64,000 nucleotides of DNA, taken from NCBI GenBank assembly GCA_947561395.2, contig OX387190.1:20578858-20642857 (forward strand), read 5' to 3'. The notes below the pieces were generated by a model. The model saw only the letters and a program-made list of their open reading frames with translations, was not told where the DNA came from and did no database searches. Below, one piece after another: positions 1 to 64,000 of this stretch; position 1 is the first letter of the stretch, and every line of letters starts with the position of its first letter. A program made the position numbers and the translations under genes. The stretch comes from Buxus sempervirens. Taxonomy: Eukaryota > Streptophyta > Magnoliopsida > Buxales > Buxaceae.

Positions 1-2389
1 ACCACAACGAAGTAAAATGGGCCCTCAACGTAGACTTGGTATTTATGTTGGTTTTGATTCACCATCTATTATTAGATATCTTGAGCCCCTTACTGGGGAT
101 ATTTTTAAAGCACGATTTGAGGATTGCCATTTCAATGAAACAGTTTTTCCGTCATTAGGGGGAGAAAAGTCAGTGCCTGAAGCACGACAAGAAATCTCTT
201 GGAAAAATTTGTCCTTAGCTCATCTTGATCCTCGTACTAATCAATGTACGATGGAAGTTGAAAGGATTATTCATTTGCAACAAGTAGCAAATCAATTACC
301 GGATGCATTTACTGATACCAGAAGTATAGTAAAATCTCATATACCTGCTGTAAATACTCCAGCAAGGATTGAAGTCCCTGAAGGACAACCTGCTAACAAA
401 GCAACAGATGAATCTAAAGCACGCCTAAAGCGTGGAAGACCTATTGGTTCAAAAGACAAAAATCCCCGGAAGAGGAAAATTCAAAGAAATGAAAGTGGTG
501 CTCCTAAAGAGACCATAAAGCCCATTTTACAATCTCCTGGAATAGAATCCCCTGAAGTGGAACCTCCTGAAGAGGAAACTCTCGAAGAGAAATCTCCTGA
601 AGAGAAACAGGTACCTGAAAATAATGAGATCTCAATACATTATCCAAGTACAGGAGAAATTTGGGATAGAAATAAAACCATTATCGACAATGTATTTTCA
701 TTTAAATTGGCTATTGGCATTACCAGAAGTAATGAAAAAAAATGAGCCAAAGAATGTCGAAGAATGTCGACATAGAAATGATTGCCAAAATGGAAAGAAG
801 CTATTAAAGCTGAGTTAAGCTCACTAGCAAAACAAAAAGTTTTTGGGCCTGTAGTCCAAACACCTGAGGGAGTGTCACCTGTTGGATATAAGTGGGTGTT
901 TGTGCGGAAACGTAATGAAAAGAATGAAATAGTGCGATATAAAGCAAGGCTTGTTGCACAAGGTTTCTCGCAGAGACCTGGGATTGATTATGAAGAAACA
1001 TATTCTCCCATTATGGATGCGACTACATTCAGATTTTTAATAAGTTTGGTAGTCACAGAAAGACTGGATATGCAGTTGATGGATGTAGTTACTGCATATT
1101 TATATGGATCATTGGATCATGAAATATACATGAAAATCCCTGAAGGATATAAAATGCCAGAAGCATGTAAATCAAGTACATCTAGAAGCATGTACTCTAT
1201 CAAGCTTCAAAGATCTTTATATGGATTAAAGTAATCTGGACGCATGTGGTATAATCGCCTTAGCGAATATTTATTAAAGAAAGGATTTGAGAATAATCCT
1301 ATATGCCCATGCATTTTCATTAAGAAATCAGAATCCGGATTTGCTATTGTTGCAATTTATGTTGATGATTTAAATCTTGTTGGAACCCCTGAAGAACTCA
1401 CAAGAATTGCTACTGCATTGAAAGATAAATTTGTAATGAAGGATCTTGGGAAAACAAAATTTTGTCTTGGCCTGCAGCTTGAGCATTTCCCAAATGGAAT
1501 CCTTGTTCATCAATCAACATATACAGAAAAATTCTTGAAGCACTTTTATATGGATAAAGCTCATCCTTTGAGTACTCCAATGATCATAGGTTCACTTGAT
1601 GTGAAAAAGGATCATTTTCGTCCTCCAGAAGATGACGAAGAAATTCTTGGTCCTGAAGTACCATATCTTAGTGCTATTGGTGCACTAATGTATCTTGCAA
1701 ACTGCACCCGACCTGATATAGCTTTTGCAGTTAACTTATTGGCAAGATATAGTTCTACTCCAACTCGAAGACATTGGAATGGAGTTAAACATGTACTTCG
1801 GTATCTCCGTGGTACAACTGATTTGGGATTATTCTATCATACTGGATCAACTTCACAGTTGATTGGATATGTAGATGCAGGTTATTTATCTGATCCACAC
1901 AAAGGTCGATCTCAAACAGGATATCTCTTTACTTGTGGAGGTACTGCTATTTCATGGAGATCTGTTAAACAATCATTATCTGCTACTTCTTCGAATCATT
2001 CGGAGCTTATTGCCATCCATGAGGCAAGTCGGGAATGTATTTGGCTAAGATCAGTAATTAATCATATACGAGATAAGTGTAGCTTTTCCTCGATCAGTGA
2101 TAGCCCAACAATTTTATATGAAGACAATACAGCTTGCATCACTCAAATCAAAGACGGATATATCAAAGGAGACAGAACAAAGCACATATCACCTAAGTTC
2201 TTTTTCACTCATGAACTATAGAAGAAAGGTGATATTGATGTTAAGCAAATACGGTCAAGTGAAAATCCGGCAGATTTATTCACAAAAGCATTGCCTACAG
2301 CAACATTTAAGAAGATTGTGCAAAGCATTGGAATGAGAAAACTTAAAGACATTTCATCATGCTCTTTCCAAGGGGAGTATATGACTTAA
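1..2389 (+). pseudogene. Ty1/copia pol remnant (integrase C-term, RT, RNase H)
   Basis: This is the 3' half of a copia polyprotein; the 5' part lies outside the window and the frame is already open at base 1. In order it shows the integrase C-terminal region (about 17-170), an acidic Pro/Glu-rich linker (about 360-620), the reverse transcriptase (about 786-1600, with the catalytic YVDD at 1358-1369) and RNase H (about 1840-2300), ending in TAA at 2387-2389. It is broken by a frame change around 740-790, an in-frame TAA at 1232-1234 and a TAG at 2219-2221. Both stops interrupt otherwise continuous homology. The downstream polypurine tract and LTR fit the same element. The assignment to copia is firm; the lineage is not determined. 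Confidence 0.93.
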
Positions 2390-2501
2390 AATTTATGCAC
2401 TCTTTTTCCTTCGCCATTGGTTTTTTCCCACTGGGTTTTTCCTTGGCAAGGTTTTAACGAGGCATAATTTTTAGTCATCCAATTGGTTATCCAAGGGGGA
2501 G
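2390..2501 (+). other. copia 3' untranslated spacer with polypurine tract
   Basis: This short spacer lies between the end of pol and the LTR. It holds the Pro/Gly-type T-rich stretch usual after copia pol genes. It ends in a purine run (AAGGGGGAG at about 2493-2501) directly before the LTR, which is the expected plus-strand primer. Confidence 0.7.
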
Positions 2502-2812
2502 TGTTATGAATCCATTGAATATGGATGACCATTGGGTTACACCTCTTGGAGCATTAGGTTGCATCTCTTGGAGCATTGGGTTCTTGGAGCATTGGGTTAC
2601 ACCACTTGGAGCATTGGGTTACACCTCTTGAGATGAAGAGATACACCTCTTGGAGGATACACCTCTTGGAGCTTATAAAAGGGTCTTGAAATGTATGGAA
2701 TTGTAATAACAAAATTGCTAAACTAGTGAATGATATTGAATTCTAAGAGAGCTGAATTTCTCTTCTATCTTGCTAATCTTCCTTGTCTTGCCATTCTCTT
2801 TCTTTCACAACA
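2502..2812 (+). mobile_element. copia 3' LTR
   Basis: This ~311 bp LTR begins TGTTATG right after the polypurine tract and ends CACAACA, giving TG...CA ends with an imperfect short inverted repeat. It contains several copies of a motif like GAGCATTGGGTTACACCTCT and a TATA-like CTTATAAAAG at about 2671-2680. The right boundary is inferred from the TG/CA rule. The left LTR is outside the window, so LTR-LTR divergence and the target duplication cannot be checked. Confidence 0.75.
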
Positions 2813-2814
2813 CC

Positions 2815-2996
2815 AAGAATTTTAAATCAAAGTTTAAAATAATTCTAAAAATAAACACTTGTAGAAATGAGCATTGCTCCCAGTGAACTTGAAATCAACC
2901 ATCTCTACATTGGATAGGAACTCTTAGGCATATTTTGTTTTGTTTTTTATTTGGCATATTTTGTTTTGTTCTTGAGAGTACTTTTTTGCTTATCTA
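2815..2996 (+). repeat. ~180-215 bp tandem repeat, first visible copy
   Basis: This stretch resembles the copies at 5285-5800. Shared words include CTTGTAGAAATGAGCATTGC, a following TTGGATAGGAA-like block and GGCATATTTTG. It is separated from the other copies by the Helitron at 2997-5248, so the array is older than that insertion. Confidence 0.6.
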
Positions 2997-3163
2997 TCTC
3001 TATATAATATATAGCAATCGGTAAACTCACGAGAAGGCTTCAACCTTGAGACTCTCAAACCTGGTAGCTCCGCGTCACTGCTGACGTTGCTGCTTACCTG
3101 TAACGTATCCACTTCCTATAACGCATGCCTCTTCCTCTCCCGTAATGCCCATTTTCTGGATGG

Positions 3164-3281
3164 GCATCGTCTACAGCATGTGCTATAGACAGCCCCTCAC
3201 AAATGAATGGTGGGGCCCTCACATGTATGTGGGCCCCACTAAATGTGAGGGGGTTTATACAGCAAATGCTGTAGAGGATGT
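3164..3281. mobile_element. Hairpin MITE copy 1 (inside Helitron)
   Basis: This ~118 bp near-palindrome has ~35 bp terminal inverted repeats that start CATC(G/C)TCTACAGCAT on both strands and continue to CCCCTCACA. The centre is a second inverted repeat built on GTGGGGCCC. A diverged copy in opposite orientation lies at 16265-16391. No clear target duplication was found, so the superfamily is unassigned. Confidence 0.7.
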
Positions 3282-3377
3282 GAATCCCCATTTTCCTCTC
3301 CTGTAATAAATGTTTCTACTCAATCGGCAGAAATGAGAATCAGACAACAAAAATCGGGGGAATCCATCTGCATTCGT

Positions 3378-3495
3378 ATGACCCAAAAGAGGAGTGAAGA
3401 CTCCAGGAGCAGCAAATAAGAGGATGGAGAAGGTCATGAATCCTCTCTTTGATAAACGATTGAAACAGTTCAGGATAGGTGGAGCATTGACGCCA
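3378..3495 (+). pseudogene. Captured ribosomal protein L7a (eL8) N-terminal fragment
   Basis: From 3421 the frame reads EKVMNPLFDKRLKQF then RIGGALTP, matching the highly conserved N-terminal region of cytosolic ribosomal protein L7a/eL8 (consensus EKVxNPLFEKRPKQFGIGGA). Upstream, from the ATG at 3378, the sequence is also L7a-like (KRGVKTPGAANK) but in another frame. One base appears to be missing just after the ATG. Homology stops at about 3495. The piece is the start of the gene only, sits inside the Helitron and cannot make a functional ribosomal protein. I infer it was captured from a host gene. Confidence 0.8.
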
Positions 3496-3750
3496 TCTTT
3501 CTCTCTGAAAAAGACCCCATGATCGACAAAAAAGAAGACTATTTTACTCATCTTTATCTCAATTTCTTTGTCTTTCTCCTTCTCTCCTTCCGTCATTTTT
3601 CTTTTGCAGAAAAACCATGGCGACATCTCTCGATCTGGATTTCTCAATGCTACACTTGCGGTTTGTACTTGCTTGAGTTGGATATTTGAATCAATGACGT
3701 TGATTCGCTGTTCATCCTTGCTGTTTCTCGCTATTACCTTTTTTCCCTAA

Positions 3751-3858
3751 CAGAATCATCATCAACAGCAGCAGCAACAATTAAACTCAGATCTAATGAG
3801 ATACCGGTCTGCATCGACGATGGTACTTGTAAATCTTATTAATGTTGTTGGTTACAGT
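3751..3858 (+). pseudogene. Captured bHLH transcription factor N-terminal fragment
   Basis: The frame from 3751 gives a His/Gln-rich run followed by LNSDLMRYRSAS and VLVNLIN. This matches the N-terminal signature of the plant FBH/bHLH122-130 group, in which Gln-rich sequence is followed by SGLMRYRSAPSS and a short Leu/Asn-rich block. The bHLH DNA-binding domain is absent. It is the second host-like fragment in the Helitron. The match is from family knowledge of a short motif, so the group is likely and the exact gene unknown. Confidence 0.6.
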
Positions 3859-4055
3859 GATGTAGGGATTTTTCCATTTCAACACTCTCTGCAGACTCAA
3901 TTTGTTCCACTTTTCGCATGATACTCTGTATCATTAGCATATCATCTCCTCTTATTTTCATCATTTCTTGTGTTTCATTACTCAAATCATCCCATTAAGG
4001 TGAAACTTCGAAAAATATGCAACATGTCTCACACTATTCTTTTGTTTCTTTTCAG

Positions 4056-4140
4056 CTACACCACATAGACTGGCATTTTGGGAATGGCAGAGAGGATTTG
4101 ATTATCCCAAACGACCGAGAACTCCTGGACTCTTGGATGC
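4056..4140 (+). pseudogene. Possible captured LNK3/LNK4-like fragment
   Basis: A splice-acceptor-like TTTCTTTTCAG at about 4045-4055 precedes a frame reading IDWHFGNGREDLIIPNDREL, then LDSW. This resembles the N-terminus of small LNK-type clock-associated proteins (pattern MDWYFGxGxxDLVVPxDxEL). Only about 28 residues can be aligned, and the identification rests on memory of that motif. It is therefore tentative. It would be the third host-derived piece in the Helitron. Confidence 0.4.
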
Positions 4141-5248
4141 AAGTTAGGAAAGTTTGGACTCATCTCACATTAATTGTATTGTTAAAGAGATGAATTTGAG
4201 TAGGGAAGACGTTGAATTTGAAGGAAGAGGCTTGCACAATGAAGTTGGGAGAGAAATTAGAAGAAAATTAACTTGTTACCATGTGACTACAAGATGTTTT
4301 ATACCCTTACAAGTAAGCTTTCTAATTTAGCATATTTATAGCTAGGATTGAATGAAATGCAAATGTTTGAATCCTAGGAGGGTGTTTATTTTGTAATTAT
4401 TAATTTACTTCCCATGCTACTGAAAGTAGGATAAGCCAAACATAGATAACTCTCAATTTTGCTTCTTGAAACTTCATGTTCTCCTTGTTTGGCTTCTTTT
4501 ATCCACTTTTATTGTTATGCACGTGAATTGAAGGATTGTGAGTGATCATGAGAAGGTGTTCACCTCCAAATGATATGTATTTTAGTTCATTAACTGCTTA
4601 ATTGTTTCATTGAGAAATTTTGAGATAGGTTGCATTTTCTATAATTTCCTTAAGTCACATTTTCATTCATTATTGCTGTGCCTAACAGGGTTAGAATTAC
4701 ATTTTTGTAGGTTTGATATGAATTGGTCTAGGCCAAAGAAGCTACTAGAGGCAGCATTAAGTTGTTCGGGTTGAAAGTGGGAGGGGGTGGGCAAGCTCAT
4801 TTGTATAATTTATGCCGATGAAGGATTCTTTGGACATCATGGAAGGGAAGAAACAACTGTATTTTCTAAAGAAAGGGCCGGAGTACTGGTGCTTTGAAGT
4901 CGAGAAGTGTTGTCATTAATTTTCTATTGGGCAAGGTTTATACAAAGTTCTGGGAAGTTTCATCTTATGATTGTGTAAAGGAGAATGTGCTCATGTCCTA
5001 TTATTGTATAACTATATAACGATACCATTCCATTAATTTAGAAAAAATAGATGATTTTGCTACTTGCAACTTCATATTTTGTAACTCGAAAGTTGGTTGT
5101 AAGGTGGTTTTTTGTTTTTTTTTTCAAATAATATCCCATTTGTAAACCTGTTATATATTATAGTATTTTTTTTTTCCTTGTAGTTATTATAAATTGTTCA
5201 AAGTGTCATTTCTTCGGTAGCCCCTGCATCGCACGGGGTTTTTGCTAG

Positions 5249-5800
5249 TTTTTCCTGAAGCATATTAACAATAGCAGATGTCCATACCATTTAGATTCCT
5301 AAAATGCACTGTAAAAACCCCCGGGTCATTAGTAGCACATTAAATATTTCAAAAACAAACTCTTGTATAAATGAATATTGCTCCAAGTAGTCTTGCAATC
5401 ATATATTTGTGCTTTGGATAAAACTTTTTTGACCTATTTGGCATGAGATATATGAACAACGATAGATTTTCTTATAGCTTCAATTCTTAGATAGTAGTGT
5501 AATGACCGAAGACCTTTAATCATAAAACTTTAACAATAACTCTTGTTAAAATGAGCATTGCTCTAAATAGCTTTGGAATCATCTCTATTTCTGTTTTGGA
5601 TGGAATTTTCTTTCAAATATTTTAATTTGTGCATATTTTGCTTGAGATACATAAACAATAATGAATATCTTGGTGACTTGGATTCCTAGAGAGCAAGGTA
5701 AAGACCAAAGATCATTAATAGTGAACTTTAAAATGATTCTAAAAATAAAATAAAATTTTGTAGAAATGAACATTTCTCCCTGTTAGTAAGGCATTTTCAT
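5249..5800 (+). repeat. ~180-215 bp tandem repeat, remaining copies
   Basis: About three diverged copies lie here, marked by recurring blocks of the form ACTCTTGTAGAAATGAGCAT, TTGGAATCATCT and GGATTCCTAGAGAG. The CTTGT landmarks fall near 5362, 5542 and 5757. No coding potential was seen. The array continues the unit at 2815-2996 once the Helitron is removed. Confidence 0.6.
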
Positions 5801-6400
5801 TTCAAGCCATTATAGAGGCTAGACAATATTCAATATTATGGCAAGAAGAATTTTAATTGTTTGAGGTTCCATGATTGGGATGAATGTTTCATCGAATTCC
5901 ACATTCATTCATATTTATAATTCCTAATATAAGTGACTAAACAGAATTAAAATATAAGATATTGAGTTTCTTTTCCATTGTAGCAACTAGATGCTTCAAT
6001 ACATATTTCATTGTTTGTGACTTAGTGGGTATGTTGCTAATAGCCAAGTGAATCAAACAAACCTCATTCCCTCTTTTTCTTATGGGCTATGTATTAATAC
6101 CAAGGTGGCATTATAAAATGGATTGATAAAATATTGGACTTGATGCTTGTTGTAGTGGGACTTGGGATGGCATTGTCTAAGCTTTGATTGAGCAATAGCC
6201 TAAGGTTGATAAGATAGAACCATTGATGATGGAAGCATAAATATTTAGGTGGTGCTACAAGTGAACTATCAAAGTTATTATTACGGCAGGAGCGTGATTG
6301 CTATGATGATGCTAAATCTTGAATGTCACTTTAAGCATCATTAGTTGTAATGATGCTAAATCTCAAACGTTTGGCTCTCGTTCTAACTGTATTTTGAACC
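5801..6400. other. Intergenic, upstream of PPR gene
   Basis: AT-rich sequence without a recognisable gene or repeat structure. It presumably holds the PPR gene promoter and 5' UTR. A short duplication of a GATGATGCTAAATCT-type word occurs at about 6305-6362. Confidence 0.5.
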
Positions 6401-7969
6401 ATGAGTGTTCCCGCCATTACAAACGCAACCCAACTTTCTCAACCTCCCAAACTACCCTCTCATTCTCCACACCCAAATCGAATCCACACCCACTTCTCTA
6501 ACCCTAATAACAATCTATCCAATGATAGAAAGCTTTTCTTTCTGCAACATAACCAACCTGCTGACCCTACTGTCACATGGACCTCATCCATTGCACGCCG
6601 CTGTCGAAATGGGCAGCTGGTTGAAGCTGTTAAAGAGTTTACTCATATGAGAATATCCGGTGTTGAACCCAATTATATCACGTTTGTAACCCTTCTATCT
6701 GCCTGTGAGAATGCTAATTCCCCATCAGAAACTCTACATTTTGGAGCTTCAGTTCATGGGTATACTCATAAATTGGGTTTGGATAGGAACAATGTCGTCG
6801 TGGGTACTGCGGTTGTTGATATGTATTTGAAATGTACTCACGTGGATCACGCTCGCAAACTGTTTGACGAAATGTGTGTGAAGAACTCGGTTTCTTGGAA
6901 CACGATGATTGATGGGTATATGAAAAATGGGGAAGTAGAGGAGGCAATTGCTTTGTTTGATCAAATGCCTATGAGGGATAAGTTTTCTTGGACCGCATTG
7001 ATTGGTGGGTTTGTCAAGGAAGGATACTTTGAGGAAGCTTTGGAAGGGTTTCACCAAATGCAAAAATCTGGTGTAGAACCTGATTATGTGACCATCCTAT
7101 CTGTTCTAAATGCATGTGCCAATTTAGGAATGCTGGGTTTAGGCCTATGGATGCATCGCTATATTTTACAGCAAGACCTTGGTGGTAATATCCGGGTAAG
7201 CAATTCACTGATTGGCATGTATTCGCGATGTGGGTGTATCGAGTTTGCTCATCAAAAATTTGAGAAAATGTCTAAAAGAAGCTTGGTCTCGTGGAACTCA
7301 ATCATTGTGGGTTTTTCTACTAATGGTCTTCCAGAGGAGGCTCTTGAACATTTCTACAGGATGCAGGAGGAAGGGTTTGAGCCAGATGGAGTCAGCTTCA
7401 CCGGAGCACTTACTGCCTGTAGCCATGCTGGCTTAGTTGAGAGGGGACTCCAGTTATTTGACACCATGAAGAGAATTCACAGAATCAAGCCTAGAATTGA
7501 GCATTATGGGTGCTTAGTGGATCTTTATAGTCGTGCTGGGCAGTTGGAAGATGCATTGCATGTGATAGAAAGTATGCCCGTGAAGCCAAATGAGGTTGTC
7601 TTAGGCTCATTATTGGCTGCTTGTAGGAGTCATGGGGAATTAAATTTAGCAGAAAGGTTGATGCAGTATCTTGAGTTGGAGCCTGGTTGCGATTCTAATT
7701 ATGTGCTTCTTTCAAACATATATGCAGCGATCGAAAGGTGGGATGGTGTAGGCAATGTTAGAAATAGAATGAAGGCCTTAGGAATAAAGAAGAAACCGGG
7801 ATTCAGTGCAATTGAGATTGATTGTAGTTTCCATGAATTTGTTGCTGGTGATAAATCCCATATCCACTCAGAGTCTATCTATGTGATGCTTGATTTGCTC
7901 TCCCTTGAATTAAGACCATGCGGGTACGTACCTGAAAGCATTGTTGGGGGATTATCTGAATATAATTAA
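6401..7969 (+). CDS. CLB19: CLB19-like E-class PPR protein (chloroplast RNA editing factor)
   Basis: Intronless 522-residue protein. Residues 1-55 are Ser/Pro/Asn/His-rich with few acidic residues, fitting a chloroplast transit peptide. From about residue 58 tandem PPR motifs follow in plant PLS style (VTWTSSIARRCRNGQ, VSWNTMIDGYMKNGE, FSWTALIGGFVKEG, VSWNSIIVGFSTNG). An E/E+ tail follows (about 420-522: VLLSNIYAAIERWDG, KKKPGFSAIEID). There is no DYW deaminase domain. Length, motif order and wording match Arabidopsis CLB19/PDE247, which specifies editing of chloroplast rpoA and clpP transcripts, presumably recruiting a deaminase in trans. The first ATG opening the transit-like region was chosen as the start. 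The frame is intact. Being a retrotransposon's neighbour is unremarkable here. The family is certain; orthology to CLB19 is likely but rests on remembered similarity. Confidence 0.82.
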   Translation: MSVPAITNATQLSQPPKLPSHSPHPNRIHTHFSNPNNNLSNDRKLFFLQHNQPADPTVTWTSSIARRCRNGQLVEAVKEFTHMRISGVEPNYITFVTLLSACENANSPSETLHFGASVHGYTHKLGLDRNNVVVGTAVVDMYLKCTHVDHARKLFDEMCVKNSVSWNTMIDGYMKNGEVEEAIALFDQMPMRDKFSWTALIGGFVKEGYFEEALEGFHQMQKSGVEPDYVTILSVLNACANLGMLGLGLWMHRYILQQDLGGNIRVSNSLIGMYSRCGCIEFAHQKFEKMSKRSLVSWNSIIVGFSTNGLPEEALEHFYRMQEEGFEPDGVSFTGALTACSHAGLVERGLQLFDTMKRIHRIKPRIEHYGCLVDLYSRAGQLEDALHVIESMPVKPNEVVLGSLLAACRSHGELNLAERLMQYLELEPGCDSNYVLLSNIYAAIERWDGVGNVRNRMKALGIKKKPGFSAIEIDCSFHEFVAGDKSHIHSESIYVMLDLLSLELRPCGYVPESIVGGLSEYN

Positions 7970-8897
7970 CACTCATTAATAGCTCTTTCAGAAATCACAA
8001 GTTTTTTCTTGAATGGTTGGATCTTCATGCTCACATATGTGCATTTTTTTAAAGATAATGAGGACTGAAGCAGTACAGATATCTTGATCAGCTGAGCATG
8101 CGGAACGGGATGATATATCTTGAAACCTCCTATGGAAGGAGAAGAATTTCACATAATAATCCTAATTGTTAAGGAATTTGAGTAAAGAGTGACAGTTTCC
8201 GTCTTGAAACTTCAGAATGAAGCAGATAAATGGCCCCAGTCAAAACAGGTGGAAAAGATTTTATTGAAGCAGAATGTTGTGAGATATGTTTAATACATTT
8301 TTGATAATCAAAGTATATGAAATTTGGTAACTTTCTAGATTTTATTTAGTCCATTCTGCTCATAAAGTTGTGCTTAATTTTGATCCTACATCGACAAGGA
8401 AAAGATCTTGGAGAACCTTTGCACATCAATACCTTTTGCGGAGAATTTGTTCCTAGTCTAGTCCCACTGTGGTTTGTGCATCTTAAGAAAGCTTATAATT
8501 GATCGCTTTTCTGTTAAAACAAATAAATTGCTTTAATCCATAATGCTAAAATTTAACAATCTGAATGACATAATGAAAGACTTGTTGAGAATCCAGCTAA
8601 TGTTTTGTTCTGCCAAATGAATGGGATAAATTGAAGCTACCCTGTTATTTCAACATTCTAGATCATTAAATATATGTAGCAACTGACCATTTAACCCTGT
8701 GTAATACAAAAATTTCATGGTAGCTCTACTTGCTGAGACCTTCCAATATTCCTTTTCTAGGATGGGTTTGGGATTTCCAACAAATTACATAGCTACTCCA
8801 GACTGCAACTATTTTTATGGTTTATGTTTTTACTAATTTATTTTTGGAGTTCATTGTACCTTCCACATCCAAAAACTTCAGATAAAGCTATGGTGTG
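7970..8897. other. PPR 3' flank, no gene seen
   Basis: AT-rich 3' UTR and intergenic sequence. I see no open frame with recognisable homology and no repeat structure. Confidence 0.5.
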
Positions 8898-9272
8898 TTT
8901 GAGAGCCAAAAATTGGTTTTTAGTGATACTTTTTCAACATAATTCAGATTCAGTGGACCAATTCTTGGTAATTGGGAATTAGTGACACTTTTTAAACATA
9001 ATTGAGAATAAGTGTCATTTTATTATCCATGAAGAATTTCTTCCAAAAATGCCCTCAAAAATACTTGCGAACCTCACTTGTACCTAAATGAGTGAAAAGG
9101 TTTTCAGAGTCTTTTGAGGGCATTTTCAGAATAAACTCTTTATTAACAGTAAAATGACACTGATTCCCAATTATTTTAAAAAAATATAACTAATTCCCAG
9201 TTACCAAGAATTGGCCAATATGAATTATTTTGAAAAAGTATCACTAATAACCAATTTCTATATTTTCTCAAA
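8898..9272. mobile_element. Fold-back element (long inverted repeats)
   Basis: Two arms of about 155 bp are inverted copies. The left arm carries TTTAGTGATACTTTTTCAA, CCAATTCTTGGTAA and ATGCCCTCAAAA; the right arm carries their reverse complements, including TTTTGAGGGCAT. About 50 bp of loop (about 9060-9110) lies between them. This is a MITE-like fold-back element. No target duplication could be recognised, so the superfamily is open. Confidence 0.75.
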
Positions 9273-10034
9273 TCAGGTTTTCTTACCATAGCAGTTTCGC
9301 AATTTCTTTTGTGACATTCTTTGAAGTGATAGTTAAAATATTTGCATTGGACAGGAAGAACCGAACCCAAGTTCAGCAATATAAATGAGAAGACAACTCA
9401 AGCTAACTAATAAGAGTCATTCATCAGCTTGACCAAACTATATGTCCTTTCATGCTCATGTAGCAATTATTTCCCAAAACAAAGGTGAGATATCAGTAAT
9501 CTGGGATGAATTTGTGCATCTTCATGGCATTATTGTTATTAAAAGGATTAGGCTGCATGGCATAAAGTATTAGCACCCTTTGGTCAACAAGAACTTGCTT
9601 AATTGAAACTGACACAAACAGATGCAGTAGCATAACCTTCCCATAATTGGAGGTTCAAGACCTTTCTTCTTCTTTCTTTTTTTTTTTTTCTTTTTTTTTT
9701 TTTTTTTGGGTAGGACTGGAGTAACCAAAACAACAAAACTTGAAGAAGAAGAAAAAAAGAGCATAACAACAATATATGCAAAGAAATTGAAAAGAACTAA
9801 TTTATCACTGTAAAAAAAAGCATATTGTTTCTTGGTAGAACCAAGACAAATTCAACATAGGCTACCATAACTCAGGTCAAGTTAATGGCACACAACCATG
9901 TAAAACTAGCCAACTTCAACTCCAGTCACAGGACGAAGGAGCAGCACAATAATTCCCAATTATACATATAAAAATACATCCATCTTTATAAATAGAACAA
10001 ATTCAAACCCAAGAAAAATATCAGCAAAGACTAA
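9273..10034. other. Intergenic with T-rich tract
   Basis: No gene was seen. A polypyrimidine run, mostly T with scattered C, lies at about 9661-9708. It gives rise to spurious Lys-rich frames on the minus strand. Confidence 0.5.
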
Positions 10035-11176
10035 GGTACCGTTTGGTAACGCTTTTCAGAAGTGTTTTTTTAATTTTGAAAGCAAAAAATTGCTTTCGGA
10101 AGCAAAAGTGCTATTTGGTTATGTACACATGAAGCAATTTATAAGAAGCAAAAAAGCAATTTCATTGCTCTTCAAAAGAAACATAGAAATGTTGCTTCTC
10201 ACTTTAATCATAAATTTACTTTCTTGCTTCTAAAACCTATGCACAAAACTAAATTGGGAAAAAATTGACCCATCATGTCCAATGACCTGTTTAACTCAAT
10301 AATGACCCGTTTAACCCGATAATGACTCGTTTAACCTGATAATGATCCGTTCAACCCAATATGACCCACTTAACCTGACAATGATCCGTTTAACTCGATA
10401 ATGACCCGTTTAACCTGATAATGACCCGCTGAACCCGATAATGATCCATTCAACCCGATAATGACTCGTTAAACCCGATAATGACATGTTTAACCCGATA
10501 ATGACCCGCTTAACCCAATAATGATCTGTTCGATCCAACAATGACCCGTTTAACTCGATAATGACCTGCTCAACCCGATAATGACCCGTTTAACCCGGTA
10601 ATGATCCGTTAAACCCGATAATGACCCGTTTAACACGGTAATGGCCCGTTTAACCCGATAATGACCTACTTAACTCAATAATTATCCATTTAACCTAATA
10701 ATGACTCGTTTAATTGGACAATTGCCCATTTAGCTCAATAATGACCCGTTTAACCCTAAATTGTATCACTAATTCATGTTATTTTTCTATTGATGTATTT
10801 TTATAATTAAAAAATAAAAACTTTTAATCGGGTTGGTGGGTTGAACTCAATTATTGGCAAGTTGGGTTTGGTTTTGGGTTTTCCCAACCCACCAATAAAT
10901 AGATTTAATTTGAACCGACCCGATTATTGTTCAGCCCGTTAAAATATACATCAAGTATATTTTTAAGTAGAATGCATCAACTGTTTACGGTAGTTTTATA
11001 TGATAGTATAAAAGCAATTTATATGCTACTATGGTTACCAAACATTCTTTTTGTTTTTTAGCAGCAAAACAAAAGTTTACCAAACAGCTTTACTTCAACA
11101 AAAGATCTTCTGAAAAGTACTTTTTTGCTTTCTTGTTTTCAAAAACAAGAAAGCAAAAGCGTTACCAAACAGAGCC
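10035..11176. mobile_element. Tourist-like (PIF/Harbinger-type) element
   Basis: The ends are inverted. The left begins GGTACCGTTTGGTAACGC and the reverse complement of the right begins GGCTCTGTTTGGTAACGC; both continue CTTTT. The element is flanked on each side by TAA (10032-10034 and 11177-11179), the 3-bp target duplication of PIF/Harbinger elements. The interior has no transposase but holds a 20-bp minisatellite. It is therefore a non-autonomous element of 1,142 bp. A hAT assignment was considered, but no 8-bp duplication is present. Confidence 0.72.
10281..10760 (+). repeat. 20-bp minisatellite, about 24 units
   Basis: The consensus unit is AATGACCCGTTTAACCCGAT, repeated about 24 times in near-perfect 20-bp register with scattered substitutions (for example ATGATCCGTT, GACTCGTTTAA) and one single-base register shift near 10360. 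It lies wholly inside the Tourist-like element. There are no unique spacers. Confidence 0.95.
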
Positions 11177-11270
11177 TAAATTCACAATTTTTTTTGCTCC
11201 TGGAAAAGATGGCAAAAGTAAGAGAAGCATTCGCTTGTGCAGGGGAAGGAACAAATAGAATTGCACTGGC

Positions 11271-14200
11271 TTATGCCAAAAACTTTGCTGGCAAGGAGCC
11301 TCTGAAAACATCTGTAACAACATCAGCAGTTTCAGAGAGACTACCCCTCATTTCTGATATCGTTGATTCCATATGCTCTTTGTACTTTGAGACTGAATCA
11401 ACCAATGCAAGCAGTTCACGACCACACAACTGTATTTCATCCTCACTTTGTTTAATTACATCCTGCAACTTTGAATTGGAGACCTGCTTTAAAAATATAG
11501 ACTGATCAGACATGTCCATTCTGTAGCTCTTGTAAGTTACACCCATGAAAGACCAAAAATGAATTACCTTCAGAAACGCTTCTGCTTCTCTTTCAACAAT
11601 ATCTAAATTGCGTGCCTCAGTGTTGACATCATCTAACATTTCCTTAGCTTTGGCTACACATTGGGATGTATGATCTCGTACTTCATTCTTCAAAACACCC
11701 AACTGAGCTTCAGCCTGAAGCATGATCACAGCAGAATTAACTACTAAAAAGTCTTTCCATAACAGCTTATCTAATCTAAATCCAATTTTAGTTATCACTT
11801 CAACAGGTATGTATACAGTAACTAACAAGTTAACCTTTAAAAGACTAAAAATATAGTACAAATACATTAAGTTTTCTTATAAAATTGATCTAAAGTCAGC
11901 CTCCAAACCTACACTTTTATAGTGAATTTAAGTGAGTGAGACCAAAGTTTGGAGCTTGTGAACAGTAAGATGGCCAAGTGGTTCCAACGCCTTGGACCAG
12001 GCAGCTAAAGGAATAGCTGCATGACAAAATTGAAATGCTTTTTACGTGCCTGCATGAACATAATTTGAAAACCAGCAAATGTTGGATGGCTACAAAAAAA
12101 TCTGTTGAGTACACTGTAACTATTGTTGGTGACCCCTAAATGCAGACATTTTTAACATGTCAATCTGTCATTTTGCAACCTGATATAGTTCTTTAAGATC
12201 TTGTAAGACCTTTTACCAACAGTGGATTAACTATCCAACTCCAAATCACAACGAAAACTATGGAAAAATGTCCTAAGTTATTGCAATTTGTAGCATTAGA
12301 TTTTTTTATTATGCATAAAACCAATACTTTCAGTTGGTACATCAGTATCAACAGATACCCATCCATACATCAATGTTATGTACCAATCTCGATAGGATCC
12401 AATAAAATAATTGATACATTTTTTTTTCTCTTTTAACTATGCAGACACCTGTACCAACAGATCATTCAGAATCTAGCCGTGACTAATTTATAAGAGTTTT
12501 ATGTAACTTGAAAATCTTCTGATTATTTAACCAGTTGTGTTTAGTTTTAATTGTTTCATATAGAGTCAAGATTAGATTAGGAATGATCTTTATGGGGTAT
12601 ACTTCAAATTGAAACCAGAATCCATAGATAAAATTTTACACTAGAAGAGGAATTCATCTGCCTAGGCCCTTATAAAAAAGGATTTCATTCAGCTAATCTC
12701 TATATAAGTGTCAAAATTTTATGCATTATACCAGTGATCTTATACATAGACATGTTTCAAGTTATAATTACTTTCTTTAATAGATGAATGCTTTCTTCAT
12801 TGAAAATAAGTAGTGTTACATAAAGAAGTAGCTCCTTCGTGTGAAAACCATATGTAGTTCTCAATGAATGATGTATTCACGTACCTGCAATGGACAAATA
12901 GACTCTCCTCAATTGAGTCCCAATATTCTCAGACATAGCAGGTTCAAAAGAATCCACAAACTTCAAGATGCATACCCACAACTGACATCCATACCCAAGT
13001 CATTGTAACACACTAGTGATTCAAATTAAATCAAACTCACTTTATTGTTTTAACAGTTGGAATCCTAAGACTTAAAGGAATTTTTTAATTTCTTGATTAG
13101 AACTAATTTTCAAAATGAGGTTGGCAGAGTGGTGGTTTTGGGGGATGACAAAATTATGGCAACACAATTCAGAACCTATAATAGCGGAGTTTACTTCTGG
13201 TCTAAAAGTGTAGGCACACCATAACATCAACCTAGTCAAATCAGCTACATGTTTTTAACATGCTATAACTTGTGCCTTGATAAGTAATGTATGATTTCAT
13301 AAATTAATATTTTATTAAAATTTCCTACAGTAACATGCAACAATGTCTGGTCCCAAAAAATAATGATAATATGTTATACGATACAATCACTATCTTTACT
13401 GACCAAAAATTAAATAAAGAGGCTGAAGCAAGAGAAGAAAGACAAAAAAGGCCTTTCCCCAGACTGTGCAAACAAATAATCTTCAGAAATGTAACATTTG
13501 ATGAGAATCTATGATACATTGATATGGCTATGAGTTTGAAACCAGACAACAATGCGAGTTTCAAATTCAAATATATTCAAGAAATTAAATTTATTGACAC
13601 ATGAGAGCATTTAATAATGCAGTAAAAAATAATTAAATCCTTATGATGTGTAGGATCCAACAATATAGTATATAATGAGCTGTCTCATATCATTTTAGGG
13701 CTTAATAAGTCTAATAAAAATATGTTATTCTCATAGAAGCTTTCTCTAGGAAAACAGCAATTCCATACAATATGTGATATGTTAATTGTAACAAAATATA
13801 TGAGAAAAAAAACAAATCTGCAAATGCCAACGCCAAAATCTATTTTGAGTTGAAGTCCCAACATGCTTCTGATACATAAACTTCTCATAGAAGTACCCAT
13901 GCAACATAAGTGTAAGTATCATATGCATAAAAGTGTGGATAGAGGTCCACTAACACTAGGATACTTACTTCATCAATACGGGACTGAAGTGTGGCAATAC
14001 TATTTCTTTTTGTCTCGACCTTAGCAGCAGTTTCTACTGACTGTTGCTGAAGTAAAATCAACTCCTTCAACTTAGATGTAGAGCTTTTCTTTACATTATC
14101 GGCAAATGCATCAAGTGTAGGTTTAAGTGTGGACTTATAATCAATCCCCAACACCTCAGCAGGTGTTGACCCTTTGCCATTCAAGGTGTAGTGATAGTCA

Positions 14201-16162
14201 TTTCCAAGCTTTAACCTTGAAACCATTTCAGAGACACAAGATGCATGTCATTTGCAATTTATTACAAATATAACTTACAAGGAAAATAAAGAAGTGCCAT
14301 AATGAACAAATTGTTCATGAAAGTGACAAAAAAGCTTCAAAATTCAACAAAAGCCTAATAAAAGAGGCTGATATGTTTAGAAAATGCCTCTTTCATGAGA
14401 TCAGGTTACCTTCACCAAATGTCATAGTATAGAAAGGGAATAATTTAAATCAGAGTTGTTGGAGAAGCTGAACAGTAAAAATTATGAAGTTGGGAACTGT
14501 GCACATAAATGACCATGCACTTCTAAAATTACAAGAAAACAAGGCAAAAACTTCAAGTAACCAAGACAAAAGGCCCTATTCCCAAAAAGAATGGAAACAA
14601 TCATTATGTAAATCATCCTTAATTTTCCACTTCGATGATAGATTATCTGATAGATTATCCAATCTATTTGGTCAATATAGAGTTTGTCTCTTGCTAAACA
14701 CAGCATTCAAGAAACAGAAAAATAACTGACTGTAAATCAATGGCTATATCTATCGTCTTTACTCAACTGACATAACCCCAATCTCTTACATATATACATC
14801 GTGAATTGCAGCACAAAAACTTCAAAAGGCTATTTGTCATATAAATAATGTAATTAATCCAAATTATGACAATCCATGAGAATACAGAACCATCCAGATG
14901 GCATATGAAGTAACGATAATAAGGAGAATTTGGTGTGCAGGGTGGGGGGGTGGGATGCTGGGTGGCGTGGAGCCGAATCTCCAAATTCCACTCAAAAGGA
15001 AAGAGGAAAAAAAACGCAGAAGAATAAGGAGGGAATAAACTACTTACTTCTTGATAGCCTGGTTGCATTCAATTGAAAGAACCTCAAGCTCCTGAAGCTT
15101 ATGCCCAAGTGTCGTATCAAGATCCCACACCTTCTCCTCCCAAGCATTCCTAGCTTCCTCAGCCTCTGCAATGTCTCTCTCGACAGCTTGAAGCTCCCTA
15201 TTCATCCTCTCCGCATCCCTCGCATTAAACTTCTGGGAGTCAATCGTCCTCTTCAACTCCTCATTCTCCTCACAAATCTTCTTACACTCCTTCTCCTTTG
15301 CCTCTAATTCTTTCTCCTTCTCCTCCAACCCCTTTTCAAGAGTCGCAACTCCACTCGAAAACCCCTCAATTATGTGATGAAACTTTTGAACATCGTTCTC
15401 TAACACTGACTTTTCCTTCTCAAGGACTTCTCTAGCAGACGGTGCTGACCTCGTGGCCTCGAGCTTATCCTCTAAATCCTTAACCTCCTTCTCCAACTCC
15501 TTAACCCTTTCAGCAGCAAAATTACTATTCTGCTCCAACCTGTCCGAGTTCTCCCGATCCAGCGCCTCCACCCCATCATCATCCCCAGCAATATAATGCG
15601 AATAACTGTCGCAAATGTACCGAAAAACCTCATTGCTCTGAAGAAACGATGCTGAGGCCCACGGCGACGTCGACGACGAGATGTGATCATTGTAAAGCGT
15701 GATTTGAACAAGCCAGTGCATGACAGCAAGCAGGGACGGCCAGGCGTGAGGTGTTCCGGGGGCTCTTAGAGCGGATTTGTTGAGCTTGATAGGGCAATTG
15801 AGGTGTTTAAGCAGAAGAGGAAGGTCTTCTTCGAGTTTGAAAGAAGGCCAATCGAGAAGACTGAAAATGAATCGGAGTGCGTCCGTGATGTCCTTGGCGG
15901 AGGGAAGAGGGGGTTTGAGGAAAGTGGGGGAAGAGTGGGAGGAGAGGAAGGTGTTGATGGCGCGAAGGGCGGACGATTGGTAGGAACGGTCGTTGATGGG
16001 GACGGCGGCGGCGGAGCGGTTAATTCCGGCAGAGGAGGAGGAGGGGCGGCTGCTACACAAGCTGGCGTCGGAGTCTCGGTTGCCGGGGAATGGACGGAGG
16101 TCGCCGAAGTAGGGCCGCTCCGGTATTAAGGATTCTTTGGGTCGTCGCCGGCTACCTCTCAT
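11271..16162 (-). CDS. NDC80: NDC80/HEC1 kinetochore protein
   Basis: Four exons, minus strand: 15048-16162, 13969-14215, 11568-11714, 11271-11483. All have GT-AG borders and phases join exactly, giving 1,722 nt and 573 residues, close to Arabidopsis NDC80. The basic N-terminus (MRGSRRRPKESLIPERPYFG) is followed by the calponin-homology region (about 85-160: LRFIFSLLDWPSFKLEEDLP, LLAVMHWLVQITLY). Heptad-rich coiled coil follows to the C-terminus (LEEKEKELEAKEKECKK, LKLGNDYHYTLN, STPAEVLGIDYKSTLKP). NDC80 is the microtubule-binding subunit of the outer-kinetochore Ndc80 complex with NUF2, SPC24 and SPC25. Introns are 832, 2,254 and 84 bp; I recognise nothing in the 2.25 kb one. No lesion was seen. 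It is divergent from ESP1. Confidence 0.95.
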
Positions 16163-16189
16163 CGTCGGGCGTGGGGTTTCCTTCTGTAC

Positions 16190-16198
16190 TTTCCCGCC
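16190..16198 (+). promoter_or_regulatory. E2F-type box upstream of NDC80
   Basis: TTTCCCGCC is an exact match to the plant E2F consensus TTTCCCGC. It lies 28-36 bp upstream of the NDC80 ATG, in the promoter or 5' UTR. S-phase/mitotic control through E2F would suit a kinetochore gene; that role is inferred. Confidence 0.6.
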
Positions 16199-16264
16199 TT
16201 TTTGTTTCAGTTAGGGCAAGAGCTTTTGTTTCAAATGGGAATCGAGAGGGTTTGAAGCGAGCGT

Positions 16265-16391
16265 TCATCCCCTGCACCGCATGCTGCGTACACCCCCTCA
16301 CATTCAGTGGGGGGGGGGGGGCCACCATACATTTGGGGGGCCCATACGATCATGTGAGGGGCTGTCTACAGCATGCGCTGTAGACGATGCC
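16265..16391. mobile_element. Hairpin MITE copy 2 (NDC80 upstream region)
   Basis: This is a diverged copy, in opposite orientation, of the element at 3164-3281. It shares GGGCATCGTCTACAGC, TAGACAGCCCCTCACA and ATGTGAGGGGGT on the complementary strand. It begins about 103 bp upstream of the NDC80 ATG and contains a run of 12-13 G at about 16309-16321. Confidence 0.7.
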
Positions 16392-17255
16392 CGTTCGTTT
16401 GAAGCCAGTCCTCCGACCTGGTCAAACCAGATTTGTTCTCGATTTTTTAAGCCTGCGGGCTTACTTGGCCCATTTTTTAAAGCCCATAAAATATCTGGCC
16501 CGGGCTGAGGCTAGCTTCTCTTGGCGTCCCCTGGTTTTTGAATGTCATTGGATGTATAAAACTAGTTTAATGTTGTATATACATATCTTAAACTAATTTT
16601 GTCGTATTATTAATTTATTCTGTAATTTTTTGTGATGCCCTTTTTGCTTAAATTATTGAATTGAGTTGGAATCCTCTACCATATAGTTTCTTCTGCTACT
16701 TTGGTTTGTCACTAATCCAAATATGTCATGTAACATTCTTTGATAGACTTTTTACAATAGAACCTATCATAACATGGCATATAACATGTTTTGGTTGCTA
16801 GGCATATATAATAGTAGTAGAGAAAGTGGGGCAAAGGATTTGAAGCGATTGGGCTTAAAGTATTTAAAAAAACTTTAAATATATAAATACAGATACTTCA
16901 GGTATTTTACTGATTAAAGTACAAATAACAGGCCCAATCGAGCTTAAGACAAGCATAATGGCTATTATCCCTTATAATAATATCATGCTCTAAACTCCAG
17001 TCCACCATTATTGTCTAGGTGCAAAGGACAAATTCTAGGGAATATTCTTCGCTTTACTAATGGTATGGATGAAGCGCTTTACTTATGCTTCGGTTGGTTA
17101 TAAATCGAGTGAGGGTTGGGTTGGATTTGCTAGTTTGGTTCAAACTAACTTGAAATTAATTCATGGATATCTATATCTATAGTACATATAATAAAAAAAA
17201 CAGTTATTGGATGCTAAACACAGTTATTTTGGTCGTTAAATATGTGGATTCTAAC
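16392..17255. other. Intergenic, no gene seen
   Basis: AT-rich intergenic DNA between the NDC80 upstream MITE and the GC-ended element. No homology or repeat structure was recognised. Confidence 0.5.
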
Positions 17256-17935
17256 TAGGGTTGATAATCAAGCCGGCCCCGCACGCCAAGGCATGCCTGG
17301 TGGGCCACTGGCCCAACGTGCCGTGGGCCTGCGTGGGCCGCAGCACGCGCAGGCCCGTTTAGCCGGGCCTGGAGGGTCAGGGTATTAAAACCCTTTTTTT
17401 AATAAAAAAATAAAAAAATCCAAAAAATCATAAAAAAAAATTTACAAAAAATTCTAAAAAATATTTTTATTATTCACAAAATTATTTTACACTTATTGGG
17501 ATTGATTTTGCTCAAAAAATATAAATGACCCCCATTAAAGACTTAAAGTAGTCTAATTAAAAACCATGGACTTAACAAATATATTTAATTGGAGATTTGT
17601 AACAGCTTTTTAGGCTTATTTATACTTAATTATTTTCTTAGTTTTGATTGATTATATACGAGCTTCTATAATTATAGGTATCCTTAATTTTTAACTAAAA
17701 TAATTTAATTATGATACTATTGATACAAGAAATTGATATGTTTGATTGGGCAAGGTTTGAACCTTACTACCAACAATTTTTGGGTTAAATTAATAAACTA
17801 GGCTAGTTGGGCCGCCTAGGTGTGCTTGGGCATGCCCCATAGCGGCCCGGCAGGGCGGCCGTGCCTAAACGGGCTGCGGCCCCAGGCCCCCTAACCCCGC
17901 ACGGCACGCTACAATGGGTGTGCCGAGCCTAACCA
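17256..17935. mobile_element. GC-rich-ended element, probably non-autonomous hAT-type
   Basis: Two GC-rich blocks (about 17270-17385 and 17800-17915), rich in GGCCCG, GCACG and CGGGCC words in opposing orientation, flank an AT-rich core. GCCCGTTTAGCCGGGCC on the left faces GTGCCTAAACGGGCTGC on the right. This architecture is common in non-autonomous plant hAT elements. I could not fix the exact ends or a target duplication, so limits are approximate. Confidence 0.45.
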
Positions 17936-19126
17936 AACTTTTGTTTATTAAAAAAATACCCCTAAAAGTATTAAATTACCCTCATGCCCCGACAACTTCA
18001 TACATAAACTTAGTCCCCTTTCAAATGATGACCTATCATATAAAAAGGGAAGAGTGCAAAAGGGCATGCAACAAGCTTGTGATTGGATGTTGCAGACGCA
18101 AGGGTTGTGAGGGATTTTAGTCCACTTATTATTCTCCAAAAAAATGTTACGGTTTTTGAAATGACACTCACCTTCCTCATACCTTTGTTGTTTACTACAT
18201 ATCCCTCCCACTTGAACAAATTCTATTAAAATCTTAATATATTTTGATGAATATACCCTTCTTTATATATAAAAGAGTATAAGGTTTTGAGATTTTTTTT
18301 TATAATAAAAATACTTTTTTAAGATTTAAAAGTTTTAATAATCAATTTAAAATTTATGGGTGATTTTATTACTTAAATTTAATTTTTTGTTATATTAAAT
18401 AAAAATTTGATGAGGGACAAAATAATCAAATTATATTTTATAAGTTTGTCAGAAACCATAAGAGAGGTAAGTATAATTTACTCTTTCTATAAAGATAATT
18501 TTCTTTTTTTTTTTACTTTCTAACACCTGGGCGTCTTAAACAATTGCTTGTATCCTTATTTTTTATTTTTTGGGAGTGTTACGTGGGCATTATGGATTCT
18601 GACTATAATGGGATTTTAGAGTCTGGGTTGGGTGTTTGGTTCAAATATCCATAGAAATTAAAGAACCTAATTTTATAATCTAACAAAGGATCTGATTTAA
18701 TAGTCAACCATATAATCAAAATCTACTTCATAGTTTGGTTATAGAATTCTTACCTAGATTTTAGGATTCTAGCCAATATATTAACCATATGATATAATAA
18801 ATACTAGAATATATATTGTTTATATATATGTACAATACATATTTTTACAAAATTTTATATGCAATATTATAAATATTAATAAAATATTATAATACATTAT
18901 TATATGTAAAATAATTTATATATCATATATATTTTATAATAGGATACAAGCCAAAAGGAGCTGACGGGAGAGGGTTGAGGGTTTCTTTGGTCATTTCGTA
19001 TTACCTCCGGAGAATTCATTTTGAATCACCTCGCGGCCATCGTTCGCGCCCTTAACATCTTCTTACATCTATCTGTCCGGTTTCCTCTTTCCTTGTTCTC
19101 ACTGAGACTCGGCCACTCAGAGTGCG
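17936..19126. other. AT-rich intergenic and ESP1 upstream region
   Basis: Mostly A/T-rich sequence (18240-18950 is extremely so). The last ~170 bp before the separase ATG are GC-richer, as in a 5' UTR. They include TTCGCGCC at 19043-19050, an E2F-like word that I regard as weak evidence. Confidence 0.45.
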
Positions 19127-19815
19127 ATGGACTCCGCAACCGAGTCGTCGCTAATCGAAGCCCTAGAGAAGTCCATTTACGAAGGCATCCATGAACGATT
19201 CCGCGACTTCTTACAACCGTTCTCAGACCTCGTTAATCTCAAGCCATCGAAGAGTCAGAAGAATAAGAAGAAGAAAGCTGCGGAGGAAGACCGGACCGTG
19301 ATCCGTTCTCTAGCGAAGAAGTTTCTTCCCTTTCTAAATCGTGCTCTGTCAATTTTGCCGAAACGGATATGTGAATCCCCAAAACCAGGTGGAGGAGAAG
19401 GAAATTGGGTCCAGGAACTGTTCGATGCGTACAAGCTGTGCTTGGATTGCTTGTCGTGTTTATCTTCGCAGTTGTCGTGCAAACCATACTCTGTGCATTT
19501 GCAGGCGGTTCGGATGGTTCACTGCTATGAATCTTGTGGACGTTATGGAGAAGCTGAAAAAGAGGGTTTACGAATACTTGAGAGCCTTCGAGGGATTAAT
19601 TTTGGTGGTTCTGTTTGTAAAACGTCGAAGGGGAAGAATAATGGGGGAAGTTTGTTGCCGAATTTGACTAAGGAGAATTCGGATCCTGAACTTGCTATAT
19701 TACAGTTGGAGGTTGTTGTGACTATAATAAAATGTGCTTTTATGAGTCAGAATAAGGAAGGAGAAGCATATCGGAGGATACTTGCTTTGGTGGATCAGGT
19801 CAAGCCATGTCTCAG

Positions 19816-20830
19816 GTGAGAAGTTTTCTTCATTTTCAGAAATGCCTTTTATCTATAGCTTTTTTTTTTTGGCATATTAATCTATGAGATTGTTTGAGTA
19901 ATGGATTTAACAAGATACAATTTGGTGTTTAGCAGGTGAAATAAATTGCATTAGACAAGTCATTGAAAGTAATTTGGAAAGCTTTCTACACACTTTATTT
20001 AATTTAGGAGTTGGAAAATAATTCTACACATTGGTGCTTGATGTAAGAGTTGTTAAAGTAATTTTGAAAGCTTCCCGCACACTATTTGATTTAAGTGATA
20101 GAAAATAATTATCTGCAAGTACTTGACTAGTTGAATTCAAGGCATTCTCTGTTGACCTAGCATTATAATTTCGTCTTTTTAGAACTGCTACATATGTAGT
20201 TGGTCAACAATGCCAAATTAACAATTTTGATTACAACAGGCATGAAGGTAATTGTTAGAGAGAGCAGTTTTATTCAGAACAAAAGTTAATTACATTATTC
20301 TGTAGGCCCAAAAGGGAAGGGACCTGAAGGGTGTATTGGTAATTTTTCTTAATGTACCATTCTAGACTTGTCACTGGGGATTGGAGATATAGGTTGTATG
20401 TCCCTATCTTTTTTTCCCTTTCATAAAGCGAAAAACTTCATTCTCTCTTGTGAAACATGGGCACAATGATGAACCATGCAAATTTGTTTAATTGTTTTTT
20501 TTTTTCTTTCTACTGTTTTCACCATATTCACATAACAATAATTTTGATTAATAATCAACTGACACATGTAATAAAAAGGTTGCTGTCATGATTTCCCATT
20601 CATTATATAAGTAACATTCAATGTTGGATGAATTACTAGTTGGAAACTAATACAACTAATTAAAGTATCATCTAAAAGATAACTGTTAAAAATTTATGTT
20701 CTGAGTTTCGTGGGTATTTACTTGAATGGGTTGTTAGTCAGGCCATGAAATTATGAATTTTTCAGACATATCTTGGTCAAAATAACATGCAGTAAGCTAT
20801 TAATTTTTTTAAAAACTGTGAATCTTGTAG
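19816..20830. other. ESP1 intron 1
   Basis: About 1 kb of AT-rich intron with a T-run near 19860. No mobile element or gene was recognised. Confidence 0.6.
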
Positions 20831-21310
20831 GGTTATAGATGCAAACGAATTTGAGAAGTTTCACAAAGTGTTTGTCACCTGCCTGAATAAATGTATGCTG
20901 TTCATGATGGAAGAGTTCACATGTTTTGATGGAGATTTGGTTCGCTTATTCTGCTTGACAGCATTGTCTGAGTGTGTGAACTCATCTTTGAAGGATCAAT
21001 ACCCAAAGGTGCAGTTATATACAATTACCATCTGCATAATATTTGAAGGAATTATTTTTTATTTAACCAAATTTTTATGTCCAGTTTGTCCGCAGAATTT
21101 GTTCCTCTTTATTTTTGCGGAGGAATTGTAAGCCACAATTTGTTGTTGACATGCTAAAATGCGTGCTGGACTCATTTATCTGTGATTATAAGGTAATATT
21201 CATATTAAACCGGAAATTTCATATGTGATTTGGGTTGTTTGATATGATTTACATTACGTGAATTTAAATTCAGTAGATGTAATATACTCTTTCAATATCA
21301 ATTACTAAGA

Positions 21311-21423
21311 GGCTGTTTGGTTTAACTTTTGAAAGTTACTTTTTAACTTTTCAAAAGGAGAAAAGTTAAAAAATTCTACTTTGAAAAGTTAAAAAGTAAT
21401 TTTCAAAAGTTAAACCAAAGGGC
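21311..21423. mobile_element. Palindromic MITE in ESP1 intron 3
   Basis: This ~113 bp near-perfect palindrome has a left arm GGCTGTTTGGTTTAACTTTT, continuing GAAAGTTACTTTTTAACTTT. The right arm is its reverse complement with about three mismatches over 45 bp. It is a typical small hairpin MITE. The target duplication is unclear, so Tourist-like is only a guess. Confidence 0.72.
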
Positions 21424-23017
21424 TTCTATGCAAGCAATTCATAAAAATCTTGCTGTGATCGAAAATTTTGTTTTTGTATTTTTTTGGACGAAAAGATTCC
21501 ATATGCAAAAATCATTAATTTTTTCTAACTGTTTCTATTTTTCCTCTCTGGTATATATCATGAAGGCATTTGCATATTAAGCTTGCTTTTTTTAGAACTT
21601 TTTTACTTCAATCCTATTAAATTTGGATTTGTCGCTTCAATATCATTTAACCTAATCAATTTACCAGGGGGCTAAGAAAAGCCACTGGCTTCTGAAAGTC
21701 TTCTATTTGTAAAAGCACATGCTCATGTAGATGTACATGCTTTAAAGATTTGAGTTTTACTTTGTTTCTGTTATATGTTCATCATCTGAAAATAGCTTGG
21801 GTTCATTATGAGCAGGTTGATGAGGTCTCTATAGACGAGTTTATTGATCTTGTATGCTATTTCTCGCACAAATGTAGAACTGCAAGTATGATAATATCTA
21901 AAGCTATTGCCGGACATCTAATTGGAATAGCAAGTAATTTCCTTCAGGTATATGTTTTGGCTTCTGCTTGCCAGTGTATTTCTTTCATATACGTGCATAA
22001 GATATCCTTGTATTGCCTATGCAACAATATACAGTTTGGTAATGCATAATCTAAATACTGTTTAGCAGGTTTTGGTGCCCACTGATTTGGTAGTTAGGCT
22101 TTATGCTACTGTATTGTATATCACGGGTGGTGAGTTTCTGTCAAAGGGTGGTGAATCTTCAATTTCTGAAAATTTGGTCGATGATTCTGCTGTTGCATTC
22201 TTTCATGACAATGAGGAGTATCTGCAACAGTTGCCTTCTTTGCTTGATTCTTTGGGAACCTACTTTCGCATAAACAGAAAAGAGAATAAAATATCATCCA
22301 GCCATACAGATTCTAAGGCTTGGAAGCATAGGCATGGAAAGGCTTCCATGCTTTCTTACTTAAATGCTTTGGAATTCTTGTGCCAGGCACTTGCTGATTT
22401 AGTATGTAGAATGAGGAAACAAATACTTGGTGAAAATGAAGGTGTTCTATTTTCTGCTAAACTACATTTTGTTCAGGATGCATTTCAGCAGTATGGTGAT
22501 CTATTTCTCATTTCTTTCAGGTGACGCAATGGTGATCTTTGTTTTGTTGTATCTTTTTCTTTACAATGTATTTTTGTAATACTTTATGGGTTTTACCTCG
22601 AAATCTAATATGTATAAAATGCATTAGATCTAAACCTTGTCTCATCAGCTTGTCAACTGCATGAATCAAGTTTCATTATAATATTCTATACTTAAGTCAA
22701 TCACCATTCACTGATGATGATCATGTATTTACATTGTATGTGCATGCCTTTAATTGGGTTTATTCTTCAAAGTTGGCTGCATGCAGATTTAGCATATAAC
22801 TTAAATAAATATTTGGTTAAAAATTGTTGTTGTTGATTTGTTATTGATACAGCTGTACATTTGAAATTGAGAGAGATGGATTTAAGGAGAAATGGAAAAC
22901 ATTGCTTAATGTAGCAGTTGCAGCCCTTACAGTCTCCTTTGCAACAAAGATGAATATGGAGGTACTTGTTCTTGTTTTATGATATAAAAATGACCAAGCT
23001 TGTACTTGTTTTATGAT

Positions 23018-23192
23018 AAAGGTTAAAAAACTCCGTATCAGGTTGAATATTGGCCCAGCCCACTACCGAGTATTGGCCTTGCCCGATACTGAGTTGTATC
23101 GACCGATACTTCTGGAAGAAGTTCTCATATTGAGCTGATATTGAGTCGTATCGGCTGATACTTCTTGCTATCGGTCGCTGCTTGAAACCTTG
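23018..23192. mobile_element. hAT-type MITE in ESP1 intron 6
   Basis: This 175 bp element is flanked by a perfect 8-bp duplication TTTATGAT (23010-23017 and 23193-23200). The ends are AAAGGTT on the left and, reverse-complemented from the right, CAAGGTTTCAAG. The interior repeats words like GTATCGGCTGATAC. The 8-bp duplication and CAAGG/CCTTG ends are hAT features and match the ends of the 5.8 kb hAT at 25484. Confidence 0.78.
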
Positions 23193-23418
23193 TTTATGAT
23201 GCATTGAAAAGTCTTCATTTTCTTACATAATAATGTAGTGATGGTGCTTGTTTTTCTCTATCAACTAATCAATTTAGCTCATCACATTGCAGGGAAGTGT
23301 GGATCTCATTGATCGTATCGTTTCAACTGAATGGATCCAGCCTCACGAGTTAAAATTCCTCTTTACTTCTTTGTACAACACTGGTATAGTTTTGTACAGA
23401 ACTAAGAAAACCAAAGAG

Positions 23419-24599
23419 GTATTTTTCTTTAGAGGAGTTGGACTTTGAATGGGATTGCAGTATGGAGTTGCTTTAAATGAAGTTGCTTGGATGATATTCT
23501 CATTGTATCATCTTATTATTTTCTTTTGCTTCTCGTTGTGCAAGTAATTTATTGATTGCTATTTTTCTCTATTTTTGCTTCCTGCAATACAATGCTTGTA
23601 GCTTTGCTTGAAAGGAACATGTCATCTGATTGGCTTGGTGCCCTGTTTATGTGAATGTTTGCATGTTTTCATTTTTCTTGCTTAGTCCCTGGTTATATGC
23701 ACGCTAGGATCTTTTCTGTCTAAATTTCGTTTCCCTTGTGGCCTTATATTTGCTTGTGGCTAGCTATTTGAATCCTGGATTGCATTTGACATGATCTAAT
23801 TTGTGGGCCCTCAAAAATGGGAAATGGTAAATATTCCTTGGATGGAATGCAGAAAATACTTTACAAAGGAGATTTAGTTTTAAAAAATTTTTCTATTACA
23901 ACTATCATTTTACTTTATGGATACCTGCAGTCATTGCTATTGGTTCTGTGTTCTTCTTTTGGTAAATTGTTGAAGGTTTGGAGATTTGAAATCACGTATA
24001 AGGCCATTTTGATTGGGGGGGGGGGGGGGGGGGTGGTGTTCAGGAAAATGTTCCATTTACTATCTTGAATTATAAAAGACAGTATCCAATTGAAATGTTG
24101 AATGGAAGAATTTGGAGAAGGTTTTTATTTTATGTTTTAATGTAGTGGAATAGATGGTTAAAGGGGTTGAATTGTTAGAAACTTAAGGCTTCATTAGTTT
24201 GGTTTGATGTAGGTTCTATGACTTTGGACTCTCTATGGATGCAGAATTAGTTTGTAGAACCTTATGGAAGTTTGCTTATTTTTCTTAAAATTATATAAGT
24301 TTATTGAAATCTTACAAGAAAGGAAAGTTTAATATTTTCCCGTTGAAGATTAAGAACTGATAGAATAAACAATACGTTAAATCATTATATGGATAAAAAA
24401 TATGCTTAACATGAAATTTGAAGTCAATGCCTGATCACATACATTCTTGTATTTATCTAAAGCTGTAATTCGAAACTATACATGGATATGCAATCAATAG
24501 TTAATAACCCTGTAATGGAAGCCTTACAGCTAGGGTATCACATAACTAACCAAGTCACAAGATCACGTATGGATGGATTAACTTATAGCTTGGAGATGT
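23419..24599. other. ESP1 intron 7, 5' part, with poly(G)
   Basis: No gene was seen. A run of 19 G lies at 24015-24033. Confidence 0.6.
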
Positions 24600-25440
24600 T
24601 CCTTCATTGTATTTAACTTATAGAGTCTTGGGAAATTGTTCACCTTCAGAGAAGACAATAAAAGTTAGTGTCATTATTCTCCTAGTTCAAATGGGGACAA
24701 ATTTGTGGGGCCTGGATATTCCTCCCTGGATTGTTTATTTGCGTTGTGCAGGGTTGAATTTTGGGGTTGGGTCTTTGTTTATTTGCAGAATTGAGATGCT
24801 CTGCTTTGTTATCTTTCCAATGATTTTTTCATCGGCTTTTGGCAAAGAAGTGATCATTGATAATGTTGTAGTGGGGGGTAGCCATCTCCTTGATGTGGCA
24901 TTTTAGATGGTAGGGATATTTTCAGTTGAGAATGTGACTCATTGAAAGCTTGCTTGGAGATACTCCAAGCCCCATGCAGTCATTGAAAAGGGAGTGATAG
25001 CAAGGTCTAGGAATGAGACAGGAGAAGCACCTTCTTTATGAAATCTTTCTTTGCTCTCTCTGCGAAGGCACCAATGTGTAGCTTTGCATCTCTTATTTGA
25101 GGATATTCTGATTTTATCTAAGTGAATTCCCTTTTGCAGACAGTTTTTGGGTAAGATAGTAATGACATACCATCTCATTTGTGGGAAGTGGGTCTTGCCA
25201 ATTGGTGCATTTTGTGCTAATTTGGTGCAGAAAAAGTGGATCATCTTTTGTTGCTTTTTCCTCTTTCTTTGCAATATATTGAATTACATTTTGGGGAGGA
25301 ATGTGGTGAATTGTGTCATGCCTAAATATTTGGTGGACTTCCTCTGGTATGGGAAGTTCAAGAGGATGAAGGGTAAGTTTCAAGCCATGTGGAATGTTCA
25401 CCCAGTTGCTTTTTTTTTTTTTTTTTGGGCCAAAAGGATT
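24600..25440 (+). pseudogene. LINE (non-LTR) reverse transcriptase tail remnant
   Basis: Frames here read FSSAFGKEVIIDNVV then VGGSHLLDVAF. After a damaged stretch comes a frame with LGKI, a Cys-rich part and an E-K-V-D-H-L-L-type motif (about 25150-25260). Then VMPKYLVDFLW and WNVHP follow (about 25315-25405). Order and wording match the region after the RT and the zf-RVT domain of plant LINE-1-like elements (WCxxCxxxxESVDHLLLHC). Several frame changes and a T-run at 25411-25427 show strong decay. It lies in ESP1 intron 7, sense to the gene. Confidence 0.65.
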
Positions 25441-25475
25441 AGTATAATAAAAACAAATTGTTGAACATTTAAGAG

Positions 25476-25483
25476 ATTGGGAC
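25476..25483 (+). repeat. hAT target site duplication, left
   Basis: ATTGGGAC, identical to 31266-31273. Confidence 0.88.
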
Positions 25484-26069
25484 CAAGGATCGACTTTTCG
25501 GTGATTTGGGGTGCGCCGGTAGGCGGCCGAAACGAAATTCTGACGAAATTTCGCTGAAATTCCGACGAAATGGCTCGAAACAGCATTTTTGGCGAAATCG
25601 GCGGCACGCCGCCGAAACGCCTTTTTTGATTAAAAAAGATGAAATTAAATTGTCAGAAGGGCCATTTCGCCGAAATTGGCGGCACGCCGACGAAATGCCT
25701 GTTTTAAAAATAAAAAACATAATTAAGCTAAAATAACATAATAGACATGATTTTATACAATTTATATGCAAAAATAGATAGAATAAATAAGTATTTGATC
25801 TAATTTATGAACAAATAGTCAAATACAACACACATGAACATAAGCAATTACAAGGCTACAACTGTAAGCACATTACATCACACTTTGTAACATGTGTTAC
25901 ATACTTACATGCGTAAAACAAAGTCATAGCCTCATAGGCACATAGATTAATAATCATAAAAATTAAAAAGACAAATTGCAAAAAATGCAAAATACAAAGT
26001 AGAAGTCTACAAGAGAGTCAAGAGATAAGAGACAAGAGTCACAAGATTACAAAGTACAAACTACAAAGA

Positions 26070-29000
26070 TCAATAAGAAGTAGAATGTCTAGAAGGCTGG
26101 AAATGCTGATGTTGTTGCTGTCGTCGTCTCTCAAGCATGTGAACATATCGCCTCCATGACGTGCGCCCTGCGTACTGACTTCTGTAACGACGCACAACCT
26201 CTTCATACTCATCCTGATCTAAATCCACAATAAAGCCCACAGGAGGACACTCATCATAATACTCCCTCATAATAATAACACCCGCATCCTCATCTTCTTC
26301 CCCTTCCTCCTCCTCCTCCTCCTCTACTACGACTGGTGGAGGATAATAACCATATGGATATGGGATAGCTGGGACTGGCACTGGCACTGGCACTGGGACA
26401 TACCCATATCCGTATGCAGCTGGATATGGAGCTGGTGCAACTGGATATGAGGGAAAATCAAATAACCCATAGCTGTCAGATGTGTGAAACTGCCCAGGAT
26501 ATGGATATGCATATCCTCCATACTGCCCACTCTGATCCCCATAACTACGTGACGATGTACTGCTAGATCCCTCCATGTCCATACTCATAAACGATCGAGA
26601 CATCTCATCCTCGTCCTTGGCACCAATCCTCTCCTTCCCCTTACCCCGCCTCTGAAAAGTACGTGGCTCTGGATCTGACTGATCACCCTGACTGTATCGC
26701 CCTCCATGGTGGGTGTCCTGGGTGGCATGTGTGTACACTGCCTCCCCAGTGAAAGGACTAACCCCTGGCCTATGTGATTGTCCTCCACCTCCCTGATGAT
26801 CATTTCCACCATCATCGTTGTCATCATCATTAGACCCTCCACCATCCCCACTATCTCCATCCTCGGAGTCAGACTCTGTACCCTCAATTGACTGAACTGG
26901 GACTGAGGGCGTCGCTGCTGCTGTAGAAACTGAAGGGGGCACTACGCTGGTATCTCTATCAAAAGAGTCAACAGAAGGAAATCCCCTCTCTTCCTCCATA
27001 ACAGCATCAACATCAATCCCCATCTCTGCTGCGGCGCGAGCAACGACTGAACTTGGCCCACCATTAGGCTCGTCTAACTCCGCAGTCCTCACCCATTCTG
27101 AGAATGGGTTGTCTTCATCAATCCGGGTGCTGCATAGGATGTCCAGAGGGTCGTCAACATATGCACTACTACGCTGTGTCTCGATCTCCAGCTGTTTCGC
27201 TCGTAATCTCATGTTGTAGTGACAAAACACGAGCTTTTGTAGCTTCTGATAGGCCAGCCGGTTCCTTTGCTTTGTATGAATCAACGCAAAGGTGCTCTAG
27301 TTACGCTCGCAAGCAGATGAGGATGCAGTCTGAGCGAGAATCCGACACGCAAGCTTCGACACAGTGGGAGCACAACCTCCGTACATGGCCCACCATTCGC
27401 CTGAAACGTGTAATGATTTTCAATAAGCATAAAATAAATTTAGAAATTCTAAATGATTTACCAAAATGTAGTAAATTACATACATGGCATCATCGTACTC
27501 CGCGAGGCAATGGCAGTTGTCATTCCAAATGATTCCATTGCATCTCTAAACTTGATCAACTGCAAGAGCATGTTCAGAATTTAGTAAAAATTGAGGAAAA
27601 GATTCCAAATTACAATTGATAGAGCACTTATTTATTATTTATATAGAATTTACCTCATTGCCGAAATCTGCCTGCCCGGTAGAATTGGGATCGAGGTGGG
27701 AATAAACCATCAGCACAGCTGTCCACATATCTGCGCGCATCCCAAGGTTGTCCTTGTAGTGATATTTTGGGTTAAAGTAATGTGCTGTTATTGTGTTTGA
27801 AAAGAAAATGAGAATTAATAAACAATTTAGCATTATCAAAGAAGTATAAGTATAAAAAAAATCAACAAACCTTAATTAATATTATAAATTAATTACCTGC
27901 CAAAAGTATGGGATGCTCCATCGATTTAATCCAACGATCATCAATGATCTTGTGGACCCACTGGTAGGACGACTCTGCGGCAATTTGAACTTGTTCTTTC
28001 ATCACCCTCATGCTCTCATAGATGGAACCGAGGGTCGGGTATGAATCTGTATCAACAATCCGTAGCACCCTGTAAATGGGCTCCAATATATCGACAACTT
28101 CCTTCACACCATCCCAAAAGCTGCCACGAAGAACGATATCCTCTACTTCCCTCCCCTTCTCAGTGCGACTATGAGAGCAAGCACCCCAATCCTCACTAGT
28201 AAATAAGGTTCTCAATCCTTGCTTGTGTCGGAGCATGCTATCCAAGGCAATATAATTTGTACCAAATCTAGTAATCCCTAGCCTGATTATATCTCCATGA
28301 CATACTGCTCTCATCTTCGCTAACACATAATTATGATTATAAATAAATGTAGTCAACTTCCGAGCATCTCGTAGTGTCTTCTTCACCCTCTTCCTCTTCC
28401 CAATGGCCTCTAACATCAGGTCTATACAATGTGCAGCACAAGGGGTCCAGTATATGGGGTACTTCGCCTGTATCATTTGACCAGCCTTCTTAAAGGCACT
28501 CCCATTGTCTGTAACAATCTGTGCAACGAGATGTATCCCAACCTCTCTGATCACCTCCTCTAGTAAACCAAAGATGTACTCTGAATCCTTGATTTTATCT
28601 GAGGCATCTACAGACTTCAAAAAGACGGCCTTGCCTCTACAATAGACCATAAAGTTGATGATTGACAGCTTCGTAGGGCCTGTCCAACCATCACACATAA
28701 TTGAAACCCCGAATCTCTCCCAATATGGACGCAAAGATTTAATAAATGTCAGCATCTCTTTCTCTTCATCATCCAAATAAACCCCCATGATCTCTTTCGG
28801 TGTAGGAGGTAGGACTCCAACCCCAGACTCCTGAATAACGTCAACCATACTCTTAAAATGCGGAGAGGAAGCTGCATGTGCAGGGATATGGTTGAATATG
28901 AAGAACCGAGATATGAACTTACCCATCTTCTTTCTAACTGATCCTCCACTCCAAGAATCTTTCAGCCTCTTCTGCTTCGCATCTGATGATCTATGTGTGT

Positions 29001-29547
29001 CAGGGTCCACAGGATAATCAGGCATTCTCGTAGAATGAGAACGCCTCAAAGAAGCCGACCCACCAGCCCCAGAATGACCGCCTCTCTCAAATCCATGTCT
29101 CTGCATCTCTCTCCGCTCAAACTCTGACTCCAGGGATGCATGGTGTGCTGCTCTATACTGGGCCCTCTCAGCCTCTGTGTCGATCCCGCTAGGGTAGACA
29201 AAATCATCATCATCCTCAGCTACCCGTGGAGGCTCTGCTAGTCTCCGTCTGATCTCGTCCTCTATAATATGCTTCGTTTTTCTGCTTTTCACACCAATCT
29301 GTAGGTGCTCACACATCTGCTTTTTAACTGCAGGTGGCACTTTATTACAATCCTTGACGTCCTTGGCACCACCTGCCAGATGCATCTTCAGTCTGGATAC
29401 ACCTCCCCCCTTGAATACATGACCACAGTAATTGCATACTGTCTTATTTCTGTCTCCCTGATAGCGGATACCATGCTGCCATCCAATATCTACTTTACGT
29501 CCACCCGTCTCGGCACCATCACCACCACCAGATCCTGATGCCATCAC
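26070..29547 (-). pseudogene. hAT transposase (BED finger, DUF659, hAT dimerisation)
   Basis: Four exons on the minus strand: 27897-29547, 27654-27784, 27484-27559, 26070-27400. All have consensus borders and continuous phase, about 1,062 codons. The N-terminal BED zinc finger has C38, C41, H56 and C67. The DUF659/catalytic region carries CDGWTGPTKLSIINF and IVTDNGSAFKKAG, with Asp residues of the hAT DDE triad. The C-terminal hAT dimerisation motif SSSACERN is followed by TAG (27297-27299) where the family has Trp, then STFALIHTKQRNRL. The last ~250 residues are low-complexity (acidic runs, Tyr/Pro-rich, VPVPVPVPVP), an unusual tail. Without that stop the gene would be open. Catalysis would be cut-and-paste transposition. 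Confidence 0.88.
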
Positions 29548-29679
29548 CCGCTAGGCCGCTACCTAATCACCTGAAAACAGTAGGTTACCTGTCGAAGTGT
29601 CAATTCCAAATTTCCAATTTACAAACAATTAAACAAAGTATCACTTTAGCATACCCATCTAGAAAATAATCAACTAAAA

Positions 29680-30340
29680 AAATAAAAGTTTGCACGCCCA
29701 TCTAAAAATTGGGTGTCCACAGACTCCACACTTCACATAAATATAATCCATATTTTTACTAATTTTTTTCAAATTTTTTAAAATTTTTTTAATTTTTTAA
29801 TGATTTTCGGATTAAATAAACAATTATTTATTCATTTTTTACAAAAAAATAAAAGTTTGCACGCCCATCTATAAATTGAGTGTCCACGCTTCACATAAAT
29901 ATAATCCATATTTTTACTAATTTTTTTCATATTTTCTTAAATTTTTTTAATTTTTTAATGATTTTCGGATTAAATAAACAATTATTTATTCATTTTTTAC
30001 AAAAAAATAAAAGTTTGCACGCCCATCTATAAATTGAGTGTCCACGCTTCACATAAATATAATCCATATTTTTACTAATTTTTTTCATATTTTCTTAAAT
30101 TTTTTTAATTTTTTAATGATTTTCGGATTAAATAAACAATTATTTATTCATTTTTTACAAAAAAATAAAAGTTTGCACGCCCATCTATAAATTGAGTGTC
30201 CACGCTTCACATAAATATAATTCATATTTTTACTAATTTTTTTCATATTTTTTTTATTTTTAAATGATTTTCGGATTAAATAAATATTAATTATTCCTTT
30301 TTTACAAAAAATAAAATTGTGCACCCCCATCTATAAATTA
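29680..30340. repeat. ~158-bp AT-rich tandem repeat inside the hAT element
   Basis: Four clear copies begin with AAAAGTTTGCACGCCCATCT near 29687, 29847, 30007 and 30165. A worn fifth follows near 30310. Each contains TGTCCACGCTTCACATAAAT and TGATTTTCGGATTAAATAAA. Further degenerate copies may reach 30690. It lies between the transposase start and the right end of the element. Confidence 0.85.
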
Positions 30341-31265
30341 GGTATCCATGCTTCATATAATATTTCATATTTTCATCCATATTTTTACTAATTTTTTTCA
30401 CTTTTTAATAATTTTTTCAAATTTTTTAATGATTTTCGTATTAAATAAATAAATAATTATTATTGTTATTGTAAATTTGTAATAGTAATACTAATAGTCT
30501 AATACTATAAAACATTCTCATTATATTATTAATATGTTATTTTTAAATAAATAATTAATTATTTTCGTATTAAAAAAATAATTAAAAATTATTTTTAAAT
30601 GATTTTTCGTGTCAAATAAATTAAAAAATACTAATTTTTGGAGAAAAAAAAAAGTAACAACACCCATCGATAGATCGGGTGTTGTTACATAACATATAAA
30701 AAAATCAGTACAATCTAAGTTAATTACAAGCATAAAAAAGGGAAAAAACATGATTACCTCAATTTTACACTCTTCAAGGCTTCAAATCACACAAAAACTG
30801 ATGGAGATTGCAATCCCAAGCTTCAATCCTTCTCTATCTTCGATTTGGAAGAGAATGGAACAGCTAATTTGAAGAAATTCAAAAAAAAATTTGAAATTTG
30901 GGGGTTTTCGAAACCCCCTTCTTCTGTTCGTCAAGATTTCGCCAGTTCTGGCGAAATCTCGACGGCACCTCACCTTTTTAAGGTGAGGTGTAACCCCAGC
31001 GCTTCGCTGGGGTTACGCGAAACGCAGCGAAATTTTGCTGCGTTTCGCTGGCACCTCAGCGAATCTCTGAGGGGCCAAAAAAATTTATATTTTCCCTGCG
31101 TTTCGCTGGGATTTTGCGAAACTCAGCGAAATTTCGCTGAGTTTCGCCGGCACCCCAGCGAAACGCAGGGGAGAGGGTTTCGATTTGGTTTTTTGTGCCG
31201 CTAAGGCACCGAAATACGAAATTTCGGAGGCACCTCGCGAGGTGCCGCCGAAACGGCAAACCTTG

Positions 31266-31273
31266 ATTGGGAC
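31266..31273 (+). repeat. hAT target site duplication, right
   Basis: ATTGGGAC, identical to 25476-25483. Confidence 0.88.
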
Positions 31274-33939
31274 TGCCATGTCACAGGGGCTTGAGGGGGC
31301 TAATTTTTCTTCGTTTTGTGGGATGGTGTACAAAATTTGTTGTATAGGATTTTTAGTTTCATCTGGTGACTGATTTTTGTTTGTTTGCTTCTTTCTGTAC
31401 ATTGCCCTTCCTTTTATAAATTAAATTCAGGTATGAACTTGTTAAACAGGGCAATATTAAGCTCTAGTTAAAGAATTGACATTTATTGACCCAAATGTCT
31501 TGTCGAGACATTGAAGGTAAATCATATAGCATCTAACAGGCTACATTTTAAAATGAATTGCAGAAAAATAGGACAAGAGGAAGTAACTTGACGTGGACTA
31601 GGACAAGTCTGCCATCAAATTGGGAGTTGTTGTTTGTCCTTGCCTGATAACAATGTGCCAACCAATTAGAACTTGTTAGCCGGCCTTGTATCTAGTAGAC
31701 TGTCCATGCCTGAGAATAACATTGGGCTTAGTACGTATAAATAAATCATGATAGTAAATGTACCGTTGACATGGCTCCATATTAAAATGATGTTGTGTAG
31801 AAGTGTTAATAGGCTTCTTATTTACTATCTTATTTGCCAACAGCTTTAATATTGAGATTCTTTCAGTCTTTGGTTTTTTTGGCATTTTGGGGATGGGATA
31901 TTCATTTGTTTCATTGGTCTTTCTTTGCAGGCCTCAAAGGCATTGAATTTGTGTTGTAGAATGTCTTGGAATTGTATTTCACTCCTCTGCCAGAAGTTTG
32001 TTGATAAACCTGAAAGGATCTGCTACAATCTCTCTGAAGATGTGATTTTGGGTTTTGTTACCGAGGCTTGTGAAAGAAGTGCATTTCTTCTAGATATTCT
32101 CCATCGACTTGGCAATCATGATGTGAAAAAGTTTATTGTTGATACCCTTTTGAACTGGTCTATTGCTGGAAACTTGTTTGAAAGTCTAAATGGTCCTATG
32201 CCATTGGTGAAGCAATGGGTTAAGGTATGCATGAAAAAATTTCCTAGTAATTTCACTATGTTCTGCATGTTGAATGCTCTTTGATAGTTAATTGATCTCT
32301 AGATTGTCTGCAAAGATTTTAATAATGACGATATGGAAAAGAAAGCTCCAACTCTCTATTCTTTGCTCTCAAAATCTCCTGTGCTGTTGTCAAAGAAGAT
32401 TATTAGCATGATTTTGGAGCAGGTTTGGTCTCTCAGTGATGATTTCCTTGTAAATTTTATGACTAGTTGTCATTTTCTCTTTTTAGATATTGATGTCTAT
32501 TTTCCATGTGCTTTATCACTTGAGTTGCATGTAGGAACTTGTCGCATATGAAGGAATACATGCGCAATACCCCGTTCTCTCTCAGATAATGCAATTACAA
32601 ATCATCAATACTCTTCTACTTGATATATATGTTACAAAGGATTGTCGTTTACACAGAGCAAAGATTTTCATTAGGAAAGGAAAGGCTCTTAGGGCTCGCG
32701 GGATTGATGATCTAAACGAATGTGTCCAATGTTTGTCAGAGGCAATATCCATACTTGTGAGCTTGCTTACTTTAGTTTACTTTTGCTTTATTTTGTGGTA
32801 CATTAAAAATTGAAAATTAATATAATTAATCCTTTAGCAATTTTCTGTTGTTTATGAAATTGACAAAAAAAATTGCTGTGTAGAATGAGCTGTCGTTTGA
32901 GCCTTCCATCAGTGATACTTCAATATGTCAAAATTTAGCTCTTGTGTACTGCTTGCGTGCACTATGCACCCAGGAGGCAGAATCAAAATCGGAGGTGATA
33001 TTTTAGATGTCTATTAATATAAATAAGTAATTTGATACTTCATATGCATTAATTTTGTTTTTGGATAATAAAAATGGTTTAAAATGAATCTTTTTTTGGT
33101 TTATGTGCCAAATAGGTAATCTTCAATGATATCTGTCATGCACTCAGACTATGGGAGGGTGCAAATAAGCAAGGATATTGGTCACCGGATGGTCACAGTG
33201 AGATGATGATTGAAACCACAATAAAAATTTTGTTTCACGTTGCTGATTTGCTATCACTGAAGGCAAGACTTATATCATGTTTGGACGGTATCAGATTTCA
33301 TAATCAAATAGCTAGAATTCTTTAAACTATTGTGAATTCATCTGATCATGTATATATCTGTTTAATTTTTACATCATCAAGGTTAGATGCACTTCCACGG
33401 CGAAATCTATAAGCTTATCTTTATATTAATGAAGCGAAAAAATATCCCATTGGAAAATTGTTTATGCATGCTATGGGCATCTGGAAGGCTTACTCATGCT
33501 CTTTGTGCTTCACCTGTTGATGAGGTCTTCATCTCAATCTTCTCAGAGCACTTTGGTACCGATTCCAACTCCTTTGGCTTTTGGAAAAGTTGTATGAAAG
33601 ATTCCCAACCATTGCTTGCTGGATTTCAACAGAAGTTCTCATTTTATTTTCCTAATATGCTCTCACTGGGATCTAACCTTCCTGAGAGTCATTTTCTTTC
33701 ATATGTCATTGTTGATCGGGTGAAAAAAGCTGCATCAGATATCCTTTCAAGTGTAAGTTTCTTTGGAATAGCCAGAGCAGTTAACAAAATAATTCATGCA
33801 TTAATATTCTTATATTATTTACATTAATCTGGTGTTTCCATTGTCATAGGTTCCTGTATCCAGTCATTCATCTTTTCTTGTTGGATATCTTTACCATGAT
33901 TTATGTGAAAGACTCATCTTAACCGGGCATCTTCTTGAG

Positions 33940-35429
33940 GTAATTAATTAGTTTTAAACAAACCAAAATTTGCTATCTAAACGAATATGATCAACTCATT
34001 CAATTGGGATTTGTAATTGCATTTTGAATTACCATGAAGTGAGTTTTCATCTTGAAAGGGAATCCTTGGCATCTTTGCTCTAATTTATCAACTTACTAGT
34101 ATTACACTGTTATAGAATTATTTATTGATTTTAGGTTATTCTGATAATAATGTGTTTTCAATGAGCAATATGAGGTGATAATTGAATCCTTTCAAGGGAT
34201 GAGGCAACTTAATCCGGTTTAATGCAACCCAGTGATGCAGCAAAACAGTTTGAACTTTGATGTTGAAGAAGTAAAAATAAATAATAGAAACTGTTTGCCC
34301 CAAAATTTGTTGATTAGTCGTCATGGCTTAAAGCGGTTCAAATGATCTACTGTATGGCATATTGACTGTTATATGTATTAGAATGTGGGATTGAACAAAA
34401 CAAGTGGACAATTAGGAACACCAAGATAGACAGGATTAGTAATGGAGATAGTGAAAGTTATCCAACTGGATATGTGTGTATAAGGGGAGTTTTAATGGGG
34501 GATTCAAGTTGATAGAAATGATCAGGTGGTGCCTTCCCCATTAACCCAATGTAGAGTATGCTCTTATCTACCACCCAAAGAATTATGATGAAGGGGTCCT
34601 TTTTCCTGATGCAGCAAACTAAACTTTCTTGATGCACAGTAGAAGTTTTAATTTATGGGAATCTAGAGTATTGAGAATACTCAAGATGTATAAAGTTTTC
34701 GTACACTTGTGTTTCTCAAGAAGAAGATTGCTTTGCACATTGGCAATGTCGAGCATATGTTTGCATGATGGAAGTTTTGTTTATAACATTAATGTTTGGG
34801 ACTCATCCATAACAAAAGATGCATGCATTTCAACAACGGTTTAATCAAAATTAACAACCTAGGATGCCTACAAGCATATTAGGTTTTGTGTTCCCGTTGT
34901 ATTTTTGTTGTTTCTTGAATCCTTCATTTCTCTAATACGCTGAATAAGAAACAAGCATTGGCTATGCATGAACATAAATACATCAACATACACTCACACT
35001 CAACTAAAGCACTTGCTTCCATTTATGTGTGTGCATGCACATGTAAAAGCAAATTACTTGCCTTAGGATATATGTGTGTAATAATTAGGTCATAGATCAG
35101 GAAAAACTTTGCACAATTTATGTTGCAATGTACATTTTGGAATAATAAAGATGGAATCATCCCCGTGTGTCCAACAATATGCTAGCACTCGTTTCATCTT
35201 GATAAGTGTCTGTCATGGACATCTATTGGAACTTTGAAGGTGTCCTACATATCAGAGCCTTGTTTGGATGCTTACACGGATACCTAGCTGATAGTGTTTG
35301 GAATGGAATTGATTTGGACAAAAATATTTGGAATAAGATGAGAAAATTATTTCTTAAGACTGAAATCCATGATAATATAAACTAGAACACCTATTACTTT
35401 TGGCACCCTGGAAATTGACTGCTTTTCAG
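33940..35429. other. ESP1 intron 14, expected exon not found
   Basis: This interval should contain the conserved separase segment that follows the HLLE at the end of exon 14. In plant homologues it reads roughly ALxYAKEAHRLR and onward. I searched the three plus frames by eye and found no such stretch. The DNA here is AT-rich with no obvious transposon ends. Confidence 0.5.
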
Positions 35430-38282
35430 TGATTTGTCAAAGAAAGTGCAGAAAAGAATCCACAGATGAAGTATGCTTGTGCTAATATCCACCTATATAG
35501 ATTAGTAGCCATTGAAGTTTGGCCATCTGAGAGTCACTCATTGGACTTGGAAAGTTGTATTCTTAGTCCATGGAATGTACTTCAGTGCTACCTTGAGAGT
35601 GTTTTGCAGGTTTTACTTCTGTTATTTTTTTGGGCTGTGGTTTAGAAGTGAACATTGATCTACAGTGTAATTAACATTATGCTTTTGTATTGTCATCACG
35701 TAACAAATAGGTCGGATTTATCCATGAAGCAATTGGAAATGGAGCTGAGGCTGAAGCTGTTTTACTTTGGGGGAAAAATATCTCCTACACACTTGGCTTG
35801 CCAATTTGCCAAGTTGCTTTTGCATCTCTATTAGGTATTTCCTTTTATATTGTTCCTTATCTTCATGATAGTTGATGGCACAACTATTTAATGTTTGCAT
35901 AAAGTTATCTGTTGTTTACATAAAATATATTTTGCTTGTAATTTTCTCTAAGGAAACTATATCGTAAGAAGCAACTTTGGGAATTCGCAGAAATTGAACT
36001 TAACAGTGCGAAGCAAATTTTAGTAGATGCCAGCTCAATTATTTCATGCAAACGGTGCAAATTGACATTTGAAGTTACCATTGATTAGCAAATTGGTGAT
36101 CTAAATAGAAGTCAATTTGATGTAAGTGAAGGGATTTCATTGGTCAAGAGCTCATATTTTGCTCTGGGTCTTTACAGATCAGCCCTTGAAAAATTGAATC
36201 ATTTTGAATGGGAGGATTCTCTTAGCATATTAGACGGAGAAAATGTTGGAAGTAATATGCTCAGGAAAACTCTTTTCAAGGAGGCTAAACAAGATGATAG
36301 CAATACTAGTGCTTATTATGGAACAAATCATTCCAATACCTTCTACATGAAGATGGAAGCTGACATGGCGATGGGTTCATTGAAAGATTTTATTTGCATG
36401 AAATGGGAGTTTCGTCGCAGGCGACTTTCATTGAAACTACTAATTGGTATAGGTATGGTGGAACTGCCTATTGATAGTTTTTGCTGCGTGAGAATTTTTG
36501 ATATGTATTACATTGATATGCGCGCATGTGTGTGTGTGGGTACGTGCTCATGTGGATGTGCTTGTATGCGCATTCATGTGTTTTATATAGAATTTGAATA
36601 TTTGTCACCTTTTCTTCTATCTAATGGATATAGCATCTAAGAGTTTTAGGGCTGCAAAGCAATGGTTTTCTCCACTGTTAGGAAAGTTAGGATTGAATTA
36701 TGGCCTGAAATAAGAAAGGGTAACTTTTAGTTCATTGACTTTGTTTTTCTCAGGGAAATGCATAGGTATCGATGGCCAAATTCATGAAAGACATGAAATA
36801 TTTTGGCAAAGTATGTCTTTGCTTGTTAGCGGAAAGCCATTTTGTCATACTTCCGCTACTACTTCATTATCCTCGTTGCTTGATTACATTGGGAAGGAAA
36901 TTCCAGGAGATTCATTTGCCATCGAGCGTGCAGAAATACTATATCACATATGTTGGTTTTCTTTGAAGAATTATCATTCAATGGATTCCAGGTATTCTCA
37001 AACAACCACAAATATAGTAACTGAATGTCTGTATATATGCTCTCCAGAAATTTCTTGTTTACTTCTCTCCCTCTTTTCCCCCATGTCTATTTGTTGAGAT
37101 AAGCCATGCTGGATTTGGCTTACATTAATGCTCTATGCCAGATTTTTGATCATTTTTAATGGGATTTAACATATGTCTAGAAAATAAACATCCTATTGTA
37201 TCTGCCAAATATTTTGAGTTATAATTGTTATTCTCAATATTTGGGACAAGGAATTTCTTTGTTTTCCTGTTAACAGTAAATGTGTTATCATATATGTGAG
37301 CTCTAATAGTTAGTCGATAACCAATACATTTCATATTACTAACATATTTTTCATCCCCCCTTCTTTCTTTTCTTCTTACCAAGGCTGCTTGCTGTGCTTT
37401 GTCTCATGTTCAGATATCAGGAATAGTATCTTGGTTGTTGCAAGCTTTCATACTTTCCCGTGAGCTTCCCTTGATTTTTCAAAAGGTTGAAATATTCCAT
37501 CTTTTTGATGATCGGAATTGATTATTTCGGGAATACCGTTTATCTCAGAGTATTTTAGTTATATCTTCTAATGCCAATGCATTATAATCTTTCTCTACAG
37601 TTTGATATTTGTAAATAACTCCATATTTTGTAAGTTGGTGATTTGAGGCTGTTTTTGTATTGGTTCATATGAAGTCATAACATGGAGCATGTTCTATCTA
37701 ATATGTTTTAGTTACATTTTGTTATAGTGGTTGATCTTGTAAATCCAAAACTCCTTTCATGTCATTTTCTTTAAGTTTTCAAGGAATTGAGTTTTAGTAG
37801 AATCCTTTTAGGGGGATTCTAGAAATGATATTTGTTAGGTTTCTGTGCTAAATAATGATGGGGAGTATTTCATCTGTTCAAGCGTTGGTTAATTAGATGC
37901 ATTCAATTGCTAGATGAGGCATTGAGATACAAGTTTCAGTGTCATATGCAGAGGTTTATTTTCTTTTTTTCATTTTTCTTACCTCTCATTTTTCTTTTTC
38001 TTTTTTATTTTATTTTTTCCCCATTCTTGTTCACTTAGCCTTTATAGATAATAACAATACTTGATATTTAAAACAATACTACAGGTGTCCAGGTTGCTTG
38101 CTTCAATATTTTTACTTTCCTGCTTTGGTGGGCATTTTTCCTTGCCTCTTTATTTTGAGAAAGATCTATCGGGATGGCATTGGGCTGCGTACTTTCATCA
38201 GGCTTCACTTGGAACGCATGCGAACCACCAGCTCCTCTCAAGTATGGGTGGAAAGCTTGTCACTAACTCCGGGAATTTTGAG

Positions 38283-39809
38283 GTATATCTTTGTGCTCCT
38301 CTTTTCAGCTGCTCCTTATTTGTTCTCCTTAGATAAACCACTTTGTGTGAGTACTTGTTGTTCTCGATCACTAGATTCAAGTATGCTTTTCATTTTACTG
38401 GTATCATTTCACATATTCCTTTTCTTCATGTACAATCTCTTGATGCAGGTTACATAGACAATATGTAATTGAATAGAAATGTCAATTGCCTGGTTTCCTG
38501 AACCTACTTTCTTTGTTATTGGATTTACTAGTTCCATAATTGGTCGTCAATTGAGCCATAAATAGCATATCCAGATTTTAGTTTGACCATAAATTCTAAC
38601 TCTTGATTGGAAATTTTAATATGTGGCAGTTGTCCATCTACATGGTCCTTCTAAACCACATCAATGTTAGCTAATGTTTCTCAATGCTAAGGAAAGAGTT
38701 GAGTTGTTCAAATTTTCAAAGTGTTAGGCCTGCGCCTCAGTGCATAAGGTGCAAAACTAATAAGCATGTAGAAAAATTTATCAACAAGTCATAAACTGTA
38801 AAATATAACAATATAAATAAAGAAATATATGTGGCACAAAGTAGGAGAACCCAAATTTTATTAGAAAAATGTTTGTATTACATATTCATGATTTTCATAA
38901 GCTTCATGACTTAAACTACCTCATGGAATTTCCAAACTGTTAAATTATGCAATATACATGGGTATCTTTTATCATATGTGAAAGTAAATCAAAATTAATT
39001 GAGGAAAGAAATTATGCAATTATGGTTTTCCTTTCACTCATATGCACACTGCACAGTGTATGTCTGCCACTGGTTCATATTGAGAACTTGGGATCCTTTA
39101 TTTTACTTAATGTATGAAGCACAATACTTGGACTCTGGGGAACTTCATGGGTCAAATGGAAGACATGTTAGTTTTACCTTCGGAGGTGTGAACGTATTGG
39201 GACTTAAAGTCTCTATGTTCAATCCTCATAGAAATCTTCGTAAGTGTTTTCTTTAAGGTACATTTGGATTTTGAGAGAATTTGGGAAGCGGTTTGGAGGA
39301 AATAGAAGAAATTATTAGAAATAGTCTTGTGGGCCTTGTTTTTTCTCATGGCTCGTTTTCATACCTCTCCATCAAGAATAAAAACAGCTTGTTTTGATTA
39401 CTTAATTTCTCAAAAGGAATGGGCCTCACTACTATCCTTTTTTTCTCTAAGTAACTAAACACGTGCAGAATGTGGGAGAAGTTGCTTTTCCTACATCTCT
39501 TGCATTCTCTTGACATCCGAATGTAGCCTTAGGAATAAGCCTCATTGAAATTATTGTTATGAGACTTTTCTAGTTGGCCATATGCCAAAGGCTATAAGTT
39601 GCAGTTGCTTGGTGGTCTCAAAAAAATTTTCACATATGTTAGCTTCTGTTAACTTCATTCAATTGAGCAATTTATATTAATGGCTAGAACTCTTCTTATT
39701 ACGATTTTTAATTTGCACTGATCTAGTGGATATCCCAACTTTTGCAATGTTGGAATTGGTGGTTGTTTGTCCTGTGCTATAAACTTGCATAAGTATGAAA
39801 GGAAACTTG
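38283..39809. other. ESP1 intron 20, 5' part
   Basis: AT-rich intron sequence with no gene or clear repeat. It precedes the SINE insertion. The intron continues to 41242. Confidence 0.5.
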
Positions 39810-40052
39810 GATTCTTAATATAAAAAAATGGCTAGCCTAGTGCACAAGGCTCCCGCCACCGCTTGGGGTCTGGGGAGGGTTTGATATACATAGCATTACC
39901 TCCACGAGCTGATAGATTATATCTTGTGACTTGAACTTGAGACCTTTAGGCCGCAATAGAACTACCTTTCCATTGCGCCAGGGCTCGCCCTCAATCCTAG
40001 ATTAATATATTTTAAAAAAAAATATACTAAACCTAGATTCTTAATATAAAAA
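39810..40052 (+). mobile_element. Au SINE with target duplications
   Basis: The body (39827-40035) begins GGCTAGCCTAGTGCACAAGG, the hallmark start of plant Au SINEs. It continues with CTTGGGGTCTGGGGAGGGTT (pol III A-box area) and a B-box-like segment (about 39935-39950). It ends near ATTGCGCCAGGGCTCGCCCT plus an A/T-rich tail. GATTCTTAATATAAAAA is repeated exactly on both sides (39810-39826, 40036-40052), a 17-bp target duplication. It lies in a separase intron, sense to the gene. Confidence 0.88.
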
Positions 40053-42214
40053 GTATATTCCAAATAATTCATTTTTGGGTAATCTTAAAATTAATAGTTT
40101 CAATTGTTGCAAGCCTCTTGGAAGAAAATTTTAAGAGTCGTCTATTTTGTATCTATGTAAAACATATGGGCATGTCTCATATTGACCAAATATATAAAAA
40201 CAGTTGCAAAAGAAGCTCGCTGAAGCTTTGATTCGTTGGATAAGAATGAGTTGGTGACTGATAAAAATGCGAGAAAATAAAAGGACTATTAGTAATGAAA
40301 ACGAAAATCGAAGTTAATAATGTTCCGTAGATGCATGACCCATCGGGTCTTTTGAAGCTTTACTTCATAACAGGTGCATAAAATCTAGCACTGTTGATTT
40401 CAAATATTGTCAACATTCACAATTGCACATGTTGGATGTCTTCTCACTTTTATTGTAAGTGTGGCCTTCTTGTGTAAGCATTATCATTCATAAATTGGTC
40501 AAATGCAGAGTTGTGTTGGAAGAATTATTCTGTATATGAGTTCCTATTGGAGAAAAGAACGAAGGGGAAAAGAGAGAAGGGGACTTCTCAATGTGAGAGC
40601 CGTACCCATCACTTAATTAAAATATGTAAAGTGTGGATTCTGGAAATACCCTTGGCAAATACAAATTTCTTTTATTGGTAACAGTTATTACGTATACCAG
40701 ACAGCCCTTAAGTAAAATTATTGACGAGGATATATACTACCGGCACAACATTACCTTGAGTTGCGGCACAATATCTTAATCAAAGATCCCCAAATTTGAT
40801 CAATACATTTTGAAAAAGAGTATTAAGCTGCATGCTTGGTCATGAGAATGTTTTCCAGGGAGCACAAATTATGTATCTATTATGTTTTGTAAAATGTCTA
40901 TCGAACTTAATATGCTTGGTTTATCATGCTCACAACTCAAAATGTCATATGGACATGCTTGATGTTCACACCTCTACACTATGTCATTAAGCTGCATGCT
41001 TTTATTTTTTCTTGTCTTGCTGCTGCTAGCATCAATTTATATTTCACACCTTCAAAAGGAGCGGTAATCTTTTGTTGACATGAACTTTGACATTGTTTGT
41101 TGCTCCTTGGTATTTTCCTGCCAATAGGCATTAAAATTTTTTCCTACATTATTTTGTTGAATGGCGTACTGAAATACCTACAAAAAAAAAAAGGAAATAA
41201 GAATTATTGTTTGGTTACTTCATTCGGACTTCTTGTTTTTAGGAATCAAATATTGCAGTTTCATTAAGTACCAGGATAGAAATATGCAACTTAGTCAGGT
41301 GATCACTATTAACTTTCCAATGTGGGGGATACCATATATCAATATGAAAGATGTGGCTATCACATGTTTGTTCCTCTACTTGTTATGTTTTTTGTTATTC
41401 ACACCATTGCTGCAGGCTTGCTCCAGAAACAGTTAAAGATCTAAAAGAATTTGTGAAACATTTTTATGAAACCTTACCCAGCACTACAGTCATCTGTATA
41501 AGTTTGCTTGGAAGTGCATATACTATTCTGCTGAGGGAGCTGCTAGATTCTCCTTACTCTTTTCCTGCTTGGTTGCTAATATCACGTTTCAATTCAAGTA
41601 TCAACCTGTTGTAATGCTTCTGCCAGTTAATTCAATTCTAGAAGGTGCTCAATCCTTTCATCGTTTTGCGTAGAGAAATACATACATTTACTCATTTATA
41701 AATTCAACATGCTAATACATAGTTTCTATTAGATGTTCCGGATGATGCAGCCAATTCTATCCTGGGTTATGTCACCGTGAGCAAAGATACGTGTAAAAAG
41801 TGGTCCTGTCCTTGGAGCCCTGATGTTGTAGATAAGGTAGCCCCACAGTTCAGAATGATACTTGAGGAGAACTACCTTTCATCCTCTATGTCTTCAATGA
41901 ATGATACACAAACAAGCAGGTTGCTTTGGTGGACATGGAGAAAGAATCTCAATCATTGCCTTGATAGATTCTTGAGGTAGGTTTTTTTCTACCAATTGAG
42001 TGGTTGTGTGTTTGCTCCCGCTTACTGTTTATATTTATTGATTTATCCATGCGTTTGTTGGCAAAAGCATGAGAATCATGAATGAGTATGCATGTGAGCA
42101 TACAGGGGATACTATTGAGTTCAAAGTCCAATGAATTTTTTGTGTAATTACTAGAATAACAGTCCATCTTGCACCTAAATTTTTTTAACCCCTGTAATTT
42201 ATACCAAATTGTTT

Positions 42215-42515
42215 TTTTTTAATTAATGGTTGTAGGAAATGTGTTTGTCAGATTGCCTAGGCAAGGTTAGGCTTTGGACCTTTTTGTTGCCTTGGTGCTC
42301 ACGAACATGATTAAGCTTTTTCTTGGGAAAAGTTCATGTAATTTTATTGTTATTAATTTATGATTTAACATATAAAGTCACCTAGTCAGTCTTCCATTTT
42401 CCTAGGTGACCACCTAAACCCCCAGGCAAGCATCTAGGCCTAGCTTGCCTAGCCTAGTATCACAAAGGCATTGAGAAAATGCCTAGGCACCCATATGAGC
42501 ATTTCCATTAACACT
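42215..42515. mobile_element. Possible MITE with CCTAGGC-rich ends
   Basis: This intronic stretch has many GCCTAGGC-type words. Its ends look like inverted relatives: TTAATGGTTGTAGGAAATG on the left, and the right reverse complement starts TTAATGGAAATGCTC. No target duplication was established. Confidence 0.4.
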
Positions 42516-43024
42516 GGTATGGGATATAAGCATAGGGTACATCATGGAATATTGCATACAATAACCTCTTGGGAAATAAAAATTTAGCTTCATTCTAATG
42601 TAATATCTTGTTTATGTTGTGCAGTAGTATGGAAGATTTGTGGTTGGGGCCCTGGAAATGTTTGCTTTTGGGTGAAAGGTCTGACTACGAACACTTGGAC
42701 TCTCTAATGGAAAAGCTGATTGACAACCTGAAATGCCAATTCAGACTGAATTCCTATAAGAATCTTATCAGAGTTATTCTTGGGGGCGCTAGATATGCTT
42801 CTGAAACAGAAGCATGCATTTCCCAAGTACTTCAGCACAACGGCTACCTTGGTAGGGGAAGCTGTTGTAAGGAAGAAAAAAATGAGGCACAGTCGGACAG
42901 TTGGGATCGAGTAGAAATTCTTTCTGAATCAGCTAGCCATTTGGTAGTTGAAGCTGCCAATGAACTTCAAGAAGGATGGTTCAATAGGGAACCGATAATT
43001 TTGGTGCTGGACTCTCAAGTCCAG

Positions 43025-43984
43025 GTGAGTTTCTGGACTTGCCATCTCTATATGCATGTTTGTAAACCAAATTTTTTGTTCCTTTATTTGCTGCTTATGG
43101 TTTAAATATGTAAATATTTTGCTGAAGTTTGGTACAGGAGAGTCAAGGAACTTCTAGTGTTGGCTGGATTTGTCCTAGGTTGATTAGTAGAAGCTAGAAA
43201 GAAACTATATGACAAAGTGTCTTGTGGATGTAGGATCAGGGCATGAATTAGGGAAAGAAACTAAGATCTTGGAGGGTGAATTCAGAAGTGATGGAATTAT
43301 AATCTGGAAGTGAGAAAACAGATAAATAATCAGGAAAGCCATAAACTCACTTTGTTACATTAAGGCAGTGGTATATATCACAGTGATTTCAAAACAATCA
43401 AAAAATATACGAACGAGACAATGGTTGTTTTGGTTTCACTTACTGTGACAAGTCAAAGTAGTATAAGGCTACTGGATAATTTCAATATATGGAAGCTCAA
43501 AGGAACTTGAAATTCCACTACTTAACGATGATTTAAAGCTTGTATTGGACATTGATCCTGATGTTAAAAAGCCTTGGTTAAGGTAGGCAACCAACATGAT
43601 TATTAATCATACATAATATGGAAAATAAATCGGGAAAATATCGCATTTATTAATATCTTCACTCGAAAAGATGGTAAAAAAGGGTGAATAGATTCAATAA
43701 GTAAAAGTTAATTTGATTTACTTAAAGCTTAAAACATTAAAGTTTCAAAAAATAAATAGTTTAGTGAAACTATCAGTTGACTCAATAAGAGAAGAAATTT
43801 ATATACTGTTACAACTTTAACTGTTTGAAATGTTCCAAAAAGAAAAATCTAAAAGCGAAAAAATTTTCTAGTTGTTTTTGTTTTTGGAACATGTGAAGAG
43901 AAAACCTGCTTGTTAACAATTAAGTCGAATCACTTTTGATTTTAAAAATTAATGATCATTACAATAAAAAATTGTTTGTGATGT
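43025..43984. other. ESP1 intron 24, 5' part
   Basis: The first ~1 kb of the 6 kb intron before the catalytic exons. AT-rich, with no gene or clear repeat seen. Confidence 0.5.
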
Positions 43985-45026
43985 TGGTAGTGGTGTTGGT
44001 TATGGCTGTTGTGATGGTGGTGGTGGTATTAGTGGTATTGGTGTTGACTAGAGCTGTAAATATTTCCCTACACACGAAACTCACTCAACCCAACCTGAAT
44101 GATAGCCTGATTTAAGATTTTAGTTTGGGTTTGGGTTTGGTCCGGGCTTAGTTTTAAGCCCAAAGATGAGTTTGGGTTGGGCTTGGTTCTTGCTTTATGG
44201 CCCGAAAAGTCCGAACTAAAGAATAAACCCTTGAGTTACATCCATACAGAACAACATCGAAAGAAGAAACCCATGACTTATATCTAAACATAGATCTGTT
44301 GTATGCTCTTTTTCTCTTTTGTTTGAAGGAATTGGGAGTTATTTTTTCCCAACATGCTATGAGGAAAATTACAACGCTAATGCTTTGTCTATGTTAGTCT
44401 TATAGAACCTTCAAGAGAGGTTACCAACCATATTGAAGTGGAATCTATGGGAATAAGGAATGGTAAAATTATTATCCTCACTTTTACATAGAAAGGACAA
44501 TATTCATACATATTGGATGATTTTAGGGAAAATGCCTCGTCTATTGTAATCTTTGTTCTGTTTCCTTTTTAAAGGTACTCAAAGGAACATGTGAATTGTA
44601 TTATATCTCTTTAGATTTACATGTAGTGAATACTTTTCTATCAATGTTGCATCTTAACTAATATTTTACTTCATTATAGAAGGATTTAAAATGCAATTAT
44701 CTTAAGTATACATTCTATTTGGGCTAGCCTGAACCCAGCCAAAACTCAAGAAATAGTTTTAGGGTTGGGTTTGGGCTCAAGGAGTTTGGTTTTAGGGCGG
44801 GCCGAGGTGAGTTTGGGCCAACTAATTTTAGATTGGGTTGGGCCTGAACTCATCAAAACCTGGACCAACTGTAGTGGCAGTAGTGTCATGTGCATGTTAG
44901 TGGTGGTTGTAGCAAAGTTAGTGGTAGTGGTGGTGATATTGTCAGAGATGGTGGCAATTGTGGGGATGATAGTGGTAGTGGTGGTGATTTTGATTATAGT
45001 GATGCTGGTGGTGACAATGGCAGTAG
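43985..45026. repeat. GTG-rich array split by a probable hAT-type insertion
   Basis: Imperfect GTGGTG/GTAGTG trinucleotide repeats occupy about 43985-44045 and resume at about 44872-45025. Between them (about 44049-44871) lies DNA whose two ends carry repeated GGGTTTGGG / GGGTTGGGC words, bounded by CTAGAGCTGTAAAT and CCAACTGTAG. The arrangement suggests an insertion into the array. Element ends and family are uncertain. Confidence 0.5.
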
Positions 45027-45350
45027 TGTTATGACAATGTATATAGATAGCTGTATTTAGACAGATGTATATGGAGAGCAGTAGACAGTTTCCTATGCAT
45101 AGTTTAGACAGCATTAGACAGTTCTCTTAGCTGTTCATTTATTTAGTTGTACATTTTCGATTTTCCTTTATTATTTCTTCTGTAATCATGCCCTGCCATG
45201 ATTAGTTAGGCTGGAATCATGCCTCCTCCTGTCATCATGCACATATGATTTGTGATCTTCCCATATTGGGGCGCCTGTGGAGATTCTATTTAATGAGAAA
45301 AGCTCTAAGGAGCAAGGCAGATTAACATCTCAAATTGTGAGAAATTGACA
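45027..45350 (+). mobile_element. copia 5' LTR
   Basis: Starts TGTTATGAC. It may end at TTAACA (45327), which mirrors TGTTA, or at TTGACA (45350) directly before the primer-binding site. The exact 3' edge is unresolved between these two. It lies in the ESP1 intron, sense to the gene. Confidence 0.7.
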
Positions 45351-45362
45351 TGGTATCAGAGC
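45351..45362 (+). promoter_or_regulatory. Retrotransposon primer-binding site (tRNA-Met)
   Basis: TGGTATCAGAGC, the standard plant copia/gypsy primer-binding site complementary to the initiator methionine tRNA 3' end. Confidence 0.9.
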
Positions 45363-45604
45363 TACTTCTCTGATTCACTATATGCTATTTTTTAAGGTAT
45401 TGGAATTCCATATTCGGGTTGTTTTCCTTCTTGGATTCTTGCGATCTGCCGGGTGTCCTTTGGTTATCATTCTTGCTTTTGTGGCCTTATCGCTTTGATC
45501 GTGCTTGTCTGGTCCTTTTTGTTTCTTCTGCTTCTTTTTTATTTTGTGTGGTCTACTTGCTGGTCTGCTGCTGGCATTTGTTCATCCTTGCGACAGATTG
45601 CATC

Positions 45605-46430
45605 ATGTCTGTTCTCAATTCAGCCATGCTCTCTGTCCAATTCTTTGGTAAGAATTATTTCTCTTGGGGAATTTCAGTTCCAATTATTTGTCACAGGGAA
45701 GGATCTTTGGCGTCATATTGATGCCACTGACCCTCTACCAACTGATCCTTTCCAACTATCCCAATGGGTAGGATGCTCGAATTATGATTTGGATCCTGAG
45801 CTCTGTGAAGCCTCCTATTGTTCTCAATTGTGGCCATACAAAAGAACCAAGTTGCTATGGTAGTATTTGAAGAGGGTTTACATTCAAGAATATTTTTCTC
45901 GCTGTTTTCAAATACTATGCTATAGTTCCTGATGCCTCCTTGTCTGCCGTTCAAGCTAAACATAAGAGTAGCCAACGTGATCAATTTCTAATGAAACTCG
46001 TTCAGATTTTGACGCATCTTATTCCAACTTAATGAATCGGATTCCATCTCCTTCTCTTGATATATGTCTAGGTGAACTTCTAAGAGAAGAGCAGCAGGCT
46101 ATCACCAATGCTACCATGGACAATCAATTGGCTTCTAGCAGCCCCCTTCCTGTAGCATATGCTACTCAAGGGAGATCAAAGCGACGGCACATGCGAGCTG
46201 TTGTATAGTGTTAAAGTTACAAGGAATTTGTCCAAATTTCTGCTCATTGTGAGAAGTTCTGTAACGATGGCAAGAGAAACCAGGACACATCATTACTGCT
46301 TGCCCTATCCGCCCTAAGAATAACATATGATGCCTCGACTGCAGCCTTCACTCCTTTTGCCTTGCCTATAGCTACATCTCAGGGTGTTTTCTCCTCAGGT
46401 ATGGTTGCCATAGGGGTTTTAATTGCTGAA
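45605..46430 (+). pseudogene. Truncated copia gag
   Basis: Reads MSVLNSAMLSVQFFGKNYFS, then after frame shifts FQFQLFVTGKDLWRHID and DPLPTD. Further on comes LMNRIPSPSLDICLGELLRE with EEQQAITNATMDNQ and a decayed CCHC zinc knuckle (about 46240-46300, remains of GHIITACPIRP). This is the copia gag order. No protease, integrase or RT follows, so the element is truncated after gag. Frame changes and missing cysteines show it is dead. Confidence 0.8.
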
Positions 46431-49046
46431 ATGGGATTGTTTTTGCCTTTCTGCCTTAGGACTTTCAGGAACAACTAAATTACCCTCTTCTCCTTAGTGA
46501 ATTTTGACCAAACCAGGCTTGTCCTGAAATCCAGATTTTAGGCATAAACCAAAAAGTTGACTTTTTATTGGTGAAGAATTAGGTCTTGAAAATTTTTTTT
46601 TGAATCTAAATAGGGGGTAAACCTTATGTGCATGTAAAGACTTAAGCCAATGAAATCTCTTGTTTAAAACATTTATTTATATGTCTTTCATGTAACTAAT
46701 TCTAGGTGCTTTTAATTAGTTTAGGGTAACAGAGTTTGTAGAACTATATACTAGGTGAAATAGCATTTCACGATTAATCAACAATACCCTGCAATTAACT
46801 AACAACTGTGATTAGGTTCTACGACTAATCGATATTTGTTGATAAGAAAACTTGAGTTGTCAGTCCTGCTGGTTTTTCTCAGGATTAGTCTAGTGATTAA
46901 TCAACAACTCTACAATTAGATGTCTAGTGAATAATCGTGGAACTCACGATAATCTTCCCAAAACATACTTTCTGGGTTTTCTGATTAATGATTAATTTAT
47001 AATTAATGGTGATTAAGTGTGAGTTCGAAATAGATTTTCTCCCAATCAATTTTCTTCCACTTTCATGATCCAAAAATCATTTAACCTTGCCTAACCCCAA
47101 TTCCCATCATCCTAAGATTTTAAATACACTCTAATATGCATCATAACATGGAAAACAAGCATCAAACATAATCACACATGCCAAACATTAGATGCTTCAA
47201 ATTTTACAGATATAACTTGCATACAAGCAAACCTTCAAAATAAGTGCATTAAATTCCACAATGTCAATCTATCATCAACTATTATAATATGCTTTACACA
47301 TGTTGTTCTACATCCTAAAATTCCTGTTGGAAAGAAGACTGTAGATCCACATACTTGAATTGCTAAATATATATTTTTTCTACGTGTAGTTTCTGGATTT
47401 CTTGCAAACCTCTCCCTCTTGCCTTGTCCCCGCATTCAATCCTTTCTTTACAAATCTTCTTGTGTCTAGAATCTCCTACAAATACACACACACACTCTTT
47501 CTCTATCTCTCTGGTTGATTATTATTATTATTTTTATTATTTTATTACTACTACTACTATTATTAAATCATATTTACAACACACACACACACATCTTAGG
47601 GCTATATAGCCTTAGAGTTTTCCTAGTCCAACTTGGATTACAGTACGCCCTTTGATCTAAAGACTTCTAATAACTATCCTAACTTCAATTTTAGTCCAAA
47701 TATTATTCTCTAATTTTAATTATACCTAATTACCTTATTTCCGTAATTATTTTAAGTTTAAGACCCCTTGATCAAGTTTAATGATCAAAACACTCTTTTT
47801 CCACCTAATGGGCTATAAATCTATCTATTTAAATTCAAATTGTGCCCAACTTAAATCCAACTAAGTTTTTTGGCCCAATAGTTACTTAGTTAATCACTTA
47901 GAATATATAGGAAAAGACTAAACTACCCTTAGGTAAATTTATAGGTGATTAAAAATAATTCTAAAATGGTCTTAGCTTACCATGAAATGCTTGTGACTAG
48001 TGATTGCAAATTTTAGTGCTAATGTTTCAACGCAAGTAAATTTTGGGAAGAATATACATGTCAAGAGGATACTTTTTTTTGTTCCCCCATTTCCCCGATT
48101 TTGAATGTGTTTTGGGGCTGTTCTTAGTTTCCTAACTCATTAAAGTGTCAAGATTTAACTAGCCTGAACATTGGGACTCTTCGGCAAAAGCTTTAAACTT
48201 GATATGTATTTTGATCCATTGGGGAGTGGAACTAATCATGGAAAGCATATGGAACCTACATCAAATTAAAGCTTAAGAGAAACATATAATTTTTGAAGAG
48301 ATAATCGACACAATTGGGACTCAAATGACACAAAAAGACAAAGTAATTAGCTTTGGCACACATATTTTAAACTCTGTAATTCAATCATAGTACTATAATT
48401 GCTACTACAAAGGTAGAAATTTTTTTTATGCTTGTTAAAATAATTGACACTTCTTCAATTTTACCGCATTTCATAGATTCAAACAAGTAATTGGTTGTCC
48501 AGGATAAATTTCCATCCGGATTTGGGAATATTCTCTAAGTCAATGGAAAAAAGAAAACAGATTGAGGCATGGTCTTGCTTTGACGGAAACCAACCTAAAA
48601 GGTCATCAGAATTTATTTAATTAAACCTGTAACATGCATTTCAGATGACTTTATCGAAGCTTTCGTTAAGTGTATATATCGCTAGCATCAAAAATAATTT
48701 TTTATATAAATATTGCCAGATAGTAGTTGAAATGTTATGCAACTAAACTCAAGGTTTGAAGCTTCTGAAAGTAGAATCAAATTTTGTGGAATTAATGCTA
48801 TTTTGGTTGAATTTTAGAACCATACTCTTGTGCTAACCGTCGCGTAAGAATCAAGGCTGCAAGTGAGCACAAAACAGTTGATACCTTAACTTGACATAGT
48901 CAAAAATGTGAAAAGGGACCCTGTAAGATCTGATATTCCAGGAAAAAAATGCATCTAAAATACACTGGTGGAAATAGAATGGATGGTTTTTTGACTTTCT
49001 TTCTTTACATATTTGGTTTCAGCTAATGACTGATGGCTACCTACAG
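46431..49046. other. ESP1 intron 24, 3' part
   Basis: Non-coding. It contains many GATTAATC/CTAATC-type words at 46770-47000, possibly from an LTR. Simple repeats lie at about 47485-47600: (CA)n, (TAT)n, (CTA)n and a second (CA)n. No gene was seen. Confidence 0.5.
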
Positions 49047-50115
49047 ATGCTTCCGTGGGAAAATCTGCCGATATTAAGAAAGAAAGAGGTTTACCGCATG
49101 CCTTCTGTGGGAAGTGTTTCTGCAACGCATAACAGAAGCTGCATTCATCAAGAAAAAGATGGGAGGATTGTTACTGCTTTTCCATTAATCGATCCCTTAG
49201 ATGCATTTTATTTGTTGAATCCCAGTGGTGATCTCAGCAGAACGCAAATTGAATTTGAGGACTGGTTTAGAGATCAAAAGTTGGAGGTAGTATCTCAATT
49301 TACATTTATAGGTCTAAATAATTAAGTTTTTCTATCTAATTTGTATTCAAAATTATTTATAGACAACAAGATGTTTAATTGGCATATCATACAGGGGAAA
49401 GCTGGAATGGCGCCCACAACTGAAGAGCTGGCTTTGGCCTTGAAAAACCATGATCTTTTTATATACTTTGGGCATGGAAGTGGTATGCCTTGGACTGCTA
49501 CTTACCACCCTGTTGTTCACATTGGTCTTCTTGCTTAGTTGCTACATCCCGGTTCCTACATGGGCTTGTTTGAGGATCAATTGATGATTGTTTATATGTT
49601 CAACTTTTTCAGGAACCCAATACATGCCTCAGCATGAGATTCAGAAGCTGGAAACTTGTGCTGCCACCCTTCTGATGGGCTGTAGTAGTGGATCTCTGTC
49701 TCTGATGGGCTGCTATACGCCACAAGGTGCTCCTCTCTCTTATTTATTAGCTGGTTCTCCTGTCATTGTTGCCAACCTATGGGAAGTTACAGACAAGGAC
49801 ATCGATCGATTTGGAAAGGCTATGCTTGCTGCTTGGTTGCAAGAAAGATCAACTGCTACTGATTGCCCTCATCGCAATTTAGTGAAAGAATTTGAGTCCA
49901 TGAACATACTTGGCAACAGAAGTAAGAAAGTCCGAAGAAAGAAGTTGCAGAAACCTTGTGATGGTGCCATACACAAGGACTGTTGTGGCCCAAGGCCAAA
50001 GATAGGATCATTCATGTGTCAAGCCCGGGAGGCTTGCACACTCCCATTCTTGATTGGGGCAGCTCCAGTATGTTATGGTGTCCCAACAGGTATAGCGAAA
50101 AAGAGGGATATATAG
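49047..50115 (+). other. Separase peptidase C50 domain (last three exons)
   Basis: The domain begins [11 protein letters not shown] and continues through [19 protein letters not shown]. The catalytic His is in YFGHGSG (CAT at 49473-49475, motif split by the last intron). The catalytic Cys is in LLMGCSSG (TGT at 49681-49683). The conserved [14 protein letters not shown] and [14 protein letters not shown] follow. Both catalytic residues of the clan CD fold are intact and the three exons join in phase. The active-site region therefore looks undamaged although the middle of the gene does not. Confidence 0.93.
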
Positions 50116-50750
50116 CAATATGAGATTCTTTGCATTTTTGTTGTATATTGTAGCCTTGTAGGACTCAGATGAAACGGGTTCTTCCACATTTCTCATAATA
50201 TATTACAGCCTGGTACAGTTTTCGCTTTGTTGTACCAAGCCTGTCAACATGATAAAAGATCATCCTGTACTTCGCTTCTTATCCAGGTGTAAGAGGATAG
50301 GAATGCAGAACTTGTGAAAACAATCATTGTACACAATTTGAGTGAAGGAAAGTGTAATTAATCGTCATTCCTCTTATTTTGATATTGAACTGAAGTTGCA
50401 GATCAAGAAACTCATAAACGTGTCTCTTCTTACCACTCCAAGCTTGGTCAAATGGTCAGTTGGCCGATTGAATTGGTCTCTAGAACGATACGTTCAAATG
50501 AAGAGACAATGATATAGCCTCCAAGAACCTTCTCCCCTAGTCATCCAATGGTTCCATTGGAGGGTGGATACATCCATTAGAGGTAAATATCTTGTCAACC
50601 CTCATTGTCTCTAAACCTCCGGCTACCATAGAAGATAATCAACAGCTGTGATGGTGCTACTGCTGCTCCATCCTCACCAAATCTTTCTATCTTCTTATCA
50701 AAATCTTTTTCTCTATGTTCATTCCTTATTATGTATTTTTCAAAATGACA

Positions 50751-50753
<3 letters not shown>
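50116..50753. other. Separase 3' flank
   Basis: Probable 3' UTR followed by intergenic sequence. No gene or structured repeat was seen. Confidence 0.5.

Positions 50754-50812
<59 letters not shown>
50754..50812 (+). repeat. (TC)n microsatellite
   Basis: About 29 perfect TC dinucleotides. Apparent Arg/Glu or Ser/Leu reading frames across it are artefacts of the repeat. Confidence 0.99.
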
Positions 50813-50815
<3 letters not shown>

Positions 50816-50943
50816 TTGTGTAGGCTCTAAGTTTGATTTTTTCCTGTGACAAATTCTAGCTTTAAACCAATTTCGAATTCTAGATAATTGGTCGAATTTT
50901 GAATTTGAATTTTTATCTTTAGGATAGGATTGCTAAATGGAGT

Positions 50944-51224
50944 GCTCCAGCACGATCGAATTTTTCTTTATCGCTCGAGCCCTGCATCTAGCGGTGTCTA
51001 GCCCTGGTCTTGGGTAATGTAGAAAAACTCAGACAGTGTGCATCGCTACACAAAGCTTAATGGACCGCTCAAGCACGATCGAATTGTTCTTTATCGCTCG
51101 AGCCCTGCATCTAGCGATGTCTAGCCCTGGTCTCGGGTTATGCTGAAAAACTCAGACAGTGTGCATCGCTAGATAAAGCTTAATGGACCGCTCAAGCACT
51201 AAGGTTGATCTCCATCACTTGAGC
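50944..51224 (+). repeat. 123-bp tandem repeat, left part
   Basis: Units start near 50944, 51067 and 51190 (period 123). They share GCTCAAGCACGATCGAAT, TTTATCGCTCGAGCCCTGCA and CTAGCCCTGGTCTCGGGTTA. The third unit is interrupted by the LTR at 51225 and resumes at 53183. Confidence 0.88.
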
Positions 51225-53177
51225 TGTAACGCCCCGAATCCGAGTTACGTAGTTAAACCGTAACACGTCTTCAGAGGTTAGCATGCAACACAGGACCACA
51301 ATATCAGAGTGAAGGAAAAGCATGAATACTACAATAACTATATAACAGAGTGCTCTAAAAATAATCCCAATTTGAAATAACTCACATGATCGCATAAATA
51401 CCCGCAAGTATCGATCTCACCAAAAGTATCTGAAAACAAAACAAAACAAAGGAGTGAGATACGAATATTTCAGCGAGTAGCAAATGCATGCAGAAATAGT
51501 TATTAATAGTTATAAATATGCATCGATAAATAACCAGTACGATCAAATCAACAAAGATAATTCCAAATTATAAATCCAAAATCCCAGTCACAATTTCAAC
51601 AAACAACAACTACAATGCCAATTAAACAACAAATGGTCAATGTCATGCCTATTGTTCAAATTGATTAATTGACATGCCAAGTAGACATCCACACCTCCAT
51701 GTATACAGTTCCGGCCTACTCAGGGTTTCGTCATCAAATGCTGGCCTACTCAGGGTTTCGGCATTGACAACCAGGCCTACTCAGGGTTTCTGGCTGCTCT
51801 ACACCGGTCGTGGCAACACACAAGGCCATGCAATTACACCAACAGACAATACCATCACATTGTCAACACATTAAACCAACCATGTCATCATCATGTATAA
51901 CCCAAAACAATTTCATCACAGGTCACTCCGGACCAGCATAGTATCTCATGAAAACCCAATAGGTGCTTTGACCCCAAAACACAAGTTCATTCGGCAATAA
52001 CATCCCCATTACTCACACAAAACAATAGTCGTAAAACCAACTTAACACTTTGATAAAATCACATAAACTCAGCTTAAACATGTTCACAACCAGAAACGAT
52101 ATTAAATCATAGATAAGATTTAAAATACTAACCCAAGGTATCAAGAATAGTACTTTGCGTACCTACTGTCCTTCGAATATCTCTTCCGAAAACTCCTAAA
52201 ATTCACCAATAATTGACCCAATACTCTCCAAAGGTTTTGAACAGATTAAATTATTTCTAACATCTTAATCTAGTTAGTGGGTAAAATATTTCAACCTTAC
52301 AGTACCAAAAATATGCTCAAAAATAGAAAATCGCACATCTCTGGAAAATCATGAGTGTGCGCTGACCTTGGTCCTTGGCGCCAGGTCGGCGCCAGCCAGG
52401 TGGACCAAAAATTTCGATTTGCGTTGAGCTGCCGCTGAGAGCCAGAAGGTTGGCGGTAGCTCGGCGGATCCAACCTACGTTTTATGACTCTCTGTTAATG
52501 CGAAAACTCCATGACTGTCCTAGTTTTAAGCCTCGGTGACAATTTTCCCAGGCTTCTACCATTCCCAAAAGATGTTTAAACATGATTTGAATTTAATCTA
52601 CAAACACTGATATTATGCCTCAAAATTTCTTTATATAGTCGACGTTCGAAAACAAACCTTCTTCCACAACATGCAGTTCAGCAAATCTCGACAAACAAAA
52701 TTCAAAACATAGATTAAATCGATGCTACTCACAGTTTATTGAGAACTTCTTCTAGCTTCCAACCCTTATGCTATTCACCTCTGAAAGAAAATTTATCGGC
52801 CGATGACCCCAGGTCCAAGGCAGCATCCAGATCTAAATACATCTGAGTTCAGCCTCTGGTTTCTCCCCTCTCCTCTGAAATTTTAACCTATTAGTCTATT
52901 TATTGGTTTCGCAGACCCTTAACCTAATTTATTTATTGCTCGCCCTAATTCAACCTTCGAAATCTCATATTTACCCTCCCTTAATGTTTTAGAATAATAT
53001 GAATTTGGATTTAAGATATTAATCACCATTAATTATATTTTATGTACTTACAAAAATTAAATCAAACTTAAAATTTTCCTCTGCTACTCTATAGTCCGAG
53101 ATCTTTACGCACAAAATTTAATTAAGCTTATTAGTTAATTCTTTTAAATAAATACTCACTAAAACTGGGGTTTTACA
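51225..53177 (-). mobile_element. Solo LTR, about 1.95 kb (gypsy-type, minus orientation)
   Basis: Bounded by TGTAACGCCCCGAATCC and GGGGTTTTACA. On the minus strand it starts TGTAAAACCCC, as in many plant gypsy LTRs. Flanks TGAGC (51220-51224) and CGATC (53178-53182) fit a worn 5-bp duplication, because removing LTR plus one flank restores the 123-bp repeat unit. It contains three to four copies of GGCCTACTCAGGGTTTC (about 51713-51790). No internal coding region is attached, hence solo. Class is inferred from the ends. Confidence 0.72.
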
Positions 53178-53182
53178 CGATC

Positions 53183-53330
53183 CCTGCATTCAGCGATTTC
53201 TAGCCCTGGTCTCGGGTTATTCAGAAAAATAGACAGCATGCATCGCTTGATAAAGCTTGATGGACTGCTCAAGCGATTGAGGGTGTCCTCCAGCGCTCAA
53301 GTCATACATCTAGCTATGTCTAGCGACTTC
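53183..53330 (+). repeat. 123-bp tandem repeat, right part
   Basis: Continuation of the array after the solo LTR: CCCTGCATTCAGCGA, CTAGCCCTGGTCTCGGGTTA, then a partial unit from about 53268. Confidence 0.8.
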
Positions 53331-54242
53331 TATAAATTGGGTGTTTATACTCTCCTTTCATTCCCCTTCCACACACAACCACTGTGACCTACCCTGAACA
53401 ATTTAAAGACTCTTTTCAGTTAATGAATTTAGCCCACATAACATGCATGGGAAGGTAATTCACACAAAGAGAACCACAAGGATGAAGGATTGTCTTCGTT
53501 GTTAATTAAGAGGCATTGACATTAACACAGTTGGCGATAAGAGAGCAACTTAGGATCAACTTGAAAACAAGATCCGTGCTATTTCAGCCAACAAAAAGGT
53601 TTACAATGCTTCAATACTAGAACAAAATGAAAAAAAATAGTCCAATAGAAGTAGTCCCACCCATTGTAGACCGTTAATCATCCAAAAACACTAGAGTTTT
53701 CACCTGTCATGTGAGTACAACCCAATAAATTGACATCCATATATTACATAGATGAATGAAATCCAAGTGTATGCCTTCAAACCTGGATTTTTAAGTACAA
53801 GATAATTTATGAAGCAATGGTGGTAATACCACAAACAAGTATCAACTTTCATATTGTCTTATCTCAACAGTCCAAGTCAGGGGGATCTGTATTGGAAAAT
53901 CAAAGGTAAACATTCCATATGATCCATGAATCAAGTTTCATATATCAAAATACAAATGTATACGATATCAAAGTACACATTAACCATCCATAATATATCC
54001 ACAATATACCAAAATAATTCAAGTGTATCAGCATCAAGCAAAAAAATAGAATATAAAAGACATCAAAATACATATCTGATCAAAATACACATCCAATCCT
54101 CTACCCCTCAATGAACGCACACATAGAGCTACTATAATCAAGAAGTAGATGGTCCAGCTCCAGCTGCACCAGTAGTGCCATCACCAACACTAGCTCTTGA
54201 TCGTCCACTCATACCCGCACTCGTATCATCATTGTCATGAAG
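53331..54242. other. No gene seen
   Basis: Includes a TATAAATT-like word at 53331 and AT-rich DNA with repeated ATCAAAATACA-type words at 53930-54090. It is probably flanking transposon sequence. Confidence 0.45.
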
Positions 54243-55253
54243 CTAATCTCGAAGCTCATTGTACATATGGTCCTGTCGTAGCTGCAACGTCTGCAGGCTC
54301 CTAAGCACATAAGCAAATTGCGCCTCCATGAGAGTCTGTCTCTCCAAAATCTGTGCAATAGAAGATCTGATGAAGGACATGTCCTCAGACAAAGATGATG
54401 GGGGACGAGGAGGAGGAGGAGCATTAGGGCGCAGTCTACACTTTGAAAGGTGGGCCTTACTTTGGTTATAGGTAACCATTATAATTGGTTGACCTATGGA
54501 GACAGGTGACAATCTGGGGTAGGCAATCTGTAAGCCATGAACCAGTCTAGCAATGAGACAGCCAAAAGGAAGTACATACGATTTCTTGGAGTGTTGGAAG
54601 GAATCAAGCATGCATATGCATATGTGAGATGGAAGATCTACTGAATGGCCTTTCTTAAGTGCATATAAGAGTTTCAACTTGGGCAAAGCGATAGACGGAA
54701 GGTGAGCCACAGGGTATAGATTGGTGCTTTGAATCCTAAAAATCATATTTGTTTCAGTAGAGAATAGATTTGTGTCTAAGGCTTGACCTTTGTAAACCCA
54801 CTTCCCTCTACGGCCATCCAGAAGTGTGTCTGCTATCTCATTAAGAAAGTCAGCATCGACACCAGTATATGGATAATCAGGGTTCTGAACCCTAGGGATC
54901 CCAAAAACACGGGAGATAACATCCGGAGAAACCTTAAACACCTGACCTCTCAAGTATGTGGAAAAGGAATTCTCAGAAACTGAAATATCATGGATGTTTG
55001 AATAAAACTCCCTGATCATTGGAGTAGAGGGAAGGATGAAATTGGAGAAAATAGGTTCCCACCCTCTATCTTTAAATACTGTATGTATTTCATTAGGTAA
55101 CTCATCCATCATAACTTCCCTCTCAAGTATGTGAGGTCTTTCATAAAAGGTCTCCTCATACAATTCCCGGGCTTCGGTACTAATAAAGAAATTCTCCTCA
55201 ACCCTACGTCTTTTGTTGGAATTCTTAGATTTGAGGGATTTTTTGTTGACCAT
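54243..55253 (-). CDS. TE-associated protein (putative plant transposon protein domain)
   Basis: An open 336-codon frame. The N-terminus is basic (MVNKKSLKSKNSNKRRR), like a nuclear signal. Then comes a conserved stretch: FKDRGWEPIFSNF, IREFYSNIHD, YLRGQVFKVSPDVISRVFGI. This matches the domain family annotated as putative plant transposon protein (PF20167-like), found in many plant genomes in and near LTR elements and MULEs. A Pro-rich linker (NAPPPPRPPSS) and a C-terminal predicted helix/coiled coil (about 285-336) follow. The function of this family is not established. It has no stop or frame change, which is striking among dead neighbours. Downstream on the same strand as a MULE remnant; whether they belong together is unknown. 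Confidence 0.6.
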   Translation of the reverse strand: MVNKKSLKSKNSNKRRRVEENFFISTEARELYEETFYERPHILEREVMMDELPNEIHTVFKDRGWEPIFSNFILPSTPMIREFYSNIHDISVSENSFSTYLRGQVFKVSPDVISRVFGIPRVQNPDYPYTGVDADFLNEIADTLLDGRRGKWVYKGQALDTNLFSTETNMIFRIQSTNLYPVAHLPSIALPKLKLLYALKKGHSVDLPSHICICMLDSFQHSKKSYVLPFGCLIARLVHGLQIAYPRLSPVSIGQPIIMVTYNQSKAHLSKCRLRPNAPPPPRPPSSLSEDMSFIRSSIAQILERQTLMEAQFAYVLRSLQTLQLRQDHMYNELRD

Positions 55254-55862
55254 CTAAGGAAGAGCAGTAGAATAAGATAAAAACAACAACATCCACAAAA
55301 CAAGAAACAAGGAACTAAGTTAGAAACAAATTATAATCTAAATAGCCCAATATATTGCATAATACAATTTAAGACACATGGGAAAAAAAAACCTGATTGC
55401 TTTTTGCAGGAGATATAAATTGTCTTAAAAATTGGTTCCTTCCTATTAGAACTATCCTTGACAAACGATATCAACCTACAACCAATTAGAAGACGTAATT
55501 TGAATTTGGTTTCCATTTAGCTATAGATACAAATGTTGAAATTGAAAATCAACTAGTCAATTGTCAACACAAAAAAAAAGGAAATTCAAAGAAGCCGTAC
55601 ACTAAAAGATGATGTGTAGTCATTATATATCTAGAATCTTTCGGTTCACACTTGTTTCTTGTATTGGTCCAAAAAACATTTACAGGAATTTACGCTTGTT
55701 CAACACATACAAAAGTATAAAGTGTGACCTCCAAGGTCGTACAAAAGTGTGCTGGTATAATCATGATATGTACAAAATATTGGCAAAATTCACATGTTCA
55801 GCAGGTTTAAGCAAAAAAAAGACCCTAGTTGGTTATATTGTAGATGATAAAATAACCCCATG
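55254..55862. other. Spacer between TE reading frame and MULE remnant
   Basis: AT-rich. No recognisable gene or repeat was found. Confidence 0.45.
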
Positions 55863-56260
55863 TCAAATTGCTTCCTTGCAAGTTTTCCTATTATGGCCTA
55901 GTTGATGACACCGTTTACAATGCACAGTCCTCTTGTCAATGAACTGCGACTTAATTCACTTTCTTTTTGGACGACCATCTCGACGCTTTGTATTTGGAGG
56001 ACCAACTACGAATGGTTGCGTATTACATCGCCATCTGCATTGTGGCTATTTATAATTGGCATATCAATATTAGGCACCGGAGACATAAGTGACGAATAGA
56101 TGTGTAACTGTGCATCCTTATGGTAACAAGGATCAATAAACTGAGATACATTCAGCCTACCCCTTATTATTGCTTGGCATGCATGCTCACAGGGAAGTCC
56201 AATCATCTGCCACTTTCTGCATGTGCAAGTCATGTTGCTTATGGGTGGTTTAATTTAGAA
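55863..56260 (-). pseudogene. MULE transposase C-terminal remnant (SWIM and CCHC fingers)
   Basis: On the minus strand a SWIM zinc finger, TCTCRKWQMIGLPCEHA (CxC...CxH), comes first. It is followed by NVSQFIDPCY, then VGPPNTKRRDGRPKRK and a CCHC knuckle CKRCHQLGHNRKTC. This is the order of Mutator-like transposase C-termini. Two in-frame stops (near 56006, and in the RPKRK region) and the absence of the MULE DDE domain upstream show it is a dead fragment. Confidence 0.85.
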
Positions 56261-57309
56261 AGAAATCTTAGATAAATAGAAAGATGATGGAATTAGTTTA
56301 GGGGTGTCTCAGATCTAGTTTATGATGAAATACATATGTTTAGATTTAAATTAAAATAATAATAGAAGTAGAAAGTTCAAAAAATTCAGCAAAACGCAGA
56401 AAACTGAGTTTTAGGCATAGCGCCCGAAAGCCTGCTCGAGCCCAACCACGGGCGACCTGCCTGTGTATTTAAAACAGAACTTGAAATCTAGTCGCCCGAA
56501 AAACCGTTTGAGCGCAACTACGAGCACCCTGACTATATTCTTTAAAACAGAACCTGAAAACCAATCGCTCGAAAGTCCGTTCGAGCGCCTCTTCGAGCGT
56601 TTTATGTCAAAATTTCCAGATTTTAGGATTTTTGCCCAGATTTAATTTTTAATAATTTTTCTGTAAATTCTAAAGTTGTAACACCTGTAACTAGGTTAAT
56701 TTGAGATGTAGAAAGTGGCAAAATTAAATTTTGATTAATGGATAGTAATTTGGAACGATAAATGTAAAGATGAATTTTATGGAGATGTTTTGAGGAAAAA
56801 GAGGACTTAACCTATTTAGACCTGATTTTGGGTAGCTTTACCTATTCCTAAACTTCACCACAGACCTAAATTTACCTATGGAAGGGTTAAATATCAAAGT
56901 TAATAAATTTTGACACCTTAGGTTCTTTAAAGGGTAAACTTTGGGCATTCTTTAGCAAATATCTAGAATAAAAACCAACTAGGGGATGAATTTTTGTGAA
57001 TCATAAAATAATGATTTGGCAAATTATCTAACACTTTCACATGGATAAATTAAGAGTGTTCATATTATTAAATTATTGTTTAGAAAACTAATGAGTGATT
57101 TGGGCATGTTTAACTACAAATATTGTGTTTTCAAGGCTTGGATTGTGTTTTCCATTTATTTCCAGATTTGATTCATTTCTTGCATTCAATGTTATATCTC
57201 TAGACATTTGCATACGGTTTCATTAATGAATTAACAGAATTATTGAAGACCTCCGTGTACCTCGGGGATGCCCTATGTATCTTGGGATGATATTGTTATT
57301 TGTGTTTAT
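56261..57309. other. LTR-like non-coding DNA
   Basis: Contains several CGCTCGAGCG / CGCCCGAAA-type words at 56420-56600, like those in the terminal LTR near 63560-63720. It is probably part of a related gypsy LTR in plus orientation. Ends were not found. Confidence 0.4.
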
Positions 57310-57544
57310 CCTCGGTCCGTGTACTCGGCGGGATACTTCCTCGATCCGTGTACTCGGTGGGAAGCCGGTTATTGGTATTTATATCCTCGGTCCGTATACT
57401 CGGCGAGATACTTCCTCGATCCATGTACTTGGTGGGAAGCTGGTTATTGGTATTTATATTCTCAGTCCGTGTACTCGGCGAGATACTTCCTCAATCCGTC
57501 TACTTGGTGGGAAGCTGGTTATTGGTTTATCTTCAGTCCGTGTA
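57310..57544 (+). repeat. 75-bp minisatellite, about 3.2 units
   Basis: Units begin at about 57310, 57385, 57460 and 57532. They share CCTCGGTCCGTGTACTCGGC and GGTGGGAAGCTGGTTATTGG. The fourth unit is cut off where the LTR at 57545 begins. Overlapping reading frames here are by-products of the repeat. Confidence 0.93.
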
Positions 57545-60014
57545 TGTAATGCCCTGGATTCGGGTTACGACTATAAGCGTAACTCGTACCCATGGTGTTA
57601 GATAAATAAACCGCATGATCTATATCAGAGTGTAGGAAGACATTAACTTGCATTTATTATCATCAAACAACAATATCAGAGTTTGCTAATAACCCCAATC
57701 ACCAATCCACAATGAAAAGAACAATTACAAATCAATTTCTTACTCACTATATCAAATGTAATCCACAAACAAATGTATCTCTCAAAAATCACTCAACAAA
57801 ATAGTCCTCTCCCCTATACTCAGGGAAACCAGCGATTGGCTCAACCCTGCCAAGATCGTCCTCACCAGGATCTGAAAACAAAACAAAACGTAATGAGATA
57901 CGAATATCCCAGCAAGTAGCACATGCATGCAACAAAACATTTATACCAGTTCTAAAACATGCTTCAGCAGTAAAACACGCGCCGGTAACGATAACCAACA
58001 TTTACGAGTAATCAAAACCCAACATATATACTAATAAAGGAAGATATCAACAATCACCGTATAACAGAAATTCATAATGTGCAATCATCAGAAATAAGTC
58101 CACGGTGGACTCATGAAATAAACTGCCTTTAACTAGTGTAAAGACCATGCTCACTATGCCACCTCACGACTTATGTGCGAAGTCGAGCTACACGATCATC
58201 GTCTTATTGCGGGAGAACCACTCCAGATACAGTAATGGGTTGGCATGTACTAATCCAGTCATAGTCCAAGATACACGATAAAATGAGGGATAGCCGCAAC
58301 CAACCAGATACATAGAAGGCTTCATCGAGCTACAGGATGGAACGTGTGCGTGAACAAGGTGTTACAACTAGCAAAGATCAATCTATTCCACTACCTAGCT
58401 CTTAACTTGACAAATGTGGATCAACACCGAGCTATGCCATCTAGACTCAAAGCCAACACTCAAATAACCAATCATATCTCAATAATGCCAATGAAAGCAT
58501 CAACACCCTCCAAGATACATGGGGGAAACCAAATCCTCAATCCAAGGTACATGGAGAGGTTCCAAACTCATCCCAAGATACACAGGGCCTCTCCAAGTAA
58601 ACGGAGGTAAAATAACCATTTTCTCATCAAAACAATAAAACTATCCTCTGAGTATATGGAGAATTCCAAATAATTAGATTTATCCCAAAATAATTTGTTT
58701 TAAAGTCCTTTTTCTAAAATATTGCATAAAATCCCCTTTTTTGGCAAAAGTTTGTAAAACTGCTCAACCTCGGTTAAACCGGCATTTCAGAAATGATAAA
58801 ATCAGAATTTTACTGGTATTATGTCCAAACAATAACTTTCCTATAGATAACTTATACTCAAACAACATTATCTACTTAAATCCTCAATACCTTCCTATAA
58901 ACCTCCTATTCATTTAAACTCTTTGTATACACTTACTTCAGCACCCCAAGATTCACTCAAATCCCATTTATTTATCTCTAGATAATCCTTTAGTTACTTT
59001 CCCAAGTTTGGTTTTGCTATGCAAAAAGTGTATGTGCTGAAGAAGTTTCAGCACCTACGAATTACCCAAAACACCTATCTAAACAGTTCTTCAGATTTCC
59101 TTTAGTAGTTACTATATAAATACTCTCAATTCTTGTGTTCCTACTTCCCCAAGTCCTTCAATAACTTCTCATTAAGTTCTCTAAGAAAAACCCCCACAAG
59201 GATACTAAAACCAAGACAAGATATATGCTGCTGGGAGGGTAGGCGCCCCTCAGCAGCACTCACCCACTAGAAAATTCCCAATGTGATGTGCGGCTGAACC
59301 AAAATCACTAGGACTGAACTAATGTTTTGCTCCCAGATCGTTTTCATCACAAATCTAACCATCTAGAAAATACTTCGGCACTCAATTGGATTTAATTAAT
59401 TCACCAAGACATAGACACCTAGCTTAGCTGCCGATGCCCTCCTTCAAACAAAGTTCAACAACTTTACTCATAATTTCCAGGTTTTCCGAGCACTGTCTAT
59501 TCAAAGTGAATCAATTTTCTCCTCATTAGATCCCATAAGTAGTCCCTACATTAGCCCCAAAATAGCACTTAAATAAATTCCTTAAAACAAACTACAGGAG
59601 CTAGCGCTGACCTCTAATGAGGTTGGCAGCACCCATCTCACACTCCACTTCTCCATTAATACAGCATATAAACTAACAGCTCTTCAACTGGATTACAAGC
59701 ACTTAATTAAATAATCTAACCTAACACTATTGAATTTCATGTATATGAAATAGCTTATGCTCAATAGCCACAGATGGCTGTAGAAATGGAGTTGGCGCTG
59801 ACCTCTGATGAGGTTGGCACCAGATAGTAGTGCTCAGTGCCAGGCCATGTTTCTAGGTTAAAGTGTTGCCAATGAAACAAAACACCATGACTGAATTGAT
59901 ACCTTGCATTCGAACCTTTTCTAGGATAATCTAGACTCTTCCAATGGCCTTTTTAACATGCTTCGAATTTAATTAAACTACCAACAACATCTGTATAAAA
60001 TTAGCCGCTCATGC
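57545..60014 (-). mobile_element. Gypsy-type LTR, minus orientation, interrupted
   Basis: Begins TGTAATGCCCTGGATTCGGG at the point where the 75-bp repeat breaks off. It shares GAGATACGAATAT and GTAGCACATGCATGCAA with the LTRs at 51225 and 60015. It is interrupted at 60015 by another LTR. Its far end could not be located. Much of 58000-60000 is repeated by none of the other features, and no coding sequence was seen. Confidence 0.55.
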
Positions 60015-61859
60015 TGTAACGCCACCGATCCGTGTTGTTCATTAAAAATATAACATGTCTCACGGAGTGTTAGGTGTGGGCCTAAGACTCATATGATTGC
60101 TGGATAATCATACAAGTTATACCAATCAGAGTGCACAAATTAACTACTAGGAAGCATGGATCTATATTCAATTAAAGTGCTATCAAATCTCAAATTCAAT
60201 ATCATTTGTTACATTCCCAACATCCAACAAATATCCCAATCAAATAAAATAGACCTACAAGTCTAGGGAGCGTAAAAATAATCCTCCTCTCTATAAGGAC
60301 CAGCAAGATCTACCTCAGCAAGTGCCTCACCACGAGTATCTGAAAACAAAATCGAAACAAATGAGTGAGATACGAATAATATCTCAGCGAGTAGCACATG
60401 CATGCAAAATAGTTACATCAGTTCTAAAGTATGCCACGATAAATAAATGAGCACAAGTAATCAATAGAGAAAAACAATCAAGAATTCCAAATCAGCATAA
60501 TCCCAATAACAGTTTTAAACAAGAGGCCAACAGCAATATCAATCAATCATCGAATGGTCAATGTCATGCATATTGCTTTAATTGGTTAATTGACATGCCA
60601 AGGAGACATCCACACCTCCATGTACACAGTTCCGGCCTACTCTGGGTTTCGGAACTCTGAAATGACGGCCTACTCAGGGTTTCGTTATCCAATGCGGGCC
60701 TACTCCCCGGGGTTCGGCATTGACAACCAGGCCTACTCAAGGTTTATGGCTGTTCTACACTGGTCGTGGCAACACAAAAAGGCCATGCAATTACACCAAT
60801 AAGCAATACCATTACATTACTAAGCTTAGTCTAGGATCCGGGACAAGCTAAACCAAAACAGAATACTCAATGCATAAAACTCATTCTAGTAACAAAATAC
60901 ACCAATCTCTCGTATCACCAATAATAAAACAAACCAAACTTATCACGGGTCACTCATACCCAGAACAGTAAGCCATGGAACTTCAACCAATATTCTAACC
61001 CAAAGAACACAAATCCAAACCTATCGTATAATCATTTACTCAAGCAAAGACAGTTTTATAAATTCTGCCCAGCGCTTTATAACCCGATAAAACTCCGATT
61101 AAACATTATTACAAACTCAAAATTAATAGCACAATGTGAACTAAACAAAACCAAGCACACCTGGTACTAAACCAGCAACTAAACTACCAACAAGCCTTTA
61201 AAATCTGACTTTAAATCCCCATAAATCCTCCCAATAATTAATAGAATAATCTCATTAGGTTTTGACCACTTTATAATACTTCCAACATCTTAATCAAGTT
61301 TCTAGGTAAGTGTTTGAAGCATTAGAGTGGAGAAAATCATCTCAAAATGGTCAGCCGCACATCACCTGGGAATTTGGTGGGTGCGCTGACTTCAAGTCAG
61401 TAGGCGCCAGGTCGGCGGATCCCAAATTTGTACTACCGCTGAGTGCCGCTGAGCCCTGCCAATGGGCGGCACTCAGCGCATACCCCCAATTTTCCTCGAC
61501 AGTGGTTTAAGTCTTTGTTAAGTCAATTCCTCCATGTCTGACCTAAAACTAACTTGCTACAACCGCTAATCTATACTTCTCACACCTCTAATATCCATTT
61601 AAAACAACTTTGAAATTAATTCCAACAAAATACATGCTCCGAATCGCAAATCCATTTGAAAACTCAGTTCAATCACTGATAAAACACACCACAGATAATA
61701 TCGATTAATCTCAGGTATTCGGCTTCGATTCATGGAGTAAAACTAATGCTACTCACAAGATTCGCAACTCCTCTCGCTTAGAAATTTCAATTTCCCTTCA
61801 GGTCACCAACAACAGCTGATTTGAGTTTCCAGCTCTCTGTCGCTCCTTCAATCTCAAGT
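60015..61859 (-). mobile_element. Gypsy-type LTR, same family as 51225-53177, truncated
   Basis: Begins TGTAACGCCACCGATCCG. It is colinear with 51225-53177: GAGTGAGATACGAATA, GTAGCACATGCATGCA, ATTGACATGCCAAG, four GGCCTACTC(A/T)GGGTTTCG-type repeats at about 60634-60750, and GGCGCCAGGTCGGCG. It stops abruptly at 61859, where a different LTR starts. Confidence 0.68.
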
Positions 61860-64000
61860 TGTAAGACCCCGAATTTTCCTAAATATAAAAATAATTCAAT
61901 AATTAATGTTCTTGAGGGTTTTAATTGATAGAAATATTTTATTAATGAAGGTGACATCGTAATTAATGAAGATCAGGAGTTTGGCACAGATCCGACCGTC
62001 TGATTGTGGAATATCACGGTAAGATCGATATTTTAACCCTATTGTATTTTGATTGGGCGATATGTATAGGGATTGATACACATGTGTTCCGTGAGATATG
62101 AGGGTATATAAATAAGTTTAATACCCTAGAGAAATACGGTTGACATACTTTCGTTCGTATTCAACAGCCGCAAGAGAGAACTCACGACCGTGAGCAATTG
62201 GGAGCAACCAAAGAAGAAGGAGAAGAGAAGAAGAAGAGAGGAAGAGTGTTGTGTTGATTTCTGGGTCTTCTGAACATTGCTTGGGATCGTGCTCGTCGTT
62301 GTTCAGAAGAGAAGGAGAGGAAAACGTTCGCAGGAGGTAGGCAGCATTGTTTTTAACGTTCGTTTTGTATTCACGATTGGTTTAATCCCTATTGCATGTT
62401 TTTGTGTTGTATAATCATGTATTTAGTTTGATAACAACCTTATAAGTATGTAGAATCATCTTGGACATGAAAAGTTGGATTTTAAAACATTGTATGTTCG
62501 TTTTTGTGAGACCGCCGAGCTTACTATGCTCAGCGATCCTCGGCGCTCCCAAGTGCTCGTAGAAATAAGTAGACCGCCCAAGACCGCCTACTGACTTATC
62601 GTCGGTGATCGATTTTGAACTACCGTGTAAAATCCCACATTTTAGTAAATAGACTAATTGGATAATAATATGCAGGAGATGAGATTTTGGTTCAACCCGG
62701 AGGAGTTCAAGGTGAACTGGAGATGACAGGAGAGCCTATATGAGGCGAGTTCATGATTATTGACTAAGTATTAATTTAATATAATAAATATTGTTGCTAT
62801 GGTTTATGTTAGTAAGAATAAGTGAGAAATAAGCAAGGAGAATAAAAGGGGTTGGTCGAACCCAATGATAGTGGGTTGACCCAAGGGTTAAGTTAATTTA
62901 AGAATTAGATGGGTTGATTGTGTTGGTTTAATGAAGAGGGCAATTTAGTAAAAGACTTTAAATAATAAACAAAACCTAGTTATGCATGGAATAGTCCACG
63001 TTAAGCTCAAAACATAAAATAGAAAACAGCCGCACGTCCCTTGGTTGTTTCCTATTCTTCTCTTAGTTTTCCTTGTGATCAAACCTAACCCTAAAGTACC
63101 TGTTGGAGCCGTCTTAGAGAAGAAGGAGGAGTATTTTCGTGCATATAAAACTCAGGTAAGGGCCAAATAGATATAAGTTTCTATTCTGGAGATTTGAGTG
63201 TGTTTAAGAGTCTTAAAAGTATGATTTTTGAATCCAGACATGATCGAGGTTTTGTTGGAATCGTTTGGCAAACTTTGGGGTGATATTTCGTGGCTCTTAG
63301 AGAAGATTTAAGTTCCTAAAACAAGGTAAGTAGTCCCTTGACGCTTGCATAAAATCCAAATTCGTGTTTAGACGATATACATGATTATTCGGTGTTTTGA
63401 TGCATTGTTTTTGCTATTTATGATGTTTTAATTGTTGGGAATTGTTCTAGCATGTTTATAAAGTATTTTAGAATGATTTAGAATGGTTTTGATGCATTGA
63501 TTATTGAGTTGTGGAATTTTTATGGAATTTTGCAAAGCTGCAAAATTTTATCGTATTGGGCCGCCCGAGCAGTCGCTCGAGCGCCCTCTGTTTGTTTTTG
63601 GAATCCGAGAGCAATTTTACCCAGATTGAACTACCGCTTGCTAGAACAGTCGCTCGAGCGACCTACCCTAAATTAACCTATTCTGTAAGGCCGATCGAGC
63701 GCCCTTGGCCGCTCGAGCGACCAGTCTGTCAGATTTTGGAAAACTTGTCTTTTCAACCTAGTTTTCACTACGAAAGTATTTTTATCCAAATTTAACCTAT
63801 GTATCATTAAGATTGGGGTATTTGGGAAGTGTTTGCACTGGCGGATGTTTAGAATTCAATTTTATAAAGATTTTGGGTAGATGTTTCTAAAGAGACACTT
63901 TTACTTGATTCCATTGTTCCAAAAGATTTTACTTTTAACCAAGGATGGTTTTGTGTGTTTATACACATGTATTTGGGTGATATGAAGGTATATTGTGCAT
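61860..64000 (+). mobile_element. Gypsy-type LTR, plus orientation, running off the window
   Basis: Starts TGTAAGACCCCGAATTTTCC and interrupts the preceding LTR. A TATA-like GGGTATATAAATAAG lies at about 62102-62116, followed by a GA-rich leader (62200-62245). Words such as CGCTCGAGCGCC recur at 63560-63720. The right end is beyond 64000. No coding region was seen. LTR assignment rests on the TGTAAGACCCC start and promoter layout. Confidence 0.6.

Follow-up and report, generated by a model that had tools for sequence, protein, structure and literature searches.

What becomes of a separase gene whose reading frame is broken at five points while its active-site exons read open? Separase is the protease that lets chromosomes part, cleaving the cohesin kleisin at anaphase. 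A null mutation of the Arabidopsis gene leads to embryo abortion, according to PMC3084865. The first-pass annotation of the window, by which we mean the whole stretch of 64,000 nucleotides analysed (C12:20578858-20642857), had stated that a dead copy of this gene implies a second functional gene, a recent duplication or assembly errors. The expectation of a second gene and a recent duplication is supported by a sister copy that is open across 27 exons and differs from the broken one by 1.96% in noncoding DNA. We put the probability at roughly 0.93 that the copy in the window is an unprocessed separase pseudogene, which arose by duplication of a block of about 44 kb on one chromosome, and that the intact sister copy supplies separase.

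Separase loci in the assembly

The assembly (676.5 Mb, 247 contigs) was searched with the Peptidase_C50 profile (PF03568) and with the DNA of separase exons 1 and 17; the searches scored best candidates only and covered the assembled sequence. All matches are on C12, namely 11 of 11 with the profile (in three places, nine above the cut-off), 10 of 10 with exon 1 and five of five with exon 17. They are confined to three copies, A, B and C, plus a cluster of exon 1 fragments. The control for the profile search was positive in 0 of 14 genomes.

C12, window 19127-50115, + strand: separase copy A
C12:20820245-20848991, + strand: separase copy B
C12:20913116-20934808, + strand: separase copy C

B lies about 222 kb downstream of A (222,261 bases from start to start), and C follows about 93 kb past B (92,871 bases). 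A search of the whole assembly for a second ESP1 locus had been advised by the first-pass annotation; it yielded B, which is open, together with C and the fragments. Just past C, C12:20937333-20938161 and 20938241-20939012 contain fragments of separase exon 1, in both orientations, and of its upstream region; seven of the ten matches to exon 1 fall in the former interval. These pieces are a predicted fourth, fragmentary separase copy. No duplicates or pseudogenes of plant separases were found among the literature matches listed, PMC4060054, PMC2680839 and PMC3084865 included.

The 27 exons of B join into a single open frame, a coding sequence of 6,333 nt for 2,110 amino acids with its sole stop at the end. 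All 26 introns are consistent in phase; 25 have GT-AG boundaries and one has GC-AG, and the GC donor, located after exon 12, is common to A, B and C. The predicted product matches, in this order, the separase TPR regions TPR_ESP1 (E=2.6e-114) and TPR_ESP1_2nd (E=2.4e-39) in its N-terminal part (PF25110 and PF25113) and Peptidase_C50 (E=2.8e-96) at the C-terminus (residues 1595-2007). Over its last 276 residues the product matches 11 distinct sequences of solved separins or separases, the best being 7nj1_A (E=1.5e-36), which we take to be the human protein. The GHGSG and GCSSG motifs of B align with GHGAG and GCSS of 7nj1, and the His and Cys in these contexts are presumably the catalytic residues. 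We infer that B is expressed and functional and supplies separase.

C has diverged further and decayed much more than A, and by its sequence is a clear pseudogene. It contains ten stop codons found in C alone, insertions that shift the frame in exons 1 and 12, and a 334-bp insertion in exon 17; five of its 18 alignable acceptors are broken. Exons 5-7 and 21-24 have no aligned sequence in C, and exons 4, 15 and 16 are partial.

The five lesions of copy A

Alignment with B gave the following exon map of A.

19127-19815, 20831-21008, 21085-21192, 21816-21947, 22069-22520, 22853-22961 and 23293-23418, + strand: exons 1-7
31931-32224, 32303-32422, 32535-32756, 32884-32994, 33116-33262, 33387-33752 and 33850-33939, + strand: exons 8-14
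35435-35609, + strand: remnant of exon 15, the rest deleted
35711-35834, + strand: exon 16, intact
35952-36452, + strand: exon 17, position taken from B
36754-36991, + strand: exon 18, intact
37383-37485, + strand: exon 19, position taken from B
38085-38282 and 41243-41298, + strand: exons 20 and 21, without indel or splice-dinucleotide change relative to B
41416-41644, + strand: exon 22, with a one-base deletion
41733-41976, 42625-43024, 49047-49286, 49395-49482 and 49613-50115, + strand: exons 23-27, without indel or splice-dinucleotide change relative to B

The exons numbered 15, 17, 19 and 22 at first reading have the same numbers in the 27-exon model of B, and all five anomalies reported for A are present where they had been placed. 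The nature of three of them had to be revised after alignment with B and C, which gives a tally of one 222-bp deletion, two transitions at acceptors, a nonsense transition and the loss of a single base. Whether such anomalies exceed chance was judged from the intact sister copy and not from a statistic.

The deletion affects exon 15. B and C each hold 222 bases more than A (a count that includes a 3-base overlap), and the loss took the acceptor, cattag/GCTCTTTCATATG in B and C, along with 89 of the 264 nt of exon 15 when the repeated TGT is assigned to the exon. The junction in A lies at 35435-35437 (+), and TGT is repeated at both ends of the missing stretch in B and C. The earlier view that exon 15 opens with a TGA derived from CGA does not hold, since the TGA at 35430-35432 (+) is intron 14 DNA that reads as the same TGATTTGT in B and C.

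At the start of exon 17, the acceptor at 35950-35951 (+), AG in B and C, has become AA in A (ctctAG/GGAAAC in B and C; ctctAAGGAAAC in A). Due to this G-to-A change the nearest AG lies one base downstream, which shifts the frame and mimics a lost base. The base thought to be missing at 35953 is therefore an acceptor mutation, and no base is lost there. Further into the exon, the TAG at 36086-36088 (+) is CAG in B and C and was rightly called a stop. C has a TAA of its own one codon after this site.

A difference of the same kind replaces the base loss proposed at 37384. The exon 19 acceptor at 37381-37382 (+), AG in B, reads AA in A and also in C (ccAG/GGCCGC in B; ccAAGGCTGC in A and C), and this common state would reflect either two hits or a change on the branch of B. 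By a hand calculation, the chance that at least one of the two broken acceptors of A (exons 17 and 19) is among the five of 18 broken in C is about 0.49, so that two independent hits suffice. Gene conversion between A and C was considered as a source of the common acceptor and rejected because sites unique to A and sites unique to B are unclustered (344 sites, 181 runs, P=0.83), a result that leaves room for a very short tract. Within window 37381-37386, A equals C against B at the AA and at an adjacent T, and there is no wider tract of A-C similarity.

The last lesion, a one-base loss near 41597 in exon 22, was borne out by comparison with B, whose AAA run is AA in A (TTCAAAGT in B; TTCAAGT in A); the region is absent from C. 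Outside the five lesions, no exonic indels or splice-dinucleotide changes were found between A and B in the 27 exons. The argument that both stops arose by C-to-T change is valid for the TAG and lapses for the TGA; the changes at the two acceptors, G-to-A, belong to this class too when read on the opposite strand. Two ways of reconciling the frame by splicing had also been considered. In one, exon 17 would contain a short intron, with gtaaga near 35962 as donor and its acceptor at the TAG, so that both lesions of the exon are spliced out; it was rejected because B codes through the stretch in frame. The other, an alternative exon 18 donor (ATA/GTAACT, near 37017) conceived by eye to rejoin the frame with the AAG of exon 19, was dropped because B needs none. 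As comparison with the sister copy demonstrates, apparent base losses at exon starts can be acceptor mutations that shift the AG by one base.

The first stop of A depends on how it is read: codon 1049 with the TGA read, codon 1052 if intron 14 is retained, and codon 1113 if exon 15 is skipped and exon 17 is entered at the shifted AG. Thus, even with an in-frame skip of exon 15, A stops ahead of the protease domain, which begins at about residue 1595 in B. Exons 23-27 encode the Peptidase_C50 part with its GHGSG and MGCSSG motifs, and the observation that the active-site exons of A are intact stands; given the positions of the stops, these open exons lie downstream of the breaks. An automatic gene model of A could be labelled separase, which calls for caution in annotation.

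It appears barely conceivable that A is a working gene whose lesions are bypassed by overlooked splicing. Individual lesions could be avoided, with the frame kept, if exon 15 (264 nt), exon 17 (501 nt), exons 19-21 or exons 22-23 were skipped, but the lesions in exons 15, 17, 19 and 22 need to be bypassed jointly, and a product dodging all of them would be several hundred residues short. Moreover, the exons of A otherwise align with those of B without indels, which marks the lesions as departures from a common exon structure. A presumably yields no working protease.

A different possibility is that A works as a separase-like regulator, an N-terminal TPR protein of about 1,050 residues that lacks the protease domain. 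Exons 1-14 (19127-33939) indeed form 1,048 codons with zero stops and have the same splice dinucleotides as B. In those codons of these exons that align in A, B and C, which excludes exons 5-7 and part of exon 4, changes unique to A are, however, 12 nonsynonymous to 3 synonymous, which gives no sign of constraint in these small numbers, and a 5.8-kb transposon resides within intron 7. We regard this role as extremely unlikely and retain the interpretation of A as a pseudogene.

A duplicated block and its divergence

The homology between A and B extends beyond separase to a block that also contains a PPR gene and NDC80.

Window 6366-50412, 44,047 bases including the transposon: A-B segmental duplication with PPR gene, NDC80 and separase
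C12:20807645-20849288, 41,644 bases: B copy of the block
Window 6398-7969: PPR gene, A copy
C12:20807670-20809270: PPR gene, B copy
Window 25484-31264, - strand: hAT-type DNA transposon in intron 7 of A, with BED zinc finger, DUF659 and CAAGG/CCTTG ends

The transposon is present in A only, being absent from B and C, and is flanked by an 8-bp target-site duplication, ATTGGGAC, at 25476-25483 and 31265-31272. We take the 8-bp duplication, the CAAGG/CCTTG ends, the BED zinc finger and DUF659 to be features of hAT elements. Gene content, with the PPR gene and a plant transposon protein as examples, indicates that the DNA comes from a plant. In the same intron, about 3.3 kb of B (20825904-20829215) and C (20916648-20919963) are missing from A at window 24777-24781, which represents either a deletion in A or an excised element. 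Elsewhere in the block, a tandem array of a 20-base repeat (23.9 copies) occupies window 10281-10756, and the alignment with B has a 20-base gap there.

In the separase region, noncoding divergence amounts to 1.96% between A and B (426 of 21,768 sites), 4.87% between A and C (676 of 13,885) and 5.00% between B and C (869 of 17,395); the exons of A and B differ at 101 of 6,243 sites. Assuming 2 to 7e-9 changes per site per year, A and B split about 1.4 to 5 million years ago, although the rate of this plant may differ. Sites unique to A (167) and to B (177) are nearly equal in number, as would be expected if C branched first; in this unrooted comparison of three copies, that order is provisional. 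Divergence per kilobase between A and B is about 2% in the separase body (from 20 kb on, range 1.2 to 4.1%) and 0 to 0.6% at 8-16 kb (window 8000-15999), where NDC80 is located. The near-identity around NDC80 suggests later gene conversion or an assembly effect. The first part of the PPR gene (6366-6999) differs by 4.1%, above the rest of the block save one kilobase of the separase body.

It might be argued that A represents a haplotype of B left unpurged, or that its lesions are base-calling errors. A divergence of 1.96% is within the range of heterozygosity of outcrossing plants, the two copies are nearly identical over NDC80, and the one-base loss in exon 22, which is in a short homopolymer, could be an assembly error. 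Yet A and B are on one contig with their starts 222 kb apart, C12:20750001-20950000 is without any N, and the collinear homology ends at window 6366 and 50412 when compared with this interval, which contains both flanks of B; a duplicated haplotig would carry the flanks along. Four of the five lesions, namely transitions at two acceptors, a transition to a stop codon and a 222-bp loss at a TGT repeat, do not resemble homopolymer noise. The clean 8-bp target-site duplication of the transposon in A and the presence of its exon 19 acceptor state in C likewise speak against an artefact, which we consider very unlikely. The deletion and the substitutions are hard to attribute to assembly error.

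Nonsynonymous and synonymous changes were counted per branch in those codons for which A, B and C all align, covering 4,434 of the 6,333 coding positions, and compared with a neutral ratio of 2.6:1, which rests on a transition weight that we chose. Changes unique to A comprise 27 missense, one nonsense and 12 synonymous (28:12, p=0.73 against neutral), and those unique to B 17 missense and 14 synonymous (17:14, p=0.043). The changes of A look neutral-like and those of B constrained, and the difference between the two ratios is not significant (Fisher p=0.22). C departs from neutral with 76 missense, ten nonsense and 56 synonymous changes (86:56, p=0.0026), as does A compared directly with B (63 nonsynonymous, including one stop, to 38 synonymous, p=0.034). 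Since even a clear pseudogene and the direct comparison are off neutral, these ratios are a weak witness here; the departure of C may reflect time spent as a working gene before it decayed. Omega on the B branch is about 0.47, which is not low for an essential gene. If the five lesions of A are taken as the neutral rate, the Poisson probability that B would have escaped any such lesion in an equal time is about 0.7%.

The PPR gene has 12 matches in the assembly, of which two, the copies in A and B, are full-length. It is open in A (523 amino acids from stop to stop), and in B a tandem-like insertion of 7 bp shifts the frame after about 170 residues. The first NDC80 exon has two matches in the assembly, again in A and B, and is open in both with two amino-acid differences. 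Of the two blocks, separase thus reads open in B only and the PPR gene in A only. We tentatively propose, at somewhat short of even odds, that reciprocal decay sorts the block, with A keeping the PPR gene and having lost separase, B keeping separase and having lost the PPR gene through the 7-bp insertion, and NDC80 remaining nearly identical. If this is true and the PPR gene matters, neither block would be expendable, the loss of either by unequal crossing-over would be harmful, and the locus would offer a test case of divergent resolution inside a single chromosome.

Comparison with known separases and pseudogenes

The case is one of ordinary pseudogenisation after segmental duplication. Presumably the block with the PPR gene, NDC80 and separase was duplicated on one chromosome, whereupon constraint on A would have relaxed. 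A would then have acquired the deletion of the exon 15 acceptor, the two acceptor transitions, the nonsense transition, the 1-bp deletion and the hAT insertion in intron 7. With one copy still open and two in decay, this local duplication bears on how duplicates of an essential gene return to one working copy.

Like the separase known as AESP or RSW4 in Arabidopsis and as separin ESPL1 in humans (peptidase family C50), B combines TPR_ESP1, TPR_ESP1_2nd and Peptidase_C50, as judged by comparison with profiles and with the sequences of solved structures rather than with the Arabidopsis sequence. By contrast, A is unable to encode the whole protein, and one open copy is accompanied here by two broken ones. 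A fits an unprocessed pseudogene in that it retains introns and collinear noncoding DNA and has five lesions absent from B. As in other pseudogenes of this type that derive from local segmental duplication, upstream DNA is kept along with the introns, the copies reside on one chromosome and the lesions gather on one copy. What differs is that the losses of the block are reciprocal, with separase broken in A and the PPR gene in B.
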